A DNA stretch of 64,000 nucleotides from contig NZ_JAIZ01000806.1 in assembly GCF_000710465.2 (NCBI RefSeq), positions 78,600 to 142,599 of the forward strand. The letters are read 5' to 3'. The stretch is from Kitasatospora sp. MBT63 (lineage in GTDB: Bacteria; Actinomycetota; Actinomycetes; Streptomycetales; Streptomycetaceae). The position numbers were made by a program, and so were the translations under genes. Shown here piece after piece: positions 1 through 64,000 of the stretch (positions within the stretch are counted from its first letter, which is position 1; each line of letters opens with the position of its first letter). The notes beneath the pieces were generated by a model, which did no database searches, had not been told where the DNA came from, and saw only the letters and a program-made list of their open reading frames with translations.

Positions 1-932
1 AGCGCGCTCTCGGCGTCGTTTCGCAGGTGCGGGTCGGTGAGGGCGGCGGCGGCGAGCTGCTGGGCGCGGGCGATGCCGGCGGTGCCGTAGCACCAGCTCG
101 GCCGCTGCGGCGCGAGCGGTCTGCGGTCCGGGCCGGTCAGGTGCGCGGGGGTGATCCAGTACGGCCAGGCGTGGCCGTCGCGCCAGCGCTCCAGCCAGGC
201 CAGGACGGTGCGGAGCGCCTCGCGCTGGCCGTCGACCTCGACGCCACGCCGAAGCGCGAGGGCGAGGAGCGCGAGCGGCCCGGCGATCCCGTGCGCGAGG
301 CCGTTGTTGGCGTGCCCGCCGGGGAACCGCTCGTCCCGCTCGCCGGAGGGACCGGCGAGGGTCCACCATCCGGGCAGGACCTCCCCGTCGTGCTTGACGT
401 CCTCGGTCAGGCGGACCAGGCAGGTCAGGATCCGCCGGATCGGCTCCCCGTCGGGGGCCCGGCGCAGGAGGACCGAGCCGATGCCGGTAAGCCCCCGAAT
501 CGTGTCGAACTCGGCGAGTGCTGGCAGGTCGCCCCGTGCGGTCCGGGCCTCGGCCTGATCGCAGCGGCGCAACGCGTCGGCGGCCACGACCTGGTCGAGG
601 TGGTCGAGTGCACGCTGATAGGTGCCGGGGCGGGCTTGGGCGGCGCAGGTGAGGGCGTGGGCGAGCGCCGGGGCACCGTAGTAGAGGTAGCTGTCCGTCC
701 CGCTGGTGACCGCAGGGCCGGCCGCGATCGACAGCCAGGCACGCACCGGTTCCCACGGGCCCAGCCCGGTGGCAGCGCGCTCGATGTGGAGCAGGGCGAT
801 GCCTGGGGCGCCGTGGGCGAGGGACTGGCGCCACTGCGGGCGTGACGACCAGGCGACGGGTGCAGCTGCCGGGTCGGTGAGCAGTTCGGCGATCCGGTCG
901 GACAGCCGAAGGGCGGGGTGCGGGGCGTTCAC
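1..932 (-). CDS. lanC: LanC-like lanthionine cyclase, 3' end cut by window edge
   Basis: Cyclase of a class I lanthipeptide pathway: it adds Cys thiols to dehydrated Ser/Thr to form (methyl)lanthionine rings. About 310 residues are visible. Family motifs are present: NNGLAHGIAG near residues 207-216, carrying the active-site His region, and WCYGTAG near 277, carrying the first zinc-binding Cys. The second zinc motif (CHG) should lie beyond position 1. The GTG start at 932 overlaps the TGA of the dehydratase gene (GTGA), which indicates translational coupling. The LanB neighbour and the precursor peptide further upstream fix the assignment. Because the C-terminus is off-window, an intact zinc site cannot be confirmed. 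Confidence 0.9.
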   Translation of the reverse strand, partial: MNAPHPALRLSDRIAELLTDPAAAPVAWSSRPQWRQSLAHGAPGIALLHIERAATGLGPWEPVRAWLSIAAGPAVTSGTDSYLYYGAPALAHALTCAAQARPGTYQRALDHLDQVVAADALRRCDQAEARTARGDLPALAEFDTIRGLTGIGSVLLRRAPDGEPIRRILTCLVRLTEDVKHDGEVLPGWWTLAGPSGERDERFPGGHANNGLAHGIAGPLALLALALRRGVEVDGQREALRTVLAWLERWRDGHAWPYWITPAHLTGPDRRPLAPQRPSWCYGTAGIARAQQLAAAALTDPHLRNDAESA

Positions 933-3931
933 AGGTCACCGTCCCGGGAGAGGCGAGCGAGGGCGGCGGCGCGGGCCAGGTACAGGACTTGGGCCTCGTT
1001 GTCGAAGTCGATGCGATGCGCCCGGACGAAGCTGCAGTGCAGCAGGGAGCCGAGCACGTCGTCCGCCGCCACACCTTGGGTATACGGCCCGGGGAAGAGA
1101 CGGCGGTAGGCGTCCAGTGCGTCATCGCGTGCGGCCCAGGCGTCGACGACCGCGGCGCCTCCAGGCTCGGCGCGTAGCACGGCCCAGTCGCCGGCCGGAT
1201 CCGCGAGGCGGACCGCCTCGGCGAACACCGGCCGGGCGACGGGTGCCGGGGGCTTGGCGGGGACATTGGCGATCAGCCAGCGCAGTCCCGCAGTTGCCGA
1301 TCCGGTGAAGCCGGCCGCGATGGCGACCGCGTGGGCGGCCAGCAGGGCCTCGCGTCCGGGGAGCGCGATCTGGGTCAGTTGGGCGAGGGCGGAGGCGGAG
1401 TCGGCGCGGAAGACCTTCTCGGCGGCGGCCCAGGCGGGGCCTTCGCCCCACCGGCCGGTCTCCGCGTAGGAGGTCGGGTACACGACCTCGGACAGCAGCC
1501 CGGCGTGGTGGAGTTCGGTGCTCCAGGTGCTGATGGCAGCGGCGGCGGGGCCGAAGGCGTTCGGGGTGGGCAGTGCTATGCGCAGCCGCAGGTGCTGGCG
1601 TGGGTCGCGGAAGCGGACGAACCACCACCTCGGGTTGCCGAGGCGTTCCAGCAGGTCGGGCAGGTGGCGGGCGAGGACGGTGTCCTGGCGTTCCAGGTCG
1701 CCGTAGAGGGAGGCGAGGAGCACCGGGGAGGTGGCGGGGGCGTCGCCGTGGCCGCGGCGGAGGATCCTGGCCGGTGTGGGCTTGGGCAGGCGTGGCCAGG
1801 CCGGGGCCAGGGTGGCCGTGACGGGAATGGCGATCTCGTGGGCCCGGCCGTCGGCCCAGCCGAGGTCGGCCGGCTCGGGGGCCTCGACGAGGACGGCGTG
1901 CGGGGCGGAGCGAAGGTGCTCGCGCAGCAGGACGCGGTGACCGGGGTGGTCGAGGTCCAGGGGCAGGCCCTGGCTGTCGGCGGCCAGCGTGACGTGCCGG
2001 GCGACGCGGCGCCGCACCACCCACGCCGAGAGCATCTCGTCCCACTCGGTGAACCCGGCGGTCGTGGCGGGGGGTTCGGATCGGTTCAGGCGCCAGGAGG
2101 TGGCTGAGACGATGACGCGGCCGTGCCGAAGCCGGGGAAGGAACGGCAGCGCGCCGAGGGCGCCCCAGGAGAAGCGGGTGACCTGCGCGGTGTGTGCGCG
2201 GGAGAGCTCGGTGATCAGCCGGGCCAGGGGCGGGGTGTGGGTGCGCAGGTTCAGGGCGTGGGTGGCGGCGGCCTCAATTCGTACCCCGAGCGCCGGCGCG
2301 GCCAGGTACATGCGCCGCCCGTCGCAGCCCACCGTCAGGTCCTCGGGACCGAGAGCGCCGTCGGCGGACGGGCGGTGCTCGGCGAGGGCGATCACCAGCT
2401 GGCCGGTGGCGATGCTGCGGGCGACGTGCCCACTCGCCCCGTCCAGCGGAGGGTACGAGAGCTGCGCAGTGACGGCGTGCTCGTCCATCGTCGGCAAGCT
2501 GGTCATCAGGTTGGTGAACGCGGCCCGGTGTGCGGGTTCGAGGAGGTGGAGGAAGCGGCCGACCGAGACACCGGCCGCGCGGGACGCCGTGACGGCCTCC
2601 AGGCGGAAGGCGCCACGGTCGAGTTCCTCCCGTGTGCGGGCGTGGATGCGGGCGATGATCTCCAGGTGCGGGCGCAGCCGCGGCTCGTCCCCGGCGATGT
2701 CGAGCGAGGCGAGCAGGGCTTCGTCCAGGACGACCTCACGCTCGCCATCGAGCGCCGCGCGCTGGGCGAGGGCGGCGAGCAGCTCGTCGCGTTCGTCGAA
2801 CCGCGGGCGGTCGGCGGGCCGGGCACCCGGGTAGCCGTCGGGCCAGCCGATCCCGCTGTCCGCCACCACGTCGAGCAGCGGCACCAGCGTGCCCCGGCCG
2901 TACCGCTCGTAGAAGCGCTGATGGTAAGCCCGCCACGCTGCTGTTCCCTTGGGGGCCGGGCTGAGCCGGGTCAGGAGGAGGGCGGCGCGGGCGGCCTCGT
3001 CCGCCACAGCCTGCGGGAGGACGATGTCGGCGTCCAGTCGCAGGTCGACGGCCGCCCCCGCGGGGTCGGTGCCGGCGGTGCGCAGGTTGTCCAGGATCTC
3101 GGCGACGCCCGGCAGGTCACCCGCGCCCGCGCCCTGCACGGTGGTGTGCAGGTGAGTGACGGGGTCGGGGTCGGTGGTCGGCGCGTGCAGGCTGGTGATC
3201 AGCGCGCGGTGGGCGACCAGCTCGGTCAGGACGTTCGTGACCTGCTCGGCGGTCGCGGCGGGGAACTCGGCGCGGACCTTCTCGGCGAGGTCGCGGAAGC
3301 GGACCGGGTCGCGGCCGGTCGCCACAGCGAGTGCGACGGGGCGGGTGCGGCGCAGGGTCGTCTCTGCGGCAGCCGTGCCGAGGCCGGGTCGGGCGAGCGG
3401 GCGGTGCGGAACGACGAGGCGCTCGCCGCGCACCTGGACGGTGTTGTTCGCGACCACGTCGAGGAGGTCCAGCAGGCCCGGGAGGCGCTCCAACTGCTTG
3501 ATCGCCTCGTCGAGCCGGGCCGCCGCGACTGTACGGGTGGCGCGGTGTCCGCGCCCCCAGCGCAGGGCGGACACTGGGGCGAAGGAAGCGCCCTGCACGC
3601 CGGCGAAGTAGCCGAACGGGGTGGCGCGGCCCGAGGCTCGCAGCACGTAACGAGCGGTGGAGAGTGCCGTGTGCCGCACCTTGCGGGGCTCGGGGCTGGC
3701 TGCTGCGGTGAGCTTCCGGACCTGCTGGGCGAGGACAGGGCTGGCCTGTTCGAGGGCCTCGGCGAGGCTCGGGTCGGCCCACACCTCGCGCAGCCACTGC
3801 AGCTGACGGTCGGCCTGGCCCGCCTCGTCGAGGCCCGGCCAGGCGGGCACCGCAGGGGCGGAGTGCGCGACGGCACGCACGAGAGCCACGCCGGCGGCGC
3901 GGTAGGAAGCCGTGGAAGCGGTTGGGCGCAT
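929..3931 (-). CDS. lanB: Class I lanthipeptide dehydratase LanB (full length)
   Basis: Dehydrates Ser/Thr of the precursor peptide by tRNA-Glu-dependent glutamylation followed by elimination. At 1000 residues it has the length of a full LanB, not a split or small thiopeptide-type enzyme. The N-terminal Lant_dehydr region carries YVLRASGRATPFGYFAG near residues 94-110. A C-terminal SpaB_C/elimination domain occupies roughly residues 700-990, with GNPRWWFVRFRDP near 769. The start ATG is about 90 bases downstream of the precursor stop on the minus strand, and the stop overlaps lanC. Precursor, lanB and lanC are therefore likely one transcript. Family assignment is firm; the substrate is inferred from position. 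Confidence 0.95.
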   Translation of the reverse strand: MRPTASTASYRAAGVALVRAVAHSAPAVPAWPGLDEAGQADRQLQWLREVWADPSLAEALEQASPVLAQQVRKLTAAASPEPRKVRHTALSTARYVLRASGRATPFGYFAGVQGASFAPVSALRWGRGHRATRTVAAARLDEAIKQLERLPGLLDLLDVVANNTVQVRGERLVVPHRPLARPGLGTAAAETTLRRTRPVALAVATGRDPVRFRDLAEKVRAEFPAATAEQVTNVLTELVAHRALITSLHAPTTDPDPVTHLHTTVQGAGAGDLPGVAEILDNLRTAGTDPAGAAVDLRLDADIVLPQAVADEAARAALLLTRLSPAPKGTAAWRAYHQRFYERYGRGTLVPLLDVVADSGIGWPDGYPGARPADRPRFDERDELLAALAQRAALDGEREVVLDEALLASLDIAGDEPRLRPHLEIIARIHARTREELDRGAFRLEAVTASRAAGVSVGRFLHLLEPAHRAAFTNLMTSLPTMDEHAVTAQLSYPPLDGASGHVARSIATGQLVIALAEHRPSADGALGPEDLTVGCDGRRMYLAAPALGVRIEAAATHALNLRTHTPPLARLITELSRAHTAQVTRFSWGALGALPFLPRLRHGRVIVSATSWRLNRSEPPATTAGFTEWDEMLSAWVVRRRVARHVTLAADSQGLPLDLDHPGHRVLLREHLRSAPHAVLVEAPEPADLGWADGRAHEIAIPVTATLAPAWPRLPKPTPARILRRGHGDAPATSPVLLASLYGDLERQDTVLARHLPDLLERLGNPRWWFVRFRDPRQHLRLRIALPTPNAFGPAAAAISTWSTELHHAGLLSEVVYPTSYAETGRWGEGPAWAAAEKVFRADSASALAQLTQIALPGREALLAAHAVAIAAGFTGSATAGLRWLIANVPAKPPAPVARPVFAEAVRLADPAGDWAVLRAEPGGAAVVDAWAARDDALDAYRRLFPGPYTQGVAADDVLGSLLHCSFVRAHRIDFDNEAQVLYLARAAALARLSRDGDL

Positions 3932-4022
3932 GGGTGGCGGACCTCGGGGTCGGGGCGGATCGGGACAGGGTGGCGGCCGGTGCCCCGGGGGTGTGCTTCC
4001 CCCGGGGCACCGGCCGGGCGGG

Positions 4023-4187
4023 TCAGTGCACGCCGGTGGTGCAGGCGCCGCAGGTGGCGCCGCAGCCGTCGTCGGTCAGGACCTGCAGGCTGGCCGCGTC
4101 GGCGGTCTCGACGGTGCGGACGTCGAGGTCGAACTCGTCGCCGACGGCGACAGTCGCCTTGGTCTCAGCCGTGATCGTCTGGGCCAT
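4023..4187 (-). CDS. FxLD-type lanthipeptide precursor peptide (54 aa)
   Basis: Small gene of 55 codons starting at ATG 4187 after a strong AGGAGG ribosome-binding site. The leader contains FDLDV at residues 19-23, the FxLD motif of a named actinobacterial class I lanthipeptide precursor family and related to the FNLD box of nisin-like leaders. The C-terminus DDGCGATCGACTTGVH supplies Cys42, Cys46 and Cys49; Ser33, Thr38, Thr45, Thr50 and Thr51 are possible dehydration sites. It lies between an Fe/2OG oxygenase gene and lanB, all on one strand. The leader/core boundary is not evident: there is no GG or GA site immediately before the Cys-rich tail. Several Asp residues near the core could be substrates of the neighbouring oxygenase. 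Confidence 0.9.
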   Translation of the reverse strand: MAQTITAETKATVAVGDEFDLDVRTVETADAASLQVLTDDGCGATCGACTTGVH

Positions 4188-4335
4188 GTGTTCCTCCTGT
4201 TGGGATTTCCCTTGCGGGACCTGGCGTCGGGGCGCGGGATGCGCCTCGCATCACCAGGAGTCGGTGAGTCCGGGACGGGCCGTAGGGCCCGCCCGGAAGA
4301 CTTGTGAGCGAATGGCAGCCCGGATGCTGTCGCCG

Positions 4336-5154
4336 TCAGCCGCAGTCCACCGGGGGTGCGGTGTCGGCCGAACCGGGTGCGGGCCATGGGGCCGGGAATC
4401 CGGCGGCCAGGCCAAGAAAGGGGTGGGGCTGTCCGAGTGCCCGCAGTAGCAGCCGCTCCCCGGTGAAGCGGGTGCGGCCGTGCAGGATGCGGTGGTTGTC
4501 CAGCACGACGCCCTGCCCGCAGGCCAGGCGCAGGCGGGTGGTGTGGCGCTCGACGGCTCGGCGCAACGCGGGCAGGTGGGCCTCGGCCTCGGGCGAGAAC
4601 CGGGCCAGCTCGTCCTGGCGTAGCCGAAGACGCCATCGCCCGTCGGGCAGGCGCTCCAGGACGGGGGCGAAGCGGCCGTCCGATCCGCCGAAGTACGCGG
4701 CCCGCGGCGCCGAGAGGGCCTCCAGCGCGGTCGGGCGGGAGGCGGCCAGTTCGGCGAGGACAGCCCGGCCGTCCACCAGCAGGCTCTCGCCGCCCTCGTC
4801 GGCCGCCCGCGCACAGGCCAGCAGCATCAGCCGCGGCGGTTGGGGCAGCTGAGCACACTCGGTGTGCAGCGCGAGGTCGCCGCGTCCGAGGCCGGCGAAG
4901 CCCGTCCGGCCCTCGTGCCGGCCAGTGTCGCGAATGACGGTCAATCCGTCCGGATCGGCGTCGCGGTGCCGCCACCGCGCGGACATCAGCAGGGCCGCCG
5001 TGTCGAGCACATTGCTGCGACCGCCGAGGCGGGAGAGCCGCACCAGGCCGCGCTCGCGCAGCACGGCCGCGGCCCGTTCCAACCCGTCACCACCCAGCGC
5101 GCCGAGGGTGAACTCTTCGTCCGTGGCAGGCAGTGCGGTACCGGAAGACGGCAT
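4336..5154 (-). CDS. TauD/TfdA-like Fe(II)/2-oxoglutarate oxygenase
   Basis: 272-residue non-haem iron oxygenase. The HTE metal motif (HTECAQL) lies near residues 95-97. The distal DNHRILHGRTRF motif near 215-228 carries the third iron ligand His and the 2-oxoglutarate-binding Arg. The ATG at 5154 was chosen because it follows a purine-rich GAGGGGGAT stretch; the reading frame stays open far upstream but has no family homology there. It sits about 150 bases before the lanthipeptide precursor on the same strand. That suggests hydroxylation of the peptide or a building block, by analogy with CinX, the Asp hydroxylase of the cinnamycin pathway. The substrate is inference. Confidence 0.85.
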   Translation of the reverse strand: MPSSGTALPATDEEFTLGALGGDGLERAAAVLRERGLVRLSRLGGRSNVLDTAALLMSARWRHRDADPDGLTVIRDTGRHEGRTGFAGLGRGDLALHTECAQLPQPPRLMLLACARAADEGGESLLVDGRAVLAELAASRPTALEALSAPRAAYFGGSDGRFAPVLERLPDGRWRLRLRQDELARFSPEAEAHLPALRRAVERHTTRLRLACGQGVVLDNHRILHGRTRFTGERLLLRALGQPHPFLGLAAGFPAPWPAPGSADTAPPVDCG

Positions 5155-5331
5155 GGAGGATCCCCCTCGTGAGAACGGGCGGATGGGAGAGGACACACTG
5201 TGGCGGGCGCACCCGCCCCGAGTGAAGTGACAAATTGTCAAAGATCGATCACTGAGCCGTAAGAGCGTTCGGCGGCGGCCGGCTGCTACGTTCGACAGGC
5301 CCGTGCCCGTCCGTGCGCCGTGGAAGTAGAG
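5155..5331. promoter_or_regulatory. Divergent promoter region with 13-bp palindrome TGACAAATTGTCA
   Basis: This gap separates the minus-strand lanthipeptide operon from the plus-strand NUDIX/XRE pair. At 5228-5240 lies TGACAA-A-TTGTCA, an odd palindrome with 6-bp arms. It is strikingly AT-rich for this genome and is a good candidate operator. The XRE protein encoded from 5758 is the obvious candidate binder; no -10 or -35 could be assigned with confidence. Confidence 0.5.
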
Positions 5332-5754
5332 ATGACTGAACAGCCCTATGTGCCGCCGGCCTTCCCGATCTCGATCAAGGGCGTGGTCCTCGACCCGCAC
5401 GGGCGAGTGCTGCTGCTGAAGAACGAACGGGCCGAGTGGGAGCTGCCCGGCGGAAAGCTGGAAGGCCCCGAGACACCGGAGCAGCGGGTGGAGACCGAGA
5501 TCCGTGAGGAGAGTGGCTGGACTGCCACCGCCGGCCCATTGCTGGACGTGTGGATGTACGAGCCGGTCCCCGGCCGGAAGGTCTTCATCGTCACCTACGG
5601 CTGCACCGCCGCCGATGCACACCGGCTGCCGGTCGTCAGCCACGAGCACAAGGAAGCCGCGCTCTTCCACCGCGACGAGGTGCCCCACCTGGTCATGCCC
5701 CAGGGCTACAAGGACTCCGTCGCCCGCTGGTACGAACTGCAGGGCCGGGCCTGA
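5332..5754 (+). CDS. NUDIX hydrolase
   Basis: 140-residue NUDIX-fold pyrophosphatase. The box begins GGKLEGPETPEQ and ends TEIREESGW, matching GX5EX7REUXEEXGU except that the usual Arg before the first Glu is Thr. The EExG metal-binding core is intact. ATG 5332 is preferred to GTG 5320 because GGAAG (5322-5326) is correctly spaced before it. The stop is 3 bases before the next gene, so the two are co-transcribed. NUDIX plus XRE/TPR regulator pairs are common in Streptomyces, and another NUDIX/XRE pair occurs at 37162-38395. The nucleotide substrate is unknown. Confidence 0.9.
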   Translation: MTEQPYVPPAFPISIKGVVLDPHGRVLLLKNERAEWELPGGKLEGPETPEQRVETEIREESGWTATAGPLLDVWMYEPVPGRKVFIVTYGCTAADAHRLPVVSHEHKEAALFHRDEVPHLVMPQGYKDSVARWYELQGRA

Positions 5755-5757
5755 CCG

Positions 5758-6903
5758 GTGACACGCCGCGACCAGCACGGCGGCATCCGCTGGCACTGGA
5801 CGACCCCACGGGCCCAGGACATCCTGCGCCGCCGCAGCCTGCCCGAGATCCTCACCTTCTACCGGCAGCTCAACCAGCTCCCGCAGGAGGAACTCGGCAC
5901 CCTCCTCGGCTACTCCACCAGCTACATCTCCCGTGTGGAGAACGGAAACCGCACCATCACCGACATCGGCGCGCTGCGGCACATCGCCCAGAGCCTCGGC
6001 CTGCCACCCCACGTCTTCGGCATCACCGACGACGCCGACGGAGACCACCACGCCATGATCCAGTTCGGTGAGAGCGTCCTGCGCCTGGCCGAGATCGCTC
6101 GCCAAGCCGGACAGGCCGCCGCCGCCGTCGACGAACTCTGGCCCCTCGTCGCCCGCCTCGAAGCCCGCGCCGCCGACGGCCACACCGACACCGACGTCCT
6201 GCGCCTGCTCGCCCGCGCCCGCACCGGACTCGGTGTCGCGCTCGGCCACGTCCTGCCCGAAGAACGCCTCGCCACCGCAGCGCGCTGGACCGGCAGCGTC
6301 GCCATCGCCCGCCGCCTCGACGACCGGGCCCTGCACGCCCACGCCCTGCGCCACCACGGCAACGAACTGCGCAAGGCCGGCCTTCACCACGCCGCCCTGG
6401 AACGTCTCGGCCGCGCCCGCGACCTCGCCCGCACCCCCGACGACCGAGCCGCGGCCGTCATCCTCCTCGCCCGCGCCGCCGGAACAGCCGGCGCCACGAC
6501 CGTGTTCGACGACGCCGTCGCCGAGAGCCGACGCCTGCTCGACACCGCCAGCGTCACCCCGCTGTTCTCCGAGTTCACCCTTCACGAGGTGCAGCTGCGC
6601 GGCCTCGCCGCCACCGGCCGCGTTCCCGGCGCCGTCGAACTCCTCGAACGCGCACCCGCACCCGGCTTCCAGACCAGCCCGCAATGGCGCATCATCTCCG
6701 CGATCACCGCAGCCCAGATCCTGCTGCGCCGCGGCGACCGGGACGCGGCCGGGGAACAGATGCGCGCGGCCCTGCAAGGTGCCGAACTGCACCGCCTGCC
6801 ACACCAGGTCCAGCGCGTCATCCGCGCCAGCAGCGGGCTTCCCGACATCCGCGAACAGGCACAGGGCACCCTCGACCGGCTGAGGGCGGACATAGCAGCC
6901 TGA
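5758..6903 (+). CDS. XRE-family regulator with TPR-like C-terminal domain
   Basis: 381-residue transcription regulator. The N-terminal HTH spans roughly residues 30-85: QEELGTLLGYSTSYISRVE is a classic XRE recognition region, followed by LRHIAQSLGLPPHVFG. Residues from about 105 to the end are Ala/Leu/Arg-rich helical repeats resembling TPRs, typical of Streptomyces regulators that bind small peptides or sense partner proteins. GTG 5758 lies 3 bases after the NUDIX stop, so the two are coupled. It may control its own operon or the divergent lanthipeptide operon through the palindrome at 5228-5240. Confidence 0.88.
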   Translation: MTRRDQHGGIRWHWTTPRAQDILRRRSLPEILTFYRQLNQLPQEELGTLLGYSTSYISRVENGNRTITDIGALRHIAQSLGLPPHVFGITDDADGDHHAMIQFGESVLRLAEIARQAGQAAAAVDELWPLVARLEARAADGHTDTDVLRLLARARTGLGVALGHVLPEERLATAARWTGSVAIARRLDDRALHAHALRHHGNELRKAGLHHAALERLGRARDLARTPDDRAAAVILLARAAGTAGATTVFDDAVAESRRLLDTASVTPLFSEFTLHEVQLRGLAATGRVPGAVELLERAPAPGFQTSPQWRIISAITAAQILLRRGDRDAAGEQMRAALQGAELHRLPHQVQRVIRASSGLPDIREQAQGTLDRLRADIAA

Positions 6904-7107
6904 CACGAAGCAACCTCGAGATGTGGTGCTCCTGTCGCTGCGTACCCGCCACACCACAGCACCGGATCGCGAGCCGGCCACCGGGCCGGAGCGCACCAGG
7001 GCATGCCGCCGACGGACCTCGCTGGCGGTGTCGAAGGTCATCATCAGGTCTCTCCGCGGTACCGGATTGTCAGGGACAGGTGGGCGTAATGCAGGGATGC
7101 CGGTCTG
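6904..7107. other. Convergent intergenic region, no gene seen
   Basis: About 200 bases between the XRE gene (plus) and the NB-ARC gene (minus). Apparent reading frames here are extensions of other frames without family signals. No strong hairpin followed by a T-tract was identified. Confidence 0.4.
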
Positions 7108-9249
7108 TCAGGGCTGCCAGGGCGTGCCAGGGCCGAGGTGAGCCAGGAGTGTGGTCAGGCGTGCTGTGTCCCGGCCGCTGCCTAGCCCCGTGTACTGGTT
7201 GAGGCTTGCGGTGTACCAGCCGAGGGCGACATCCGACTGTCCGGAGCGTTCGGCGGCCTGCCCGAGGAACTCGGTGGTGCGGGCGATCCAGTGGCGGTGG
7301 CCGAGGTCGGCGAACTCGCGCCGGGCCTGGACGAGCGTGGCGGCGGCGAGATCGTGCTGGTCGGCGAGGGAGTAGCCCTCGCCGAGGTAGGCCAGTGCCC
7401 TCGCGGCGTTGAGCGGGTCCGGTGGCTGGAGGCTGGTGAGATCGGTACGGGCCATGCGCAGAATCGGGAGGGCGAAGTCGACGTGGCCTTGGCGAGCGGC
7501 TGCGGAGGCGAGGAGCATCCCGGCGAGTCCCGCGCCCCGGCGGTCGTCGAGGTCGCTGTAGAGGCTTAAGGCTTCTCCGAGGAACGACTGGGCCTGGTCG
7601 TACAGTCCGGCATCGTGGAGGGCTGCCCCGATGCCAGAGGTGTACTGGGCGACGCCGGCGAGGTCGCCCGCAACGTGGGCCAGCGCGGCAGCCCGTGAGT
7701 AGTGGGTGGCGGCCTCCGTGTGGCGTCCGGCGGCGACCAGGCCGAGGGCGAGGGTGGAGGACATCTCGCGGATCGCCATCGGGTCGCCCCAGCGGAGTGC
7801 GGCACGCAGTCCGGCCTCGTACACGATGATCCACATCGGGACGTCGCGGTGGTAGTGGAAGAGGGGCCACAGGTCGGAGGCGAGCGCGCAGGCAACCGCC
7901 GGGTCGTCGCAGGAGACAGCGGTGATCATGGCGGAGCCGACGGCGGGGGCGATGGCCTCCAGCCAGGCGAGGGCCTCGTGCCGGTTGGTGAAGCGGACCG
8001 GCTCGACTGGGGGCCCCAGCAGCGGGCGGGGCAGGGCGCGGTGGTGCGGGGTGAGGAGCTGGGCGCAGGCGCGGGCGGCCTGGAGCAGGTGGGTGAGGTA
8101 GCCGGTGCAGGCTTCGTCGGCGGCCAGCCTGGCCGGTGCTCCGACGCCGGTGGCGGCGCTGCGGACGGCCGGGCGGAGCGTGTAGAGGTCGCCGCGGACG
8201 GCGGCGCGGTGGGCGGTGTCGAGCAAGCCCCGGGCGGCCAGTTCGGTGAGGAGCACGCGGGCCTGGTCGCGGGTGGTGCCGGTCGCGGCGGCACTGGAGG
8301 CGAGGTCGAGATCGGGAGCCGGGACCAGGGCGAGCCGCTGCAGGAAGCCGGCCTCCCGCAGTGACAGGTGGTCGAGGGCGGTGTCGACGGCGTCGCGCAC
8401 GGGATTTTCCGATCGGGTTGCCCCTGATGGGGAGGGCGCGGGTAGGCCGGCGCGCAGTGGCAGGTCCGGCTGGAGGACGAGGTCGGCGGCGGCAAGCCCG
8501 ATGGCCAGCGGCATCCCGCCGTGGAACCCGACGAGGGCCGCGGCCCCGTCCGGGTCGCGGCCGGTACGGTCCTCGCCGACGATCCGCGACAGCAGCCGCA
8601 GGCCGTGCTCGGCCGCCAGCGGTTCGAGGCGCTGGTGAACGGCGCCGTGGGCCAGCAGCGCCGGCAGCGGGTCGCGGCTGGTCACCACGACCAGGCAGCC
8701 CGAAGCCGCTGGAATCAGCGGCAGCACCTGCCCGGGGTCGGCCGCGTCCTCCAGCACCACCAGTACGCGCCGACGGGCGGTCTCGCTGCGCCACAGGCCG
8801 AGCAGCTCGTGTTCGGCCCAGGGCAGCGGGGCGTGTCCGCCGAGGCCAAGTGAGCGCAGCAGTGACCGCGCGACCTCGGCGGCCGTGGCGGGGCCGCCCG
8901 GGGAGTGCGCGCGAAGCCGGGCCACCAGCTGGCCGTCCGGGTACCGGTCTGCGATCTGGTGGCCCAGCTTCGTGGCGAGGGCGCGTTTGCCGACGCCGTC
9001 CGGGCCGGTGATCACCACGACGGGCGCCGTTTCGTCCGCCGGGGCCCGGCCGAGGACGGCGTTCAGGGACTGCAGGGCCTCCTCCCGGTCGGTGAACACG
9101 GCAGGGACGGGGGCGAGTTGTCGCGGCACCGGTGTCGGCAGCGGGGTCGGGCCCGGGCCGAGGTGCACGCCGCCGGTGATGGTCCCGGCCTGGACGGCAG
9201 TGGCGACCGAGGAGCTGTCGACGGTGTTGCGCACCTCGTCCCCGCCCAC
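7108..9249 (-). CDS. NB-ARC ATPase with C-terminal TPR repeats
   Basis: 713-residue STAND-type NTPase. A short N-terminal region, NTVDSSSVATAVQAGTITGG, resembles the motif often placed before NB-ARC domains in Streptomyces. Walker A is GPDGVGKRALATKL near residues 79-92, Walker B RRVLVVLEDAA, a sensor-like VVVTSRD, and GGMPLAI matches the GxPLA motif of NB-ARC proteins. The C-terminal half is made of TPR-like helical pairs. GTG 9249 shares one base with the stop of the upstream GH15 gene (TAGTG). Proteins of this kind act as regulators or as conflict/defence sensors. It lacks an obvious N-terminal effector or DNA-binding domain, so its output is unknown. Confidence 0.85.
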   Translation of the reverse strand: MGGDEVRNTVDSSSVATAVQAGTITGGVHLGPGPTPLPTPVPRQLAPVPAVFTDREEALQSLNAVLGRAPADETAPVVVITGPDGVGKRALATKLGHQIADRYPDGQLVARLRAHSPGGPATAAEVARSLLRSLGLGGHAPLPWAEHELLGLWRSETARRRVLVVLEDAADPGQVLPLIPAASGCLVVVTSRDPLPALLAHGAVHQRLEPLAAEHGLRLLSRIVGEDRTGRDPDGAAALVGFHGGMPLAIGLAAADLVLQPDLPLRAGLPAPSPSGATRSENPVRDAVDTALDHLSLREAGFLQRLALVPAPDLDLASSAAATGTTRDQARVLLTELAARGLLDTAHRAAVRGDLYTLRPAVRSAATGVGAPARLAADEACTGYLTHLLQAARACAQLLTPHHRALPRPLLGPPVEPVRFTNRHEALAWLEAIAPAVGSAMITAVSCDDPAVACALASDLWPLFHYHRDVPMWIIVYEAGLRAALRWGDPMAIREMSSTLALGLVAAGRHTEAATHYSRAAALAHVAGDLAGVAQYTSGIGAALHDAGLYDQAQSFLGEALSLYSDLDDRRGAGLAGMLLASAAARQGHVDFALPILRMARTDLTSLQPPDPLNAARALAYLGEGYSLADQHDLAAATLVQARREFADLGHRHWIARTTEFLGQAAERSGQSDVALGWYTASLNQYTGLGSGRDTARLTTLLAHLGPGTPWQP

Positions 9250-11138
9250 TACGCGACCACGGCGGCCGGTGCCGCCTGCTCGACGGCCACGCGGCGGCGG
9301 GGCGGTGCGGCCCGCCAGGACCGGGGCCTGGGGGCGAGGCGGACGGCGGCGTCGACCATGCTCCAGTGCGAGAACGCCTGCGGGTAGTTCCCGAGCTGGC
9401 GCCCAGCGAGGGGGTCGTACTCCTCGGCGAGCAGGCCGAGGTTGCTGCGCAGGCCGAGGAGCCGGTCGAACAGCTGACGGGCTTCGGCGGTGCGGCCGAT
9501 GGCGGCGAGGCCCTCGGCGAGCCAGAACGAGCAGGCCAGGAAGGCGCCCTCGTGGCCGGCAAGGCCGTCCACGTTGGCGCCGGACGACTCGTGGGTGGCG
9601 TAGCGCAGCACCAGGCCGTGCTCGGTGAGTTCGTGCTGGATGGCCTCGATCGTGGCGATGACGCGCTTGTCGTCGGCGGGTAGGAAGCCGCCCTGGGGGA
9701 TCAGCAGCAGGGAGGCGTCGAGGGCCTGGCCGGCGTAGTACTGGGTGAACACGCCGCGCTCGTCGACGCCGTGGGTACACACGTCGTGGTGGATCTCCTC
9801 GCGCAGCTCGGCGACGCGGACCAGTACGGTGGGATCGGTGGTGGTGCGGCGCTCCAGCATTCGCAGGGTCCGGTCCACGGCGACCCAGCACATGACCTTG
9901 GAGTGCGTGAAGTGGCGCGCTTCGCCGCGGATTTCCCAGATGCCCTCGTCCGGCTCCCGCCAGCGCAGCTCCACCTGGGAGACGAGCGCCAGGAGCAGGG
10001 CGTCGACCTGTGGTGAGGGCGGCAGGCCCGCGTCCTCGGCGAGCAGCAGTGTGTCCGCGAGTTCACCGAACACGTCGAGCTGGAGCTGGCCGGCGGCGCC
10101 GTTGCCGATGCGCACGGGCAGGGACTCCTCGTACCCGGGCAGGTGGCCCAAGACCTCCTCGTCCAGGTCGGTGTCGCCGTTGATGCGGTAGATCGGCTGA
10201 AGGCGCTCAGGGGCGACCGTGTCGATGAGCCAGCGCCGCCAGCGCCGGGCCTCCTCCAGTTGTCCGAGCCGGATCAGGGCGGCGATGGCCAGCGCGCTGT
10301 CGCGCAGCCACACGAACCGGTAGTCCCACTGGCGTTCGCCGCCGAGCTGCTCGGGCAGGGAGGTGGTGGGCGCGGCGATCACGCCACCGCCCGGGTGGCA
10401 CATGGCCTTGATGGTGAGGGCGGAGCGCACCACGGCCTCGCGGTACGGACCCCGGTAGGTGCACCCCCGTGCCCACTGCTCCCAGTACTCCACGGTCGCG
10501 TCCAGCTCGGCGAAGGCGTCCGGCGGGATGGGCGCGTGCTTGTTGGAGGGCTTCCAGGTGAGTGAGAGCGCGATGCTCTGGTGGGCGTGGAGGGTGAGGT
10601 CGGCCCGGCATACCCCTTCGCGGTTGACGGTGTGGGAGGGGCCGTCGAGCCAGTACGTGTGCGGGTGGGTGGTCGCGGACAGGCGCGGGGTGCCGTGGTT
10701 GAAGCGCTGGATGGTCGGCAGCGTGGCGCCGTAGTCGGTACGGGGGCGGAAGACGGAGGCGACGCGCACCACGCCGCTGACGCACTCGACGATCCGGATG
10801 ATCTGCGGTTCGGCGTCGTCGGTGACGTCGGGGGCGGGCATGAAGTCGGTGACGACGAGGGTGCCGGTGTCGGTGTCCCACTCCTGGCGCAGGACCATGG
10901 TGTCGCCCAGGTACTGGCGGCGGTCGGCGGGCGGCGGCGTGCCGTCGTAGACGGCCGGGCCGATGCGCCAGAAGCCGTGCTCGTCGTCGCCGAGCATCGA
11001 GGCGAAGACGGCCGGGGAGTCGAAGTCGGGCAGGCAGGCGAAGTTGATGGCGCCGTCCGGGCGGACCAGGGCGGCGGAGCGCGTGTTGCCGAGGAGGGCG
11101 AGGTCCTCGATCTGGAACGGGGCAGGGGCGCGGAGCAT
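9249..11138 (-). CDS. Glycoside hydrolase family 15 (glucoamylase/trehalase-like)
   Basis: 629-residue cytosolic GH15 protein. The N-terminal domain begins IEDLALLGNTRSAALV, typical of bacterial GH15 proteins. The (alpha/alpha)6 catalytic domain carries WDYRFVWLRDSALA near residue 269 and ends with GNYPQAFSHWSMVDAAVRL near 581-600. There is no signal peptide. Family members hydrolyse alpha-linked glucose; several actinobacterial ones are trehalases. ATG 11138 follows AGGACG. It is preceded by a 32-base gap from the nucleoside-transferase-like gene and overlaps the NB-ARC gene by one base, so it belongs to the long minus-strand operon. Why a glycosidase sits there is not clear. Confidence 0.9.
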   Translation of the reverse strand: MLRAPAPFQIEDLALLGNTRSAALVRPDGAINFACLPDFDSPAVFASMLGDDEHGFWRIGPAVYDGTPPPADRRQYLGDTMVLRQEWDTDTGTLVVTDFMPAPDVTDDAEPQIIRIVECVSGVVRVASVFRPRTDYGATLPTIQRFNHGTPRLSATTHPHTYWLDGPSHTVNREGVCRADLTLHAHQSIALSLTWKPSNKHAPIPPDAFAELDATVEYWEQWARGCTYRGPYREAVVRSALTIKAMCHPGGGVIAAPTTSLPEQLGGERQWDYRFVWLRDSALAIAALIRLGQLEEARRWRRWLIDTVAPERLQPIYRINGDTDLDEEVLGHLPGYEESLPVRIGNGAAGQLQLDVFGELADTLLLAEDAGLPPSPQVDALLLALVSQVELRWREPDEGIWEIRGEARHFTHSKVMCWVAVDRTLRMLERRTTTDPTVLVRVAELREEIHHDVCTHGVDERGVFTQYYAGQALDASLLLIPQGGFLPADDKRVIATIEAIQHELTEHGLVLRYATHESSGANVDGLAGHEGAFLACSFWLAEGLAAIGRTAEARQLFDRLLGLRSNLGLLAEEYDPLAGRQLGNYPQAFSHWSMVDAAVRLAPRPRSWRAAPPRRRVAVEQAAPAAVVA

Positions 11139-11170
11139 GGTCGTCCTGACGTGGGCGGGAGAAGTGGTGG

Positions 11171-11719
11171 TCAGCCGCGGACGGCGGGCCGGGTGGTGAG
11201 CGCGGCGAGGGCGGCGGCGACGGTGTCGGCGAGCGTGTCGGCGACGGGCAGCCACGGCATGAGGTTGGCCAGCAGGACGCGGTTGGCCTGCTGCACGGGG
11301 TCGGCCGGGTCGCAGCCGACGACCACCGTCCCGCCGTACGGGGAGAACAGGTCGGCCTCGTAGCAGTCGTGCACGCGCACGTGGCCGAGCGGGTTCCAGA
11401 ACAGGACGACGCTGGTCCGGCGGATGTTGGTGTCCTGCCAGCCGAACGGGGCCCACGCGGCGTAGGGGTCGGTGGCGGGGTCGCGGGAGGGGCGCGGGTT
11501 GAGGACGGTGCCGTCGAAGCCGGCGGCCTCCAGCAGGTCGACCGTCTCGGACTGCCAGTCCGGGCAGCCGACGGTCGCCCCGGCGAGGAACACCGACGGC
11601 AGGCCGTCCGGCTCGAACGGCTCCGGCGCCTCGATGTAGCGCAGTCGCTCCGGTCCGCCGTCGCGGCGGCCGGGGGCGCTCCCCAGGGCGACGGTGTGGT
11701 GGGTGGGTGGTGTGGTCAT
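11171..11719 (-). CDS. Nucleoside 2-deoxyribosyltransferase-like protein
   Basis: 182-residue protein of the nucleoside deoxyribosyltransferase/NDT-like superfamily. SVFLAGATVGCPDW (about 42-55) matches the nucleotide-binding N-terminal strand-loop. VLNPRP near 72-77 and VVLFWNPLG near 104-111 match the following conserved strands. The family also contains nucleoside hydrolase-like and NAD/cyclic-nucleotide-sensing proteins, so transferase activity is not certain. It lies mid-operon, 32 bases before the GH15 gene. Confidence 0.7.
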   Translation of the reverse strand: MTTPPTHHTVALGSAPGRRDGGPERLRYIEAPEPFEPDGLPSVFLAGATVGCPDWQSETVDLLEAAGFDGTVLNPRPSRDPATDPYAAWAPFGWQDTNIRRTSVVLFWNPLGHVRVHDCYEADLFSPYGGTVVVGCDPADPVQQANRVLLANLMPWLPVADTLADTVAAALAALTTRPAVRG

Positions 11720-11789
11720 CTGGTCTCTGTGGTCGAAGGGGTGCGGCCCTGGCCCGAACGGCCGCCATGGGTAGTGCGGGTCGTGCTGC

Positions 11790-12032
11790 TCAGTCGGACC
11801 GGCGGGTGCCGGCGCGGCCGGGGTCGTTCGGGGGCGGCGTGCGGTGGTTGACCAGGCGGTCGGCGACGCCGAGGGTGGTCAGGGCGGCTGCGGCGAAGAT
11901 GCCGAGGTAGACCGGCTGACCGAGGGTTGAGAAGTGCGCCAGCAGGTAGACAGCGCAGCCGCCGACGATCACGCCGAGCAGGAAGGACAGCACGGCGAGC
12001 GTGGTCCGCCCAGGTCTCAGCCGGGCGCTCAC
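11790..12032 (-). CDS. Small two-TM membrane protein
   Basis: 80 residues with two hydrophobic segments: TTLAVLSFLLGVIVGGCAVY (about 10-29) and a second at about 40-56 (YLGIFAAAALTTLGVADRL). The C-terminal tail is basic and hydrophilic. GTG 12032 overlaps the stop of the upstream HTH gene (GTGA), which decides this start among longer open frames. No family was recognised. The position suggests a membrane partner of the operon products. Confidence 0.65.
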   Translation of the reverse strand: MSARLRPGRTTLAVLSFLLGVIVGGCAVYLLAHFSTLGQPVYLGIFAAAALTTLGVADRLVNHRTPPPNDPGRAGTRRSD

Positions 12033-12583
12033 GGCGCCGCGCTCCTCGTCCCGGCGGTGCGGGCGAGCGGTTCGGCCGGCCACGCGGGGTCGATGTCGCT
12101 CAGCAGCACCAGCTCGGCGAGCACCCCGACGACGACGGCCTGGGTGTCGGAGTCGACGTTCAACGTGCTGAGGAGGGTCTTGGTGTAACTGCGCATCGTC
12201 GTCGAGGAGATGCCGAAATCCGCGGTCAGCTCCGGGGTGCTGCGACCACCCGCCCAGCCGCGAAGGACCTGCGACAGGCGCGGGGCGAGGGAGGGCTTGA
12301 TGGTCAGTGCCCCGCTGGGGTGCACAGGCTCGGTGACGATCCGGTGAGCGGTGGCCCAGCCCGCGAGCTGGAGCACGGTGCGGGTACCGCTCGTGACGAG
12401 CACCGCCTCGATCGCGCTGCGGACGTCGCCCAGGCGGAGCCGCGTCTCGGGGTCGGCGGCGATCTGCTCGAAGGTGGCTCCGGCGGAGGCCAGGACAATC
12501 AGCCGACGCTCGGCGGCGGCGAGGGCGGGCAAGGGCTCGGTGGGCACAGCGGTTTCTCCAACAGAGCGGCTCGGACGGTTCAC
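12029..12583 (-). CDS. LuxR-like HTH regulator
   Basis: 184 residues. The C-terminal part, FGISSTTMRSYTKTLLSTL followed by NVDSDTQAVVVGV, matches the recognition helix and following helix of LuxR/FixJ-type HTH domains (compare T-V-R-x-H-x-x-x-L...LGVxxRxxAV). The N-terminal ~100 residues are helical with no recognised receiver or ligand domain. GTG 12583 overlaps the stop of the Mur-ligase-like gene, and its own stop overlaps the small membrane protein gene. It probably regulates the operon it lies in. Confidence 0.65.
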   Translation of the reverse strand: MNRPSRSVGETAVPTEPLPALAAAERRLIVLASAGATFEQIAADPETRLRLGDVRSAIEAVLVTSGTRTVLQLAGWATAHRIVTEPVHPSGALTIKPSLAPRLSQVLRGWAGGRSTPELTADFGISSTTMRSYTKTLLSTLNVDSDTQAVVVGVLAELVLLSDIDPAWPAEPLARTAGTRSAAP

Positions 12584-14109
12584 AGGTGCTGTGGGATCGG
12601 CGCACCCGGCGCCGCCAGATGAGACAGCAGACGGGCCCCAAGCCGCTCGGCCTGCCCGGTGCCGACGACCAGGACCAGGTCGCCCTCGGCGGCCAGCTCA
12701 CCGATGAGCTGCTCGGGGCCGGGCTCGCACGGGCCGGAGCGGGCACGCTGGACCTTGCCGTCGCCGAGCTTGCGGCGGGCGGCCTGCTCGACGGCGTCCA
12801 GCGGGTCGGGCACCGTGTGGTGGACCAGTGGGGTGCTGACCGGCAGCAGCAGTGCGTGGTCCACGCCCTTGAGCGCTGCACCGAGTTCGGCCGCGTGCTC
12901 GCTGGTGCGGGCGATGCCGTCCGGCTCCAGGACGACCAACAGCGAGCCATCGGTGAGCATCCGGGCGGCCTCCACGTCCTGGGCGACCTCGCGCGGATGC
13001 CGGGCCCGGGAGTCCACCACCGCGACACCGCGCTGCGAGCCGACTGGGGCGAGCGAGCGCTCAACCCCGCGGAAAGAGGCGGCGCGCTCGGCGACGGCCT
13101 GCGGGTCCTCGCCGAGCACCAGGGCGGTGGCGATGGCCGCGCACACCGCCAGCGCGTGGTGGCGTCCGGCCACCGGGAGGACGAAGGCGTGGTCCGTCTT
13201 CTGGTAGCGCAGGACGACGCGGAAGTCCGTGCCGGTCCAGCGCGGTGTCATGATCCAGACGGTGGAGGCAGGGTCGGTGCCGACGGTGACCACCCGCTGA
13301 TCGGGCACGGGACGGTCGCCGAGGCGTTCGCGCAGGTTCGCCGTGCTGGTGTCCCAGGTCGGCAGGACGACCACGGCCGCGTTGCGGGCGAGCCTTTCGG
13401 CGGCGTTGAGCCCGGCGATGTTGTCCTCGAAGTGCGGGGCATTGGCACTGGTGGCGAGGATCAGCGCGGCGGCGAACTTGGGCTCGGTCGTCAGGAAGTG
13501 CGGGGCGGGGCGGTGCTGCCAGGCACCGGGCGGAGCGGCCTCGTGGGTGCCGGCGTCCGGGCACAGGTCCACGACGACCCGGTCGCCGTCCCCCGCGTGC
13601 CCGGCGGCACCGTCGCGGGCCGGGGCGGTCAGCACCCAGCCCGTCCGCCCGTCGTCGAGGACGTGCGCGAGGGCGGCTGCCGCGGTCGTGGTGCTGCGGC
13701 TGCCCGCCACGGCCACCGCCCCGGCACCGGCCTGAACGGAGAGGGCCTTGAGCGCGACGGCACGGCCGATGACCGGCAGCCGCAGCACCTGGGCGCGGTC
13801 CAGCTCGGGGTGCGATCCGGCGACGACGCCCGACCAGACCACCGCCGTGCGGTCGGTGCGCACGTGCCCGGCGTCGAAGCCGACGTGGACCCGCACGCCC
13901 GCCGCTTCGAGCGCGGCGACGACGGGGCTGGTCTGGGTGGCCTCGGGGATGCTGCCGGTGACGTCGGCTCCGGCCTCGGCCAGCCACCGGGCCAGGCCCT
14001 CCATGCCGGGGGCGAGGATGTCGACCAGGTGCACGGCCGTCAGCAGGCCTGGCACGGCCGGCCGCGGGTCGGTGCCGACCACGGTCTCGGGTCGGGTGGT
14101 GGTGTCCAT
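12580..14109 (-). CDS. Mur-ligase-like protein with degenerate P-loop
   Basis: 509 residues with the three-part layout of Mur ligases (MurC-like): an N-terminal UDP-binding-like Rossmann region, a central ATPase region and a C-terminal domain containing SRARHPREVAQDVEA. Where MurC has GTHGKTTT, this protein has GSRSTTT (about residues 138-144), lacking the P-loop Lys and one residue. DNIAGLNAAERLARNA resembles the conserved central region. ATG 14109 follows GGAG at correct spacing. It sits directly after a glutamine-synthetase-like gene, so two ATP-dependent amide-ligase folds are adjacent. It could be a diverged ligase or a non-catalytic paralogue. Confidence 0.7.
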   Translation of the reverse strand: MDTTTRPETVVGTDPRPAVPGLLTAVHLVDILAPGMEGLARWLAEAGADVTGSIPEATQTSPVVAALEAAGVRVHVGFDAGHVRTDRTAVVWSGVVAGSHPELDRAQVLRLPVIGRAVALKALSVQAGAGAVAVAGSRSTTTAAAALAHVLDDGRTGWVLTAPARDGAAGHAGDGDRVVVDLCPDAGTHEAAPPGAWQHRPAPHFLTTEPKFAAALILATSANAPHFEDNIAGLNAAERLARNAAVVVLPTWDTSTANLRERLGDRPVPDQRVVTVGTDPASTVWIMTPRWTGTDFRVVLRYQKTDHAFVLPVAGRHHALAVCAAIATALVLGEDPQAVAERAASFRGVERSLAPVGSQRGVAVVDSRARHPREVAQDVEAARMLTDGSLLVVLEPDGIARTSEHAAELGAALKGVDHALLLPVSTPLVHHTVPDPLDAVEQAARRKLGDGKVQRARSGPCEPGPEQLIGELAAEGDLVLVVGTGQAERLGARLLSHLAAPGAPIPQHL

Positions 14110-14196
14110 GATGTTCTCCAACGGGGAAGCGGGGTGCGGGGGTTGGGTCCGGACCGGGCGCGGGGAGGGGGATTCGACCCGCGACCGGCCCGGGGC

Positions 14197-15609
14197 TCAT
14201 GCCTGGGCGAGACCGCGCTCGACCTCGGCGTCGGTGACCACACGGGAGTGGTGGTCCAGGTCCATGCGGGCGATCCGTGCCAGGTGCGCGACCACCCGTT
14301 CCTCCAGCAGCTCACCGGCCAACGTGCTGGCCTCGAACGCGCCGACTGCCTCCTCCAGCGACTGCGGCAGCAGCGGCACCTCGCGCTGCTCGTAGGCGTC
14401 GCCGCTGACGGCCTCCGGGGGCTTGAGGCCGGCCTCGACGCCGTGCCGGATTCCGGCGAACACCGCCGCCAGGGCGAGCAGCGGGTTGGCGTCCGCACCC
14501 GGCAGGCGCACCTCCAGCCGCAGGCTGCGGCCGTGGCCGACCACCCGCACCGCGCACGTCCGGTTGTCCCGGCCCCACGTGAGGCGGGCCGGCGCGAAGG
14601 AGTGGTCGCTGAGCCGCTTGTAGCTGTTCACGTACGGCGCCCAGAGCGGGGCGACCTCGGGCAGTACGGCCAGCAGTCCGGCCACCGCCTGCCCGCCCCG
14701 CTCCGACAGCTCGGTCCCGTCTTGCGGGTCGGCGGCCAGCATCGTCCGGTCGTCGAAGTCGGCCAGCGAGACGTGCAGGTGCAGGCCGCTGCCGACCCCG
14801 GTGGACGGGGCCGCCATGAACGAGGCGGTCATACCGGCCTCGTCCGCGACCGTCCTGGCGGCGTGCTTGAACAGCACGTGCTGCTCGCACGCCGCCACCG
14901 CCTCCCCGTACGGGAAGGTCAGCTCGATCTGACCAGGGGCTCCTTCGCCCTTGACGGCCTCGACCGGCAGGCCGGCGGTGGCCAGGACCTGGCGGAGCCT
15001 GCGGCCGAACTCCCGCACCGTGGGCGGCTGGTCGAGGCCGTAGTCGCGGTTGTCCGTGACGGCGGGACGAAGGCCCCGCCAGTCGGCCGCCGCAGCGTCC
15101 CGGGCGGTGCCTTCGTAGAGTACGAACTCCGTCTCGATCCCCACCGCTGGCACCACACCGAGCTCGGCGAGCCGGTGCAGCTGCTCGGCCAGCACCGTGC
15201 CCGGCGCCAGCGGGTGCGGCCACCCGCCTGCGATCGGCTGGGCAAGCACCAGCGCAGTGCCCGGCAGCCACGGCAACAGCCGGGCCCGCTGCAGGTCGGG
15301 CAGCAGAGCGACATCACCGAACCCGGACTGCCAGGAGAACGGACCAGTCCGGGCCGGGGTCATGCCCAGGTCGGTGCCGAGCACGTACCCGCACATCTCC
15401 GGGGACAGCGCCCCCGACCGCAGCCGCTCCACCAGCTGGGCAGCGTCGTACTCCTTGCCCTTGAGCCGGCCCTGCGCGTCGACCGTCGCCAGCAGCACCG
15501 TGTCGAGGCCGAAGGCGGACACCAGCTGCTCCAGCGGCCCGGTTGGCGAGAGTGCCGCCGTCTGGGTCTTGGCCGCGCGGGAACGGGCGGCCCGCATCGT
15601 CGCCTTCAT
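14197..15609 (-). CDS. Glutamine-synthetase-like ligase (GlnA4/PuuA-like)
   Basis: 470-residue GS-fold ATP-dependent ligase that joins glutamate to ammonia or an amine. The catalytic signatures appear in order: GIETEFVLY (about 155-163), GQIELTFP (about 222), GSGLHLHVSL (about 272), NRTCAVRV (about 347) and LEVRLPGADANP (about 363). It lacks the adenylylation-site context of GlnA1 and resembles the gamma-glutamyl-polyamine/amine ligase branch. The ATG at 15609 overlaps the stop of the permease gene (ATGA), so the permease probably imports the amine or amino-acid substrate. The substrate itself cannot be read from the sequence. Confidence 0.9.
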   Translation of the reverse strand: MKATMRAARSRAAKTQTAALSPTGPLEQLVSAFGLDTVLLATVDAQGRLKGKEYDAAQLVERLRSGALSPEMCGYVLGTDLGMTPARTGPFSWQSGFGDVALLPDLQRARLLPWLPGTALVLAQPIAGGWPHPLAPGTVLAEQLHRLAELGVVPAVGIETEFVLYEGTARDAAAADWRGLRPAVTDNRDYGLDQPPTVREFGRRLRQVLATAGLPVEAVKGEGAPGQIELTFPYGEAVAACEQHVLFKHAARTVADEAGMTASFMAAPSTGVGSGLHLHVSLADFDDRTMLAADPQDGTELSERGGQAVAGLLAVLPEVAPLWAPYVNSYKRLSDHSFAPARLTWGRDNRTCAVRVVGHGRSLRLEVRLPGADANPLLALAAVFAGIRHGVEAGLKPPEAVSGDAYEQREVPLLPQSLEEAVGAFEASTLAGELLEERVVAHLARIARMDLDHHSRVVTDAEVERGLAQA

Positions 15610-17099
15610 ACGATCTGCGCCTCGACCCGGGCCAGGTGCGGGTCCTCCACCACCGGCACGGAGAACTTGTTGCCGGCCAGCTTCCACCACGCCCACGCCA
15701 GCACGAGAACCGCCGCGAGGGTGATGGGCGCGTAGTTGAACGTCTCGATGGTCACGGGGGCCCGCTGCGGCAGGCACACCAGCACCGCCAGGATCACCAC
15801 CCACACCACGGCGGCGATCCCGATCGGCCTGCTCCACCGGCCGAGGTTCCACGGCCCGGGGGCGAACCTGTCGCCCTGCCGCAGCCGCAGGTAGACGGGG
15901 ATGATGTAGGAGGGGGTCATGCCGATGACGTTCACGGCCGTCACCGCGCCGTAGGCGACCGGAGACCAGAGCGACGGTACGGCCAGGACGAAGGCGACCG
16001 AGACCGCCAGCCACACCGCGGGCACCGGCACGCCGTTGGCCGAGACCCGGCGCCACGTCGCCGAGCCGGGCAGTGCACCATCCCGGGAGAAGGCGTAGAT
16101 CATGCGCGACGCGGCAGTGGTCTCCGCGCTGCCGCAGAACAGCTGGGCCCCGATCACGACGAGCAGCAGCAGCTTCGCGCCGGTCGTCCCGACCGCGTCC
16201 TGGAAGATCTGTGCGGGCGGCACGGCGGCGGCAGACGTGCCGGTGTAGTCCTGGACGGCGAACAGCAGGCCGGCCAGCAGCACCGTGCCTGCCAGCAGGG
16301 AGACCCAGATCGAGCGGACGATGCCGCGCGGCGCGGCGACCCTGGCGTCCTTGGTTTCCTCTGACAGGTGCGCGGAGGCGTCATAGCCGCAGAACGTGTA
16401 GCCGCCGAGCAGCAGGCCGATCGCCGAGACGTAGATGGGGCTCGTCCAGCCGGTGCCGTTCTCGAAGTGCGTGAACACCCAGGACAGGGACTGGTGGTGG
16501 GAGGGGACGACGGTGAGCACGCTGACGATCAGGGCGACGCCGAGCAGGTGCCACCACACCGAGATGCTGTTGAGCAGGCTCACGACGCGGACCCCGACGA
16601 CGTTCAGCAGGGCGTGCAGTATCAGGACGCCCGCGAAGATCGTCAGGATCAGGCCCGGCGTCGGGGCGACCCCCCACTGCAATCCGGCGAACGCGGCGAT
16701 GAACGAGGCCGCGCCGTAGTCGATGCCGGCGATCCCGCCCAACAACCCGAGGAGGTTCAACCAGCCGGTCGTCCAGCCCCACCGCGGACCGCCGAGCCGC
16801 TGGGCCATGTAGTACAGGCCGCCGGAGGTGGGGTAGGCGCTGGTGACCTCGGCGAGCGCCGCGCCGACCAGCAGCACGGCCAGGCCGACGGCGACCCAGC
16901 CCCACATCATCACCGCCGGGCCGCCGGTCACCAGCCCGAGCCCGAACAGGGTCATGCAGCCACTGAGCACCGAGATGACCGAGAACGACACGGCGAAGTT
17001 GCCGAACGACCCCATCCGGCGGACGAGTTCGGGCTCGTAACCGAGCGACCGAAGATGCTGGTCCTCGGGGCCGGACGCGGTGCGCTGGTGCCAGGACAT
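15606..17099 (-). CDS. APC-family amino acid/amine permease
   Basis: 497-residue integral membrane transporter with about 12 hydrophobic segments. The N-terminal SLGYEPELVRRMGSFGNFAV and TSAYPTSGGLYYMAQRLGG motifs are typical of the GabP/Bat1-type APC subgroup that takes up GABA, polyamines or choline-like amines. Its stop overlaps the start of the glutamine-synthetase-like gene; this pairing matches gamma-glutamylation routes for imported amines. About 70 bases separate it from the upstream gene on the same strand. Confidence 0.92.
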   Translation of the reverse strand: MSWHQRTASGPEDQHLRSLGYEPELVRRMGSFGNFAVSFSVISVLSGCMTLFGLGLVTGGPAVMMWGWVAVGLAVLLVGAALAEVTSAYPTSGGLYYMAQRLGGPRWGWTTGWLNLLGLLGGIAGIDYGAASFIAAFAGLQWGVAPTPGLILTIFAGVLILHALLNVVGVRVVSLLNSISVWWHLLGVALIVSVLTVVPSHHQSLSWVFTHFENGTGWTSPIYVSAIGLLLGGYTFCGYDASAHLSEETKDARVAAPRGIVRSIWVSLLAGTVLLAGLLFAVQDYTGTSAAAVPPAQIFQDAVGTTGAKLLLLVVIGAQLFCGSAETTAASRMIYAFSRDGALPGSATWRRVSANGVPVPAVWLAVSVAFVLAVPSLWSPVAYGAVTAVNVIGMTPSYIIPVYLRLRQGDRFAPGPWNLGRWSRPIGIAAVVWVVILAVLVCLPQRAPVTIETFNYAPITLAAVLVLAWAWWKLAGNKFSVPVVEDPHLARVEAQIV

Positions 17100-17168
17100 G
17101 GCGAAGCCTCCAGGAGAAGTCGGGTGCTGGCCCGGCGCGGCGCCGGGCAGAAGATTGGTCGGTGGTGG

Positions 17169-18146
17169 TCAGCTGGCGACGGCGTAGGACTGGGCCATCG
17201 CCTGCCACAGCAGGTCACCCGGTCGGTCCGCCAGGCTCTGCCAGGGCTGCAAGGAGATGAACGGGGCCATCGCGGAGAAGACCTCGGCAGCCTCCCGGCG
17301 TTGGCGGCTCGCCCAGAGCGCGTGGGCGAGGTGGCTCTCGTCCGCCACCGGCCACCGGCTGCCGCGCCCGAGCGCGGCCCGCCAGTGCCCGAAGGCACGC
17401 AGCACCGTGCCGCGGACCGTCTCGTCGTCCGTCCACTGCAGCTGGATCGCCTCCTTGCGCTCGGCGCGGCGGTAGCGGTCGACGTACAGGTACAGCGGCA
17501 GGGCGTGGAGGGCGGAACCGTCCGGTGCGCTGGGCAGGTAGGTGGCCAGGAACTCGGTCGCCGGGCCAACCTCATTACGGGCCAGCCAGAAGCGGAGCAT
17601 CCGGTGGAACGCTTCCCGACCCCACGGGTCGGTCCGGCGGGCCTGGTCGAACAGCCCCCACGGACCGGGCGGGAGCATCTTGTCCGGAGCCGGAACCTTG
17701 TGTTCGGGCCGTTCCTGTGCGGTGTCCAGCTGCGCGAGGGTGAGCAGTCCGAGCCACGGCACGGGATCGCCCCCGAGCATCGAAGCTGCCAGCCAGCACC
17801 ACTGCCGGGCGCTGCTTTCGAGCGCCATGTCCCGCGAGTCCGGCTGCCGTTGGCCGACCAGCAGAGCCTGGTCGACGGCAACGCGGGTGTGCAGCGTGGT
17901 CAGGCCGAACGCGCCGGGCTCCTCGTCACCCCAGTGACGGAGGACGTTGTTGTGGCCGGCCATCGCACCGAGCACCTGGGTGCGCGCCGCCCACAGGCCG
18001 GGTTCACCCCAGGAGTTGGCGAGAAGTGCTCGTGCTGAATACCACCGGCCGTGCCGCAGTTCCTCGACCGCCGCCCGCAGGTCGCCGTCGTGGCCGGCGG
18101 GGTGCTGCACGAGCTGATCGGCACCAGCGCTTGGCGCAGATGGCAT
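17169..18146 (-). CDS. Uncharacterised helical protein at operon head
   Basis: 325 residues, no family recognised. The sequence is rich in Trp, Ala, Leu and Arg helices (RHGRWYSARALLANSWGEPG near 29-48, FHRMLRFWLARNEVGPATEF) and looks like a helical-repeat scaffold. ATG 18146 follows AGGGGGATCAGGTC. It is the first gene of the run of minus-strand genes down to 7108; the 475-base gap upstream carries candidate operators. The layout suggests a regulatory or partner protein for the operon, but this is inference. Confidence 0.75.
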   Translation of the reverse strand: MPSAPSAGADQLVQHPAGHDGDLRAAVEELRHGRWYSARALLANSWGEPGLWAARTQVLGAMAGHNNVLRHWGDEEPGAFGLTTLHTRVAVDQALLVGQRQPDSRDMALESSARQWCWLAASMLGGDPVPWLGLLTLAQLDTAQERPEHKVPAPDKMLPPGPWGLFDQARRTDPWGREAFHRMLRFWLARNEVGPATEFLATYLPSAPDGSALHALPLYLYVDRYRRAERKEAIQLQWTDDETVRGTVLRAFGHWRAALGRGSRWPVADESHLAHALWASRQRREAAEVFSAMAPFISLQPWQSLADRPGDLLWQAMAQSYAVAS

Positions 18147-18621
18147 GACCTGATCCCCCTTTGTGGTCTGTCGGTGTGATCTCCCCAGCATCCGCACACC
18201 GTTCGGTTGCCGGTGCCGTTTGGGGTTGGTGGGACGCAACCGCAGCGGCGAAGAGCTTGGGACCGTCCTGCGACATCGGGTTAATGCTGTCGGCCAGGCG
18301 ATGGACGGGGTCACTACGGAGACGGACGGTTGAGGGACGTCCCGGGACGATTTGGCGTCGTGACTGGCCGGCCTGGTGCAGCGCCCGACGACGCCGCCCG
18401 GAGCGTCGGCCACCTACTGTCCTGTTTCCCGCCGTATCGCCACCACTTCGCGGGGCGATCGTCTGCTGAAGTGTCAAGGTCATCGGGTATCACTGCGATG
18501 TCATTTGGCTGATAACGGCTACACAGAACTGATATGAGGCTGTATCAGTGAAGAGTCGAACTGGCTCTTCTGAACAGGCCACTGGATCCCAGCGCGTCGA
18601 ACGAATGGAAGGGGTCACTGA
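18147..18621. promoter_or_regulatory. Divergent intergenic region with two candidate operators
   Basis: 475 bases between divergent genes, no coding sequence supported. At 18334-18350 lies GGGACGTCCCGGGACGA, a 10-bp palindrome extended by a third half-site; the same core recurs at 21326-21339 and 38431-38446. At 18528-18549 is an inverted repeat, ACTGATA and TATCAGT separated by 8 bases, in an AT-richer stretch about 70 bases before the plus-strand start. That stretch is a likely promoter/operator for the regulator gene. Confidence 0.5.
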
Positions 18622-19956
18622 ATGACAGCCACCAGGACGCTGCTGTGGGTTCTCGTGTCGGAACAACGCCACTGGAGCTACTCGGACTTCGAGCGGGCGT
18701 TCTCGGCTGCAGCTAAGCAACTGGGGAGGCGGCTGGCGGACTCGACGTTCGACAGCCTCACGGTCTCGGAGCCGACGTTTCGCCGCTGGACAGCTGGGCG
18801 GGTCGAGAAGCCGAGCGGCCACTCGGCTCAGGTGTTAGAGCACATGTTCCAGATCCCCGTTGCCGCACTGCTGGCTCCAGCGACCGATGGCAGTCTCACC
18901 TCACCACCCGTGTACGACCTCGAAAGCGATCTCACGATGACGTCACGCGACGCGTCCGACCACGCCTTCTCCCTGGCGTCCCAATCGCTGCCTGGCATGT
19001 CGCTGGACCAGCTCCGCGACGACCTCGTCACCCTGGCACGCACGTACGACCAGAAGCCTCCCTTCGATGCGTTCCGCGATCTCAAAGTGCTGCGGGAAGG
19101 CGCAGCGAGCATGCTGGACCGAACGCAGATCCCCACCCAGCGCCAAGAGCTGCTGATCATCGCCGGCCAGGTGTCAGCGCTGCTGGCGATGTCGGCCTTC
19201 GACCTCGGCTCCTTGGGCGCTGCGACGCGGCTCGCTCGCTCGGCGGCGACCTACGGCGAAGCCGCCCGCTACGGGCCGCTCAAGGCATTCGCCGACGGGA
19301 CGCTGGCTATCCTTGCCTATTGGGACGGCCGCCCTGCCGAGGCCCTGCAGCACGTCAGGCAGGCGCAGTTGCACCCAGGGCTCGGGGCGGCAGCCAGGGC
19401 CCGGCTCTTCGCAATCGAGGCACGGGCCTACGGTCATCTCGGGGACTCCGCCCGCGCGACCCGAGCGATTCGCGCAAGCGTCGACGACTGCAACGACGAG
19501 AGGGACGACCTCCACGACGGCATCGGCGGCGAGTTCCACCACGACGCCGCCCGTCTCGCTCGATCCCACGGAACCACGTGCCTCCTCCTGCGCGATGGCG
19601 TTGGCGCCGAGGAGCACACCGCTCGTGTGCTGGATCTGCAGGCCGCGCTCCCGCCGGGAAGACGGACTCCCCGGATCGAGGCCGAGGCCCGAACGGACCG
19701 CGCGGCGGCTCTGCTCATCGCCGGCGACCTGGAGGGCGCGCGGGAGATGATCACGCCGATCGCCCTGCTGCCACCGGACCGCCGGATCGCCGGGCTGGTG
19801 GAGCGCGTTCACCAGGTCCGCGCTCTGCTGACGACCGAGCCTCTTCGAACGGCAGCCGCAGCGGTAGCGCTCGGAGAGGACCTGGAGGAGTACGTCAGGG
19901 CATCCGCGCCCAAGCAGCTCGGCCCGGGTGCGAACCGTCTCACGCTCGGGGGCTGA
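18622..19956 (+). CDS. HTH regulator with TPR-like repeats
   Basis: 444 residues. The N-terminal ~75 residues resemble a diverged HTH: DSLTVSEPTFRRWTAGRVEK matches the recognition region of Streptomyces XRE-like regulators, then EHMFQIPVAALL. From about residue 150 it is helical-repeat sequence of the TPR type (LLIIAGQVSALLAMSAFDLG, AATRLARSAATYGEAARYG). ATG 18622 follows GGAAGGGG. The binding target is unknown; the palindromes in its own upstream region are candidates. It ends 55 bases before the convergent epimerase gene, with a hairpin between. Confidence 0.8.
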   Translation: MTATRTLLWVLVSEQRHWSYSDFERAFSAAAKQLGRRLADSTFDSLTVSEPTFRRWTAGRVEKPSGHSAQVLEHMFQIPVAALLAPATDGSLTSPPVYDLESDLTMTSRDASDHAFSLASQSLPGMSLDQLRDDLVTLARTYDQKPPFDAFRDLKVLREGAASMLDRTQIPTQRQELLIIAGQVSALLAMSAFDLGSLGAATRLARSAATYGEAARYGPLKAFADGTLAILAYWDGRPAEALQHVRQAQLHPGLGAAARARLFAIEARAYGHLGDSARATRAIRASVDDCNDERDDLHDGIGGEFHHDAARLARSHGTTCLLLRDGVGAEEHTARVLDLQAALPPGRRTPRIEAEARTDRAAALLIAGDLEGAREMITPIALLPPDRRIAGLVERVHQVRALLTTEPLRTAAAAVALGEDLEEYVRASAPKQLGPGANRLTLGG

Positions 19957-19966
19957 TGTCGGGCTG

Positions 19967-20008
19967 GAGGGCGCGCTCGTCAGGTAGAGCAGCCGAGCGG
20001 GCGCCCTC
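19967..20008. terminator. Bidirectional hairpin between convergent genes
   Basis: GAGGGCGCGCTCG (19967-19979) pairs with CGAGCGGGCGCCCTC (19994-20008) apart from a 2-base bulge, with a 14-base loop. It lies exactly between two convergent stops. There is no long T-tract, which is usual for Streptomyces terminators. Confidence 0.55.
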
Positions 20009-20011
20009 ACC

Positions 20012-21049
20012 TCACGGTCTGGGCGAAACTGCTGACAGGATCACCTCCTCCTTCACAGGGTCGATTCCGTGCGCAGCGGCCCGCGGGTGCGGCACCGGCA
20101 GGTGCCCCGATTGAAGCCAGGCCCAGGTGTCGGCGACCGTCTCGGCCAAGGGCCGGCAGACCAACCCGGCCTCGTAGGCGCTCCCCGAGTCGATCAGCCA
20201 CACCCCTTCATGGGTGCGCCACAGCGGGAGCTCTGTCCACTGCTCCACGCCGTACTCCAGCAGGACTTCATCGCCAACCCATTCGAGCTGCCCGCTGCTC
20301 GCAGTGACGTCGAGACATGTCTGCAAGAGCCGGCCCATGGTGTCCCGACCGATCGGGCCGGTCGCATTGTGCACTCCGCCTCCGGGGCGGCTCGCGAGGT
20401 CGAGGGCGAACTTGGCCACGTCGCGCACGTCGACCGGTTGGATGCCCTTGGTCGGCTTGCCGGGTGCAAGGATCCGGCCGCCGCGCCCAGCTCGGTTCAG
20501 CCACCAGGGAAGTCGGCCGACGTACTCGCCCGGCCCGAGAATGACCCCGGGCCTCACGATCCAGCTTCGGTGCTCGCTGAAGGCGGCGAGCACGGCGCGC
20601 TCGGCTCCGGCCTTCTGCCGGCCGTAGTGAAGGTTCGGGCCCAGCCACCCCGGGGGGTTGCGGCCGTAGTCCTCGTCAGCGTCCGGCGGCCCATCCAGGA
20701 GCTCGTCCCCGACGCTCAGAGGATGGTCGGGCCAGCCGGCGTACACCGACGCCGTCGAGATGTAGACGTACCGCTCGGCCACAGGCTCCAACGCCTGCGC
20801 GGCGGCCAGAACGGTCCGGGGCGGCTGCTCGCCCGCTGAGGTGTCGATGACCGCGTCCCAGGGCCCGTGGGACGCCAAGCGACCCAGGTCTACTGGATCG
20901 GTTCGATCACCGTGGATTGCCTCCACATCAGGAAGATCCTGGCCGGACCGGCCGCGGTTGAACGTTGTGACCGCCCAGCCGCGGTCGAGGGCGTCCTGTA
21001 CGACCGCCCTGCCTAGGAACCACGTCCCGCCAATGATCAGAATCTTCAT
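20012..21049 (-). CDS. NAD(P)-dependent epimerase/reductase, GGTxFLG type
   Basis: 345-residue extended-SDR-like Rossmann protein. The N-terminus MKILIIGGTWFLGRAVV is the dinucleotide-binding loop of the GGTxFLG subgroup of NAD-epimerases. YVYISTASVYAG supplies the Ser-containing strand. The usual YxxxK pair appears to be HYGRQKAGAE, with Tyr and Lys in register. GRLLQTCLDVT lies in the C-terminal substrate domain. The substrate is unknown. It is convergent with the regulator gene and divergent from the small-peptide locus. Confidence 0.85.
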   Translation of the reverse strand: MKILIIGGTWFLGRAVVQDALDRGWAVTTFNRGRSGQDLPDVEAIHGDRTDPVDLGRLASHGPWDAVIDTSAGEQPPRTVLAAAQALEPVAERYVYISTASVYAGWPDHPLSVGDELLDGPPDADEDYGRNPPGWLGPNLHYGRQKAGAERAVLAAFSEHRSWIVRPGVILGPGEYVGRLPWWLNRAGRGGRILAPGKPTKGIQPVDVRDVAKFALDLASRPGGGVHNATGPIGRDTMGRLLQTCLDVTASSGQLEWVGDEVLLEYGVEQWTELPLWRTHEGVWLIDSGSAYEAGLVCRPLAETVADTWAWLQSGHLPVPHPRAAAHGIDPVKEEVILSAVSPRP

Positions 21050-21554
21050 GGCTCAGATCTTGCCGAATCCGATAGCGGAACCGCCACTCATGACGGTCAT
21101 TCATGGCGGCAATGACTGCAGGTGCCCCAGGCGCCGGGGCGCAGAGTAGGGCCAGTGACACTCCGCCGATACGTGGATGATCGGCTGACCAAGGACGTGA
21201 GTCGTCGCTGATCTGGCGGCGATATCTCCTCACCCGGGATCCTAAAGGACCGAACGAGCGGTCACACAGAGAGATCGCTCGGTCGCTCCAGAAGGTCAGA
21301 GGCGTTCGCACTCCTGAGACTGGATCGTCCCGGGACGTCTCCGGGATGTCCCAAGACGGGGTCGTGCCGTCCCAGCGGCGAGCGCCAGCATCAACGGACC
21401 GTCAGCCGACGGTTACTGATCCGAATCTCCGCCAGGGACCAGGCCGGCTAGAGCTGTTCTGAACCAAGCCGACCGACGGCAGTTGGACGCGCGCTCACTC
21501 AAGACTTCCCGCTGGAACCCCGGCGGGAGTACCCGATGTGGAAGGAGCACAACA
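21050..21554. promoter_or_regulatory. Non-coding region with GACGTCCCGGGACG-type palindromes
   Basis: About 500 bases without supported coding. CGTCCCGGGACGTC (21326-21339) followed by TCCGGGATGTCCC (21340-21352) gives three related half-sites in tandem. The same core is found upstream at 18334 and 38431. The start of the small peptide gene is preceded by GGAAGGAG. Confidence 0.45.
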
Positions 21555-21719
21555 GTGCCCGAGAACCCGCCGACCCCGGCCAGGAGCGGCCTTCTGGTCG
21601 CCGTGGAGGTGCTGGCAAGCGTCCACGACCGGCACGACAGCGACCGGTCCGACCCCGGGACGGGCAGTTCGGGTGACGGCCCCTGGCCCGAGGGCGATGG
21701 CCTGAACAGCCCCGCCTAA
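21555..21719 (+). CDS. 54-aa peptide, possible RiPP precursor
   Basis: GTG 21555 follows a strong GGAAGGAG. The peptide begins PENPPTPARSGLLVAVEVL, then ASVHDRHDSDRSDPGTGSS and ends DGPWPEGDGLNSPA. The hydrophobic GLLVAVEVLASV segment could be a leader recognition helix; the acidic, Asp/Ser/His-rich tail could be a core. It lies 95 bases before a JmjC-type oxygenase gene that itself overlaps an aldo-keto reductase gene. This is the usual layout of a precursor plus tailoring enzymes. No known RiPP family was recognised, and a short regulatory or structural peptide remains possible. Confidence 0.6.
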   Translation: MPENPPTPARSGLLVAVEVLASVHDRHDSDRSDPGTGSSGDGPWPEGDGLNSPA

Positions 21720-21814
21720 CAGGCCAGCGCTCTGGGGCGGAGGACCCCGTAGGCCAACTCGGCGGGCTCCTCCGCCCCCCTCTCGCGCTACTAACTCGAA
21801 GGAGGAGAAGGACC

Positions 21815-23026
21815 GTGAAGCACCGTCTGGTACGGGCCGTTGAGGATGCTCTGGGTTGGGATGGCCCCGGACCTCTCGGGAAGCAGTTCGCTCGGGGCAG
21901 CCTCAGCGACATCGAGCTGGTGGGGCGACTGCTGACCCCGCAGGGACTTCTCGACATGGTGATGCGCCGCAGCCTGGCGAACCCTCAGTTCCGCTGCTTC
22001 CGCGGCGGCGAGGAGCTGCACCCCAAGGCCTACCTCAGCCCGCAGGTCTCACTCAGGGGCCAGAGCATTCCGATGGCGGACATGCGGCGGCTGGGCAACC
22101 TCCTGCGCGAGGGGGCGACGATCGTCTTGGACCAGGCGAACGTCTTCGACCCCACGATGGAGGTGGCTTGCCGGGCCATGCAGTGGTGGTCCCGGGAGAA
22201 CGTCCAGGTCAATGTCTACCTGACCACCAACGACGCTGCCGGCTTCGACCTGCACTGGGATGACCACGATGTGCTGATCATCCAATTGGCCGGCGAGAAG
22301 GACTGGGAGGTCCGGGGAGCCTCACGCCAAGCTCCGCTGTACCGCGATGCCGACCGGAACAACACGCCCAGCGATGAGGTCGTCTGGGCCGGCGCGATGA
22401 AGACCGGCGACGTCATGCACATTCCGCGCGGCTACTGGCACCAGGCGTCCCGCGTCGGCTGCGGCCAGGGGCAAAGCATGCACATGACGCTCGGCTTTGC
22501 CAAGCGGACTGGAGTGAACTGGCTGTCCTGGCTGGCTGACTGGTCCCGCGAGACCGAACTCTTCCGCCGTGATCTCGACCGCTGGGGCACCCCCGAAGAG
22601 CGAGAGAACCAGCAGCGGGAACTAGCCGCCACTGCCACACGCATCGTCGCCTCACGGAGCTCGGCAGACTTCCTGGCTGCCCGCGAACAGGAGGCCATCG
22701 CACCCAGGCACGTGCCGCTCCTGGATATCTTCGGCCCGCTGGAAGCTGCGGTGTGCATCACCGACTTCCCGCCCGTGATCGAGGAGAACGGCGAGACGGT
22801 CGACGTTCGCGGGGCCGGGAAGAAGCTCACCTTCACCGCCGAGGCCCTGCCCGCTCTGCGCATGCTTCTCAGCGGCCGGCCCGTGAGACTGGACGAGGCA
22901 GCACTCCTTGTGGGCAACGAAGTTGAGGATGTAGCGAAGATCCTGACGGAGGAAGAACTGTGCGCGAGCCTCACCCCCCAGTTGTTCTCGGGTTACACCG
23001 GTCTCGTTACGAACGCCGGCTGCTGA
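21815..23026 (+). CDS. JmjC/cupin-type Fe(II)/2OG hydroxylase
   Basis: 403-residue protein of the cupin-4/JmjC hydroxylase family (ribosomal oxygenase-like architecture). The iron triad is visible: His147-x-Asp149 in FDLHWDDHD and His209 in GDVMHIPRGYWHQA. A C-terminal winged-helix-like region (VRLDEAALLVGNEVEDVA) follows, as in ribosomal protein hydroxylases. GTG 21815 follows GAAGGAGGAGAAGG. Family members hydroxylate His or Arg side chains of proteins or peptides, so the neighbouring 54-residue His-containing peptide is a natural candidate substrate. The gene overlaps the next by 67 bases. Confidence 0.85.
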   Translation: MKHRLVRAVEDALGWDGPGPLGKQFARGSLSDIELVGRLLTPQGLLDMVMRRSLANPQFRCFRGGEELHPKAYLSPQVSLRGQSIPMADMRRLGNLLREGATIVLDQANVFDPTMEVACRAMQWWSRENVQVNVYLTTNDAAGFDLHWDDHDVLIIQLAGEKDWEVRGASRQAPLYRDADRNNTPSDEVVWAGAMKTGDVMHIPRGYWHQASRVGCGQGQSMHMTLGFAKRTGVNWLSWLADWSRETELFRRDLDRWGTPEERENQQRELAATATRIVASRSSADFLAAREQEAIAPRHVPLLDIFGPLEAAVCITDFPPVIEENGETVDVRGAGKKLTFTAEALPALRMLLSGRPVRLDEAALLVGNEVEDVAKILTEEELCASLTPQLFSGYTGLVTNAGC

Positions 23027-23817
23027 CGAACGCCCTGGACCTGGGCATCACGGCGATCGACACGAGCTTTAACTACCGTGAATTCGGGGCGCACAGGAGG
23101 CTGACGGAGATCGGCGGCGACCTCCTCCCGCACTTCACGCTGTCGACCAAGGTCGGGTTCTTCCCGGGGACCGGCAGAGCAGAGCACTCTCTCGACCCCG
23201 GTCGACTACGGCTCGCCCTGGAGCAGACGAATCGGGACCTTCAGCGAGTTCCGGACCTCGTCTTTCTGCACAACCCGGAACGCTCACTACGGGAAGCCCC
23301 AGACGCCCGCGACATGCTGGCCCAGGCATGCGCTGCCCTCAATGCCGCCACTGCGCAGGGGCTGTGCAGGTCTTGGGGAATCTCGTCCTGGAATCCGTCC
23401 TCGCTTCCCAACCTGATCGACCCGACGGTGCCGAAGCCGACTGTGCTCATGGTCCGTGCCGGCCTGCTGGTCGGAATCCGGACTCTGGATGCCGTCGACG
23501 ATCTCGCGGCCAGCTGGGGCTTGCTGGCCGATTCGATGTGGGGCATGAGCCCCTTCGGGGGCGACACCACAGACCCCGTCTGGGACAAGCTCGATCCTCG
23601 CATCTTCCTCCGGGACCAAGGGAGTTCACTGTCTCGTCCGCAGGCAGCGTTCCGGGCCGCCTACCACCTCCCACGGGTCGGGACGTTGGCTGTCGGCTCG
23701 GACAATCCCGCGCACCTTCGCGAGCTGCTTGATGCCTTGGACTGCGCTGCGGACGAGCAGGTGATGCTCGAGTACCGGGATCTCTTGCGTGAGCGGGCGA
23801 GCCGTCAACCCGCTTGA
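22960..23817 (+). CDS. Aldo-keto reductase
   Basis: 285-residue (beta/alpha)8 NADPH oxidoreductase. The catalytic tetrad is present: Asp34 and Tyr39 (IDTSFNYREF), Lys64 (LSTKVGF) and His104 (LVFLHNPE). The N-terminus is shorter than in typical members, which begin with LGxGxxG. GTG 22960 lies inside the JmjC gene, preceded by GGAGGAAG, so translation is coupled. This supports one pathway acting on the same product. The C-terminus converges on and overlaps the stop region of the minus-strand kinase gene. Confidence 0.88.
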   Translation: MREPHPPVVLGLHRSRYERRLLTNALDLGITAIDTSFNYREFGAHRRLTEIGGDLLPHFTLSTKVGFFPGTGRAEHSLDPGRLRLALEQTNRDLQRVPDLVFLHNPERSLREAPDARDMLAQACAALNAATAQGLCRSWGISSWNPSSLPNLIDPTVPKPTVLMVRAGLLVGIRTLDAVDDLAASWGLLADSMWGMSPFGGDTTDPVWDKLDPRIFLRDQGSSLSRPQAAFRAAYHLPRVGTLAVGSDNPAHLRELLDALDCAADEQVMLEYRDLLRERASRQPA

Positions 23818-24662
23818 AGTTCCTCCATGATCCGGGCGGCCATGTGCCGGGCCGGCTGCACCCGAGGATCTTCCGGATGGGCGTCAGGTCCGGTGATCTT
23901 CGAGCAGGCGAACAGCGTCATCAGCCTGCCGTCCCGGCTCTCCAACTCGTCGCGGCGCTCGCGGCGTACGCGGTCAGCCAGCGCTGGGACAGCAAGCGAA
24001 TTGGCCCACAACGACGCCGAGTCCAGACCTCGCGGCGCGTTCCCCCAGTCCTCCCAGTCGAACAAGCAGAATCGCGGGCCAGTGACATTCGCCCAGTTCA
24101 GGTCCGCGTGGGCAGGTGCCCACTGCGTGATGGTCGTCTCGAAGATGCTGGGAAAGGCGGTGCGAATGGTCTCGGTGACCACAGCCTGGGTGATGGTCAC
24201 GGTGTCGGGGGTGGCGATCCGCGTCGTGTGTTGCCCAGCCAACGCGTCCAGTGAGGAGTTCAGCGCTTGCCACCAGATTTCAGGAAGATCCGGATCGGCT
24301 GCAAGTACGCTGGTACCGACCGGGTTTCCCGGCAGGAGGCTTGTCTCGTCGGCCCGCCACATCGCCGCGCTCGATGTATCCCGCCAGGCCAGTCCAGCGC
24401 ACCAGGTGGGCTTGTCGATCGCTGTCAGGGTCGCCGCGCATTCGGTGCCGTTCCAGCCCTGGCCATCGATCCTGTCGAGTCGGCGCCGTTCGATCCGGAC
24501 CCAGGTATCACGATCCGTCCGCGCCCCGACGGAACGGCGCTTACGCAGCACCGTGTCCCGCTCCAGGCGAACCTGGAGAGCCTGCTCAACGCGGTCCAGA
24601 ACGTCGTCAACCGGCTCAACCCGCAAGTCAACAGCACGGGCAGAGGACATGGGGAGAGTCAT
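23805..24662 (-). CDS. Aminoglycoside-phosphotransferase-like small-molecule kinase
   Basis: 285 residues. The APH/ChoK catalytic loop is APAHADLNWANVT and the metal-binding motif is FCLFDWEDWG, close to HGDxxxxN and the IDWxxxxxG motif. The N-terminal region is unusual (VEPVDDVLDRVEQAL, RKRRSVGARTDRDTW) and is shared with the frameshifted paralogue at 40118-40940, including ADETSLLPG versus VDETSLLPE. The phosphate acceptor is unknown. It is convergent with the aldo-keto reductase gene and divergent from the radical SAM gene. Confidence 0.8.
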   Translation of the reverse strand: MTLPMSSARAVDLRVEPVDDVLDRVEQALQVRLERDTVLRKRRSVGARTDRDTWVRIERRRLDRIDGQGWNGTECAATLTAIDKPTWCAGLAWRDTSSAAMWRADETSLLPGNPVGTSVLAADPDLPEIWWQALNSSLDALAGQHTTRIATPDTVTITQAVVTETIRTAFPSIFETTITQWAPAHADLNWANVTGPRFCLFDWEDWGNAPRGLDSASLWANSLAVPALADRVRRERRDELESRDGRLMTLFACSKITGPDAHPEDPRVQPARHMAARIMEELQAG

Positions 24663-24882
24663 GCGTGCGACCGTAGCAGCGGGCCAGGCTCGGCTCCATC
24701 TCGCGAACGACTAGGGCCCGGAGCACATCGCCAAATATTGGCTTCCAGAGGTCAGATGCGCTTCCCCTTCGCCGACGGCAAGGCGCACTGCTGGAACAGA
24801 TTTTGGACTCACAGACGGCTGCGCCGCGCCTCCGGTCCGCGGGCAGGTTTGGCTGACCAACTGGTGAAATGGGGGCTTTTTC

Positions 24883-25998
24883 ATGCCTGAGCACGCGATC
24901 GACCTTCCGATGCCCGTGAGGGACCTCCGGCGCCGGATCGGTGATCTGTCCCTGCGGCTGCGCACGTCCGGATTGCAGGCGAAGCCGGGCGAGCCGCGGT
25001 TCGTCGACTTCGACAAGATCCGACTGCCGAACGGTGAGGTGGTCGGTCGCAAGAAGGTGATCGTCATGTCCGGCGGTTGCTCGGTGCCGACGTGCACGAT
25101 GTGCCCCTTCACCAACCTGAACAACTACGGTATCGAGGGCGGCAGGTCGGCGAAGAGCCTGCTGGAGCAGGTTCGGCTTACTCTGGCGCGGACCGAGGAT
25201 GAGCCGTCGTACGAGGTGCTCTCCCTCTACAACGACGGCAGCTTCTTCGCGCCGAAGGAGATCCCCCGGGACGTCCAGGTGGAGATCGCTCACCTGGTCG
25301 CGGCAGCCGGGGTGAAGCGGCTGGTGGTGGAGTCGCTGCCGCAGTTTGTCACCGAGCCGGTGCTGCGCCCGTTCGTCCAGGCGCTGGGCGAGGTGCGGCT
25401 GGAGATCGGCATCGGTCTGCAGTCCGCGGACGTTCTGGTGCGCGAGACGCTGGTTAACACCCGGATCACCCAGAAGTCCTTCGAGCGGGCGCTCGCGGTG
25501 ATGGCTGGCCTGGGAGTGGACCCGAAGATCTACCTGATGGTCAAGCCACCGTTCCTGACCGACGGCGAGGCGGTGACCGACGTCGTGGAGTCGGTGGACT
25601 ACCTGACGGGGCTCGGCGTGAGCGGGATGACGCTGTGTCCGACGCGGGTATCGCCTAACACCGTGGCGTGGGAGCTGTGGCAGGCCGGGCAGTACACCCC
25701 GCCGAACCTGTGGACGGTGGTGGAGGCGATCCGCCGGGTCCATAGGCAGCTCGCGGTGCGGGTGGCGTGCGTGAATCTGAGGGGGTCGGATTTCGAGTCG
25801 GTGTTCCCCGACGCCTGCTCGGCGTGCGCTGATGGGGTGGTGGACGCGCTGATGCGGTTCGGGGAGACCGGCGAGGCGGGCGACCTGCCCGCCGACTGCT
25901 CCTGCCGGCCGTTGCTGGAGGTGACCGGTCTCGACCACGCGGCCATTGCCGCCCGCGCGGCGCAGCAGCTGAACGTGCTGGAGCAGGCGGGTGTCTGA
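24883..25998 (+). CDS. Radical SAM enzyme, Elp3/TIGR01210-like
   Basis: 371 residues. The 4Fe-4S cluster motif GGCSVPTCTMC gives Cys66-x4-Cys71-x2-Cys74. This spacing is longer than the canonical CxxxCxxC and matches the branch that includes Elp3 and the TIGR01210 (archaeosine-related) proteins. YEVLSLYNDGSFF and GIGLQSADVLVRET are typical of that branch. A second Cys set near the C-terminus (DACSACADG, ADCSCRP) could bind an additional metal or cluster. It is the first gene of the plus-strand heptose locus and overlaps the P450 gene. The substrate is unknown. Confidence 0.88.
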   Translation: MPEHAIDLPMPVRDLRRRIGDLSLRLRTSGLQAKPGEPRFVDFDKIRLPNGEVVGRKKVIVMSGGCSVPTCTMCPFTNLNNYGIEGGRSAKSLLEQVRLTLARTEDEPSYEVLSLYNDGSFFAPKEIPRDVQVEIAHLVAAAGVKRLVVESLPQFVTEPVLRPFVQALGEVRLEIGIGLQSADVLVRETLVNTRITQKSFERALAVMAGLGVDPKIYLMVKPPFLTDGEAVTDVVESVDYLTGLGVSGMTLCPTRVSPNTVAWELWQAGQYTPPNLWTVVEAIRRVHRQLAVRVACVNLRGSDFESVFPDACSACADGVVDALMRFGETGEAGDLPADCSCRPLLEVTGLDHAAIAARAAQQLNVLEQAGV

Positions 25999-27301
25999 GC
26001 GGACCATGGTGCCCGTGGCTGGCGGGTTACCCCCGCAGCACTCGGAGCGCGGCTTCGAGGCGGATCCGGTGGGCGTCCTGGATGAGGGGCACCGACGGCA
26101 CGGGCCGGTGTTCCGGATGACGGTTGACGGAACCGACACCGTGCTGGTGGGTACATGGGCCGGGCTGGGCGAGCTGTTCGCGGCCGAGCGCGGCTGCCTG
26201 GAGGTGCTCAACACTCCGCTGGTGCACGACTTGTTCGGCCGGGCGCTGTTCAACCTTGCCGGGGACGGTCATAGCGAGGCCCGGCACCTGCTGCGTCCCG
26301 CGCTGTCCGGGCGGGCGCTGCCTGGCTACCTGTCGGCCCTGCTGGAGGTGACGGAACCGGTGGCGGCCCGGTGGGCCGACGAGGGCGCTGGGGATCTGTA
26401 CGCGGCGGCGCGCGAGGCGACCGGCGCGATGAGCGCCCGCGTGCTGCTGGGCATCGCCCCCGGGGACCCGGACGCGGCGCTATTCACCACGGACTTCGAG
26501 CGGTTCGTCGCGGCAACCGGTGCCACGCCAGGGCTGCGGCGATTCGCGGCCGACCGGTACTGGGCGGGCCGCGTGGCGCGGCGGCGCTTGCATGCCCTTT
26601 TCGTCCGGCGGGCCGCCGAGGCCGCACAGGGCGGATGTCCGGGATCGGCGCTCGTCCGCCTGGTGGCCGCGTTCGAGGGCGCTCCGGGGGCGGTGGGGCC
26701 GCTGGAGGATCACCTGTTGGCCCTGCTGATCGCGGCGCGGGAGACGACGGCGAGCCTGGTCACCTGGTGCCTGGTGGAGCTGGCGGGCAACTCGGAGCAC
26801 GCCGCGCTCGCGGCGTCGGAGGCCCGCTTGGTGTCGGCGCGGCCGGAGCTGCTGGTCGGGCGTGACCGGCTGCCGGTGCTGCGGGCGGTGCTCGCCGAGA
26901 CACAGCGTCTGCACTCCCCGAACCTGTTGGCCATGCGGAAAGCGGTCTGCCCCGTGGTGCTGGGCGGCCACCGGATCCCGGCGGGCACGCGGGTGGCGTA
27001 CTCCCCGTCGGCTGGACACTTCGACCCCGAGGTGTTCCCCCAGCCCCACTCCTTCCGGCCGGGGCGGTTCCTCGCTGGGCAGGCCCAGGGGGCGCGGCTG
27101 TGGGCGTTCGGCGGAGGCGCGCACGCCTGCCTGGGCCGGCCGCTCGCCGAGCTGATGGCCCTCACCGTCGTGGCGTCAGCCCTGGGCCGGGGTCTTCCGA
27201 GGCTGCCCGGCGGCCCGCCCGTCTGGATCCGTTACCGGCCCGCCAAGGCCCCCATCGACCCGCTGCCGTTCGTCCTCGACGACCAGGAGACCGCTTCGTG
27301 A
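25991..27301 (+). CDS. Cytochrome P450
   Basis: 436-residue class I bacterial P450. The haem loop WAFGGGAHACLGRPLAE places the thiolate at Cys380. The K-helix ExxR is LAETQRLH. The I-helix is LLIAARETTASLV, with ARETT for the usual AGxxT. GTG 25991 overlaps the radical SAM stop by 8 bases, and the gene ends in GTGA with the SHMT-like gene. It likely hydroxylates the cluster product; no ferredoxin gene is adjacent. Confidence 0.93.
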   Translation: MSERTMVPVAGGLPPQHSERGFEADPVGVLDEGHRRHGPVFRMTVDGTDTVLVGTWAGLGELFAAERGCLEVLNTPLVHDLFGRALFNLAGDGHSEARHLLRPALSGRALPGYLSALLEVTEPVAARWADEGAGDLYAAAREATGAMSARVLLGIAPGDPDAALFTTDFERFVAATGATPGLRRFAADRYWAGRVARRRLHALFVRRAAEAAQGGCPGSALVRLVAAFEGAPGAVGPLEDHLLALLIAARETTASLVTWCLVELAGNSEHAALAASEARLVSARPELLVGRDRLPVLRAVLAETQRLHSPNLLAMRKAVCPVVLGGHRIPAGTRVAYSPSAGHFDPEVFPQPHSFRPGRFLAGQAQGARLWAFGGGAHACLGRPLAELMALTVVASALGRGLPRLPGGPPVWIRYRPAKAPIDPLPFVLDDQETAS

Positions 27302-28581
27302 AACAGACCCCACCCGCCGCGCTCGCCGTCCTATGGCAGGCCGCAGCCCACCACGAGGTCGACCGACACCGGCTGCACCTGGTGCCCAGTGAGAACGGGC
27401 TGTCGCTCGGGGCCCGCGTGCCGCACCTGATGGAGGCTGCGGTCCGGTACGCCTTCCCCGGGCCTGAGGGCGGAGGCGAGAACTGGGCGTGGCCGGGCCA
27501 GCAGGATCTGGTCGGCATCGAGCGGGCCGTAGCCGGGCGGCTCGGTGAGCAGCTGGGCGCCGAGTTCGTGAACCTCAAGCCGACCTCCGGGGTGTCGGCG
27601 TTGACGGTGGCGCTCTCCGCGCTGGCCGGCCCCGGGGCGACGGCGTTCAACCTGGCGGAGCGGGACGGCGGCCACGGCTCGACCCGCTTCATCGGCACTC
27701 GGCTGGGGCTGCGGATGAAGGACCTGCCGGTCGACCCGGCCACCTGCACACTCGATCTGGACGCCCTCGCCCGTCGGCTCGGCACCGGGCCCCGGCCGGA
27801 GCTGGTGTACCTGGACGCGTTCATGTGCCTGTTTCCCATGGACCTGCCGGGGCTGCGCGAGGTGGTCGGCCCCGAGGCAGTGATCCACTACGACGCCTCC
27901 CACACCCTGGGCCTGATCGCCGGCGGCGCCTGGCAGAACCCGCTCGCCGAGGGCGCGGACAGCCTCGGCGGCTCCACCCACAAAACGTACCCCGGCCCGC
28001 ACAAGGGCCTGCTGGCCACCAATGACCCGGGGATCGCGGCTCGGCTGGACGAGCACGCCTCGCACTTCGTCTCCCACCACCATCCGGCCGACGTCGTCGC
28101 CCTGGCCGTGGCCGCCGCCGAGATGGACGAACGCGGCCCGGCGTACGCGGCGGCCACCATCATCAACGCCCGCCGCCTGGGCGCGGGCCTGGCCGAGCGC
28201 GGGTTCACGGTGTGCGGGGAGAAGGGCGGCTTCACCGACTGCCATCAGCTGTGGATCGACATCGCGCCGTTGATGGACGCCGAGGAAGCCTCCCGCCGGC
28301 TGCTTACGGCCGGGATCGTCGTCAACGCGATCCCGCTGCCACACATCACCGCCGACGCCGGGCTGCGCCTGGGTGTGCAGGAGATCACCTGGGCCGGGAT
28401 GGGCACTGCCGGAATCGACGAGCTGGCCGAGATCGTCACCGCCGTGCTGCGCGACGGCCAGGACCCGGCCGCCGTTGCGGAGCGGGCCCAGGCTCTGGTG
28501 GAGGCGCACAGGCCAGACAGCGCCGACGAGCACGTCCTGCGCGTGGCCCTTGCCGCGATCGGGATCGGGGGTGGGGCGTGA
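27298..28581 (+). CDS. SHMT-like PLP enzyme (possible transaldolase)
   Basis: 427-residue fold-type I PLP enzyme of the serine hydroxymethyltransferase family. GGSTHKTYPGPHKG places the PLP Lys at Lys229. VIHYDASHTLGL carries the PLP-ring Asp/His, and VPSENGLS the N-terminal substrate loop. It differs enough from housekeeping GlyA (VGTTTHKTLRGPRGG) to suggest a specialised role such as the L-threonine transaldolases in nucleoside antibiotic pathways (LipK) or fluorothreonine formation. GTG 27298 overlaps the P450 stop and its own stop overlaps the GT9 start, so the genes are coupled. Confidence 0.85.
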   Translation: MKQTPPAALAVLWQAAAHHEVDRHRLHLVPSENGLSLGARVPHLMEAAVRYAFPGPEGGGENWAWPGQQDLVGIERAVAGRLGEQLGAEFVNLKPTSGVSALTVALSALAGPGATAFNLAERDGGHGSTRFIGTRLGLRMKDLPVDPATCTLDLDALARRLGTGPRPELVYLDAFMCLFPMDLPGLREVVGPEAVIHYDASHTLGLIAGGAWQNPLAEGADSLGGSTHKTYPGPHKGLLATNDPGIAARLDEHASHFVSHHHPADVVALAVAAAEMDERGPAYAAATIINARRLGAGLAERGFTVCGEKGGFTDCHQLWIDIAPLMDAEEASRRLLTAGIVVNAIPLPHITADAGLRLGVQEITWAGMGTAGIDELAEIVTAVLRDGQDPAAVAERAQALVEAHRPDSADEHVLRVALAAIGIGGGA

Positions 28582-29753
28582 TCCCGGAGCAGGTCCCGGG
28601 CAAGGGCGTCTTCCTCGGGCCCGTGCACACCACTGGCACGTTCGAGATCCGCCCGGACTGCCGACACTTCGCCGGTGGGATGCCCTGCCGCCACTGGCGC
28701 CCTTGCCATGGCTGCCCGCACCATGACCCGGTCGAGTTCCGGGTGCTGATCGTGATGCTCGGCCTGCTGGGGGACATGCTCATCGCCTCCCCGCTGCCGA
28801 AGCGGATCCGCGACGAGCACCCCGGCGCGCATGTCACCTGGCTGGTGGACGAGGCAAACGCGCCGATCCCGCGGATGAACCCGTTCGTCGACGAGGTACT
28901 CGTCCACGACTGGCAGGCTGCCGCCCAGCTGCCCTCGCGCTACTTCGATGCCGTGTTCGCGTTCGAGCGGACCCCGTCGGCGGCGGCGCTGGTCGACCGG
29001 ATCGACGCCGGGCACAAGGCCGGGCTTGCCTTCGGCGGCCCTCACCACGCCCTGTATTCGATGGGCGAGGCCGCAGTGCAGTTCTTCCGGCAGAACACCT
29101 GGAACGACTACCGCACCCTCACCAACCAGCAGACGTGGACCGAGCTGTACTTCGCCGTCGCGGGATACGAGTACGCCGGCGAGCCCTACGTCCTCCAGGT
29201 ACCGGAGGCCGCCCGGCGGCGGGCGGCCGGGCTGCTCGGCGAGCGCACCGGGCCGCGGGTGTGCCTGAACCTCGGCGGGTCGCTGACCACGAAGCTGTGG
29301 CCAGCAAGGCACTGGGCCGAACTCGCCGACGCCCTGCTGGATCACGGGGCGCAGCTGGCCGTCCTCGGCGGACCAGCCGACCGGGAGGCATGCGAGGACC
29401 TGGTACGCCACCTGCGAACGCGCGGCGCCGACGAATCCCGGGTCGCGTACGCGCCGCTCAGCCTGGAGGAGGCCGCCGCGCTGCCGGGCCTCGTCGACGC
29501 GGTGGTGACCGGCGACTCCTACGGCTTCCACCTCGCCCTCGCACACGCCAAGCCGACCGTGCTGCTGCTCGGACCAAGCAATGGCGCCGAGGTCATCCCC
29601 AAGCACGTCGCGAACGTGACCGCGTTGCGCTCGACCCTGGGGTGCTCGCCATGCGCCCATCAGGTCGCGTGCGGCGGCGTTGGCGGCTGCATGGACGCCA
29701 TCGACCCGCCGACCGTCCTCAAAGCCACCCTCGGCCACCTGAGAACTGTCTGA
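28578..29753 (+). CDS. GT9 glycosyltransferase (heptosyltransferase-like)
   Basis: 391 residues. The body is a GT-B family 9 enzyme: VLIVMLGLLGDMLIASPL at the N-terminal domain, VCLNLGGSLTTKLWPARHW and VTGDSYGFHLALA in the donor domain. Two Cys-rich pieces flank it: an N-terminal DCRHFAGGMPCRHWRPCHGC and a C-terminal GCSPCAHQVACGGVGGC. These are typical of a GT9 subgroup outside LPS synthesis and may bind metal. With genes for a complete ADP-heptose route downstream, the donor is probably ADP-heptose or a derivative. BlmE of the bleomycin pathway is a related case. GTG 28578 overlaps the previous stop. Confidence 0.9.
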   Translation: MIPEQVPGKGVFLGPVHTTGTFEIRPDCRHFAGGMPCRHWRPCHGCPHHDPVEFRVLIVMLGLLGDMLIASPLPKRIRDEHPGAHVTWLVDEANAPIPRMNPFVDEVLVHDWQAAAQLPSRYFDAVFAFERTPSAAALVDRIDAGHKAGLAFGGPHHALYSMGEAAVQFFRQNTWNDYRTLTNQQTWTELYFAVAGYEYAGEPYVLQVPEAARRRAAGLLGERTGPRVCLNLGGSLTTKLWPARHWAELADALLDHGAQLAVLGGPADREACEDLVRHLRTRGADESRVAYAPLSLEEAAALPGLVDAVVTGDSYGFHLALAHAKPTVLLLGPSNGAEVIPKHVANVTALRSTLGCSPCAHQVACGGVGGCMDAIDPPTVLKATLGHLRTV

Positions 29754-29802
29754 ACCAGCCCCGCACCGCCCGGTGTTGAGCGACCACGAAAGGAGCACCA
29801 CG

Positions 29803-31527
29803 TTGGGAATCGTGCTGGGGCTGGGCGGCCCGTACTACCACGACGCCTCCGCCTGCCTGGTCATCGACGGCCGGATCGTCGCCTTCGCCGAGGAGGAGCG
29901 ATTCTCCCGCCGCAAGCACCACAAGGACTCCCGATCCTGCGCGGTGGCAGCGGCCTACTGCCTGTCCGAGGCAGGCATCACGTTGGCCGAGGTGGACGAG
30001 ATCGCCATCGCCTTCAACCCCAACTGGCCCACTCCGAGCGAGACCTGCAGGGACGCCGAGCTGATCGCCGAACTACTCGACCCCTCCCTGTTCGGCCATC
30101 ACCGGCCCAGCCAGGTCATCGTGATCGAACATCACCTCGCGCATGCCGCGTCCGCGTTCCATCCCTCCGGGTTCGAGGAGGCCGCCGTGCTGGTGGTCGA
30201 CGGCTCCGGCGACGGCATCTCCGCGACCCTCGCCCACGGCACCGCCGACGGGCTGAAGCTCCTGCGCCAGTTCCCCTTCTCCCAGTCGCTGGGCTGGTTC
30301 TACGAGACCGTCGCCGAGCATCTTGGGCTCGGCGACTGGACCAGCTCTGGCAAGCTCATGGGCCTGGCGGGCTATGGCCGCGCAGACCGCTACGCCCTGG
30401 ACTTTCTCACCCCCAGGCCCGGGGGCTATCACCTGGATTTGACCCGCTACGGGATCTGCCCCGACGAGCCGGTCGACGACCAGTACACCGACCTGCGGTA
30501 CTACGGGCGCCTGAAGAAGGCGTACGCCGCCGCCTACACCGACCTCGGGATTCCACCTCACCGTCGCGACCGCACCTACGCCGGTGGCCGCGTCGTGCCC
30601 GGTACCGGCTACCTGCCGGAACACGCCGACCTCGCCGCCTCGGCCCAGCACCTGCTGGAGCAGTGCCTGGCCGAGCTGGCCCGCGAAGCCCTCACCCTCA
30701 CCGGCACGTCCCGGCTGTGCGTGGCGGGCGGGGTGGGGCTGAACTGCTCCGCCAACGGCCGCCTCGCCCAACTTCGCGGGGTAGAGGAGCTGTTTGTCCA
30801 GCCGGCCGCCGGGGACGCCGGCTGTGCCATCGGCGCGGCGCTCGAGGTCGCGCAGCGCCGCGGCGATCTCGCCCTGCCGGGCCCGGCGATGACCACCGCC
30901 GCCCTCGGCCCCGCCTTCGCCCCGGGTGCCATCCGCACCGTCCTGGACGACTACGGCCTTGTCTTCCGCGACCACGGCGACGACCTGCCGACCTTGGTGG
31001 CCGGGCATTTGGCGCTCGGGCGCACCATCGCCTGGTTCCAGGGCCGCATGGAGGCCGGGCCCCGCGCGCTCGGACGACGCAGCATCCTCGCCGACGCGCA
31101 CAACCCCCAGGCCCGCGACCACATCAACGACCACGTCAAGCACCGGGAGCCCTGGCGGCCCCTCGCCCCGGTCCTCCTCCAGGAGGCCGCGCGCGACCTG
31201 ATCGGCACCAGCACGCCGCACCCGTTCATGATCGTCGCGCGGCAGGCCACCAACGCCGCACGGGAGCTGATCCCGGCCGCCGTGCACACCGATGGCACGC
31301 TGCGCCCGCAGACCGTAGTCCGCGATGACGCCGATCCGTACGCGCGGCTGCTGGCCTCGTTCGCCGAGCAGACCGGCCGGCCACCCGCGCTGCTGAACAC
31401 CAGCTTCAACCACGAGGCCGAGCCGATCGTATGCACGCCCCGCGACGCGGTCGCCACCTTCGCCGCCAGCCCCCTGGACATGCTCGCGATCGGACCGTTC
31501 CTCGTCCGTAAGGAACGCCCCAGCTAA
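29803..31527 (+). CDS. O-carbamoyltransferase (NodU/CmcH/TobZ family)
   Basis: 574 residues. The N-terminal Kae1-like domain has YYHDASACLV, EHHLAHAASAFHPSGF and VLVVDGSGDG, which bind iron and carbamoyl adenylate. The C-terminal domain has FQGRMEAGPRALGRRSI and NTSFNHEAEPIVCTP. It transfers a carbamoyl group from carbamoyl phosphate to a hydroxyl, usually on a sugar. Start TTG 29803 is chosen because AGGAG (29791-29795) is ideally spaced and the homologous N-terminus begins there; an upstream GTG at 29773 is possible. It likely carbamoylates the heptose or aglycone. Confidence 0.9.
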   Translation: MGIVLGLGGPYYHDASACLVIDGRIVAFAEEERFSRRKHHKDSRSCAVAAAYCLSEAGITLAEVDEIAIAFNPNWPTPSETCRDAELIAELLDPSLFGHHRPSQVIVIEHHLAHAASAFHPSGFEEAAVLVVDGSGDGISATLAHGTADGLKLLRQFPFSQSLGWFYETVAEHLGLGDWTSSGKLMGLAGYGRADRYALDFLTPRPGGYHLDLTRYGICPDEPVDDQYTDLRYYGRLKKAYAAAYTDLGIPPHRRDRTYAGGRVVPGTGYLPEHADLAASAQHLLEQCLAELAREALTLTGTSRLCVAGGVGLNCSANGRLAQLRGVEELFVQPAAGDAGCAIGAALEVAQRRGDLALPGPAMTTAALGPAFAPGAIRTVLDDYGLVFRDHGDDLPTLVAGHLALGRTIAWFQGRMEAGPRALGRRSILADAHNPQARDHINDHVKHREPWRPLAPVLLQEAARDLIGTSTPHPFMIVARQATNAARELIPAAVHTDGTLRPQTVVRDDADPYARLLASFAEQTGRPPALLNTSFNHEAEPIVCTPRDAVATFAASPLDMLAIGPFLVRKERPS

Positions 31528-31611
31528 CTGTCCGACACCATGCGCTCACAGCCGGTACGTTGAAGCCCGGCCTCTGGCCCTCATCCGCAGCAAGCGAAGG
31601 ACCAACTCGCG

Positions 31612-32988
31612 ATGACCAGCACGACCACCCCTGACCTGACCGTCGCCGAACGGCTGAGCGCCGAGCACGGCCGGGCGCTCACCATCGGGGCCGACTGCGA
31701 CCTACCCGACGACCTCATCATCGAGATCGACACCGACGCGCACCTGACGATCGGCGACCGGGTCTCGATCCGCCGCGGCTCCACCATCCAGGTTCACCGC
31801 GGCGCCACCGTCGCCATCGGCAACGACGTCGCCATAGGAGAACACACCTTCATCTCGGCCATGACCGGTATCCGCCTCGGCGACGGCTGCGCCCTGTCGA
31901 ACATGGTCGACCTGCACGACCACAACCACCGCGAGCGCTCCGCCGCGAACGTGCCCACCGGACAGCTCGTGCCGTGGGCGTCCGGCTTCGAGGCCGCCCC
32001 GATCATCATCGAGCCCGGCGCGACCCTCTCCAACAAAGTCACCGTCACCGCCGGGGTCCGCATCGGAGCCAACTCCCTGATCGGGGCGAACGCGGTTGTC
32101 TCCCACAGCATGGCCCCCGACACCGTCGCCGCAGGCGTCCCCGCCAGCGTCCGCCGACACTTCGACGGCGCTCCCGCATCGCGCGAGGACCGGCGCACCC
32201 TGACCATCGGGTTCTTCGGCACGTCGATCATGGAACATCTGGAAGCCTTCAACACGCAGATGACCACGCAGGCGAACCTGCCCGAGATCGGCGCCAAGGT
32301 CACCGTCGAGGGCTGGCACCAGCGCGGCTGGGTTCACCGTCTCGCTCTGTCGCTGCGCGCCGCCCATGCCCACGTCGCCTTCGACGTCCATAACCTGGGC
32401 GAGGGCGGCGCCACCAGCCGCGACATCGCCGCCATCGTGGAAACCGACCGGGCCACCACCGGCACCGACTACGACCTGACCTTCCTCGGCTGCGGCATCA
32501 ACGACGTCTGGCGCCGCTTCCAGGGTCGGCTGTCCGAGGCCGTCGACCTCGACGAGTACACCCAGCACATCAACACGATGCTGGAGCAACTGACCGGCTA
32601 CTCCCGTCAGGTCGTCGTCGTCAGCGAGACCCCGTTCGGGCCCGTCGAGGCCCCCGGCACCGTGACGGAGATGAACGCCGAACTCGCCCGCTACAACGAG
32701 GCAGCCCGAACAGCGGCTGCCGCGCACGGCACACTGTTCCTCGACGTGTGGACCCCGTTCACCGCGGTTGCCCGCCACGTGCCGACCGACGACGCCACGG
32801 GCGGGGTGTGGAGCGACGGTGTCCACCTCACCGAACTCGGTGACACCGTGCTGCTCCAGCAGACCGAGCGGCTCCTCGCTGAGCATCGCATCATCAACAA
32901 GCTCTTGGACTACCCGCTGTTGGAGCGCGATCAGGCCCTGACGGCGTACGGCCCGCTGTTCGCCCGCTGCCGGCCGAACGATTCCTGA
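31612..32988 (+). CDS. Left-handed beta-helix acyltransferase fused to SGNH hydrolase
   Basis: 458 residues in two domains. Residues ~30-185 are hexapeptide repeats (GADCDLPDDL, IGANSLIGANAVVS, AAGVPASV) of the maltose/galactoside O-acetyltransferase type, with DHNH near 103-106 as the likely catalytic His region. Residues ~195-430 form an SGNH/GDSL hydrolase: GFFGTSIME with Ser205, GCGIND with Asn297, and DGVHLTE with Asp402 and His405. Fusion of an acyl-adding and an acyl-ester-active domain suggests acylation or acyl migration on the sugar. ATG 31612 follows GAAGGA. Confidence 0.85.
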   Translation: MTSTTTPDLTVAERLSAEHGRALTIGADCDLPDDLIIEIDTDAHLTIGDRVSIRRGSTIQVHRGATVAIGNDVAIGEHTFISAMTGIRLGDGCALSNMVDLHDHNHRERSAANVPTGQLVPWASGFEAAPIIIEPGATLSNKVTVTAGVRIGANSLIGANAVVSHSMAPDTVAAGVPASVRRHFDGAPASREDRRTLTIGFFGTSIMEHLEAFNTQMTTQANLPEIGAKVTVEGWHQRGWVHRLALSLRAAHAHVAFDVHNLGEGGATSRDIAAIVETDRATTGTDYDLTFLGCGINDVWRRFQGRLSEAVDLDEYTQHINTMLEQLTGYSRQVVVVSETPFGPVEAPGTVTEMNAELARYNEAARTAAAAHGTLFLDVWTPFTAVARHVPTDDATGGVWSDGVHLTELGDTVLLQQTERLLAEHRIINKLLDYPLLERDQALTAYGPLFARCRPNDS

Positions 32989-33076
32989 GCCAGCGGGGTG
33001 CTGGCGCCAGCCAGCCAGCGCCAGCACCCGGCCGCCATCCTGACCTTCCCACCCCTGTCCTTCGAAGGAGCTGACT

Positions 33077-35038
33077 GTGACCCCGCCGGGCCGCGCGCAC
33101 ATACAGGCGCTCGCCGCCGCGTTACCCCTGCTCGATGTCGGCCGTCTCCAGGAATGGGGCCGGATCCTCGCCGACCGGCTGCCCGCAGGCCGACGGCTGC
33201 TGGTTGCCGGCAACGGCGGCAGCGCGGCCGAGGCCCAGCACCTGACCTCCGAGCTGGTGGGCCGCTTCCGCGCCGAGCGGGCTCCGTTGTCCGCCATCGC
33301 GCTGCATGCCGACTCTTCATCGGTGACCGCCATCGCCAACGACTATGGCCCGGACGAGGTGTTCGCCCGGCAGGTTCGCGCGCACGGTCGGCCCGGCGAC
33401 GTCCTACTTCTGCTCTCCACCTCTGGCACCAGCCCCAACGTGCTCGCCGCCGCGAAGGCGGGCCGGGAACTCGATCTCACCGTCTGGACATTGACCGGCC
33501 CGGCACCGAACCCGCTCGCCGCCGCCGCCGACCGAGCCGTGTGCGTGGACACCGCCGAGGTCGCCACCGTTCAGGAATGCCACCTGGTGGCCGTGCACGT
33601 CCTGTGCGCCGCCGTCGATTCCCACCTCACCGAACCGGCCGCCTCCGGGGGCGGTGAGCTTGAGGGCGTGCGGCGCTTGGTGGTGGTCGGTGACGTGCTG
33701 CTGGACCGCGACATCACCGGCACGGCCGACAGGCTCTCCCCGGAGGCCCCGGTCCCAGTCATCGCGGACAGCCGCTCAACCGAACGGCCGGGCGGCGCCG
33801 GGCTGGCCGCTGTCCTGGCCACCCGAGAGCCGGGCTGGCACGTCACCCTCGTGTGCGGCCTCGGACAGGACGCGCCGGGGGCGCGGGTCCGCACACTTCT
33901 GGATGAGGCGGGCGTCGAGGTCATCGACCTCGCCACCAGCGGCACCACCCCCGTCAAAACCCGTGTCCGGGCCGCCGACCGCACCCTGCTCCGCTTCGAC
34001 ACCCCGGCCGACCCGCTCCAGCTCGGCCCGCTCCCCGACACTGTCCGCGCCCGGCTTGAGGAAGCCGCGGCTGTGGTGGTCTGTGACTACGGGCGCGGCA
34101 TCACCTCCCACGACGAACTCCGCCAGGCCCTCACCAACGTTGCCACCGGCCGCCCCCTGCTGTGGGACCCACACCCCAAGGGCGCCGCACCAGTGCCGGG
34201 GACGGCACTCGCCGTCCCGAACACGGACGAAGCCCTCCTCCTCACCGGCGGCAACGAGCCCCATGACCTCGGCGGCGACACCGCGCGGGCCCTACGCCTG
34301 CTGACCGCTTGGCCGGTCAAGCAGGTCGCCATCACTAGAGGCCGCGACGGCGCGGTCCTGGTCGCCGACCCCGACGCCCACCCCCTTGTTCTCCCGGCTC
34401 GCCCAGCCACCGGGGACACCTGCGGGGCCGGCGACCAACTGGCGGTCACCACGGCCGTGATGCTCGGCACCGGACGGCTGCCCTCCCATGCCGTGGCCGC
34501 AGCCGTCGACGCCGCAACGGCCTATGTTCGAGCCGGCGGCCCCGCCGGTCTGACCACCCCGCCGTCTCACGGCTGGCCCGGTCCGCTGGAGCTGGCCGCG
34601 CGCGTACGGGCACGGGGCGGGAAGGTTGTGGGCGCTGGCGGCTGCTTCGACCTCCTGCACGCCGGACACCTCTCTCTCCTGGCCCAGGCCCGCCGCCTGG
34701 GCGACGTCCTGGTCGTGTGCGTCAACAGCGACACCTCCGTCCGACGACTCAAGGGCGAGGACCGGCCGGTCGTCGGCGAGCACGAGCGCGCCGCCCTACT
34801 GAGGGCCCTGGACTGCGTGGACGGCGTGCTCGTCTTCGGCGAGGACACCCCCGAGAAGCTGCTGGCCGAACTCCGCCCCGACATCTGGGTCAAGGGCGGC
34901 GACTACTCGGGCCGGCGGATCGCTGAAGCCGACCTCGTGGAGAGCTGGGGCGGCGAAGTCGTCACCGTTCCCTACCTGGACGGCCACTCCACCACCACCC
35001 GGATCAACCGGCTTGCCCAGCAGGCAGGCACCCGGTGA
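33077..35038 (+). CDS. Trifunctional GmhA-HldE fusion (heptose isomerase, kinase, adenylyltransferase)
   Basis: 653 residues in three domains. Residues ~1-188 are a SIS-fold sedoheptulose-7-phosphate isomerase (GmhA): AGNGGSAAEAQHLTSELVGR, LLSTSGTSPN and TVQECHLVAVHVLC. Residues ~195-500 are a PfkB kinase (HldE-N) with PGGAGLAAVLA and GDTCGAGDQ, catalytic Asp453. Residues ~515-653 are a nucleotidyltransferase (HldE-C) with GGCFDLLHAGH (His528, His531), KGGDYSGRRI and GHSTTTRI. HldE is normally two-domain and GmhA separate, so this joins three consecutive catalytic activities. GTG 33077 follows GAAGGAG; the stop overlaps the epimerase gene. Together with the GmhB-like phosphatase at 36013 it would give ADP-D-glycero-beta-D-manno-heptose. 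Confidence 0.92.
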   Translation: MTPPGRAHIQALAAALPLLDVGRLQEWGRILADRLPAGRRLLVAGNGGSAAEAQHLTSELVGRFRAERAPLSAIALHADSSSVTAIANDYGPDEVFARQVRAHGRPGDVLLLLSTSGTSPNVLAAAKAGRELDLTVWTLTGPAPNPLAAAADRAVCVDTAEVATVQECHLVAVHVLCAAVDSHLTEPAASGGGELEGVRRLVVVGDVLLDRDITGTADRLSPEAPVPVIADSRSTERPGGAGLAAVLATREPGWHVTLVCGLGQDAPGARVRTLLDEAGVEVIDLATSGTTPVKTRVRAADRTLLRFDTPADPLQLGPLPDTVRARLEEAAAVVVCDYGRGITSHDELRQALTNVATGRPLLWDPHPKGAAPVPGTALAVPNTDEALLLTGGNEPHDLGGDTARALRLLTAWPVKQVAITRGRDGAVLVADPDAHPLVLPARPATGDTCGAGDQLAVTTAVMLGTGRLPSHAVAAAVDAATAYVRAGGPAGLTTPPSHGWPGPLELAARVRARGGKVVGAGGCFDLLHAGHLSLLAQARRLGDVLVVCVNSDTSVRRLKGEDRPVVGEHERAALLRALDCVDGVLVFGEDTPEKLLAELRPDIWVKGGDYSGRRIAEADLVESWGGEVVTVPYLDGHSTTTRINRLAQQAGTR

Positions 35039-36000
35039 TCCAAGAAGACGACGTGCTGGTCACAGGGGCAGCCGGGTTCATCGGCCGGCACACCGTGGCC
35101 GCCTTCCACCGCGCCGGTCACCAGGTCACCGCCATCGACCTGCGCCCCGCCCCCGGCCATCTCGCCAGCGCGGCCCGATGGCAGCGCGGCGACTTCGCCG
35201 ACCCTGCTCTCCTCGCCGAAATCGCCGCCGGCCGGTATGGCACGGTCGTGCACCAGGCCGGCATCAGCGACACCCGCGCTCCGGCCGGTCCCGAGCTGGA
35301 GGAAACCAACACAGCGGGGCCCCTCCGCCTCGCCGACGCCTGTCGCGTTGGCGGCACCCGCCTGATCTACGCCTCCTCGCACTCTGTCTACGGCACCCTC
35401 TACCACCGCACCCCGATCACCGAGGACGCGGACACCGACACCGGCCGCTGCTCCGGCCCGCTCAACCCGTACGCGGCATCCAAGCTCGCCCTCGACCAGG
35501 AGATGCGCATCCGGTACGCCGCCGACCTGGAGTGGGTTGGGCTGCGCTACACCAACGTGGTCGGCCCCGACGAGACCGACAAAGGCCCGATGGCCTCGAT
35601 CCTGTCCCAGCTCCTTCGCCAGGCCGCCTGCACCGGGCACATACGCATCTTCGACGACTCCCTGACCGCCGCCCGCGACTACATCCCGGTCGAGACAGTC
35701 ACCGCCACCATCGTCCAACTCGCCACCGCAATGCCGCCGGTGCCGGCCGCTGTCTACAACCTCGGCGCTGGCTTCGCCGTGTCCTTCGCGGAGGTCGCGC
35801 AGTGGTGCGCCCGCCTGCATCGCGAGACGACCGGCCAGCCGCTACTCGCCGAGCTGGTACCGAACTTGGCCCCGGCCGCCTACCAGTACTTCACCTGTGC
35901 GGACATGACCACACTCGACAAGGCATTGCCCAGCCGGCCGACGCTCTCCCTGCGGGACACCGAGGTGCGGGTGGCCGAGCTGTTCCGGCTCTTCCGGTAG
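35035..36000 (+). CDS. hldD: HldD-like ADP-heptose 6-epimerase / NDP-sugar epimerase
   Basis: 321-residue extended SDR. VLVTGAAGFIGRHTV is the NAD(P) loop, IYASSHSVYG the Ser strand, and NPYAASK supplies Tyr146 and Lys150. The fold and neighbours match HldD, which converts ADP-D,D- to ADP-L,D-heptose. A BlmG-like epimerase acting on another NDP-sugar carbon is possible, because the sequence is not diagnostic without alignment. GTG 35035 overlaps the fusion-gene stop (GTGA). Confidence 0.82.
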   Translation: MIQEDDVLVTGAAGFIGRHTVAAFHRAGHQVTAIDLRPAPGHLASAARWQRGDFADPALLAEIAAGRYGTVVHQAGISDTRAPAGPELEETNTAGPLRLADACRVGGTRLIYASSHSVYGTLYHRTPITEDADTDTGRCSGPLNPYAASKLALDQEMRIRYAADLEWVGLRYTNVVGPDETDKGPMASILSQLLRQAACTGHIRIFDDSLTAARDYIPVETVTATIVQLATAMPPVPAAVYNLGAGFAVSFAEVAQWCARLHRETTGQPLLAELVPNLAPAAYQYFTCADMTTLDKALPSRPTLSLRDTEVRVAELFRLFR

Positions 36001-36012
36001 AAAGGCACGTGC

Positions 36013-36600
36013 GTGAAACGAGAGACTGGCGGACCGCCCGCGCGACGCCATGCAGTATTCCTCGACCGGGACGGCACACTTACCGAACCCCGCCACTACC
36101 CCTCTCATCCTGACGACCTCGTTCTCTCGCCCGGCATCGGACCACCACTGCGCGCTCTTCAGGACGACGGCGTCGCCCTGCTCGTCGTCACCAACCAGAG
36201 CGGCCTCGCGCGTGGGCTGTTCAATGAGGATGACCTGGCCGCGATGCACGAACACCTCGGCGAGCTCCTGGCCCACGAGAACGTCCGGCTGGACGGCATC
36301 TACGTCTGCCCCCACCACCCGGAGGGCTCAGTCGCCCATTTTCGTACGATCTGCGCATGTCGAAAGCCCGCCCCAGGGATGATTACCCAAGCCGCCCACG
36401 ACCTTGACCTCGACCTGGCTCAGTCCTGGATGGTCGGCGACTCCGCCTGTGACATCGAGGCTGGCCGCCGAGCCGGAACCCGCACCGCGCTCGCAGCGGG
36501 GGCGCCGCAAGCCGGTGTCACACCACACTTGTACGGGGCGACGACAGCCGACGTGCTCGACCAGGTCTGGCACGCGAAGAATCGAGGACACTGTGAATGA
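36013..36600 (+). CDS. gmhB: GmhB-like D,D-heptose 1,7-bisphosphate phosphatase
   Basis: 195-residue HAD hydrolase of the HisB/GmhB group. AVFLDRDGTL holds Asp18 (nucleophile) and Asp20 (acid/base). LLVVTNQSG is motif II. The zinc-binding cap motif CPHHPEG ... CACRKP is characteristic of this group. WMVGDSACDIEAG carries the metal-binding motif IV Asp residues. It would dephosphorylate D-glycero-beta-D-manno-heptose 1,7-bisphosphate between the kinase and adenylyltransferase steps. GTG 36013 is 12 bases after the epimerase stop. The stop overlaps the HD-domain gene. Confidence 0.9.
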   Translation: MKRETGGPPARRHAVFLDRDGTLTEPRHYPSHPDDLVLSPGIGPPLRALQDDGVALLVVTNQSGLARGLFNEDDLAAMHEHLGELLAHENVRLDGIYVCPHHPEGSVAHFRTICACRKPAPGMITQAAHDLDLDLAQSWMVGDSACDIEAGRRAGTRTALAAGAPQAGVTPHLYGATTADVLDQVWHAKNRGHCE

Positions 36601-37174
36601 CTTGCTGTCCGGATGGGCGGAAGAGATTGCGGTCCGGGAGCTTGCCGTGAGCCTGCCGCAGAGATGGGCGCACTCCCAAGGGGTAGCGCGGCAAGCATCT
36701 CGTCTGGCTCCAGCCCTCGGCCGCGCCGCCGACCTGTTGGCCGCAGCCGCAGTGCTCCATGACGTCGGCTACGCGCCTCGGTTGGCCGCTACGGGCTTCC
36801 ACCCGCTCGACGGCGCACGGTTCTTGCGCGACAGCCACGGAGCGGACGAGCACCTGACCAGGCTGGTGGCAAACCACTCGTTCGCCCTGTTGGAGGCCGA
36901 GGAGCGAGGGCTTCGAGGCGATCTAGAGCGGGAGTTCCCGGTGCCCGAGGACCGGGTGCTGGTGGACGCCCTGGTCTACTGCGACATGACGACGACCCCA
37001 ACCGGTGAGCTGACGACCCCGGCCGCCCGTCTCGCCGAGATCCTCGGCCGATACGGCGACGACAGCATCGTGGGCCGGTTCATCCGGCTAGCTGAGCCTG
37101 AAATCCACGCCGCGGCCGCCCGTACCGAGGCCCTGCTCGCAGCTGTTGTGAAGGGCCTGGCTCAGCCCAGGTAG
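36593..37174 (+). CDS. HD-domain phosphohydrolase-like protein
   Basis: 193 residues. The HD metal motif is AAVLHDVGYAPRL with His56 and Asp57; an upstream His27 (WAHSQGV) and LVANHSFA supply further ligands. Small HD proteins hydrolyse nucleotides or phosphate esters. GTG 36593 overlaps the GmhB-like stop, so it is coupled to the heptose genes and may be a house-cleaning hydrolase. It converges with the minus-strand NUDIX gene, overlapping its 3' end by 13 bases. Confidence 0.8.
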   Translation: MNDLLSGWAEEIAVRELAVSLPQRWAHSQGVARQASRLAPALGRAADLLAAAAVLHDVGYAPRLAATGFHPLDGARFLRDSHGADEHLTRLVANHSFALLEAEERGLRGDLEREFPVPEDRVLVDALVYCDMTTTPTGELTTPAARLAEILGRYGDDSIVGRFIRLAEPEIHAAAARTEALLAAVVKGLAQPR

Positions 37175-37635
37175 GGGTACTTGCCGCTGAGGTAGTCGCC
37201 GATCTGCTGGCGCATGCTCGGGTGGACGTCGTAGTCGTCCAGGTCGCGGGGATGGACCCAGCGCACTCCGTCGGCCTCGTCGTTGACGGTCGGCTCACCG
37301 CCGACGGGCCGACCGATGTAGGTGACCTCGAACTGCTGGCGGGCTTCGCCGTTGCTGCTGTAGACAACGATGTGCGCGGGGTTGGAGTAGACCCCGAGGA
37401 GGCCGGTGATCTCGGCGACGATGCCGGTCTCCTCGAGGCACTCGCGCACCGCGCAGTCGGCGGCCGACTCTCCGATGTCCTGCTTCCCGCCCGGCAGTGC
37501 CCACTGGCCGGTGTCGCGTCGGCGCTGAAGAAGGATAGCGCCGGCCGCGTCCTCGACCAGCAGGTTGCTCGCGGGTACCAGTGAGTTGGCCGCCGGGGCA
37601 GCCGGATCGCCGTAGTACTCAGTCCTCCCGGCCAT
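37162..37635 (-). CDS. NUDIX hydrolase
   Basis: 157 residues. The NUDIX box is GGKQDIGESAADCAV followed by RECLEETGI, a full match to GX5EX7REUXEEXGU. The ATG at 37635 lies inside the upstream regulator gene (17-base overlap), so the two are translationally coupled. This is the second NUDIX/XRE-regulator pairing in the window. The substrate is unknown. Confidence 0.9.
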   Translation of the reverse strand: MAGRTEYYGDPAAPAANSLVPASNLLVEDAAGAILLQRRRDTGQWALPGGKQDIGESAADCAVRECLEETGIVAEITGLLGVYSNPAHIVVYSSNGEARQQFEVTYIGRPVGGEPTVNDEADGVRWVHPRDLDDYDVHPSMRQQIGDYLSGKYPYLG

Positions 37636-38395
37636 ACGACTGGGCCCCCTCTGCGTTGTCGGTCCACGGCCGTGCGCCGTTCCAGACCGCGTCGAAGCTC
37701 TGAGCGTAGCTGTCAAACCACCCTGGCTCGGGTGCTTTCTGAAGGTGCAGCAGGGGGTTCGCGCTCGCGGGCTGGCCCCAGATGTGGGGGTTGACCAGCA
37801 GGTCCGTGTCGTACCGGAACAGCGAGTTGTAAAGGGTGGTGTCGTGCAGCCGGATTTCGCAGCCCGGCGTTGCCAGCAACGGCCGGTAGTAGGTGAGGGA
37901 GGCGCGGACCTTCGCCGCGAGCGCATCTCCGATGCCTTCCTCGCGACCTCGGACCATCACGGCCTGGCCCCGCGGGTCGCCGAAGCAGAGCCGGATCTGA
38001 ACTCCGTCCGCCGCGCGCTGGGCGAGCATCGTGGCGATTCGGGGGTTCGACTGGGCGAAGAACGTCCCCGAGAACACCAGGACGTCGATCTGCTTCACGG
38101 ACTCCAGCAGGAGGGACAGCCACATCTCCCGAGGGACACTCGCACGATCGGGGTAGGTGGATACAAGACCGGGCCCGCGGGGCTCCGTGGCTTGGCCGGC
38201 CCTGGCCCGCGGCTCAGGCCACAGGAACGTCTCGTCCACCCGCAGGTGGTGCGCAACGTTCCAGCGGTGGCGCGCGTGTGGGACGCGTCCGCCTAACCAG
38301 CGGGTCACGGTTTTGGGGTCCACCTCGCAGACGGTGGCGAGCCCCTCAGGGGAGACGCCGCGCTGAGCGAGTACGGAGCGAAGTCGCTCGTTCAC
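37619..38395 (-). CDS. XRE-type regulator with C-terminal phospholipase-D-like region
   Basis: 258 residues. The N-terminal HTH is VSPEGLATVCEVDPKTVTRW then LGGRVPHARHRWNVAHHLRV. The C-terminal ~170 residues form a recurring Streptomyces module (MWLSLLLESVKQIDVLVFSG, EIRLHDTTLYNSLFRYDTDL) resembling a degenerate PLD/DUF5919-like domain without a clear HxK motif. GTG 38395 was chosen because the HTH begins there. A GACGTCC-type palindrome lies 36-51 bases upstream and could be its operator. Confidence 0.8.
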   Translation of the reverse strand: MNERLRSVLAQRGVSPEGLATVCEVDPKTVTRWLGGRVPHARHRWNVAHHLRVDETFLWPEPRARAGQATEPRGPGLVSTYPDRASVPREMWLSLLLESVKQIDVLVFSGTFFAQSNPRIATMLAQRAADGVQIRLCFGDPRGQAVMVRGREEGIGDALAAKVRASLTYYRPLLATPGCEIRLHDTTLYNSLFRYDTDLLVNPHIWGQPASANPLLHLQKAPEPGWFDSYAQSFDAVWNGARPWTDNAEGAQSYGRED

Positions 38396-38430
38396 AGGCG
38401 ATATCCAAGCGGAGGACGACTGGACTCGCA

Positions 38431-38446
38431 AGGACGTCCTGGGACG
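38431..38446. promoter_or_regulatory. Candidate operator AGGACGTCCTGGGACG
   Basis: A perfect 10-bp palindrome (AGGACGTCCT) followed by a GGGACG half-site, in the 95-base gap between the divergent XRE/NUDIX and HAD genes. The same core occurs at 18334-18350 and, in reverse orientation, at 21326-21339. Confidence 0.5.
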
Positions 38447-38490
38447 CACGGCAGCCGGCGGAGCGCTCCGGCAATGCCTACGCTTGCCGA

Positions 38491-39189
38491 ATGCCCCTCA
38501 TCATTCTGTGGGATATCGACCACACGCTCATCGACAACGCAGGCGTGAGCAAGGAGATCTACGCTGCTGCCTTCGAGGCGGTGGCGGGGTATCCACCCAG
38601 CAGTCCTGCTGTGACCGAGGGGCGCACCGATCGCCTGATCATGGGCGAGATGTTCCGCCGACACGGTCGGACGTCGCCCGGCTGGGACATCGTGGAGGCC
38701 ACGCTGGAGGCCGCAGGGCGCGAGCGTCTGGATGAGATCCGACGTCGGGGTCACGTGCTGCCTGGCGCACGCGAGACGCTTTCGGCGGTGGCTGAGGAGA
38801 GCCAGTTCATCTCCTCCGTGCTGACCGGCAATATCGCGGCCAACGCCCGGACGAAGCTGGCAGCGTTCGGCCTCGATGGCCTGGTGGACTTGGCTGTCGG
38901 GGCGTACGGCGCGGACGACCCGGAGCGGAAGGAACTCGTGGCTGTAGCCCAGCGTCGCGTGAGTACGGCGTACGGCGTTTCCGCCGGAACTCCTGTGGTG
39001 CTGGTTGGTGACACTCCCCGGGACGTCGAGGCGGCGCTGAGCAACGGAGCCGAGATCGTCGCGGTCGCCACCGGAGCGCATACCGGCCAGGAGCTGCAGG
39101 ACGCGGGGGCTGACGTCGTGCTGGCAAGCCTGACGGGTACGGAGTTCCTCCTAAACCACTTCAGGCGCCTCGCCAATGCGCGTGGCTGA
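38491..39189 (+). CDS. HAD-superfamily phosphatase
   Basis: 232 residues of the phosphoglycolate-phosphatase-like HAD type. Motif I is ILWDIDHTL (Asp8, Asp10). Motif II is SSVLTGNIAANA. Motif IV is VVLVGDTPRDVEAAL. A helical cap lies between about residues 18 and 90. ATG 38491 is used because motif I follows almost at once. The substrate is unknown. Confidence 0.88.
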   Translation: MPLIILWDIDHTLIDNAGVSKEIYAAAFEAVAGYPPSSPAVTEGRTDRLIMGEMFRRHGRTSPGWDIVEATLEAAGRERLDEIRRRGHVLPGARETLSAVAEESQFISSVLTGNIAANARTKLAAFGLDGLVDLAVGAYGADDPERKELVAVAQRRVSTAYGVSAGTPVVLVGDTPRDVEAALSNGAEIVAVATGAHTGQELQDAGADVVLASLTGTEFLLNHFRRLANARG

Positions 39190-39265
39190 TAAGCCAGTTA
39201 CTGGGACTATGAAACGATAGCTCTCGCTCTCCCGGTCCCCGTCGGCCGACTCAGGAAGGTGCTCG

Positions 39266-40114
39266 ATGTCCTTGCAGCCGGACGACGACACCCGGCACGG
39301 CCTGACGGCAGCGCACGAGAAGGCCGCCGGATTCCTCGGCCTGGTGTGCACCGGACCGCCGGTCTTCGGCACCTCCGGAACCACTGTCGGCCGCCGGGCC
39401 GAGGACGTCTGGCTCCGGGTCTCCAGAAGCAGTCGCCGCAGGGCGCCGCGGCCGACCGGCCAGGGCGCTCTCGGCGCTGAACAGCTCGTCCCCGCATCCG
39501 TCCCGCGTCCCAGGCTCCACGACACCGTTGACTGGACGGAGGCCGCCTGGTTCTACCAGGCCGACGTCTTCGACCTGGTAGGTTCCGCGGTTTCCTCGAC
39601 CCCGGACCTCCGCGATGACCCTGGCCTGGACGATGGCTGGTGGGGCTCGCTGCGGAACGCGCTGACCGGCATCGCAGAAGCACCGGGCACGAAGATCACT
39701 CTGCGCGAGGCGTGGGTCGAAGAGGTCTTCCCGAAGTACCTCGGCATCCCGGCTCCAACCGAGCTCGAGCGGACGACCGGGCACGGTGATCTCCAGTGGG
39801 CCAACCTGACCGCCCGGCCGCTCAAGATCCTCGACTGGGAACGCTGGGGCCTGGTGCCGGTCGGCTACGACCCTGCGGTCCTGTGGGTCAGCAGCCTCCT
39901 CGTGCCCGAGGTTGCGGACCGTATCCGCACGGAGTTTGTCGACATCCTCGACACCCCTGCCGGACGCGTGGGTCAGCTCATCGCAATTGCGGAGATGCTC
40001 CAGGCCGTTGACCGCGGGTACTACCCGGAACTCGCCCCTCTCCTCGCTGACCGGGCACGTGAGCTGACCGGTGTCACCCCACCGCAGGGCACCGACGCCG
40101 GCCTCCTCCGGTAG
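39266..40114 (+). CDS. Phosphotransferase-like small-molecule kinase
   Basis: 282 residues. The catalytic loop TTGHGDLQWANLT matches HGDxxxxN and ILDWERWGLV matches the metal-binding IDW motif of the APH family. It is distantly related to the kinase genes at 23805 and 40118. ATG 39266 follows AGGAAGG. The stop is 3 bases before the next (frameshifted) kinase gene, so the two were probably one operon and may have acted as a pair. Confidence 0.75.
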   Translation: MSLQPDDDTRHGLTAAHEKAAGFLGLVCTGPPVFGTSGTTVGRRAEDVWLRVSRSSRRRAPRPTGQGALGAEQLVPASVPRPRLHDTVDWTEAAWFYQADVFDLVGSAVSSTPDLRDDPGLDDGWWGSLRNALTGIAEAPGTKITLREAWVEEVFPKYLGIPAPTELERTTGHGDLQWANLTARPLKILDWERWGLVPVGYDPAVLWVSSLLVPEVADRIRTEFVDILDTPAGRVGQLIAIAEMLQAVDRGYYPELAPLLADRARELTGVTPPQGTDAGLLR

Positions 40115-40117
40115 ACC

Positions 40118-40940
40118 ATGGACCTCCGGCAGGAGCCCGTCGATCACGTCCTGGACCAGATGGAGCAGCGCCTCGGCATGAGGTTGGACCGGCGCAGCGT
40201 GGTGCGGAAGCGCCGGACGGTCGGAGACGGCACCGACCGTGGCAGCTGGACCCGGGTCGAACGCCGCCCCTGGGCACGGGAACAGGGCTGGGGCGGATTC
40301 GAAGCCGCAGCGGCGTTGGCCAGCGTGGCGATGCCACGCTGGTACGGGTCGGCGGCATGGCAGGACCCGGACGACCGGGCGATCTGGCACGTGGACGAGA
40401 CCTCGCTGTTGCCTGAGCTCCCGGTCGGGGCCGCAGTGGTGACCGTCGACCCGGAGCTGCCGGACGATTGGTGGCGCGCTGAACGCCTCGCTGGCAGTGC
40501 TGGCCGCTCAGCGAACGGCTCGGGCGGCGGCCCCGGACACCGAACGGATTACGCAGCAGCTGGTCGACGACACAATCAAGGCCGCCTTCCCCGGAGCGCA
40601 CGAAACTCGGGTGAAGCACTGGTGTCCTGCTCACACCGACCTGAAATGGGCGAACGTCACCGGCCCTGGTGAGTTCTGCATGTTCGACTGGGAAGACTGG
40701 GGAATGGCGCCACGCGGACTCGACTCGGCGTCGCTGTACGTCGCCTCCCTCGCCCTACCGGCGCTCGCGGACCGGGTACGCAGGGAGCGCCAGGCAGACC
40801 TCGAGAGCAGCGACGGGATGGTGATACAGCTGTTCGTGCTGGCGAAGATCGTCGGACCACGCGCCGGTCCGAACGACCCGCGAATGGGGCCGGCGCACCG
40901 GGAGGCTGCGCGGCTGATCTTCGCTCTTCAAGGGGACTGA
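40118..40940 (+). pseudogene. Frameshifted phosphotransferase, paralogue of 23805-24662
   Basis: The N-terminal half (MDLRQEPVDHVLDQMEQRLG to DPELPDDWWR) reads in one frame and the C-terminal half (ALNASLAVLAAQ, CPAHTDLKWANVT, FCMFDWEDWG) in another. Alignment by eye to the intact paralogue (WWQALNSSLDAL) puts the break at about 40472-40480, in TGGTGGCGCGCTG. Losing two bases from a CGCGCG run explains it. Both halves keep their motifs, including the catalytic HTDLKWAN loop, so this is a recent mutation, a sequencing error or (less likely) programmed frameshifting. Confidence 0.8.
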
Positions 40941-40992
40941 ACGTCACCCTGCCTGCAAGGCGCCAACGTCAGCAAATAGGGAAAGAGTACGC

Positions 40993-41712
40993 ATGGACCC
41001 CACCACGCTCCGTCCGGTCGGCCACGACGCCGAGGACATCGCGAGCGCGAAGGAGCGAGGCTGGAGCGATCTGGCACCCATCGACGACGCGTACCAGGCG
41101 GGCGAGATCACGGCCACCGAGTGGCACGCCGCCGTCTTGGGCGTCATCGAACCGGCCTACCTCAACGGCGACAACCCGCGGGCCCAGTCCGGCCACAGCG
41201 GCGACGAGACCCGCTGGCGAGAAGCCCGCAGCCTGCTCGTCGACCTGCTCCCGCCCCACGGTGGGACGTTCCTCGACATCGGATGTGCCAACGGCCACCT
41301 GATGGAGAGCCTGACCGACTGGGCGGCCGAAGCCGGGATCATCATCGAGCCCTACGGGGTAGAGATCTCCACTGCCCTTGCCGACCTCGCCCGAACCCGC
41401 TGCCCGAAGTGGGCGCGTCGAATCTGGACCGCCAACGCGATGGGCTGGAAGCCTCCACACCGCTTCGATGCCGTCCGCACCGGCGTGGACTACGTGCCAC
41501 CGGACCTGCGTGGAGCGTACGTGACCCATCTGCTGGACTATGTCGTCGCCCCGGGCGGCCGATTGATCATCGGCGTCTACAACGAGGAACGAGACCAAGT
41601 CACAACGGCGGACCTGCTGCGGTCCTGCGGCTACACCCCGGCCGGTACCACCACAAGAGACCACCGTCACCCCAAGATCCAGTACAAGGGTCTATGGCTG
41701 GCCAACGCTTGA
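40993..41712 (+). CDS. Class I SAM-dependent methyltransferase
   Basis: 239 residues. The SAM-binding motif I is FLDIGCANGHLME near residues 93-105. FDAVRTGVDYVPPDL corresponds to motif IV, and VVAPGGRLIIGVYNEE to the post-motif strand. The N-terminal ~60 residues are an unusual helical extension. ATG 40993 follows GGGAAAGAG. The acceptor is unknown. Confidence 0.85.
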   Translation: MDPTTLRPVGHDAEDIASAKERGWSDLAPIDDAYQAGEITATEWHAAVLGVIEPAYLNGDNPRAQSGHSGDETRWREARSLLVDLLPPHGGTFLDIGCANGHLMESLTDWAAEAGIIIEPYGVEISTALADLARTRCPKWARRIWTANAMGWKPPHRFDAVRTGVDYVPPDLRGAYVTHLLDYVVAPGGRLIIGVYNEERDQVTTADLLRSCGYTPAGTTTRDHRHPKIQYKGLWLANA

Positions 41713-41946
41713 GTAAGCGCTTCTCTGCTGGCGCGTCACCAGCACCGCGGAGGAGCGCAGCCGCGAGGTCAGCAGCAGCGTTCTCAACCCACGGCCAGAG
41801 TCTTATGATTGTCCTGCTAATTAACCGATGTGAGTGATCGTCAGCACACGGCTGTACTCTGGGTCGCTGGTTGGTCAACTTCAATGACTGCGGTGCCGCG
41901 AGCACTTCCTGCCCGGGTTCGCCGCAGAACCAAGGACAGGTGCACC
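41713..41946. other. Intergenic region, no gene seen
   Basis: 234 bases between the methyltransferase and HIT genes. It contains an AT-rich patch (TTATGATTGTCCTGCTAATT near 41802-41821) that may include the HIT gene promoter. No coding evidence. Confidence 0.35.
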
Positions 41947-42312
41947 GTGACGACTTCAGAGGCCCCGGTGACGGTTTCGGACTTTTACTGCAACGAGGCA
42001 TTGAACGGCCGTACGCCGGTGAAGGTGGTGGAGGAGACCGACACGGTGCTGGCGTTCGAGCACACCAGGCCGTCCTACCCGGTGCACATCGTGGTCGTCC
42101 CGAGGAAGCACATCCCGTCGCTGGCGGACCTCGGCGACGGCACCGAGGAAGATCTCGCCGACGTTCTCCGGGTGGTCCGGAAGGTCGTGGCGCGGGTGCG
42201 CGAGGAGTACGGCGCGGCGTGCGTCGTGACGAACGAGGGCGCGTACCAGGAGTCGAAGCACATGCACTGGCACGTGCTGTTCCGCGGCAACCTTCCGGAG
42301 GGCCTGGCCTAG
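41947..42312 (+). CDS. HIT-family nucleotide hydrolase/transferase
   Basis: 121 residues. The histidine triad is KHMHWHVLF near residues 104-112 (HxHxHxx). SYPVHIVVVPRKHIPSL is the conserved N-terminal strand of Hint/HinT proteins. Members hydrolyse nucleoside phosphoramidates or related nucleotides. GTG 41947 was chosen after AGGACAGG. No operon partner is obvious. Confidence 0.88.
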   Translation: MTTSEAPVTVSDFYCNEALNGRTPVKVVEETDTVLAFEHTRPSYPVHIVVVPRKHIPSLADLGDGTEEDLADVLRVVRKVVARVREEYGAACVVTNEGAYQESKHMHWHVLFRGNLPEGLA

Positions 42313-42328
42313 GCCGCCCGCGGGTGGC

Positions 42329-42727
42329 TCAGCGGGCGTGACGGCCGCCGCGGGCGGGAGAGGGCAATCGTCCTGGTGGCGATGTTCCGCGCGGTGTGGC
42401 GGACGGCTTCGGGGTCGGGGTGACGTCGGGTGCCTCACAACGCGGGCAGCAGTTGCTCGCAGGCGCGAAGGAGGGGCTTCCCGTCGCCATCTCCTCGTCC
42501 GCGACGACAACGCAGGTGGCACGTCGTGCGTACGCCTTCGCGTTGTCGAGCTGGTCGCCGCCGCTTACGGAGGCTGGCAGCGGGACGAGGACGGCTGGCT
42601 TGGAGAGTGCCTCCGGCTCCGCGAGTGTGGTGGCGCCGGCGCGCCCGATGACGAGGTCGGCGAGCCAGAGGGCGTCGACCATGTCGGCGTCGAGGCACTC
42701 GGATGCGGGCAGCGACTGCATGGTCAT
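42329..42727 (-). pseudogene. Decayed MurG-like C-terminal fragment
   Basis: LWLADLVIGRAGATTLAEPE and KPAVLVPLPASVSGGDQLDN match the UDP-sugar-binding C-terminal domain of the intact MurG-like protein next door (ALADVVVSRSGAGTLAE, KAAVFIPLPTSAGNEQAHN). The fragment lacks the entire N-terminal domain. After VVVADEEM the similarity passes to another frame (GKPLLRACEQLLPAL, then a stop, then DPEAVRHTARNIATRTI), so it is both truncated and frameshifted. It is probably a relic of a second GT28 enzyme. Confidence 0.6.
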
Positions 42728-42957
42728 GACCCCTCCATGACGTGGTCGGCGAGCAGGCCGCGCAGCGCGCGCGGGTGGTCGATAGGGCTGGCTGGCAGGC
42801 CGAGGCGGTCGGCCAGGTGTGCGGTGGTGGCGACTGCGACCTCGGCAGCCGGATGTACCTCGACCACGACGACCGCGACGTCCCCGACCCGATGGGCCGC
42901 CCCGCCGCTGAATTCGCCGCCTGCGCCCTGCTCATCGAAGCGGGAGCCGTACTCCAC
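42724..42957 (-). pseudogene. Small open frame upstream of the MurG relic, uncertain
   Basis: A 77-codon frame whose TGA overlaps the ATG of the MurG-like fragment, as in a former operon. TTAHLADRLGLPASPIDHPR has the look of an ATP-grasp N-terminal segment, but there is no ATP-binding core. On the opposite strand VPDPMGRPAAEF resembles the C-terminus of low-molecular-weight phosphatases. Neither reading is convincing; it is most likely decayed sequence. Confidence 0.25.
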
Positions 42958-43028
42958 CTTCGCTGACCCGCACCGACCGGCCCCGGTGGCCGACCTCGAA
43001 CGGGGTCGGCCACCGGGGCCGGTCCGGT

Positions 43029-44201
43029 TCAGGGGCTGGCGGCGTCGAGCACCACGTCGACCAGGCGCTGGGCCGCGTCCGGGCGGCCGTGCTCGCGGGA
43101 ACGCGCCGCCATCGCCCCGCGCCGCGCCGGGTCGGCGAGCAGCGGGTCCAGCGCCTCCCGCAGGCCCTCCGCCGTGACGTCGCCGATCAACGCGACGGCC
43201 GCGCCGGCGTCCTGAAGGTGGACGGCATTGTGGGCCTGCTCGTTGCCCGCCGAGGTGGGCAGCGGGATGAACACTGCGGCCTTGCCGAGCGCGGTCAGCT
43301 CCGCGAGCGTCCCGGCGCCGCTACGGCTGACTACGACGTCCGCCAGCGCCAGCACGTCCGGCAGCTCCGCCCCCATGTAGCCGGTCAGCAGGTATCGAGC
43401 GGCCAGGTGCGACGGCAGCGCCTCAACCGGGCCGCGCAGTGCCGCCTCGTTGGCCGGGCCGCACTGGTGGACGACATTCGCGTGCTCCAGCAGCCACGGC
43501 AGGACCGCCGACACCAGGGTGTTGATCTGCACCGAGCCCTGCGCGCCGCCGGTGACGTACACCGTCGGCAGCGACCGGTCGAAGCCGTCCAGGCCCAGGG
43601 CGGTCACCGCCTTGTCGGCCTGCCCGGTGAGTACCGCCGGGCGCACCGGGTTCCCGGTCATCACTGCGGTGCGGCGCGCGGACTCCGGCAGCAGCGGCAG
43701 CGTCGACTCCGAGGACACCGCGACCCGGGTCGCCGCCCGGGCCAGCACCTTGTTCGCAAGCCCGAGTCGCACCGTCTGCTCGTGCACCACCAGCGGCACC
43801 CCGCACGAGCGCGCCGCCAGCCCGACCGGCACCGCCACGTACCCACCCGTCGCCAACACCACGTCCGGTCCGAACTCCGTGATCAGCGACCGGGCCTGCG
43901 CCGCGCCCAGCGGCACCCGGCCCATGTCCCGCACGTTCGCCGGGGAGATCATCTTCAACGGGTTCGAGGAGCGCCGGACCTTGCCGGTGGCGACCGGTGC
44001 GAACCGGATGCCCTCCGCCGGAGCGACTCGGGCCTCCAGCCCCTCAGCGGTGCCGATCCACAGCACCTCCACCGTTCGACCCTGTGCCGCGAGCCGGCCC
44101 TGCAACGTTTGCACTGCGGTCAGCGCCGGGTAGGTGTGCCCGCCCGTGCCGCCGCCAGTCACAACCAACCGCAGCGGTCCGCCCTGCTCGTTGAGCCCCA
44201 T
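43029..44201 (-). CDS. murG: MurG-like UDP-GlcNAc transferase (GT28)
   Basis: 390 residues, full length. The N-terminal glycine loop VVTGGGTGGHTYPALTA, ATGGYVAVPVGLAARSCGVP, and the donor-site GGAQGSVQIN and VVSRSGAGTLAELTALGKAA are all MurG hallmarks. MurG transfers GlcNAc to lipid I on the inner membrane face. It does not lie beside mraY, murC or ftsW, so it is probably an accessory copy. Roles could include resistance to an antibiotic that targets MurG, or glycosylation in a biosynthetic pathway. ATG 44201 gives the correct N-terminus. Confidence 0.85.
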   Translation of the reverse strand: MGLNEQGGPLRLVVTGGGTGGHTYPALTAVQTLQGRLAAQGRTVEVLWIGTAEGLEARVAPAEGIRFAPVATGKVRRSSNPLKMISPANVRDMGRVPLGAAQARSLITEFGPDVVLATGGYVAVPVGLAARSCGVPLVVHEQTVRLGLANKVLARAATRVAVSSESTLPLLPESARRTAVMTGNPVRPAVLTGQADKAVTALGLDGFDRSLPTVYVTGGAQGSVQINTLVSAVLPWLLEHANVVHQCGPANEAALRGPVEALPSHLAARYLLTGYMGAELPDVLALADVVVSRSGAGTLAELTALGKAAVFIPLPTSAGNEQAHNAVHLQDAGAAVALIGDVTAEGLREALDPLLADPARRGAMAARSREHGRPDAAQRLVDVVLDAASP

Positions 44202-44531
44202 GCCCGTCTCCCATCGACCATCGCGTCGCACATGTTGACTGAGACCCCTCAGCCTACGGTGGAACGGACACTGTCCGTTGTGGCTCGGTTCCAAGGCGTA
44301 CCACCCTGTCGGGCCCGAGAACCGCACCGACCTCACCGCCATCACCCGGAGCACGCTGCGTACGCCCGCCTCTATACCGCTGGCAGCAGATGCAGGAGGA
44401 GCGGGCTGCGCGCACTGTCGTTCTGTGTGATCAAGGTCGCTCGGCGTTGGCTTCACTTGCGGACGGTTCGCGGCTATGGTCCGTCGTCCCTCCGGTCGGG
44501 ACAGTCCCGACCGAGGAACGAGGAGGTCCCC
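44202..44531. promoter_or_regulatory. Divergent region with 21-bp palindrome
   Basis: About 330 bases between murG-like (minus) and the HTH gene (plus). At 44493-44513 is a perfect palindrome: CGGTCGGGAC, a central A, then GTCCCGACCG. It lies 19 bases before the HTH start, overlapping where the promoter or 5' UTR would be, and fits an autoregulatory operator. Confidence 0.5.
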
Positions 44532-45482
44532 CTGCGCGTCCACCGCAGCCCGCACCCGTCCCGCTTCGTGATCATCCCGAACGCTCTGGCGCAGAACCGC
44601 GCGATCTCGTACACCGCGAAGGGTCTGTTCGTCGACCTGATCTCGCGGCCGGAGGAGTGGCGGGAGACCTGCCGGCAGATGGCGGACTCCAGCCCGCAGG
44701 GCCGGAAGTCGGTTGAGGACGCGCTCGACGAGCTTCGGGCGTGGGGGTACTACCGGGTGGATGTGGTACGGCTGCCGAACGGCCGACTCCGGTCCGAGGC
44801 CCATCTTTTCGACGTGCCGCAGCGGTCGATGCTGCCGGGTGCCGACATACCGGCGTCCGGTGAGCCGGAGTGCGGTGATCCTGACGCCCTTCTTGGAAAG
44901 TACCTGGTCAAAGAACCCTCCCTCCCTGTCGCCGAGGAGCCGCAGGCGGAGGAGCCGCGCGGATCGCGGGCCGAGGAGGAGCAGGGAGGGAGGGAGGACG
45001 AACTCGACTCCCGAACGACCGCCGACGGCGGGGAGGAGGCCGACGAGGACACCCGGGCGGCGGCTGTGGTCCTCCTGCGGGCGGTCCGACCCGAGCGCAG
45101 ACTGCCGCTCGGCGAGGCCGAGGCGGCGGTGCTCGCTCCGCTGGTGCGGGCGTGGCTGGACCGAGGCGGCTCCGAGGAGGGGCTGCGCGAGGCGCTGCTG
45201 GCCGGTCTGCCCAGCGTGGTCTACTCGCCGGCCAAGGTGCTGCAGAGCCGCCTCGAGCGCAAGATGCCGCCACCGCAGCGCCTGAGCGCGACGCCGTCGC
45301 GACCCAGACGCTTTGCTGAGTGCGAGGAGTGCCGCGATCCGCTGCCGGAGCCGGGTCTGTGCCCGACGTGCTCGGGAACTCGCCGCCAGAGCGGTCCGGA
45401 TGAGGCGCGGGCAAGGGTGACGGCCAGGGGGCGGGCCAAGGTCCGGGCTGCGATGGCCACCGGGGCGGGGGAGGCCGCGTAG
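44532..45482 (+). CDS. Winged-helix HTH protein, plasmid-type
   Basis: About 316 residues. The N-terminal ~110 residues (SRFVIIPNALAQNRAISYTA, GLFVDLISRPEEW) form a winged-helix domain common in actinomycete mobile elements. An acidic linker follows (EEQGGREDELDS). The C-terminus carries a zinc-ribbon-like ECEECRDPLPEPGLCPTC (CxxC...CxxC). The ribosome-binding site GAGGAGG (44519-44525 area) is followed by CTG at 44532 with no nearby in-frame ATG/GTG/TTG, so a rare CTG start is likely. Possibly a replication or regulatory protein. Confidence 0.75.
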   Translation: MRVHRSPHPSRFVIIPNALAQNRAISYTAKGLFVDLISRPEEWRETCRQMADSSPQGRKSVEDALDELRAWGYYRVDVVRLPNGRLRSEAHLFDVPQRSMLPGADIPASGEPECGDPDALLGKYLVKEPSLPVAEEPQAEEPRGSRAEEEQGGREDELDSRTTADGGEEADEDTRAAAVVLLRAVRPERRLPLGEAEAAVLAPLVRAWLDRGGSEEGLREALLAGLPSVVYSPAKVLQSRLERKMPPPQRLSATPSRPRRFAECEECRDPLPEPGLCPTCSGTRRQSGPDEARARVTARGRAKVRAAMATGAGEAA

Positions 45483-45612
45483 GCCCTGTTGTCAGGCGCG
45501 GAGCAGACCGGTGACCCTTGCTGACCTGGGTGAATACTTGTGGCCCCGTGTGGGGCCGGTGCGACACGTGTGCGGGGGCGAGGAGATCCTCCCGCCCCCG
45601 CACGGCGCGAGC

Positions 45613-46797
45613 CTAGAGTGTCACCGGCAGGGCGACGAGGCCGCGGACCAGCCGGGACTGCCGCCAGACGAGCTGGTCGGTCGGGACCGCCAGCTGGAGG
45701 CCGGGAAACTGCTGCAGAAGGATCGTGAGGACGATCTCGACCTCCGCACTGGCCAGCGGTGCGCCGAGGCAGCGGTGGATTCCGTAGCCGAAGGCGAGGT
45801 GGCTGGCGGCGTTCGGGCGGTCGAGGTCGAGTCGGTCGGGGTCGGGGAACTTCGCCGGGTCGCGGTTGGCCGCGCCCGGGCAGACGAAGACCGGGCTGCC
45901 GGCGGGCACCGTGGTTCCGGCGAGGTCCACCTCGTCGGGAGCCCAGCGCCACGTTGCGATGCTGACCGGGGAGTCGTACCGGAGCAGCTCGTCGACGGCA
46001 CCGGCGATGCAGTGCGGGCTCGTGCGCAGGTGATCCAGATCGGCGGGGTGATGGAGCAGCGCCAGCATGGCGTTGCCGATCGCCGCGGTGGTGGTCTCGT
46101 GGCCGGCGACCAGGAGCAGCACGGCGAGCGAGAGCAGCTCGTCCTCGCTCAGCCGGTCCTCGTCCTGGTCGTGGACCGCGATCAGGACGGAGAGCAGCGA
46201 GCGGTCCGGGTGGGCGCGCTTGGTGGTGATCAGCTCGGCCATGTAGCCGGCCAGGGCGTGGGAGGCCGCGTCGATACGGGAGTGGTCGCCGGTGGCGAAG
46301 AGGTCGGTCGACCAGGAGCGGATCAACGACCGGTCGACCGTCGGCACACCGAGGAGCTGGCAGATGACGGTGACCGGCAGCGGGCCGGCCAGGTCCTCGA
46401 CGAGGTCGACCTCGGTGCCGGGCTCCCACATCCCGATCAGCTGCTCGGCCAAGGCGCGGATGTAGGGGCGGAGTCCGTCGATCTGGGCTGGGGTGAACGC
46501 CTTGGTCACCAGCCGCCGCAGCCGGGTGTGCTCGGGTGGGTCGACGGTGAGCATGGTGCGGGCGACGGCCGGGTGGAGTGAGCGGCCGGAGGGCTTGTCC
46601 GCGAAGTAGGCGCCGGCGTCCTTGGACAGCGGAGCGGTGAACGCCTGCCGGGCCTCGTCGTAGCCGGTGACGACGGCCATGGTGGAGGCGCCGCCGTCCA
46701 GCGACGCCTGCAGGACCGGGGACTTCGTCCGCAGAGCGGTGTAGGTGGGATAGCGGTCGGCGTAGAACGCCGGGTCGGTGAAGGGCGAGGAGGCCAT
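45613..46797 (-). CDS. Cytochrome P450
   Basis: 394-residue bacterial P450. The I-helix is LLLVAGHETTTAAIG, the K-helix ExxR is DELLRYDSPV, and the haem loop HLAFGYGIHRCLGAPLA carries the Cys thiolate. LTVDPPEHTRLRRLV is the conserved C-helix region. ATG 46797 follows GGAATAGGAATC. It lies 8 bases after the stop of the membrane-protein gene, so they are co-transcribed. This P450 is a standard type, unlike the more diverged one at 25991. Confidence 0.95.
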   Translation of the reverse strand: MASSPFTDPAFYADRYPTYTALRTKSPVLQASLDGGASTMAVVTGYDEARQAFTAPLSKDAGAYFADKPSGRSLHPAVARTMLTVDPPEHTRLRRLVTKAFTPAQIDGLRPYIRALAEQLIGMWEPGTEVDLVEDLAGPLPVTVICQLLGVPTVDRSLIRSWSTDLFATGDHSRIDAASHALAGYMAELITTKRAHPDRSLLSVLIAVHDQDEDRLSEDELLSLAVLLLVAGHETTTAAIGNAMLALLHHPADLDHLRTSPHCIAGAVDELLRYDSPVSIATWRWAPDEVDLAGTTVPAGSPVFVCPGAANRDPAKFPDPDRLDLDRPNAASHLAFGYGIHRCLGAPLASAEVEIVLTILLQQFPGLQLAVPTDQLVWRQSRLVRGLVALPVTL

Positions 46798-46805
46798 GTC
46801 GATTC

Positions 46806-48059
46806 CTATGCCGCAGTCGCAGTGGGTGCTGCTTGCCGCTGGACGGCTACAGCGGTGCGGACGATGTCGTTGGTCGCGTACTGCTGGGAGACCGAGCGTA
46901 GCCAGAGGGCCTCGGCGCGGAGGTCTCCCGCGCGGGCGGACTCGCCGGTGGCCTGGGGAGCGGGGTCGTCCTGGTCCCGGGCACCGGTGCGGGCCGCCTC
47001 GATCGCTGCGGCGACGACGGCCGCTTCGACGATGGCGGCGCCGGTCGCGGTGCCGGCCTGCCCTCGGCGTTCGACGGCCTCCGTGGCCATGCGCTGGATG
47101 GCGCGGGAGCGATGGTTGTCCAGGTCGAGGATGCCGTCGCAGACCTCCACCACCCTGCGGTGCAGAACGACGTCCGGGTCGGTCTCGATGACGACGGCAC
47201 GCAGGACGACCTGCGGGCGAACCGCGGTCACGTCCGTCCACAGCGGCAGGAGGTCCTGGGCGGTCTTTCGCTCCCACCGACGGCGCAGCAGTTTGGCGGC
47301 CGGCCACAGCAGGGCCGGGACCGTGAGGCCGGCGGTGATCAGCAGCACGCCCAGCAGCGGCGCGGTGAAGCTGAAACTGCAGCGGAACGGCGTGACGAGC
47401 GTCGTGCAGCGAGGGCCGCCGGGGAACAGCTCGACCCCGGCGATGGACGCGCCGGCGTTGACGACCTTGTAGGCCAGGTAGAGCAGGACGAAGAAGCAGC
47501 CGATCGCCGCTCCGCGAAGCCCTGCACGGTGGACCCGCCAGGGCGACTGGCTGCTGCGACGCCAGGTCTGGGCGAGGCAGTCGTAGGTGGCGTGCCCCGT
47601 CACCAGCACGTAGGCGAGGGTGTAGACGTGGAGAAGGATGGGGGCCTGGCCCCAGTGGGTGTTCGTGAACTCGCTGCTCCAACGGCGGTCTGCGGGGACC
47701 GCGAAGAAGGCGACAGTCATCACGGTGACCGCCGCACCGAGGAAGGCAAGTCGGGGCCGGAGCCTTCTGCGGGCCTCGGCCTGCTCGTGGTTGAGGAACA
47801 TGAGCCACGAGACGACGCTGACGCTCGCGACGAGCATCAATACGTTGCTGACCAGCTTCGCGAGGTCGCGGGTGACGTCGTCCGCAGCGTCCTGCACGCC
47901 GGGGTGGAAGCCCACGATGGCGACGGCCCAGGCCAGCAGCATCGTGATCGTGCTGCCGGAATGAGCCGGCCGTGCCTGGCCGTCTCGGCGCGGGCGAATC
48001 CAGAACAGGGCGGCTGCCACAAGGAGGGCGGGGAGCCCGAGCGTAATGAGGCGGATCAT
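46806..48059 (-). CDS. Seven-TM membrane protein, MAB_1171c/DUF6545-like
   Basis: 417 residues. About seven hydrophobic segments fill residues 1-270 (LITLGLPALLVAAALFWI, ITMLLAWAVAIVGF, LVSNVLMLVASVSVVSWLMF and others); the C-terminal ~150 residues are soluble, helical and charged. The pattern and context match the MAB_1171c-type putative transporter family that travels with XRE and ImmA/IrrE-like genes in actinomycetes. Function is unknown. The next gene in the set (P450) follows within 8 bases. Confidence 0.75.
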   Translation of the reverse strand: MIRLITLGLPALLVAAALFWIRPRRDGQARPAHSGSTITMLLAWAVAIVGFHPGVQDAADDVTRDLAKLVSNVLMLVASVSVVSWLMFLNHEQAEARRRLRPRLAFLGAAVTVMTVAFFAVPADRRWSSEFTNTHWGQAPILLHVYTLAYVLVTGHATYDCLAQTWRRSSQSPWRVHRAGLRGAAIGCFFVLLYLAYKVVNAGASIAGVELFPGGPRCTTLVTPFRCSFSFTAPLLGVLLITAGLTVPALLWPAAKLLRRRWERKTAQDLLPLWTDVTAVRPQVVLRAVVIETDPDVVLHRRVVEVCDGILDLDNHRSRAIQRMATEAVERRGQAGTATGAAIVEAAVVAAAIEAARTGARDQDDPAPQATGESARAGDLRAEALWLRSVSQQYATNDIVRTAVAVQRQAAPTATAA

Positions 48060-48084
48060 GGCTGGCGGCTCTTTCGGGGTCAGG

Positions 48085-48573
48085 TCAGGTGAACATCGCG
48101 TTCCACCGCTCGTCTGCGGCGGTGGGACGCTTCGCGGGCATCACGGTGGCGCGGTACATCCGCTGGACGATGAGGCTGGCCATCAGCTCGGCCTCCTGCT
48201 CGTCCTGCTCCTCGTAGGACGTGCGGGCAGAAATGCCGAGAACCGACCAGTCGATCATGTCGGCCAATTCGTCATCCGAGGGGATATCGGAATAACGGAT
48301 CGAGCCCTTGTGCCCGCAGAGGATATGGGCCAGCTCGTGGCAGACGATCTGGCTTCGGTGAAGCGGTGACGTGTTTATCTCGAAGGAGATGACCTCGCGG
48401 TCCGAATACCTCTCACGGAGGCCGCAGGCGAAATTCCCCTTCATGTCACGCGCTTCGACGTAGATCGGGCGGCCGATCAGCGTGGAGACCGCCTGGACCA
48501 GCTCCTCCTCGCTGAAGCGATGAGGCAGGAGCGGGAGAAGGTCGCCGAGGCGGTCCTCGCAGGCCGCATGCAC
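48085..48573 (-). CDS. ImmA/IrrE-family metallopeptidase-like protein
   Basis: 162 residues. IVCHELAHILCGHKGS carries the zinc HExxH motif (His79, Glu80, His83), with a downstream acidic region (SYEEQDEQEAELMASLIV) for the third ligand, as in ImmA/IrrE/DUF955 proteins. Such proteases cleave XRE-type repressors to trigger induction; the XRE gene at 49015 is the likely target. GTG 48573 follows AGGAGGGG. Together with the XRE gene this looks like a derepression switch for the membrane protein and P450. Confidence 0.85.
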   Translation of the reverse strand: MHAACEDRLGDLLPLLPHRFSEEELVQAVSTLIGRPIYVEARDMKGNFACGLRERYSDREVISFEINTSPLHRSQIVCHELAHILCGHKGSIRYSDIPSDDELADMIDWSVLGISARTSYEEQDEQEAELMASLIVQRMYRATVMPAKRPTAADERWNAMFT

Positions 48574-49014
48574 AATCCCCTCCTGGAATGATCTTGGGTG
48601 AGTCCGTGCTCATGGCGACGGCCTGCACCGTGGTCGTGACAGAGGCGATCGTATGCATATCCATGAAGATCGTTCTCGTTAATGATCTCCACGCGACAGA
48701 GGGGGGCCGGGAGGGCCTCTGCGACTTTGTTTCAGGTCGTGACAGAAAGTGCCGGTGTGCATGATGCAACCACCTGGGATGCGCGAGACCATGGGGCGGG
48801 ATTGGGTGACGGGGCGTTAGTTCATCACCGAAAGTGAGTCAACATGCCCACGTCAAAATGGCCTCGTGATCTGCGTCTCAGTCTCGTATCCACCCCCATT
48901 TCGTCCGCGCCCCGGGACGGCGTGCCCCGAAAGCCGAAATGCGCACAGACTCGCCGGGCGAGTCTATGCGCATAGATGAGGTTGAAAAATAAAGGACCCG
49001 GCGGGCCCGGACGC
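48574..49014. promoter_or_regulatory. Intergenic region containing promoter sequence and a terminator hairpin
   Basis: 441 bases between the XRE gene's end and the ImmA gene's start, both on the minus strand. A relatively AT-rich stretch near 48645-48690 (GATCGTATGCATATCCATGA) probably contains the ImmA promoter. The strong hairpin at 48940-48974 lies 40 bases past the XRE stop. No convincing gene is present, although short frames start before 48573. Confidence 0.4.
48940..48974. terminator. Strong hairpin after the XRE gene
   Basis: Two 17-base arms (ATGCGCACAGACTCGCC at 48940-48956 and GGCGAGTCTATGCGCAT at 48958-48974) pair at 16 of 17 positions around a single base. It lies just downstream of the XRE stop on the minus strand and probably ends that transcript. 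Confidence 0.6.
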
Positions 49015-49437
49015 TCAGGGCGTGCCGGGCTCCTCGGGGTCCAGCCCCTGGGACTTGCGCGCGACGGTGATCATGTCGGCGACGAGCTTGCGGTTCTCCG
49101 GGGTCAGGTCCTTGCTGCGCAGGGCGATCGACTCGATGCCGGCATCCCGCATGGCGTTGTGGAGGTCGCGGTCGACCAGCACCTCGTCGAGGGGCTTGTC
49201 GGTCACCCAGATGTCCGGCGGCACGTCGAAGAACCTCGCGACCATGACCAGGGTGTTGATCTTGGGGTTGTCGTTGGAGCCGGACTTCATCTGCTTGAGG
49301 GTGCTCTCGCTGACGCCCGTGCCCTTGGCGACCTCGGGGATCGAGTAGGGCCCCCGCTCCCGGGGGTGGCGGTGCTCCAGCAGGTAGTTGAAGATGCCGG
49401 CGATCCGCGTCGCACCCTCTCTCGCGGCCTCGTTCAT
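49015..49437 (-). CDS. XRE-family repressor-like protein
   Basis: 140 residues. The HTH is SIPEVAKGTGVSESTLKQMK then SGSNDNPKINTLVMVARFF and DVPPDIWV, a typical Streptomyces XRE domain. The C-terminal ~60 residues are helical. The neighbouring ImmA/IrrE-like protease suggests it is a cleavable repressor. Its own upstream region contains two GACAGTTARCTGTC palindromes that fit an autoregulatory operator. Confidence 0.88.
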   Translation of the reverse strand: MNEAAREGATRIAGIFNYLLEHRHPRERGPYSIPEVAKGTGVSESTLKQMKSGSNDNPKINTLVMVARFFDVPPDIWVTDKPLDEVLVDRDLHNAMRDAGIESIALRSKDLTPENRKLVADMITVARKSQGLDPEEPGTP

Positions 49438-49805
49438 CGGCGCTCCCTCGTGTCAGATCGTCCCACGCGGACACTTTAGTGCCCGATGGTGCTCAAGTGC
49501 ACATCTCGATCGACAGTTAGCTGTCCCCCTGGCCGGTATTTTGGTGTACGTTGATCGCACCCGGTGGACAGTTAACTGTCGATTGCCTGGTCAGGGGGTG
49601 TTTCGCTTCGCCCTGGACGAGGTGGGCGGCAGGGGGAACCGGCAGCAGATTGCTGCCGGGACCGAGTCCGCGGGCCGTCCTCGGCGGGCGTCCGGAGATT
49701 GCAGCTCCTTGATGCCACCCGCCGAGGGCGCGGATCACGTCCGAAGCAGCTCGGCCAGCCTGTTCCACCACGCGGCCGGTCTGCTCCACCGCCCAGGAGT
49801 CTCCC
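49438..49805. promoter_or_regulatory. Divergent region with two GACAGTTARCTGTC operators
   Basis: 368 bases between the XRE gene (minus) and the small gene at 49806 (plus). GACAGTTAGCTGTC (49512-49525) and GACAGTTAACTGTC (49567-49580; a perfect 14-bp palindrome) lie 55 bases apart, about five helical turns, flanking TATTTTGGTGTACG. Such a pair suits dimeric XRE repressor binding with looping or cooperative contact. Confidence 0.6.
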
Positions 49806-50147
49806 ATGCCCATCCTTGCGGGTACAGCCGGGTCGCCGTCGCGACCGGCCGCCACCGAGATCGCCACCGCCCCGGCCGCCTTCGTTGAGATCCTCGCCGG
49901 CCTCCTCGAGCCGCGCGCCGCCGTCGTGCGGCTGGACGCCGGTACCGGCGGCTTCCCCCGCACCGCCAGCGCGTTCGACGCCGAGGGCCAAGCGGTTCCG
50001 CAGCCCCTCGCCTACCGGCAGGCCGCAGCCCGGTGGATCGTCCAGTGCTTCCCCGGCCTGGATCCCGACCACGCCCACGAGCTCGACCTCGTCACCGGCC
50101 GCCTGACGGCAGTGGCCGTCACCGACACGGCCGCCGTGGCCGCCTGA
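49806..50147 (+). CDS. Small uncharacterised protein
   Basis: 113 residues, Ala-rich, no family recognised. A central strand-helix pattern (AAVVRLDAGTGGFPRTASAF, RQAAARWIVQCFPGLD) suggests a small folded domain. ATG 49806 follows AGGAG. It is the first of the plus-strand mobile-element-like genes and may be controlled by the twin operators upstream. Confidence 0.6.
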   Translation: MPILAGTAGSPSRPAATEIATAPAAFVEILAGLLEPRAAVVRLDAGTGGFPRTASAFDAEGQAVPQPLAYRQAAARWIVQCFPGLDPDHAHELDLVTGRLTAVAVTDTAAVAA

Positions 50148-50386
50148 CCGGGAAGTCCCCCCGACACAGCCCGACCGTCTCCGACCCGCAGGCCCACCGC
50201 CGCCGCGACGTCGGCTGATCAACCCTGCTCCGGCCCGCGCCGTGAGAGCCCCCGGCTGCCCCTCCCGAGCGAGACAGCCCCTGCCGGTGACGCCGCAGGA
50301 GAGCCTCCACCGCGCACAGCCGCCCGCACTCGCCGCCGCGCCCCGGCCGTCCCGGGCGCTGGCCGCCATGCCCAGCGAGGACTTCC

Positions 50387-51754
50387 GTGCCCAGCATCCC
50401 CCTGCCCGACCGCGCCGCCGAGGCGCACAGCACGGAGAGGACGACGAGCGCCTCCGGCCTGCTCGTTCCCGATTCTTCCCAGTGGATATCGACCACCACC
50501 GGCCGCATCGCGCCGGACACTTACACCTGGCTGCAGGCCGTCCACTGGGCGTCCGACACCCAGGCGCACGCCCCGGCCCGCGCCCACGGCCCGCGGTTCG
50601 GCCCCACCACGCTCCGGATCGCCCAGCTCCTCGCTCAGCTCACCCCGTGCAGACCCGGCGTCGGCTACCTCGTGCGGATGCTGAAGGTCTCCGAGCGCAC
50701 CGTGCAGTACCACCTGTCGATCCTCCGGGAGTCCGGCCTGCTCAGCTACACCACCAAGGGCAGCCGCGTGCGTCAGGTGGGTGGCCGGGCCAGCGAGTTC
50801 GTCCGCACCATCCCGCAGCGGTTCGACGAGGCCATCGGCCTGCGGACCGCCGAGTCCGAGACCTTCATCCGCAAGGTCGTCGGCGTCGCCTCGGACGAAG
50901 GCCGCCACGCCCTCGCGCAGCTGGGCAAGAAGGCCCGCCGAACGGTTCGCCGAACCAAGCGGCGCAGCCCCGGAAAGGCCGGCAACCGCTCCTCGTCAAC
51001 CTCCCCTCGTTGCACCCCAATGGGGGTCGGTGCTGTCACGTCTTCTCCTGCAGCACCTACCAACAATCCCTCTGAGAACGACATCGCGAACGGGAACGAC
51101 CAGCAGCACCAGGGGGAACGGAAGGGCCGTCGGCGGCTGAACCAGGTTGGTCGCCGCCACCAGCTCGGACTCGAACTCGTCCGCCAGGTCTCCTGGCTCA
51201 GCGGCAGCCCGGTGCCGCGGGTCGCCTGGGCCGTGCGCCACCTCGCCGACGCCGGGTGGACCGCCCACCAGGTCATCGCCGTACTCGCTCAGCGGACCCC
51301 GGCTACCCGGATCCACCGCCCGGTCGGATTCCTCACCGCCCGCCTGGCCGGAGCCGAGCTGCTGTACGACACCGAGGCCAAGCGCGAGGCGATCGTCGCC
51401 TGGTGGCGCGACTCGCCGCAGGCGGCTCGGGATCGGCACGCCGAGTGGGCCGGCACCTGGCAGGCGCCGCGCAGCTCCGCGGTCCAGAGCCTCTTCCGGA
51501 ACGCCTGGGCGAGAGCACGGGAGACCGGCCGCCCGTCGCTGGCCGTCCTCGACGAGCAGCCCACCAGCGAGGAACACCGCGAAGCCCGCACCACGGCGTG
51601 GCGCCAGTACCTCAGCGGCAGACCCGCCCTGGTCACCTCCGCCCTGGCCATCGCCGGCCGGGAGCAGGCGGAGCAGATCTACGGGCCCGACCTCGTCTCG
51701 CGTGTCCTCCGCCTCCGCGCCACCTCCAGCCACCTCCGAACAGGAGCAGCACGA
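50387..51754 (+). CDS. HTH protein of plasmid/integrative-element type
   Basis: About 456 residues ending just at the overlap with the next gene. The N-terminal region (TTLRIAQLLAQLTPCRPGVG, LVRMLKVSERTVQYHLSILR) is a clear winged-helix DNA-binding domain. The C-terminal half (LGLELVRQVSWLSGSPVPRV, AWAVRHLADAGWTAHQVIAV) is helical and typical of actinomycete element proteins that may act in replication or its control. GTG 50387 follows GAGGA. The TGA (51755-51757) overlaps the next start as ATGA. Confidence 0.75.
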
Positions 51755-52422
51755 TGAACGACCACCAGCCCGCTACCGGGATCGACCTCGCCCGGCTCGC
51801 CCTCCGGCGAGCCCGCGCCGACGCCGCCAAGCGCCCCGACGGCATGGTGAAGACCCGGACCGCCGGGTCGACGGCCGGGCCCCGGCGCGGCCGGGTCGAC
51901 CCGGTGGGCCTCGGCGCGGCCCTGTCCGACCTCATGGTCCAGCACGCCTGGCAGGAGCCGCTGGCCGGCGGCGGGCTGCTCGACCTGTGGCCGGCCGCCG
52001 TCGGCGAACTCGCCGACCACGTCACCGCAGTGAGCTTCGACCACCAGACGGGCCGCCTTGACGTCCGCGCCGAGTCCCCGGCGTACGCGACGCACGTCCG
52101 CACCCTCGCCCCTGCGCTCGTCGCAACGCTCAACCAGGCCAACGGAGAAACGATCCTGCGCAGCATCCGAGTGCTGGGCACCCACCGGGCCCACGCCGCA
52201 GCGGAAACCCGACCGACCGCCCGCAACGCAGCCCCCGCGCCGGAACCCAAGATCAAGACCCGGGAGGACGCCTCGCCCGGCTACCTGCGGGCCCTGGCCC
52301 AGCTCCAGGCCAGCCGCCCGAGCGCACCCGCGGACTCCAGGACGAGCCCGGCGGTCGACCGGCGGATCAGAACGCTGGCCAGAGAGATGGCGCCCCGTCT
52401 CTCCGGCACCCGCCCGCGCTAG
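51754..52422 (+). CDS. DUF721/DciA-like protein
   Basis: 222 residues. The central part (GLLDLWPAAVGELADHVTAV, LDVRAESPAYATHVRTLAPA, LVATLNQANGETILRSIRVL) matches the DUF721 domain of DciA, the ancestral loader or operator of the replicative helicase DnaB. The N-terminus LARLALRRARADAAKRP also resembles actinobacterial DciA. A DciA paralogue on a mobile element suggests a role in recruiting host helicase for element replication. Start ATG 51754 overlaps the HTH gene stop. Confidence 0.8.
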   Translation: MNDHQPATGIDLARLALRRARADAAKRPDGMVKTRTAGSTAGPRRGRVDPVGLGAALSDLMVQHAWQEPLAGGGLLDLWPAAVGELADHVTAVSFDHQTGRLDVRAESPAYATHVRTLAPALVATLNQANGETILRSIRVLGTHRAHAAAETRPTARNAAPAPEPKIKTREDASPGYLRALAQLQASRPSAPADSRTSPAVDRRIRTLAREMAPRLSGTRPR

Positions 52423-52515
52423 CCACCGACAGGCCGGCGCGACCGCCCCCGGTCGCGCCGACCCGCCCCCGAACCTCCGCGCCCCGCCCGCGGACCCACC
52501 CGGAGACCCAACCCC

Positions 52516-53046
52516 GTGTCCACCATCACCTCGATCGCCACCCGCCGCGACCACACCTGGGTGCAGCGCGCCGCCTGCGCCGGCACCAACACCCCTGACC
52601 GCTTTTACCCCCTGCCCGACCAGGCCGAGGAGACCCGGGCCGCCAAGGCCCTGTGCGGCAACTGCCCCGTCAGCGACGAGTGCCTCACCGAAGCACTGGA
52701 GACCAACGACCGCTACGGGATCCGCGGCGGCCTCGTCGAGAGCGAGCGGATCGTGCTGCACCGCCTCAGCACCGTCGGCCGCTGGGAGGAGGACCGCGTC
52801 GTCGCAGCTCTCAACGGCCGCCCGGTCCACCTCTCCCGGCAGGAGAAGCACAGCGTCTGCGTGGTCGCCGCCATCCTCGACCTCGACCTGCGGATCTGGG
52901 CCCCAGTGCTCGGCATCGGCCGCAAGCGCGCCTTGACCCGAGTACGCGAGGCCCGCGCCCAGTTCGACGCACAGCCTTTCCTGCTCCGGCGCGAGCAGCG
53001 CATCGCCGGCGCGTTCAGCCCGGAGGCTACGGCGGTGGCGGCGTGA
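52516..53046 (+). CDS. WhiB-family iron-sulphur regulator
   Basis: 176 residues. The four cluster Cys residues are Cys21, Cys47, Cys50 and Cys56 (ALCGNCPVSDEC). The YGIRGGL turn that follows is the WhiB signature. The C-terminal ~100 residues form an extension beyond the usual WhiB length. GTG 52516 is used. The stop overlaps the DUF2637 gene start (GTGA). Element-borne WhiB proteins are common in actinomycete plasmids and probably control transfer or maintenance genes. Confidence 0.93.
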   Translation: MSTITSIATRRDHTWVQRAACAGTNTPDRFYPLPDQAEETRAAKALCGNCPVSDECLTEALETNDRYGIRGGLVESERIVLHRLSTVGRWEEDRVVAALNGRPVHLSRQEKHSVCVVAAILDLDLRIWAPVLGIGRKRALTRVREARAQFDAQPFLLRREQRIAGAFSPEATAVAA

Positions 53047-54302
53047 GTGAGACCAGCGAGCCGAGTCGGATGTCCCGATGGGACAAGGCCGCGATCGGCG
53101 TGATGGGCGCGGTCGGCGGAACCCTGAGCTACGACGCACTGCAGCAGATGGCCGTCGCCATGCACGTCCGACCCGAACTGAGCTACCTCTTCCCGGTCGC
53201 GATCGACGGGTTCATCGCGTACGGCGTGCGGGCGCTGGTTGTGCTGAAGGAAGCGCCGCTGCGGGCCCGCGCCTACACCTGGTCGGTGTTCGGCGGAGCC
53301 ACAGCCACCAGCGTCTGGGCCAACTGGACCCACGCCGTCCGTCTGAACGAGACGACGACCGGCCAGGGATTCCACCTGAACAACACCGCGGTCGGCGCGC
53401 TCAGCACCATCGCCCCGCTGGTCCTCGGCGGCGCCACCCACCTGTACATCGTCATGTCGCGGCATACCTCCTCCGCCGCGCAGGCCAACGAGACGGCTGA
53501 CGCGGAGACCGAGAAGAACGGGGCAGCTCGAACCGACCAGAGTGACCCTGACGAGCCGACCACGGTCCGGTCCTGGTGGCGAAACCGCTTCCGCCGTACC
53601 CGCCCCGAAGTTCAGGAACTCGATCACGCTCCGGCCATCGCCGAACAACCGCACCTTCGGCTGATCAGCAGTCCGTCCGGTCCGGTACCCGCGTCCGGTC
53701 CGTCCGGTCCGGTCGCCGGTCCGGTGCTGGGGTCGGGTTCGTCCGGTCCGGTCGCCGGTCCGGTGCTGGGGTCGGGTCCGTCCGGTCCGGTCGCCGGTCC
53801 GGTGCTGGGGTCGGGTCCGTCCGGTCCGGTACCCGCGTCCGGTCCGTCCGGTCCGTCCGGTCCGTCCGGTCCGTCCGGTCCGGCACCCGGTCCGGCACCC
53901 GGTCCGGTACCCGTGCCCGGCTCGTCCGGTCCGGTCGCCGGTCCGGTGCTGGGGTCGGGTCCGTCCGGTCCGGTGCTGCTGTCTGGTCCGGTGCCCGTGT
54001 CGGGCTCGTCCGGTCCGCTACCGGCAACCGGACGGGCGCGGGTGAAGCTCGAGGTGCTGGTCCCTGTCGCCAGGCAGGCCGCCGCGCGGGCCGGCCGCAC
54101 CAACCGGGAGGTCGTGGCCGCCGGGCTCCGCGAGCAGGGCTACTCCATCAGCAACGAGCGGATGGGCAAGTTGCTGCAGATGATCGAGGACACCGACGCC
54201 AAGCCTCCGCCGACTCCCCCAACCGGCACCACACGCCCATCGCACTCCGTCGCACAGCGACCCCACCCCACGCCCAACTCGCTTCCGAGGAAACGCCCAT
54301 GA
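53043..54302 (+). CDS. DUF2637 membrane protein with Pro/Gly/Ser repeats
   Basis: 419 residues. The N-terminal ~140 residues have four hydrophobic segments (AAIGVMGAVGGTLSYDALQQ, SYLFPVAIDGFIAYGVRALV, WSVFGGATATSVWANWTHAV, STIAPLVLGGATHLYIVM), matching DUF2637 proteins of Streptomyces integrative elements, which are linked to plasmid spread. A repetitive region from about residue 210 (SGPVAGPVLGSG) follows, then an HTH-like C-terminus (RTNREVVAAGLREQGYSISN). Membrane, linker and DNA-binding-like parts are thus combined. GTG 53043 overlaps the WhiB stop. Confidence 0.85.
   Translation: MSETSEPSRMSRWDKAAIGVMGAVGGTLSYDALQQMAVAMHVRPELSYLFPVAIDGFIAYGVRALVVLKEAPLRARAYTWSVFGGATATSVWANWTHAVRLNETTTGQGFHLNNTAVGALSTIAPLVLGGATHLYIVMSRHTSSAAQANETADAETEKNGAARTDQSDPDEPTTVRSWWRNRFRRTRPEVQELDHAPAIAEQPHLRLISSPSGPVPASGPSGPVAGPVLGSGSSGPVAGPVLGSGPSGPVAGPVLGSGPSGPVPASGPSGPSGPSGPSGPAPGPAPGPVPVPGSSGPVAGPVLGSGPSGPVLLSGPVPVSGSSGPLPATGRARVKLEVLVPVARQAAARAGRTNREVVAAGLREQGYSISNERMGKLLQMIEDTDAKPPPTPPTGTTRPSHSVAQRPHPTPNSLPRKRP
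53674..54022 (+). repeat. Tandem repeats encoding SGPVAGPVLGSGP-like units
   Basis: Three near-identical 39-base units (13 residues each), then variants and a run of SGP triplets, with a fourth copy of the long unit later. They are in frame within the DUF2637 gene and are collagen-like in composition. Copy number is likely to vary between strains. Confidence 0.9.
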
Positions 54303-54523
54303 CCCGCACCACCACGCCGAAGACCACGCCCGATGCCCTGATGAGCCTCCTCCTGGAGCAGCGTCTCGTCCGCACCGCCACCGCCGCCAGCGACGGAAGC
54401 TGGCTCGTCCGCCGGACCACCCACGGGCCCAAGGTCGTCCTGGAGGGCCCCGTCGAGGTCATGGACTACGGGCTCGGAGTGCTTCTCGATGCCAAGCTCG
54501 ACCTGGAGGACATCGCCGCCTGA
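54299..54523 (+). CDS. Small uncharacterised protein of the element
   Basis: 74 residues. A short beta-alpha pattern (DGSWLVRRTTHGPKVVLEGP, VEVMDYGLGVLLDAKLDLED) is visible; no family recognised. ATG 54299 overlaps the DUF2637 stop (ATGA), so it is translationally coupled. It ends just before the hairpin-rich region. Confidence 0.7.
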   Translation: MTRTTTPKTTPDALMSLLLEQRLVRTATAASDGSWLVRRTTHGPKVVLEGPVEVMDYGLGVLLDAKLDLEDIAA

Positions 54524-54589
54524 TCTGGCCAAAGTGCTTGCCCAGTAGCGCAGTTCGGTGCCTGACCGCTTGGCCCCTACGGCGCAGCA

Positions 54590-54722
54590 AGCTATCGCGA
54601 AAGCCGGGCTTACGCCCGGTTTTCGCACTTGCCCTCGCCCCCAGGAGGGGCGAGGGAGACCGAGGACGAGTCGAGCGCCCCCGCTCGACTCGTCCTCGGT
54701 CTCCCGGCACCAGGGGGTGCCG
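54590..54722. other. Hairpin-rich origin-of-transfer candidate
   Basis: Three inverted repeats lie in 130 bases just before mobC and the relaxase. First: 54597-54626, 13-base arms with one mismatch around TTAC, directly followed by CACTTGCCCTCGCCCC. Second: a perfect 24-base inverted repeat, 54654-54677 and 54682-54705, around CCCC. Third: GGCACC/GGTGCC at 54706-54721. A repeat next to a presumptive nic region beside relaxase genes is the usual oriT layout. Inference only. Confidence 0.55.
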
Positions 54723-54751
54723 GGAAGGAGAAGGAGGAGGAGACGATCGAA

Positions 54752-55210
54752 CTGCTGAACGATGCCACCGAGCCGACCGCTGAGCCGACCACCGACGCGC
54801 CGCCCGCGCGCCGCCCGCGCCGTCGCCACCGCGACCCCCAGAGCCGCACGTGCAAGCTGACCGTGCGTCTGAACATTGAAGAGAAAACCGAGATCGACAC
54901 CGCCGCCGCTGCCCGCGCCGTCACCGTCGGTCGCTTCCTCGCGACCAGCGCCATCAGCGCCGCCCGCGGAACACCCGCTGACCGCGACCCCCAAGACCGC
55001 CTCGACCGCGCCGTCGACGAGCTTGCCGCCTCCCGCGCGCAGCTCGCCCGCGTCGGCAACAACCTCAACCAGATGGTCTTCGGCCTCAACGCCGCCGGCT
55101 ACGTCCAGCCGACAGAGCTGGCCCCGACCCTCGGAGCCGTCCGCGCCGCGGTCGCTGCGGTAGACGACGCCGCCGCCCAGCTGGTCGCCGGTGGACCAAT
55201 TGGTCCCTGA
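54752..55210 (+). CDS. mobC: MobC-like relaxosome protein
   Basis: About 152 residues. RTCKLTVRLNIEEKTEIDTA is a ribbon-helix-helix-like DNA-binding start, and LARVGNNLNQMVFGLN is the conserved MobC motif. MobC helps open oriT for the relaxase. AAGGAGGAGGAG (54731-54742) is a strong ribosome-binding site followed by CTG 54752 in frame. A TTG at 54629 is unlikely because it would translate through the large palindrome. The end overlaps the relaxase gene by 20 bases. Confidence 0.8.
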   Translation: MLNDATEPTAEPTTDAPPARRPRRRHRDPQSRTCKLTVRLNIEEKTEIDTAAAARAVTVGRFLATSAISAARGTPADRDPQDRLDRAVDELAASRAQLARVGNNLNQMVFGLNAAGYVQPTELAPTLGAVRAAVAAVDDAAAQLVAGGPIGP

Positions 55211-56924
55211 TATCAGCCGCGGCAGCAAGACGTACGGCCTGTTGGCCTACCTCTACGGCCCCGGCAAGCACGACGAACACTTCGACCCACACCTGGTGGC
55301 GAGCTGGGACGGCTTCGCGCCCGACCCCGGCCGCGACCCCGCAGCGAACCTGAAGCAGCTGGAGCAGGTCCTGGACCTGCGGGTCAACCAGCTCGGACCG
55401 AGGCGACCGAAGAAGCACGTCTGGCACTGCCCCGTCAGCGCCGACCCCGACGACCGGCTGCTCACCGACGAGGAGTGGGCCGAGGTTGCCCGCCGCGTCG
55501 TCGCCGCCGCCGGCATCGCCGAGCCCGGCGACCCGGACGGATGCCGCTGGATCGCGGTCCGCCACGACCCGCGCCACATCCACATCATGGCCACCGTCGT
55601 ACGCGGCGACGGGCGCCAAGCCCGCCTCAACGGTGACGCCCAGCGCGCCCAGGACGAGTGCCGGCAGATCGAGAAGGACCTCGGCCTCAAGCAGCTCAAT
55701 CCCGGTGACAAGACCGCCGCCAAGCGCCCGACCAGCGCGGAAACCCACAAAGCCGAGCGGCTCGGACGACCGGAACCCGTCCGCCTCCAGCTGCGGGACC
55801 AGGTGCGCCGCGCCGTCGCGGGCTGCGCGAGCGAAGCCGAGTTCTTCGACCGCCTCGCCGCCGCTGGCCTGCTGGTGCAGCGGCGCATCGGACCCTCCGG
55901 AGACACCCTTGGGTACTCGGTCGCTGACCCGGACGACCGCAACGGCAAGGGCGACCCGGTCTACTTCCCCGGCTCGAAGCTGGCCCCCGACCTCTCCCTC
56001 CCGCGCATCCGCAAGCGGCTGAGCGGCGGCGTCCGGGCCGCCGGGGCGAGCACCGCCGAGCCGGGCGACCCGGCCACCGGCACGGCCCGTGTGCCCGGCT
56101 CCAAGGCCGCCCGCGCCCGCCGGGACGCCGCAGCCGCGGTCGACGACGCCACCCGGACCATAGAGGAAGGGAGCGAAGAGGACGCAGCAGGGCAGCTGGT
56201 CGGCGCGATCGAGATCATTGACGTGCTGGCTGTCCGCGCTCCGGCCGACACCAGGGCCCAACTTCTATCTGCAGCGCGGGCGTTCGAGCGGGCATCACGC
56301 TCCCATGTGCGCGCCGAGCGGGCCGACAACCGGGCGGTGCGAGCAGCTGCCCGCGAGATGCTCAGCAGCGGCTACGCCGGGAACAGGTCCGAGGACGGCG
56401 GTGTGACCGCGATGCTGCTGTCGGCGCTGATCCTGCTGGCCATCGCCTCAGCCCGGTGGCACTCCGCGCGCTCGCACGCCCAGCAGGCCGCCGCCGCCAG
56501 CGCCGCTGCCGAGCAGCTGCGGGCGGCGTACGCCACGGTGGCAGCCCGCCCGATGGCGGCCATGGCCGCGCGAGGTCGCTCCCTTCCGCAGTCGGTCCGC
56601 GAGCGCCAGTACGCGGTGATCCGGGCGCAGTTGCCCGAAGCCGTGGCCGGCGAGCACGGCGGGAGCGACTGGGACGCGCTCGCGGCCACCCTCGCGGAGG
56701 CGGAGGCAGCTGGCCACGACCCGGCCGCGCTCCTGGGGAAGGCCAGGAACCGTCGCGAACTCGACACCGCCGACTCTGTCGCCGCGGTCATGGTATGGCG
56801 GGTGCGTCGGATCGCTGAGCTGTCGGCCCTGCCCTCAGTTGAGCCCTCGAGGTTCGGGCACCGCACAAGGAACCAAGGGGCGGTCACCCCGACGCCTTCA
56901 CCACGCCGCCGGCCATCACGCTGA
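55191..56924 (+). CDS. Relaxase / mobilisation nuclease
   Basis: 577 residues. The N-terminal region SKTYGLLAYLYGPGKHDEHF is typical of actinomycete relaxases. The metal-binding motif is IAVRHDPRHIHIMATVV (HxHI), and a family-typical EFFDRLAAAGLLVQRRI follows. The C-terminal ~250 residues are helical, with one hydrophobic segment (AMLLSALILLAIASARWHSA). It nicks oriT and leads the strand into the recipient. GTG 55191 lies inside mobC. No TraB/FtsK-like translocase or integrase lies in the window, so transfer may rely on genes outside it. Confidence 0.88.
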   Translation: MDQLVPDISRGSKTYGLLAYLYGPGKHDEHFDPHLVASWDGFAPDPGRDPAANLKQLEQVLDLRVNQLGPRRPKKHVWHCPVSADPDDRLLTDEEWAEVARRVVAAAGIAEPGDPDGCRWIAVRHDPRHIHIMATVVRGDGRQARLNGDAQRAQDECRQIEKDLGLKQLNPGDKTAAKRPTSAETHKAERLGRPEPVRLQLRDQVRRAVAGCASEAEFFDRLAAAGLLVQRRIGPSGDTLGYSVADPDDRNGKGDPVYFPGSKLAPDLSLPRIRKRLSGGVRAAGASTAEPGDPATGTARVPGSKAARARRDAAAAVDDATRTIEEGSEEDAAGQLVGAIEIIDVLAVRAPADTRAQLLSAARAFERASRSHVRAERADNRAVRAAAREMLSSGYAGNRSEDGGVTAMLLSALILLAIASARWHSARSHAQQAAAASAAAEQLRAAYATVAARPMAAMAARGRSLPQSVRERQYAVIRAQLPEAVAGEHGGSDWDALAATLAEAEAAGHDPAALLGKARNRRELDTADSVAAVMVWRVRRIAELSALPSVEPSRFGHRTRNQGAVTPTPSPRRRPSR

Positions 56925-57122
56925 CCGAGCGGAGATACGGCTGGCATCGGCCCGCTCCCGTGGTCGCGCTCTGAGAAAGCAGCACCGAGGACGCCACTCG
57001 CGGGTGGCGTCTCCGGTGTTCCCCGATGTGCCAGAGCGCCGTAGTCGTCACCGAGTGGGCTGACCGACCTGGGAGACCTGTTGCACGCGAAGGTGCTCGC
57101 CCAAGCCGCCGGCATCGCCTGA
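56925..57122. other. Intergenic, possible gene remnant
   Basis: About 200 bases. Near its end a frame reads TDLGDLLHAKVLAQAAGIA before a stop, which looks like the tail of a lost coding sequence, but no start or family is seen. Confidence 0.3.
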
Positions 57123-57386
57123 TCACAGACTCCGCAGCGCCCTCTCACACTCGCGGCAGCGCTTCTCCTCCAGCTCCGCCGGGTACCACGGCTCTCCCGG
57201 CCGGGAAGGGCTGTAGTGAGAGTGCTCCATGGCCTCGGCGTTCCGGCCGCACAGTGTCCGCGGCAGCGGGTCCTCCGGAACATCGGGGTCCGATCCTGCG
57301 GCGTGAACCGCGAGGACGACGGGCTCGACACCGTCCGGCCCAATCTCCGCGTCGGGTTCAAGCTCGAAGAGAACGATCAGCGCCAC
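57123..57386 (-). CDS. Small uncharacterised protein
   Basis: 87 residues from GTG 57386, no family recognised. It carries Cys pairs (RTLCGRNAEAMEHSH, EKRCRECERAL), suggestive of a small zinc-binding fold. It is divergent from the plus-strand gene at 57479 with under 100 bases between them. The frame is open further upstream, so the start is not certain. Confidence 0.5.
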   Translation of the reverse strand: MALIVLFELEPDAEIGPDGVEPVVLAVHAAGSDPDVPEDPLPRTLCGRNAEAMEHSHYSPSRPGEPWYPAELEEKRCRECERALRSL

Positions 57387-57478
57387 GCACCAACCCTGCG
57401 GCACCCAGCCACCCGCCGCATCCCGGGGATCGTCCGATTGCGCAGCCAGCGGGAGACTGAACGAAGGAGGTACGTGCG

Positions 57479-58177
57479 ATGACCAACGAAGAGGAGAGCG
57501 AGTCACAGGAGCCGCTCATCATCTCTGCCGAGGACGAGATGACGGTCAACACCTCGATGCTCGCCATCAAGAAGACCGCCGCGGGGGATGTCACGGGCCT
57601 GCGGACGGGTCGGAGCGTCGACGGTCGGGAGGCCGGAGCCGACGTGACCGATGACGGTCGGGTCGTCGCCCACACCGCCGGCCCGACACCCCAGAAGGAT
57701 GACCGGGAGCGGAGATGCGGGCAGATTCTGGTGAACCACCTGAACGCTCAGGGCTCCCGGTGGGGCGTGCCCCAGTTGGCCCCCGGCGGAAGGCACGAGC
57801 AGGGCGTGGACTGCATCGCCGTCGACACTGAGGACGACACGATCAAGCTGCTGATCCAGGTCACGATGGTCGACCGCACCGACACTTGGAAGCAGCTCAG
57901 TCAGACCAAGGCCGCCGCCCACCCGGAGACAACAGTCGATGAGATCGTCGAGTCGGTGAGGACAGCGATCGAGGACAAGCGGTACCACCCAAAGAAGGGC
58001 ATCCACCTCGCGCTCGACGCCACCGATAGCATCAGCTCTGCCCTGCCGCCGGTCACGGACGCCTTCCGGACCGCGTACGGCGAGTGGACGGCCGGCCTCG
58101 GATACGAAGGTGTCTACCTGGTCGGCCCGGAGAACCTAGTCGCCCGCCTGGACAGGCCCGGCGCTGGACGCGGCTGA
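57479..58177 (+). CDS. Uncharacterised protein next to the CRISPR array
   Basis: 232 residues, no family recognised. ATG 57479 follows GAAGGAGG. The acidic N-terminus (EEESESQEPLIISAEDEM) precedes a folded part in which GVDCIAVDTEDDTIKLLIQV followed by TMVDRTDTWKQL recalls the D...(E/Q)xK core of restriction-like nucleases, with Gln-Val-Thr where ExK would be. That similarity is by eye and weak. It ends 61 bases before the first CRISPR repeat. Confidence 0.6.
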   Translation: MTNEEESESQEPLIISAEDEMTVNTSMLAIKKTAAGDVTGLRTGRSVDGREAGADVTDDGRVVAHTAGPTPQKDDRERRCGQILVNHLNAQGSRWGVPQLAPGGRHEQGVDCIAVDTEDDTIKLLIQVTMVDRTDTWKQLSQTKAAAHPETTVDEIVESVRTAIEDKRYHPKKGIHLALDATDSISSALPPVTDAFRTAYGEWTAGLGYEGVYLVGPENLVARLDRPGAGRG

Positions 58178-58238
58178 CGTCGACCGCATCCGTCCGGGCC
58201 CACCCGACCATCAGACCGGTCCAGACCAAAGACATCGC

Positions 58239-60088
58239 GTTGCTACCCCTCCCAGGGGCGATGGGCCCGGCTCCGACGGTCGCACCCGGACCGGCACTGA
58301 CTAGTTCCTACCCCTCCGAGGGGCGATGAGACCAAGGCGAAGGCGTTCTGGGAGGCGCACAGTTGGTAGTTGCTACCCCTCCGAGGGGCGATTAGGCGCC
58401 TACGTCATCAGCCCGGTCTACATCGCCAGCCCGTTGTTACCCCTCCAGAGGGGCGATGAGACGTGGAGTGAGCGAGCCGGTACGGTCGCTGCCTACCGAT
58501 TGCTACCCCTCCCAGGGACACGACGAGCCCCTCGGGGCTGGCGACGTGGTTGCAGGCCGACATGATGTTGCTACGCCTCCCAGGGGGATGAGCCCGTCCC
58601 GGAGTTTCAGGAGAGCGCGGACCGTTTCTAGTTGCTACCCCTTCGAAGGGGCAATGAGCCTTGGCCGTGGCGAAACGTGAGATGTGCACCAACGAGTTGT
58701 TACCCCTTCGTAGGCGATGAGACCCGGCAGTGTTCGGTGTCCTTCGGGAAACCTGGTTTGGGTTGCTACCCCTCCGAGGGTCGATGAGACGAGTGGACCG
58801 CGTACGGGATGGCCGGCCACCACGGGTTGCTACCCCTCCGAGGGGTGATGAGATGAGCGAGGGCTGCATCCAGAGCCTGTACTGGGACATGTTGTTACCC
58901 CTCCGAGGGGCAATGAGACCGGCCGATCGACCGCAACACGAAGGAGGGGTTCGCGTTGTTACCCCTCCGAGGGCGATGATCCCCGAGGCGGGCAGGCACA
59001 TCGAGGGGCGCGTCACCACGTTGCTACCCCTCCAAGGGGCGATGAATTCGCGGACGTCGGCCCGATCTTCACGGCGCTGACCGGGTTGCTACTCCTCCGA
59101 GGGGCGATCAGACGTTCGCCGCTGCCGGCACCCTGACCGTCATCACGAAGTTGCTACCCCTCCGCGGGGCGGTGAGACCAGCGACCGCGCAAAGCTCGCG
59201 CACAACGCCACGTTGTTGCTACGCCTCCCAGGGACGATGAGCTGGAGGACCCGATGACGCCCGGAACGCCCGTTCAGTAGTTGATACCCCTCCCAGGGGC
59301 GATGAGACCAGCGCGCAGTCGGACATGCTGATCCGCAGCCCGAGGTTGCCATCCCTCCGAGGGGCGATGAGAGCACGGTCCGGATCGGCTCCCACGACTC
59401 CGAGGCCCGGTTGCCACCCCTCCCAGGGGCGATGAGAAGGTCTCCGTGATCGGCACCGCCTGCTGGGACCTCGCGTTGCTACCCCTCTGAGGGGCAATGA
59501 GACCTGCCGCAGGATCAACGCCTGGCTGATCGCGAAGATCTTGTTTCCCCTCCGAGGGGCGATGAGACTACGTGGACCCGGAGGCGGACGAGGCGCCATG
59601 GTAGTTGCTACCCCTCGAGGGGTGATAAGCCACAGGGTGTGCCAACGCCCGGCATGAGATGGCTGATCACGTTGCTACTCCTCCGACGGGTGATGAGCCT
59701 TCAACAAGCGGATACGTAGTTGGCGGTCTGAGCCTGTTGCTACCCCTCCGAGGGGCGATGAGGCGAATCCGGCCCACTGGTCGCCGGTGGACTACGCGAC
59801 GTTGCTACCCCTCCCAGGTGCGATGAGACGAAGATCTACGTCAACCCGATCGTCGCCCTCATCTGGTTGCTATCCCTCCGAGGGGCGATGAGACGGCCTG
59901 GCTCTCGGTGCTCACCATGACCGGATTCCCGTTGCTACCCCTCCGAGGGGCGATGGAATGTGGATCTACCTGCTGCTGGAGGTCTACACCCACCGGTTGT
60001 TACCCCTCCCAGGGTGATGAGACCGCGCGCTTCCCATTCTCGTGGGAGGCGTTCATGAACTTGCTACCCCTCCCAGGGGTGATGAGAC
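58239..60088 (+). CRISPR. CRISPR array: 29 repeats, 28 spacers, highly diverged repeats
   Basis: Repeats of about 29 bases recur every 64-68 bases (mostly 65), leaving ~36-base spacers. The consensus begins GTTGCTACC, has a CCCCTC-C-GAGGGG stem and ends CGATGAGAC. Starts by eye: 58239, 58304, 58369, 58433, 58499, 58567, 58631, 58696, 58762, 58826, 58891, 58955, 59020, 59085, 59150, 59215, 59280, 59345, 59410, 59475, 59540, 59604, 59671, 59736, 59801, 59866, 59931, 59996, 60060. No repeat equals the consensus and all differ from one another, but most can still fold the stem. Spacers are all different. The array lies upstream of cas6 on the same strand. Confidence 0.97.
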
Positions 60089-60380
60089 CCGATGGTAACG
60101 CCGCAGGTCGGTATCCGTGTTGGGCTGGTGGTTGCGCCAGGTTCTGCAGTAGGGGCCTGGTGATGTTGTCGATCACGGAGTTGGGGGCTGCGGTGCGCAG
60201 TTCGGCTTCGACCTGGGTGGTCGCGGCCAAGGGTACGGCGGCGAGTGCCGCCGGGGCCCCGGGGTGACTGTGCGCAATCTTGTGACGGCTGTCAGTGGCG
60301 CCGTTTAGGGTCCTGGAATGTGCGGCTGGTGCTTCGTCAGCCCACTGGGTTGTCATGCCATTTGAGCGTTGGGATGCGGG
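60089..60380. other. Region between CRISPR array and cas6
   Basis: 292 bases that may hold the leader or the cas promoter. The last repeat (60060-60088) is followed by unrelated sequence. A minus-strand frame here (VEAELRTAAPNSVIDNITRP) has protein-like composition but no recognised family. No convincing AT-rich leader is visible at either end of the array. Confidence 0.4.
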
Positions 60381-61109
60381 ATGAGGGTGCGGCTTGCCGT
60401 GGTGACGGCGGCGGCGGAGGTGCCGTGGGGCAGCGTGCTTGCCCCTGGTCGCGGGTTGGTCTACGACGTACTGGGGCGGGTGGCTCCCGAGCTTGGGCGC
60501 CGGTTGCACGAGAACGGTGAGGGGCCCCACGGGATGGCGCCGTTCGGGCATGGAGCGCCGGTGTTCTCGTCCGCTCGTCGGCGGCCGGGGCGGTACGCGG
60601 CGGGCGGTCGGGGGGAGGTCGAGTTCGGCAGCCCGGTGCCGGCCATCGTGGAGGCGCTAGCGGCCGGGTTCGCGGAGCGCGAGCTGTTGGACTGGGGCGG
60701 AGTCGCCCTGCGCCTGACGGGCGTTGATGTAGTGGAGCCGCCGGAGTTCGCGGACGGTCGGGCGGTGCTGCGGACCGCCACTCCGGTGGTGATGAAGGGC
60801 TCCGGATGCAGTCCGGAAGGGGTGCGTGGGCCTCGCCAGGCATGGGTGCTGCCGGCGGAGCTGGAGTGGGCGGGCTACTTCCAGGGCAACCTGCGGCGCA
60901 AGGCCGAGACCCTGGGTCTGGACGCCAAGGTCAGCCTGGAGTCGGTGTCCTGGGTGGGGCCGAAGAGGTCGTTCGCGGTGGGGCAGGGCGCCAAGCCGGG
61001 GGCCGCCGTCGAGGTGGAGCTGTCGGGAGCGCCGGAGACGCTACGGGCTCTGTGGAGCTGGGGCCTGGGGCAGGCAAACTCGGCCGGGTTCGGCTGGGTG
61101 ACGGCATGA
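60381..61109 (+). CDS. cas6: CRISPR endoribonuclease Cas6
   Basis: 242 residues with the ferredoxin-like RAMP fold. It begins MRVRLAVVTAAAEVPWG. The C-terminal glycine-rich loop GLGQANSAGFGWVTA is the family signature. It cleaves precursor crRNA at the base of the repeat stem to leave an 8-base 5' handle. ATG 60381 was chosen at the conserved strand start; the ribosome-binding site is weak. The stop overlaps the next gene (ATGA). A His in the N-terminal half (such as in LHENGEGPHG) may serve in catalysis. Confidence 0.92.
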   Translation: MRVRLAVVTAAAEVPWGSVLAPGRGLVYDVLGRVAPELGRRLHENGEGPHGMAPFGHGAPVFSSARRRPGRYAAGGRGEVEFGSPVPAIVEALAAGFAERELLDWGGVALRLTGVDVVEPPEFADGRAVLRTATPVVMKGSGCSPEGVRGPRQAWVLPAELEWAGYFQGNLRRKAETLGLDAKVSLESVSWVGPKRSFAVGQGAKPGAAVEVELSGAPETLRALWSWGLGQANSAGFGWVTA

Positions 61110-62539
61110 CCGCGCCCGCTTGCGGTGACCTCGGCCAGGGCCGACTGGTGCTGACCGCACATCCCTTGCAGCGGGTGGGGGCGTTCGCGCTCGCGGCCCT
61201 GGCTGGCGACGGCTCTCCGGAGGAGACCACCGAGGCCGATTTCGAGGTGGCGCTGTCGCAGATGGCTCGGGACGCGCTGCGTGCAGCGCTCGGACGCGAC
61301 AGTAAAGCTCTGGATGGTTTCTGGTTGAAGGTCAGCTACTCCTTCTTCCCCAACACCGCGATGAACCACCCCAGCAACAGCAAGCGCACCGATGCCGAGA
61401 TCGCGCAGCGGGTGGAGCAGTGGCGGACTCTGCCCCCGCCGTCCGGCTGGCCGCCCACGGTCTGCGCACTGTGCTCACGGCAGGCCGTCGGGTACTACGG
61501 GAAGAGCGACGTGCCGCTCGCCGAGAGCCCCTCGTACCGCAACACCACCCCGCGAGGCCACGACGGGATGGCCTTGTGCTGGCCGTGCCTGAACAGCTTC
61601 TACGCGCTGCCCTACGGGGTGCGCCTCACGGGCGGGCCGTCCATCGCCCTGCACAGCTGGGACGACAACTTCCTTCAGCACGCCGTGGCCGAGCAGGTCG
61701 ACCACAACCGAATGCTCGCCGCCACCGGCGACGCCAGCAGGCGGCAGACCGGAGCGCAGGAGGTCGTCGCGCTGACCGCGCTGCGCACCCACCGCCAGCC
61801 GATGGGCGCCGCCGTCGAGCTGCTGGTATTCAACAACAACAACCGCGGCCAGGAGCTGGAGATCCACTCTCTGGAGCAGCCGCTGGCCGAGTGGCTGCGC
61901 CGCACCCAGCGGCTGGCTGACAGGCGTGCGGGTTTCGCGGAGCTGGTGCGCGCCCACGCCAGTTCGTCGACTCCCGGGCTCGTGACCTTGGCCCGCAACG
62001 TCTTCCGCGCGCCCAGCCGGATCGTGTCCGCCGGCCACGGCCGGCTGCTCGGCGGCCTGACCCGAACCGGGCGGGACCGGTCCCGGGCCGAATCTCTGGC
62101 TGTGCTGCTCAACTCCTTCGCTACCGAGGTAATGCTGATGACCGAGAAAGACCTGGCCGAGATCGCCAGGACCGCACGCAACGTGGCCGTGCTGCTGAAC
62201 ACCGCCACCACCGGCGGCCAGCTGCGGAGCTTCCGCACCCTGCTGCGCGACCCGTCGAAGCTGCGCGCGTGGCTGACCTCCCAAGGCGTGCAGTGGACCG
62301 TCAAGCCGCCCACGGAAGCAGCGGGGCCGTTGGTGACCGAGCGGGGCTTCGAGCTGCTGTTCAGCCCGGTCTCGCAGAACCCGGCCTGGTTTCACCGGGA
62401 CATGCTCCTGGTCGGTGTGCTGCAGGAACTGAACTCGCTCGGCTGGAAGCCCGAGCAGCCGGAGGAGGAGGGCGAGGAGGATCTCGATCCCCGCGACCTC
62501 GAAGCGATGACGTTCGACACGGAGGATGAGCAGCAGTGA
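61106..62539 (+). CDS. cas8: Cascade large subunit Cas8 (Cst1-like, CxxC-CxxC)
   Basis: 477 residues. Two Cys pairs, CALC (Cys120, Cys123) and CWPC (Cys158, Cys161), form the zinc-finger-like motif of the Cst1 type, described as CXXC_CXXC. The N-terminus LVLTAHPLQRVGAFALAALA fits the family. The large subunit recognises the PAM and supports Cas3 recruitment in type I systems. The position between cas6 and cas7 is standard for the Tneap-type I-B operon. The stop overlaps cas7 (GTGA). Confidence 0.88.
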   Translation: MTAPACGDLGQGRLVLTAHPLQRVGAFALAALAGDGSPEETTEADFEVALSQMARDALRAALGRDSKALDGFWLKVSYSFFPNTAMNHPSNSKRTDAEIAQRVEQWRTLPPPSGWPPTVCALCSRQAVGYYGKSDVPLAESPSYRNTTPRGHDGMALCWPCLNSFYALPYGVRLTGGPSIALHSWDDNFLQHAVAEQVDHNRMLAATGDASRRQTGAQEVVALTALRTHRQPMGAAVELLVFNNNNRGQELEIHSLEQPLAEWLRRTQRLADRRAGFAELVRAHASSSTPGLVTLARNVFRAPSRIVSAGHGRLLGGLTRTGRDRSRAESLAVLLNSFATEVMLMTEKDLAEIARTARNVAVLLNTATTGGQLRSFRTLLRDPSKLRAWLTSQGVQWTVKPPTEAAGPLVTERGFELLFSPVSQNPAWFHRDMLLVGVLQELNSLGWKPEQPEEEGEEDLDPRDLEAMTFDTEDEQQ

Positions 62540-63561
62540 CGTACCTGGTTGGCAAGATCGTTCTGGATGTGGTGGCGGGAGCCCCGAACAACGGACTGGC
62601 GGAGGACAACAACGGCAAGGTCAAGCAGTTGCGGGTGGGCCGCGACGCCTACCCGTACGTGTCGGCGCAGGCGTTCCGCCGCTGGCTGCGCGACAGCCTG
62701 CCCGTGCAGGAGTCCCGTTCGCCGGTGACCCGCAGCGGTTCCGGCGCGAAGCAGCAGGCGTACACCGCGGGCCGCCCCGATCTGCACCTGGACGACGACC
62801 TGTTCGGGTACATGGTGGCGGTGAAGAAGGAGAGCTACGGTCGCGAGACGGTGCTGGCGACCGGCACGTTCGTCTCCGTCGTCCCCCAGCGCCCGACCAG
62901 CGACTTCGGCACCATGAGCCGGGACTTCCCCGCCGGCGAGCACCCGGTGATCCACTCCCACGAGCTCTACAGCGCCGTCCTGGCCGGGGACGTGCTCCTG
63001 GACCTCCCCCGTGTCGGTGTCTTCGAGACGGACGGCACCGGCCTGCGCACCGCGCTGAGCCCGGCCTCCGCCGATGAGGCCGTCAAGGCGGGTGCCGAGA
63101 AGACGACGCTGCGCGGCACCGGCGCGGTCAAGCTGCCGCTGGCGGAGCGCCGGCGGCGGGTGGACACCGTGCTGCGCACGCTCGCCGCGGTGCGCGGCGG
63201 CGCGAAGCAGGCCCTCCACTACGGTGACCGCGCCCCGGCGCTGGTACTGCTCGCCTCGGTCAAGGGCGGGGTGAACCCGTTCACCCGGATCGTCGGCGCC
63301 GACGACGGCCGGCCTGTCTTCCAGGCCGATGTGCTGCGCGAGGAGATCGCGGCGTGGAGCGACGAGCTGGACGGCCCGGTGCTGGTCGGCTGGTCGCCCG
63401 GGTTCCTCGGTGACCAGCGCGAGCGGGCGGTCAAGGACCTCTCCGATCTCGTCGACAGCGGCGCGGTGGTCTTCGGGCACCCCCGGGTGATCCTGAACGG
63501 CCTGGCCGACCGGATTGGTGCGGGCGAGCACGACGCCTGGTTCGAGGACCCCGCGGCATGA
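62536..63561 (+). CDS. cas7: Cascade backbone protein Cas7 (Cst2/DevR type)
   Basis: 341 residues of the RAMP superfamily. YLVGKIVLDVVAGAPNNGLA and DAYPYVSAQAFRRWLRDSL match the Cst2/DevR N-terminus, and GTFVSVVPQRPTSDFGTM the following region. Several copies coat the crRNA spacer. GTG 62536 overlaps the cas8 stop, and the end overlaps cas5 (ATGA). Confidence 0.92.
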   Translation: MTYLVGKIVLDVVAGAPNNGLAEDNNGKVKQLRVGRDAYPYVSAQAFRRWLRDSLPVQESRSPVTRSGSGAKQQAYTAGRPDLHLDDDLFGYMVAVKKESYGRETVLATGTFVSVVPQRPTSDFGTMSRDFPAGEHPVIHSHELYSAVLAGDVLLDLPRVGVFETDGTGLRTALSPASADEAVKAGAEKTTLRGTGAVKLPLAERRRRVDTVLRTLAAVRGGAKQALHYGDRAPALVLLASVKGGVNPFTRIVGADDGRPVFQADVLREEIAAWSDELDGPVLVGWSPGFLGDQRERAVKDLSDLVDSGAVVFGHPRVILNGLADRIGAGEHDAWFEDPAA

Positions 63562-64000
63562 CGGCTGCCTCGGTCACGGCGCTACGGGTGACGCTGATCG
63601 CGCCGGTGGTCTCCTTCCGCAACCACCTGTACGCCGGTGTGCAGGTCACCCATCCCTGCCCGCCCCCGTCCACCGTCGCGGGCATGCTCGCGGCGGCGGC
63701 CGGCGGCTGGGACACGGTCGACATCGGCCTGCGGTTCGCCATGGCCTTCCACGCCGCCGGCAGCGGCATCGACCTGGAGACCTACCACCCGCTGGACGCG
63801 ACGGGGAAGGCCACGACCCCGGTGCCGCGCACCCGCGAGTTCCTCGCCGACGCCACCGTGCACGTCTGGCTGCTGGACGACACCGAGACGTGGCGCAGCC
63901 GGCTCCGGCGACCCGTGTGGCCGCTGCGGCTCGGCCGAAGCCAAGACCTCGTCGGTATCCGCCTCGACCACACCGTCCTCACCTTGGTCGAGGGCGAGCA
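63558..64000 (+). CDS. cas5: Cascade protein Cas5, 3' end cut by window edge
   Basis: The first ~147 residues are visible. LIAPVVSFRNHLYAGVQVTH then PPPSTVAGMLAAAAGGW is the Cas5 N-terminal RAMP strand and glycine-rich helix, and PVWPLRLGRSQDLV is the conserved later motif. It binds the 5' handle of crRNA. ATG 63558 overlaps the cas7 stop. cas3, cas4, cas1 and cas2, if present, would lie beyond 64000. Confidence 0.93.
   Translation, partial: MTAASVTALRVTLIAPVVSFRNHLYAGVQVTHPCPPPSTVAGMLAAAAGGWDTVDIGLRFAMAFHAAGSGIDLETYHPLDATGKATTPVPRTREFLADATVHVWLLDDTETWRSRLRRPVWPLRLGRSQDLVGIRLDHTVLTLVEGE

Follow-up and report, generated by a model that had tools for sequence, protein, structure and literature searches.

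The window, that is, the whole 64,000-nt stretch of Kitasatospora sp. MBT63 DNA analysed here, contains a group of four adjoining genes encoding a short peptide, a JmjC-type oxygenase, an aldo-keto reductase (AKR) and a kinase-like protein, with a regulator-like gene upstream and further kinase-like genes downstream:

18622..19956, + strand: NsdA-family TPR-like regulator (NCBIfam NF053720, 98.7 bits)
21540..21547, + strand: Shine-Dalgarno sequence GGAAGGAG of the peptide gene, 7 nt ahead of the GTG
21555..21719, + strand: 54-aa precursor-like peptide gene (GTG at 21555, stop TAA at 21717-21719)
Residues 1-31 of this peptide: presumed leader, with the motif GLLVAVEVLASVHDR (border inferred from alignment)
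Residues 32-54 of this peptide: presumed core, SDPGTGSSGDGPWPEGDGLNSPA (border inferred from alignment)
21815..23026, + strand: JmjC_2 Fe(II)/2-oxoglutarate (2OG) oxygenase, 403 aa, ribosomal-oxygenase-like (GTG start; Pfam PF08007, E 3e-22)
22745..22996, + strand: C-terminal winged helix of the oxygenase in its predicted structure (residues 311-394, strands then three helices), a candidate leader-binding RRE-like domain
22960..23817, + strand: AKR, 285 aa (GTG start; PF00248, E 2e-15; D34, Y39, K64, H104)
23805..24662, - strand: APH-fold kinase-like protein with intact HxDLxWxN...DWE (from alignment, AlphaFold2 model and fold search)
36593..39189: block of HD (+), NUDIX (-), HTH/DUF5919 (-) and HAD phosphatase (+) genes, of uncertain membership in the module
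39266..40114, + strand: second kinase-like gene, intact, of the type-B kind (profile E 2e-73; Pfam APH E 1e-3, below cut-off)
40115..40937, + strand: third kinase-like gene, of the window type, split over two frames (profile E 1e-37 and 2e-61 for its two ORF pieces)

Related loci were assigned to type A (the window type), type B (a second type) or a control set of paralogous JmjC_2 loci from the same genus. When the small ORFs of the window were scanned in six frames with the peptide profile, 21555-21719 was the sole significant ORF (E 4e-21), the second-best reaching E 0.14 with profile pA and 0.017 with profile pAB. Its Shine-Dalgarno sequence bears out the strong ribosome-binding site that the initial annotation had reported ahead of a 54-residue peptide, and a similar AAGGAAGGAG precedes the peptide start in most window-type loci. 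With the window peptide as reference, dN was below dS in 30 of 33 codon comparisons; the exceptions were L007 and L056, together with L051, for which dS was not computable (pN 0.45, pS 0.77). Pfam and NCBIfam yielded no family name for any peptide tried, and on two plasmids the small ORF is annotated in RefSeq as a hypothetical protein. Cys is absent from the window peptide, from 34 aligned type-A peptides and from the type-B peptides read; one plasmid-borne type-A peptide (L145) has a single Cys. Within type A, the core is conserved about as strongly as the leader.

The metal triad of the JmjC enzyme, H147-x-D149...H209, is invariant together with K162 in all 32 aligned sequences (types A and C), and acidobacterial relatives are about 30% identical to it. 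Both by profile and by fold, using an AlphaFold2 model with a pLDDT of 91, the nearest solved structures are NO66, MINA and YcfD. The features of ribosomal oxygenases (ROX), namely the JmjC domain, the C-terminal winged helix and the HxD...H triad, are all found in this protein, in agreement with its first description as an Fe/2OG hydroxylase of the ribosomal-oxygenase type. The modelled element order of the winged helix (strands, then three helices) appears to be that of an RRE (PMC12710340), and a type-B relative gives a weak ROXA-like_wH match. Because winged helices are common to ribosomal oxygenases, this domain is compatible with leader binding and is no proof of it.

The AKR gene begins 67 nt before the JmjC gene ends, and the D34-Y39-K64-H104 tetrad is kept in 21 of 21 aligned AKRs, so the overlapping reductase gene with an intact D-Y-K-H tetrad was also correctly recognized at the outset. 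The kinase-like gene at 23805-24662 is a fourth partner that was absent from that earlier description. It converges on the AKR gene in the window, with a 13-nt overlap of their 3' ends, and its strand and order differ by type, being co-directional in type B. Across an alignment of 17 relatives, H185, D187, N192 and D202 are invariant, and HxDxxWxN...DWE is kept in all 14 members checked. Pfam and NCBIfam gave no name for this gene, a PDB profile search with the kinase alignment returned weak matches only, none of them a kinase, and P0003 matched no PDB chain at E 1e-4. Fold matches of its AlphaFold2 model (pLDDT 85) were aminoglycoside phosphotransferases and the RiPP protein TvaE, the latter (8jsu) at rank four. 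The homologue TvaE(S-87) is described as lacking the kinase catalytic residues (PMC12291118), unlike the window protein, which retains them and may be regarded as a putative kinase. PADLOC returned no match for the JmjC, AKR, kinase or regulator genes.

The census comprised 40 type-A loci (26 initial loci, ten from the genus, the window and three plasmids), 31 type-B loci and 19 controls; 20 weaker JmjC_2 loci of the genus had been fetched for the control set, of which L112 turned out to be a type-B module with a peptide and was moved accordingly. The outcome named beforehand as refuting the proposal, namely that homologous enzyme pairs lack a conserved small gene beside them, was not observed. 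Of the 40 type-A loci, 38 have a homologous peptide directly 5' of the JmjC gene (36 by profile at a fixed distance, L145 by profile and L056 by reading), as do all 31 type-B loci (30 by profile, L015 by reading), the profile-based counts including the loci from which the profile was built. Neither peptide nor kinase was found at any of the 19 controls, where peptide distance was measured from the HxD motif and, in the 12 controls missing this anchor, absence was taken from other scans. Peptide and kinase are both present in 34 of 34 loci from L115 to L148, among them all 14 (L135-L148) that were fetched after the profile had been built.

The search over the first 74 loci with the window peptide (tblastn) gave matches in 18 of the 26 initial type-A loci, and reading of upstream ORFs added peptides in L044, L045, L046, L048, L051, L052 and L056; this set has a peptide in 25 of 26 loci, the exception, L054, having a broken JmjC gene. 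The other type-A locus without a peptide, L084, encodes a JmjC protein only 42% identical and also lacks AKR and kinase. When 16,876 six-frame small ORFs from 94 loci were ranked with a profile of 30 type-A peptides, ranks 1-43 fell to type-A loci, and type-B peptides and one Planctomycetota peptide followed below.

All 31 type-B loci have a kinase-like gene, as have 36 of the 40 type-A loci; of the remaining four, L049 and L084 lack it, and the contigs of L051 and L055 end. The AKR, counted from the ORF behind the JmjC gene and by tblastn, was detected in 21 of the 26 initial type-A loci, with a short match only at L049; it is absent from L044, L045, L048 and L056, and the contig of L055 ends before it. 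Behind the JmjC gene of the controls it was found in 0 of 19. Since the AKR is missing from several type-A loci, it is not obligatory.

Precursor-like peptides of different types have a similar leader motif (types A, B and C), and their core motifs vary with the JmjC lineage. The type-A leader reads GLLVAVExLxxVHDR, followed by SDPGQGSSGDGPWPGGDGLN or its relatives as core, and cores in distant actinomycetes include GDPSTSAGGDGHGDAGGDGLNIPE and SDGADGDTGENRDG; type B has GDGLLVARxKVAAARSR and then SDGGSTGRTDTND or close variants. In a Planctomycetota metagenome-assembled genome (L069), the peptide has an A-like leader with a B-like core, and JmjC, AKR and kinase accompany it in the type-B order. 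Among Acidobacteria, all 12 loci having at least 500 bp of upstream sequence (L057-L059, L061-L065, L067, L068, L073 and L074; L066, L070 and L071, with too little upstream sequence, were left out) show, ahead of the JmjC gene, an ORF in which many (S/A)DGTD-like units follow a GLLLSVxPL-type leader, and the JmjC gene occurs there without AKR and kinase. At a Paceibacterota locus (L072), a short ORF ending in SDYGDANDTAND was recognized by eye.

Taxonomically, a type-A JmjC gene was detected at E <=1.9e-82 in 11 of 70 genomes of the genus, the source genome included, one of the 11 (G020) being an outlier without the module, and at E 1e-60 in one of 296 genomes drawn from the phylum, namely the window's own. 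Type B at E 1e-60 is present in 63 of 297 genomes of the family, covering 8 of 17 genera. Plasmid records matched in 39 cases at E 1e-20, plasmids of Streptomyces and Pseudonocardia carry the complete set, and the four records opened all contain peptide, JmjC and kinase; pSV2 of Streptomyces violaceoruber, a laboratory species, carries a module, and the record of a Nocardia plasmid match lists cupin and aldo/keto reductase genes.

The NsdA-family gene at 18622-19956 is a possible regulator of the module. Such a regulator lies next to the peptide in all nine long type-B loci, and only 16 NsdA-family genes exceed the cut-off in the window's genome. Across the census its frequency was 26 of 31 for type B, 12 of 40 for type A and 1 of 19 for the controls, in stretches of about 4 kb for most type-B loci, 4.6-6.9 kb for controls and up to 17-20 kb for type A; given these unequal lengths, the type-B rate is the more telling.

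The genes, their conservation and linkage, and their intact catalytic motifs are observed features of these loci, and a short encoded peptide lies beside potential modifying enzymes and is conserved together with them, as in RiPP pathways. We therefore consider it quite probable that the module is a RiPP pathway of an undescribed type, composed of precursor, JmjC enzyme, AKR, kinase-like protein and often an NsdA-family regulator; the conserved small peptide would very probably be the precursor of a modified peptide. The possible new RiPP type envisaged by the initial annotation thus gains support, on comparative-genomic grounds, from a homologous and positionally fixed small gene. If true, this would be a new RiPP class in which a JmjC protein resembling ribosomal oxygenases supplies the hydroxylation, alongside an AKR and a kinase-like protein.

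JmjC oxygenases such as FIH, YcfD and MINA/NO66 hydroxylate Asp, Asn, Arg and His residues. Orn residues are likewise reported as their targets (PMC12707348, PMC12257519). According to the mechanism proposed here, the hydrophobic leader helix GLLVAVExLxxV would dock onto the JmjC protein's C-terminal winged helix; the active site of this enzyme would hydroxylate core residues, most likely the conserved Asp (or Asn) of S/T-D-G-type motifs at its beta-carbon. Because Asp is shared by the cores of all types, even where JmjC stands alone, beta-hydroxy-Asp is a reasonable first guess. The kinase-like protein might phosphorylate core Ser/Thr residues, as happens in class V lanthipeptides, or the new hydroxyl, and the AKR might oxidize or reduce a hydroxylation product. 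Since a HopA1-type lyase was not seen among the typed neighbours, the phosphate might be retained or be carried by the new hydroxyl. We infer all of these steps (leader binding, every reaction and the reaction order) as well as the cleavage site and the product. The suggestion that the Asp/Ser/His-rich tail of the peptide offers substrates holds for Asp and Ser and fails for His, which lies in the leader part and is variable. Iron chelation or calcium binding by the Asp-rich cores was another role considered.

A further and rather improbable extension is that these are cross-phylum Asp-modified RiPPs whose small product, with a beta-hydroxylated and perhaps phosphorylated S-D-G-type core, acts as a signal inside the cell or over a short range and is sensed by the neighbouring NsdA-family TPR regulator. 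If true, actinomycetes would possess a modified-peptide signalling system on chromosomes and plasmids, and the acidobacterial oxygenase would decorate long Asp-rich multi-core chains.

What counts against a RiPP pathway is that the core does not change faster than the leader, unlike in fast-diversifying antibiotic RiPPs. This similar conservation would also suit an unmodified small partner, regulator or signal that recruits or controls the JmjC, AKR and kinase proteins on another substrate, as would the NsdA-type TPR regulators next to the peptide in the long type-B loci and the lack of a conserved protease or transporter. However, the acidobacterial leader followed by many short Asp-rich units has the layout of a multi-core precursor, and the leader motif is kept while core motifs vary with the JmjC lineage, which makes the unmodified partner an unlikely explanation. 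No conserved dedicated protease or transporter was found among the neighbouring gene clusters compared, so export and leader removal are left unexplained by the RiPP pathway.

Considerably less probable is an ordinary ribosomal oxygenase, related to NO66, MINA and YcfD as its closest structures indicate, preceded by an upstream leader ORF or a chance ORF. The small ORF has homologues in other phyla and evolves under purifying selection, it accompanies none of the 19 other JmjC_2 loci of the genus, AKR and kinase are in constant company, and the patchy, partly plasmid-borne spread is unlike that of a housekeeping ribosomal modifier. This gene linkage also speaks against a ribosomal protein as the substrate. 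The least credible alternative, in which the module genes are tailoring parts of the downstream cluster at 24883-36600 (radical SAM, P450, SHMT-like, heptosyltransferase and carbamoyltransferase genes), draws on proximity and a shared strand in the window, yet membership in this heptose cluster was rejected on synteny, as the nearest relative, L075 (JmjC 91% identical), keeps regulator, epimerase and module and not the cluster genes, and none of the first four cluster genes, which were compared, falls in a gene cluster to which any of the other 45 loci contributes.

Compared with known systems, a RiPP pathway of this composition shares individual elements with several of them. NO66, MINA53 and YcfD are alike in fold, JmjC core and C-terminal winged helix; they are encoded by single housekeeping genes, whereas the enzyme here is linked to a precursor-like peptide, an AKR and a kinase. 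Bacterial homologues among PF08007 proteins with RRE-like folds have been noted in RiPP-like contexts (PMC12710340, 2025), and these too have a JmjC_2 domain fused to a winged helix in RRE order; a precursor, AKR and kinase are described here and not in that article's passages on its proteins. Since this JmjC family also occurs beside acidobacterial multi-core peptides, it offers a direct way to ask whether a leader-binding winged helix is common to ribosomal oxygenases and those of RiPP pathways.

The JmjC or cupin-like ornithine hydroxylases BipG, BpmG and PbsQ of biphenomycin-type RiPPs (PMC12707348, PMC12257519) resemble the window enzyme as JmjC-type 2OG oxygenases acting, in our case presumably, on a RiPP precursor. 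As described there, biphenomycin clusters have an MNIO, an arginase, a B12-radical SAM protein and an FRF core, whereas the present loci have an AKR, a kinase-like protein and an Asp/Ser/Gly core. An FRF-like motif is absent from the cores, and MNIO, arginase and B12-radical SAM genes are not among the widely shared typed neighbours.

LxmK is a kinase-fold protein of the class V lanthipeptide/thioamitide kind. Others are SprPT and TvaE/RosX (PMC7794033, PMC12291118), and these pathways are similar in placing an APH-fold protein beside a RiPP precursor; they pair the kinase with a HopA1-like lyase and use a core Cys for the thioether ring, whereas the window peptide has no Cys. Among the neighbours shared most widely, as far as Pfam or NCBIfam assigned them to a family, none is HopA1-like.

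A search of the open-access literature, a scope outside which most subscription papers fall, found no description of the module, its precursors, the AKR-kinase pairing or the cross-phylum set, and core sequence strings matched no paper. A JACS paper reportedly deals, to judge by its title, with 2OG-dioxygenase macrocyclisation in RiPPs, and overlap with the module is possible. The initial annotation named no RiPP family with this enzyme pair; JmjC hydroxylases as such are known in RiPPs (BipG/PbsQ). With a short precursor and few enzymes, the pathway should be easy to test heterologously.

Other parts of the window and of related loci also deserve mention. The HD-NUDIX-HTH-HAD block adjoins the peptide gene on its 5' side in 12 of the 26 initial type-A loci; in the window the distance is 13 kb. 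The second kinase-like gene (39266-40114) has an intact catalytic motif and no adjoining JmjC, AKR or peptide gene, and the third (40115-40937) looks like a broken copy; the region 36593-40937, with the block and kinase-like genes and without JmjC, AKR and peptide, is possibly a remnant of further modules. In four Streptomyces loci (L036, L037, L039 and L047), the region between the HAD gene and the peptide (about 4.5-7.2 kb) contains a radical SAM-like, a kinase-like, a methyltransferase-like and a CYTH-like gene (CYTH was named from the L032 member, the three other names from sequence starts). At the control loci L109, L110 and L113, two JmjC_2 ORFs lie close together and the peptide is absent.

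The separate-looking cluster at 24883-36600 encodes a RaSEA-like radical SAM protein (TIGR01210, below cut-off), a P450, an SHMT-fold enzyme, a family 9 heptosyltransferase, a carbamoyltransferase, a GDSL/hexapeptide protein, a fused SIS-PfkB-cytidylyltransferase, an epimerase and a HAD phosphatase, and its product looks to be heptose-bearing and carbamoylated. At the opposite end of the window (1-4187, - strand), a 54-aa peptide (4023-4187) with FDLDVRTVE and a Cys-rich tail precedes genes for proteins of 1000 aa and 310 aa; these genes look like those for a lanthipeptide precursor of the FxLD type and the enzymes that modify it.

Follow-up and report, generated by a model that had tools for sequence, protein, structure and literature searches.

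Diverged repeats throughout a type I-B CRISPR array of Kitasatospora sp. MBT63, a probable ageing memory beside a conserved effector

The question raised by this locus is how a CRISPR array can come to hold 29 repeats of which no two are alike. The array lies in the window (the whole stretch of 64,000 nucleotides that was analysed), on a 188-kb contig of the draft genome of the soil actinobacterium Kitasatospora sp. MBT63 (9.85 Mb, 845 contigs). Repeats were called by fuzzy matching over 58239-60088, with GTTGCTACCCCTCCGAGGGGCGATGAGAC as the consensus. None of the 29 was equal to this consensus, all 29 were mutually distinct, and 5 were within 1 substitution of it. Divergence averaged 2.38 substitutions per 29 nt (8.2%), with a further 13 indel characters over the array. 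The spacing of the repeats was mostly 65, and the 28 spacers, 35–39 nt in length, did not resemble one another. Repeat calling thus bore out an earlier note on this DNA, which had described 29 repeats, all different and none equal to the consensus, with a period of mostly 65 and spacers that are all distinct. Searching of region 57000-61000 against Rfam gave no matches.

The features of the region are listed in Table 1. Beyond position 64000, cas5 is followed by cas3 and then by a second array, which is short, oppositely oriented and likewise made up of diverged repeats. A Cst2/DevR Cas7, Cas5b, Cas8b, Cas3 and Cas6b are thus encoded in one operon, as in the Cst2/Cas8b branch of type I-B, and the adjacent array carries spacers of about 36 nt from mobile elements with a PAM, also as in this type. 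Given the adjoining cas genes, and spacers that correspond to genes of plasmids and phages next to a PAM, a chance origin is excluded and this is a real type I-B CRISPR array. The old end of the array is adjoined by a block resembling an integrative/conjugative element (50387-56924), and a 232-aa protein with no family match (57479-58177) stops some 60 nt short of the first, oldest, repeat. In L024, a TIR/SEFIR-like protein was observed a few kb past the CRISPR locus (14460-15053, minus strand; PADLOC bSEFIR, ThsB-like matches).

Table 1. Features of the CRISPR locus and of its surroundings, in positions of the window
Feature	Position	Strand	Remarks
WhiB regulator	52516-53046		within element-like block
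DUF2637 protein	53088-54302		long Ser-Gly-Pro-rich repeats; within element-like block
MobA/VirD2-like relaxase	55191-56924		within element-like block
CRISPR array	58239..60088	minus	29 diverged repeats and 28 distinct spacers; leader end at 60088
Spacer 7	58661..58695	minus	diverged form common to S. rubellomurinus spacer 3; toward leader-distal old end in both arrays
Spacer 17	59309..59344	minus	Kitasatospora plasmid gene, 33/36, PAM TCG; also gene in own genome, 32/36, PAM TCG
Spacer 24	59765..59800	minus	conjugative DNA-transfer gene, Kitasatospora plasmid, 33/36, PAM TCC
Spacer 28 (leader-proximal)	60024..60059	minus	Streptomyces phage major capsid genes, 33/36, PAM TCG; mismatches all synonymous
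Leader / intergenic, array to cas6	60089..60368		79% identical to S. rubellomurinus overall; near-invariant blocks beside cas6
cas6 (Cas6b)	60369..61109	+	glycine-rich loop GLGQANSAGFG present
cas8b (large subunit)	61106..62539	+	PADLOC Cas8b, E 5e-11
cas7 (Cst2/DevR, type I-B)	62536..63561	+	TIGR02585, E 6e-48
cas5	63558..64000	+	cut by window end; Cas5b of type I-B operon

Eight spacers of this array matched plasmid or phage genes, mostly with 31–33 of 35–36 bases identical (one with 32/39); the targets included a conjugative DNA-transfer gene, a MobF relaxase, a helicase, a phage major capsid and a tape-measure gene, among others. Seven spacers of the corresponding array in Streptomyces rubellomurinus ATCC 31215 likewise matched plasmid or phage genes. 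TC was present at positions -3 and -2 of the protospacer (5′-TCN PAM) for 14 of these 15 spacers (13 by a strict count), the exceptions being GCC for spacer 26 here and GAG for spacer 8 of S. rubellomurinus. This PAM matches that reported for the type I-B system of Saccharopolyspora spinosa, for which the reported functional PAMs include TCG and TCC (PMC12231136). On these matches, the spacers are genuine memory. The position of the PAM, together with the repeats of relatives that end in ATTGAAAC on the other strand, indicates the minus strand as the crRNA strand and places the leader toward cas6 and the old end of the array at the low coordinates. In that orientation the repeat is GTCTCATCGCCCCTCGGAGGGGTAGCAAC, and the 3′ handle part is GTAGCAAC. 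A promoter scan of the leader region found nothing.

Of 56 mismatches between spacers and targets, 34 lay at the third position of a target codon (p = 2.5e-5), and a good part of the mismatch is therefore drift of the target. At first and second codon positions, 22 of about 336 were mismatched, giving an upper bound of about 6.5% for spacer decay, which is biased downward by the choice of matches for their similarity and is of the same order as the repeat divergence. No self-target with a PAM was found inside the 64-kb window at 24 or more matches. The resident near-target of spacer 17 is located on another contig of this genome (C75:8883-8921, in L175), with mismatches at crRNA positions 6, 9, 13 and 24; either four mismatches are enough for this site to be tolerated, or the system interferes only weakly.

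The adaptation module cas4-cas1-cas2, which is typical of type I-B yet not defining for the subtype, was absent between cas3 and the second array. In a search of the genome, neither Cas1 nor Cas2 was found, and the same models scored in control genomes with these genes. Thus, an integrase was found neither in cis nor in trans.

Repeat uniformity was compared across related loci. Arrays were called for some 70 loci belonging to this branch of type I-B. In the cas1-bearing relatives (88 arrays at 50 loci, a few of which are the same species present in two collections), 79.6% of the 1,623 repeats were exact, with 0.46 mismatches per 28 nt. Three loci of the Kitasatospora branch, namely the present one, S. 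rubellomurinus (L057) and a third species (L058), have a full effector without cas1, and their repeats were 0%, 5% and 0% exact, respectively, with 2.6–3.4 mismatches. The lowest array among the cas1-bearing loci (L067, 11% exact) is probably due to a miscalled consensus. The earlier note had held that relatives with identical repeats at the same site would speak against the heterogeneity; such relatives do exist, but only where cas1-cas2 is still present, whereas the two closest ones, also without cas1-cas2 in the locus, are equally heterogeneous. These three loci are related and may represent one loss event. Actinokineospora auranticolor (L083) has a complete I-B effector and no Cas1 found genome-wide, and 84% of its 38 repeats are exact; absence of cas1 is therefore not sufficient for heterogeneity, and a recent loss of adaptation, which is possible, must be assumed for this species. 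A wider search of the class for independent losses yielded 20 further loci, 19 with cas1 and one in a region ending before the cas1 site, and the arrays found among them were all largely uniform, which leaves only one or two independent losses. Conversely, in another locus (L072, of G160), effector genes are deleted between cas6 and cas1, and the arrays are still fairly uniform. Cas6 homologues of this branch also occur without nearby I-B effector genes, some of them beside small arrays (L079, L084, L092, L095, L104, L105, L106 and L109).

The rate of repeat change could be compared with that of spacers in S. rubellomurinus, in whose array of 58 repeats a block of three units has been duplicated (spacers 17-19 and 38-40). 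Since the duplication, the repeats have diverged at 11 of 85 positions (12.9%) and the spacers at 14 of 106 (13.2%; Fisher p = 1). Both copies carry the same unusual repeat variants, indicating that some of the heterogeneity arose before the duplication. The present array's spacer 7 is the same as spacer 3 of S. rubellomurinus with a few changes, the repeat variant CAATGAGCC is also shared, and a spacer of the second array weakly resembles spacer 1 of S. rubellomurinus. Divergence of shared spacers was comparable to that at four-fold sites of the cas genes (0.14-0.20). In this small sample from a close relative, repeats appear to evolve no faster than spacers, both at roughly the neutral rate.

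Very probably, then, the locus is a static, ageing memory: adaptation was lost, acquisition stopped, the repeats drifted by ordinary mutation, and the effector was kept by selection. Each integration of a spacer copies the leader-proximal repeat. Stretches of repeat variants in the arrays of Escherichia and Salmonella support such copying (PMC2886076). In a working system, every new spacer would bring a fresh copy of the leader-proximal repeat and the repeats would stay uniform; once acquisition stopped, there would be no such renewal. Repeats and spacers would then drift independently through point mutation, small indels and occasional duplication or deletion of blocks, at about the neutral rate. 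With the interference genes intact under purifying selection and the hairpin partly constrained, a fixed and ageing memory would still be transcribed, processed and used. After drift of this kind, the array should be heterogeneous from end to end, repeats and spacers should have diverged equally, and the leader end should be no fresher than the rest; each of these was seen, the equal divergence in S. rubellomurinus. That this is a very old array which stopped acquiring spacers had been one suggestion of the earlier note, and it is strongly supported by the lack of cas1 and cas2 in the genome, the uniform arrays of cas1-bearing relatives, and the clock-like divergence of repeats and spacers.

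Drift of spacers and repeats at about the synonymous rate would also be seen if the whole locus were dead and everything in it decayed neutrally, and the near-match of spacer 17 with a good PAM in its own genome would suit such a locus. The cas genes argue against this. Between this genome and S. rubellomurinus, the five effector genes are intact, with no stop codons, a dS of 0.18-0.25 and a dN/dS of 0.14-0.25, about equal to that of cas1-bearing pairs of relatives at similar dS. The effector thus remains under purifying selection that was not relaxed by loss of the adaptation genes. Catalytic motifs are visible, by our own reading, in the translations of Cas3 and Cas6, and both the stem positions of the repeat and the block near cas6 are conserved. 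A dead locus is accordingly quite unlikely.

As to the stem, changes are not spread evenly, as the earlier note had it. Changes concentrate at positions 5, 15 and 28 of the 29-nt repeat, and the stem shows 0.048 changes per site versus 0.100 at the other positions (Fisher p = 0.011), a halving of the rate that holds in all three cas1-less arrays (Fisher p of 0.011, 0.0002 and 0.019). Retention of the stem exceeded a random null by only a small margin (P = 0.04-0.07). The hairpin of the repeat is under partial constraint. Compensatory double changes that keep a pair were found in none of the 29 repeats here, in which 10 pairs are broken, and in 1 of the 58 repeats of S. rubellomurinus; selection for such changes was rejected. 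The variant CCCCTTCGAAGGGG at 58631, previously taken for a compensatory change, does not replace both members of a consensus pair; it has an altered, longer loop that adds an inner T-A step beside an intact stem. The unrelaxed dN/dS of the effector and the halved rate at stem positions suggest that the system is probably still read; most likely it still transcribes, processes and uses its fixed memory, crRNA production and interference being inferred.

Repeat diversification might itself be selected, as preventing recombinational loss of spacers from an array that cannot be refilled. Diverged repeats are expected to recombine less with one another, and long arrays (29 and 58 repeats) have persisted without adaptation. 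However, the repeats of the duplicated block have changed no faster than the spacers, so that selection of this kind, proposed in the earlier note as a block to recombination, is not needed. The lower rate at stem sites is the opposite of what diversifying selection would give, and uniform repeats are kept in the cas1-bearing relatives. We regard this explanation as very unlikely.

Equally little credit can be given to the proposal of ongoing acquisition, in which altered repeats would be written by an integrase or polymerase prone to error, acting in cis or in trans. It finds some support in the spacers: the arrays of this genome and S. rubellomurinus, both without cas1 in the locus, share only one or two old spacers, and the newer ones wholly differ. 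Against it, the genome search revealed no protein of the Cas1 or Cas2 families, so that error-prone acquisition, also raised in the earlier note, is not needed; the cas1 system located elsewhere in the genome of S. rubellomurinus uses a different repeat (GTTGCAAGCCCTCCAGGGCTGAT...); and the duplicated units diverged after integration. Furthermore, there is no decay gradient along the present array (rho 0.03), leader-end repeats being as mutated as distal ones, and in S. rubellomurinus, where a weak gradient occurs (rho -0.32, p = 0.013), the newest repeats are altered too. In both species cas3 is directly followed by the same second-array remnant, which indicates that loss of the adaptation genes predates their split. 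With so early a loss, a static memory can be squared with the few shared spacers only by invoking sizeable deletions particular to each lineage, or else a degree of acquisition in trans. Such deletions can explain the pattern; for S. rubellomurinus, acquisition in trans is conceivable but unlikely.

A sequencing or assembly artefact, which a draft of 845 contigs might bring to mind, can practically be dismissed, as the locus lies on a long contig among intact genes and two independently sequenced relatives have the same pattern with partly shared variants.

A further observation counts against the static, ageing memory as set out above. At repeat position 15, G and C are interleaved along the array without runs, a pattern which simple mutation from one ancestral repeat does not predict. 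Two repeat templates may once have coexisted, or there may have been exchange between arrays.

If the static memory is accepted, the locus would provide a natural experiment on whether repeats are uniform through renewal by acquisition rather than through selection on each copy, and, as a natural clock, on how long immune memory and an effector outlive the loss of adaptation. Whole-array heterogeneity could be used, from sequence alone, as a clock and as a marker of systems in which spacer acquisition has ceased; the diverged repeats would be a natural scan of the tolerance of Cas6 and Cascade. It is also conceivable, though on balance doubtful, that the locus is a heritable, non-adaptive defence, in which an effector working from a fixed memory has long been kept by selection, and in which divergence of the repeats, once under way, protects the long array from repeat-repeat deletion.

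In the open-access literature, adaptation-less I-B and I-E systems were found, as were mostly uniform arrays, and no array in which all repeats differ beside an intact effector, which is weak evidence of novelty. Adaptation-less I-E systems of the Streptomycetaceae (reviewed in PMC12231136) share with this locus the family and an effector without cas1-cas2. They differ in subtype and adjoin tnsB/tnsC or STAND NTPases, none of which was seen beside the present operon. The slow I-E arrays of Escherichia and Salmonella are also old with little turnover; unlike here, 75–97% of their non-terminal repeats equal the consensus (PMC2886076). The I-B system of a Haloferax lucentense provirus, which lacks cas1, cas2 and cas4, has likewise kept a selected effector without adaptation genes (Cas3 omega 0.136), but its repeats hardly differ from one another and agree with those of a complete resident system, which was read as adaptation in trans (PMC12596717), whereas here no cas1 or cas2 was found and all repeats are diverged. 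Closest are the actinobacterial I-B systems with an adaptation module, such as those of Streptomyces sp. NBC_01766 (plasmid NZ_CP109119.1), Thermobifida fusca, Nonomuraea and Microtetraspora, which share with this locus the gene order cas6-cas8b-cas7-cas5-cas3, related proteins, the repeat family GTTGCNACCCCTCNNAGGGGCGATGAGGAC and arrays on both sides. In related actinobacterial I-B loci, cas1, accompanied by cas4 and cas2 wherever these are annotated, separates cas3 from the second array, and the repeats are near-uniform; both features are missing here. The present locus is a known system with one module lost, and it stands out by the complete decay of its repeats beside an unrelaxed effector.
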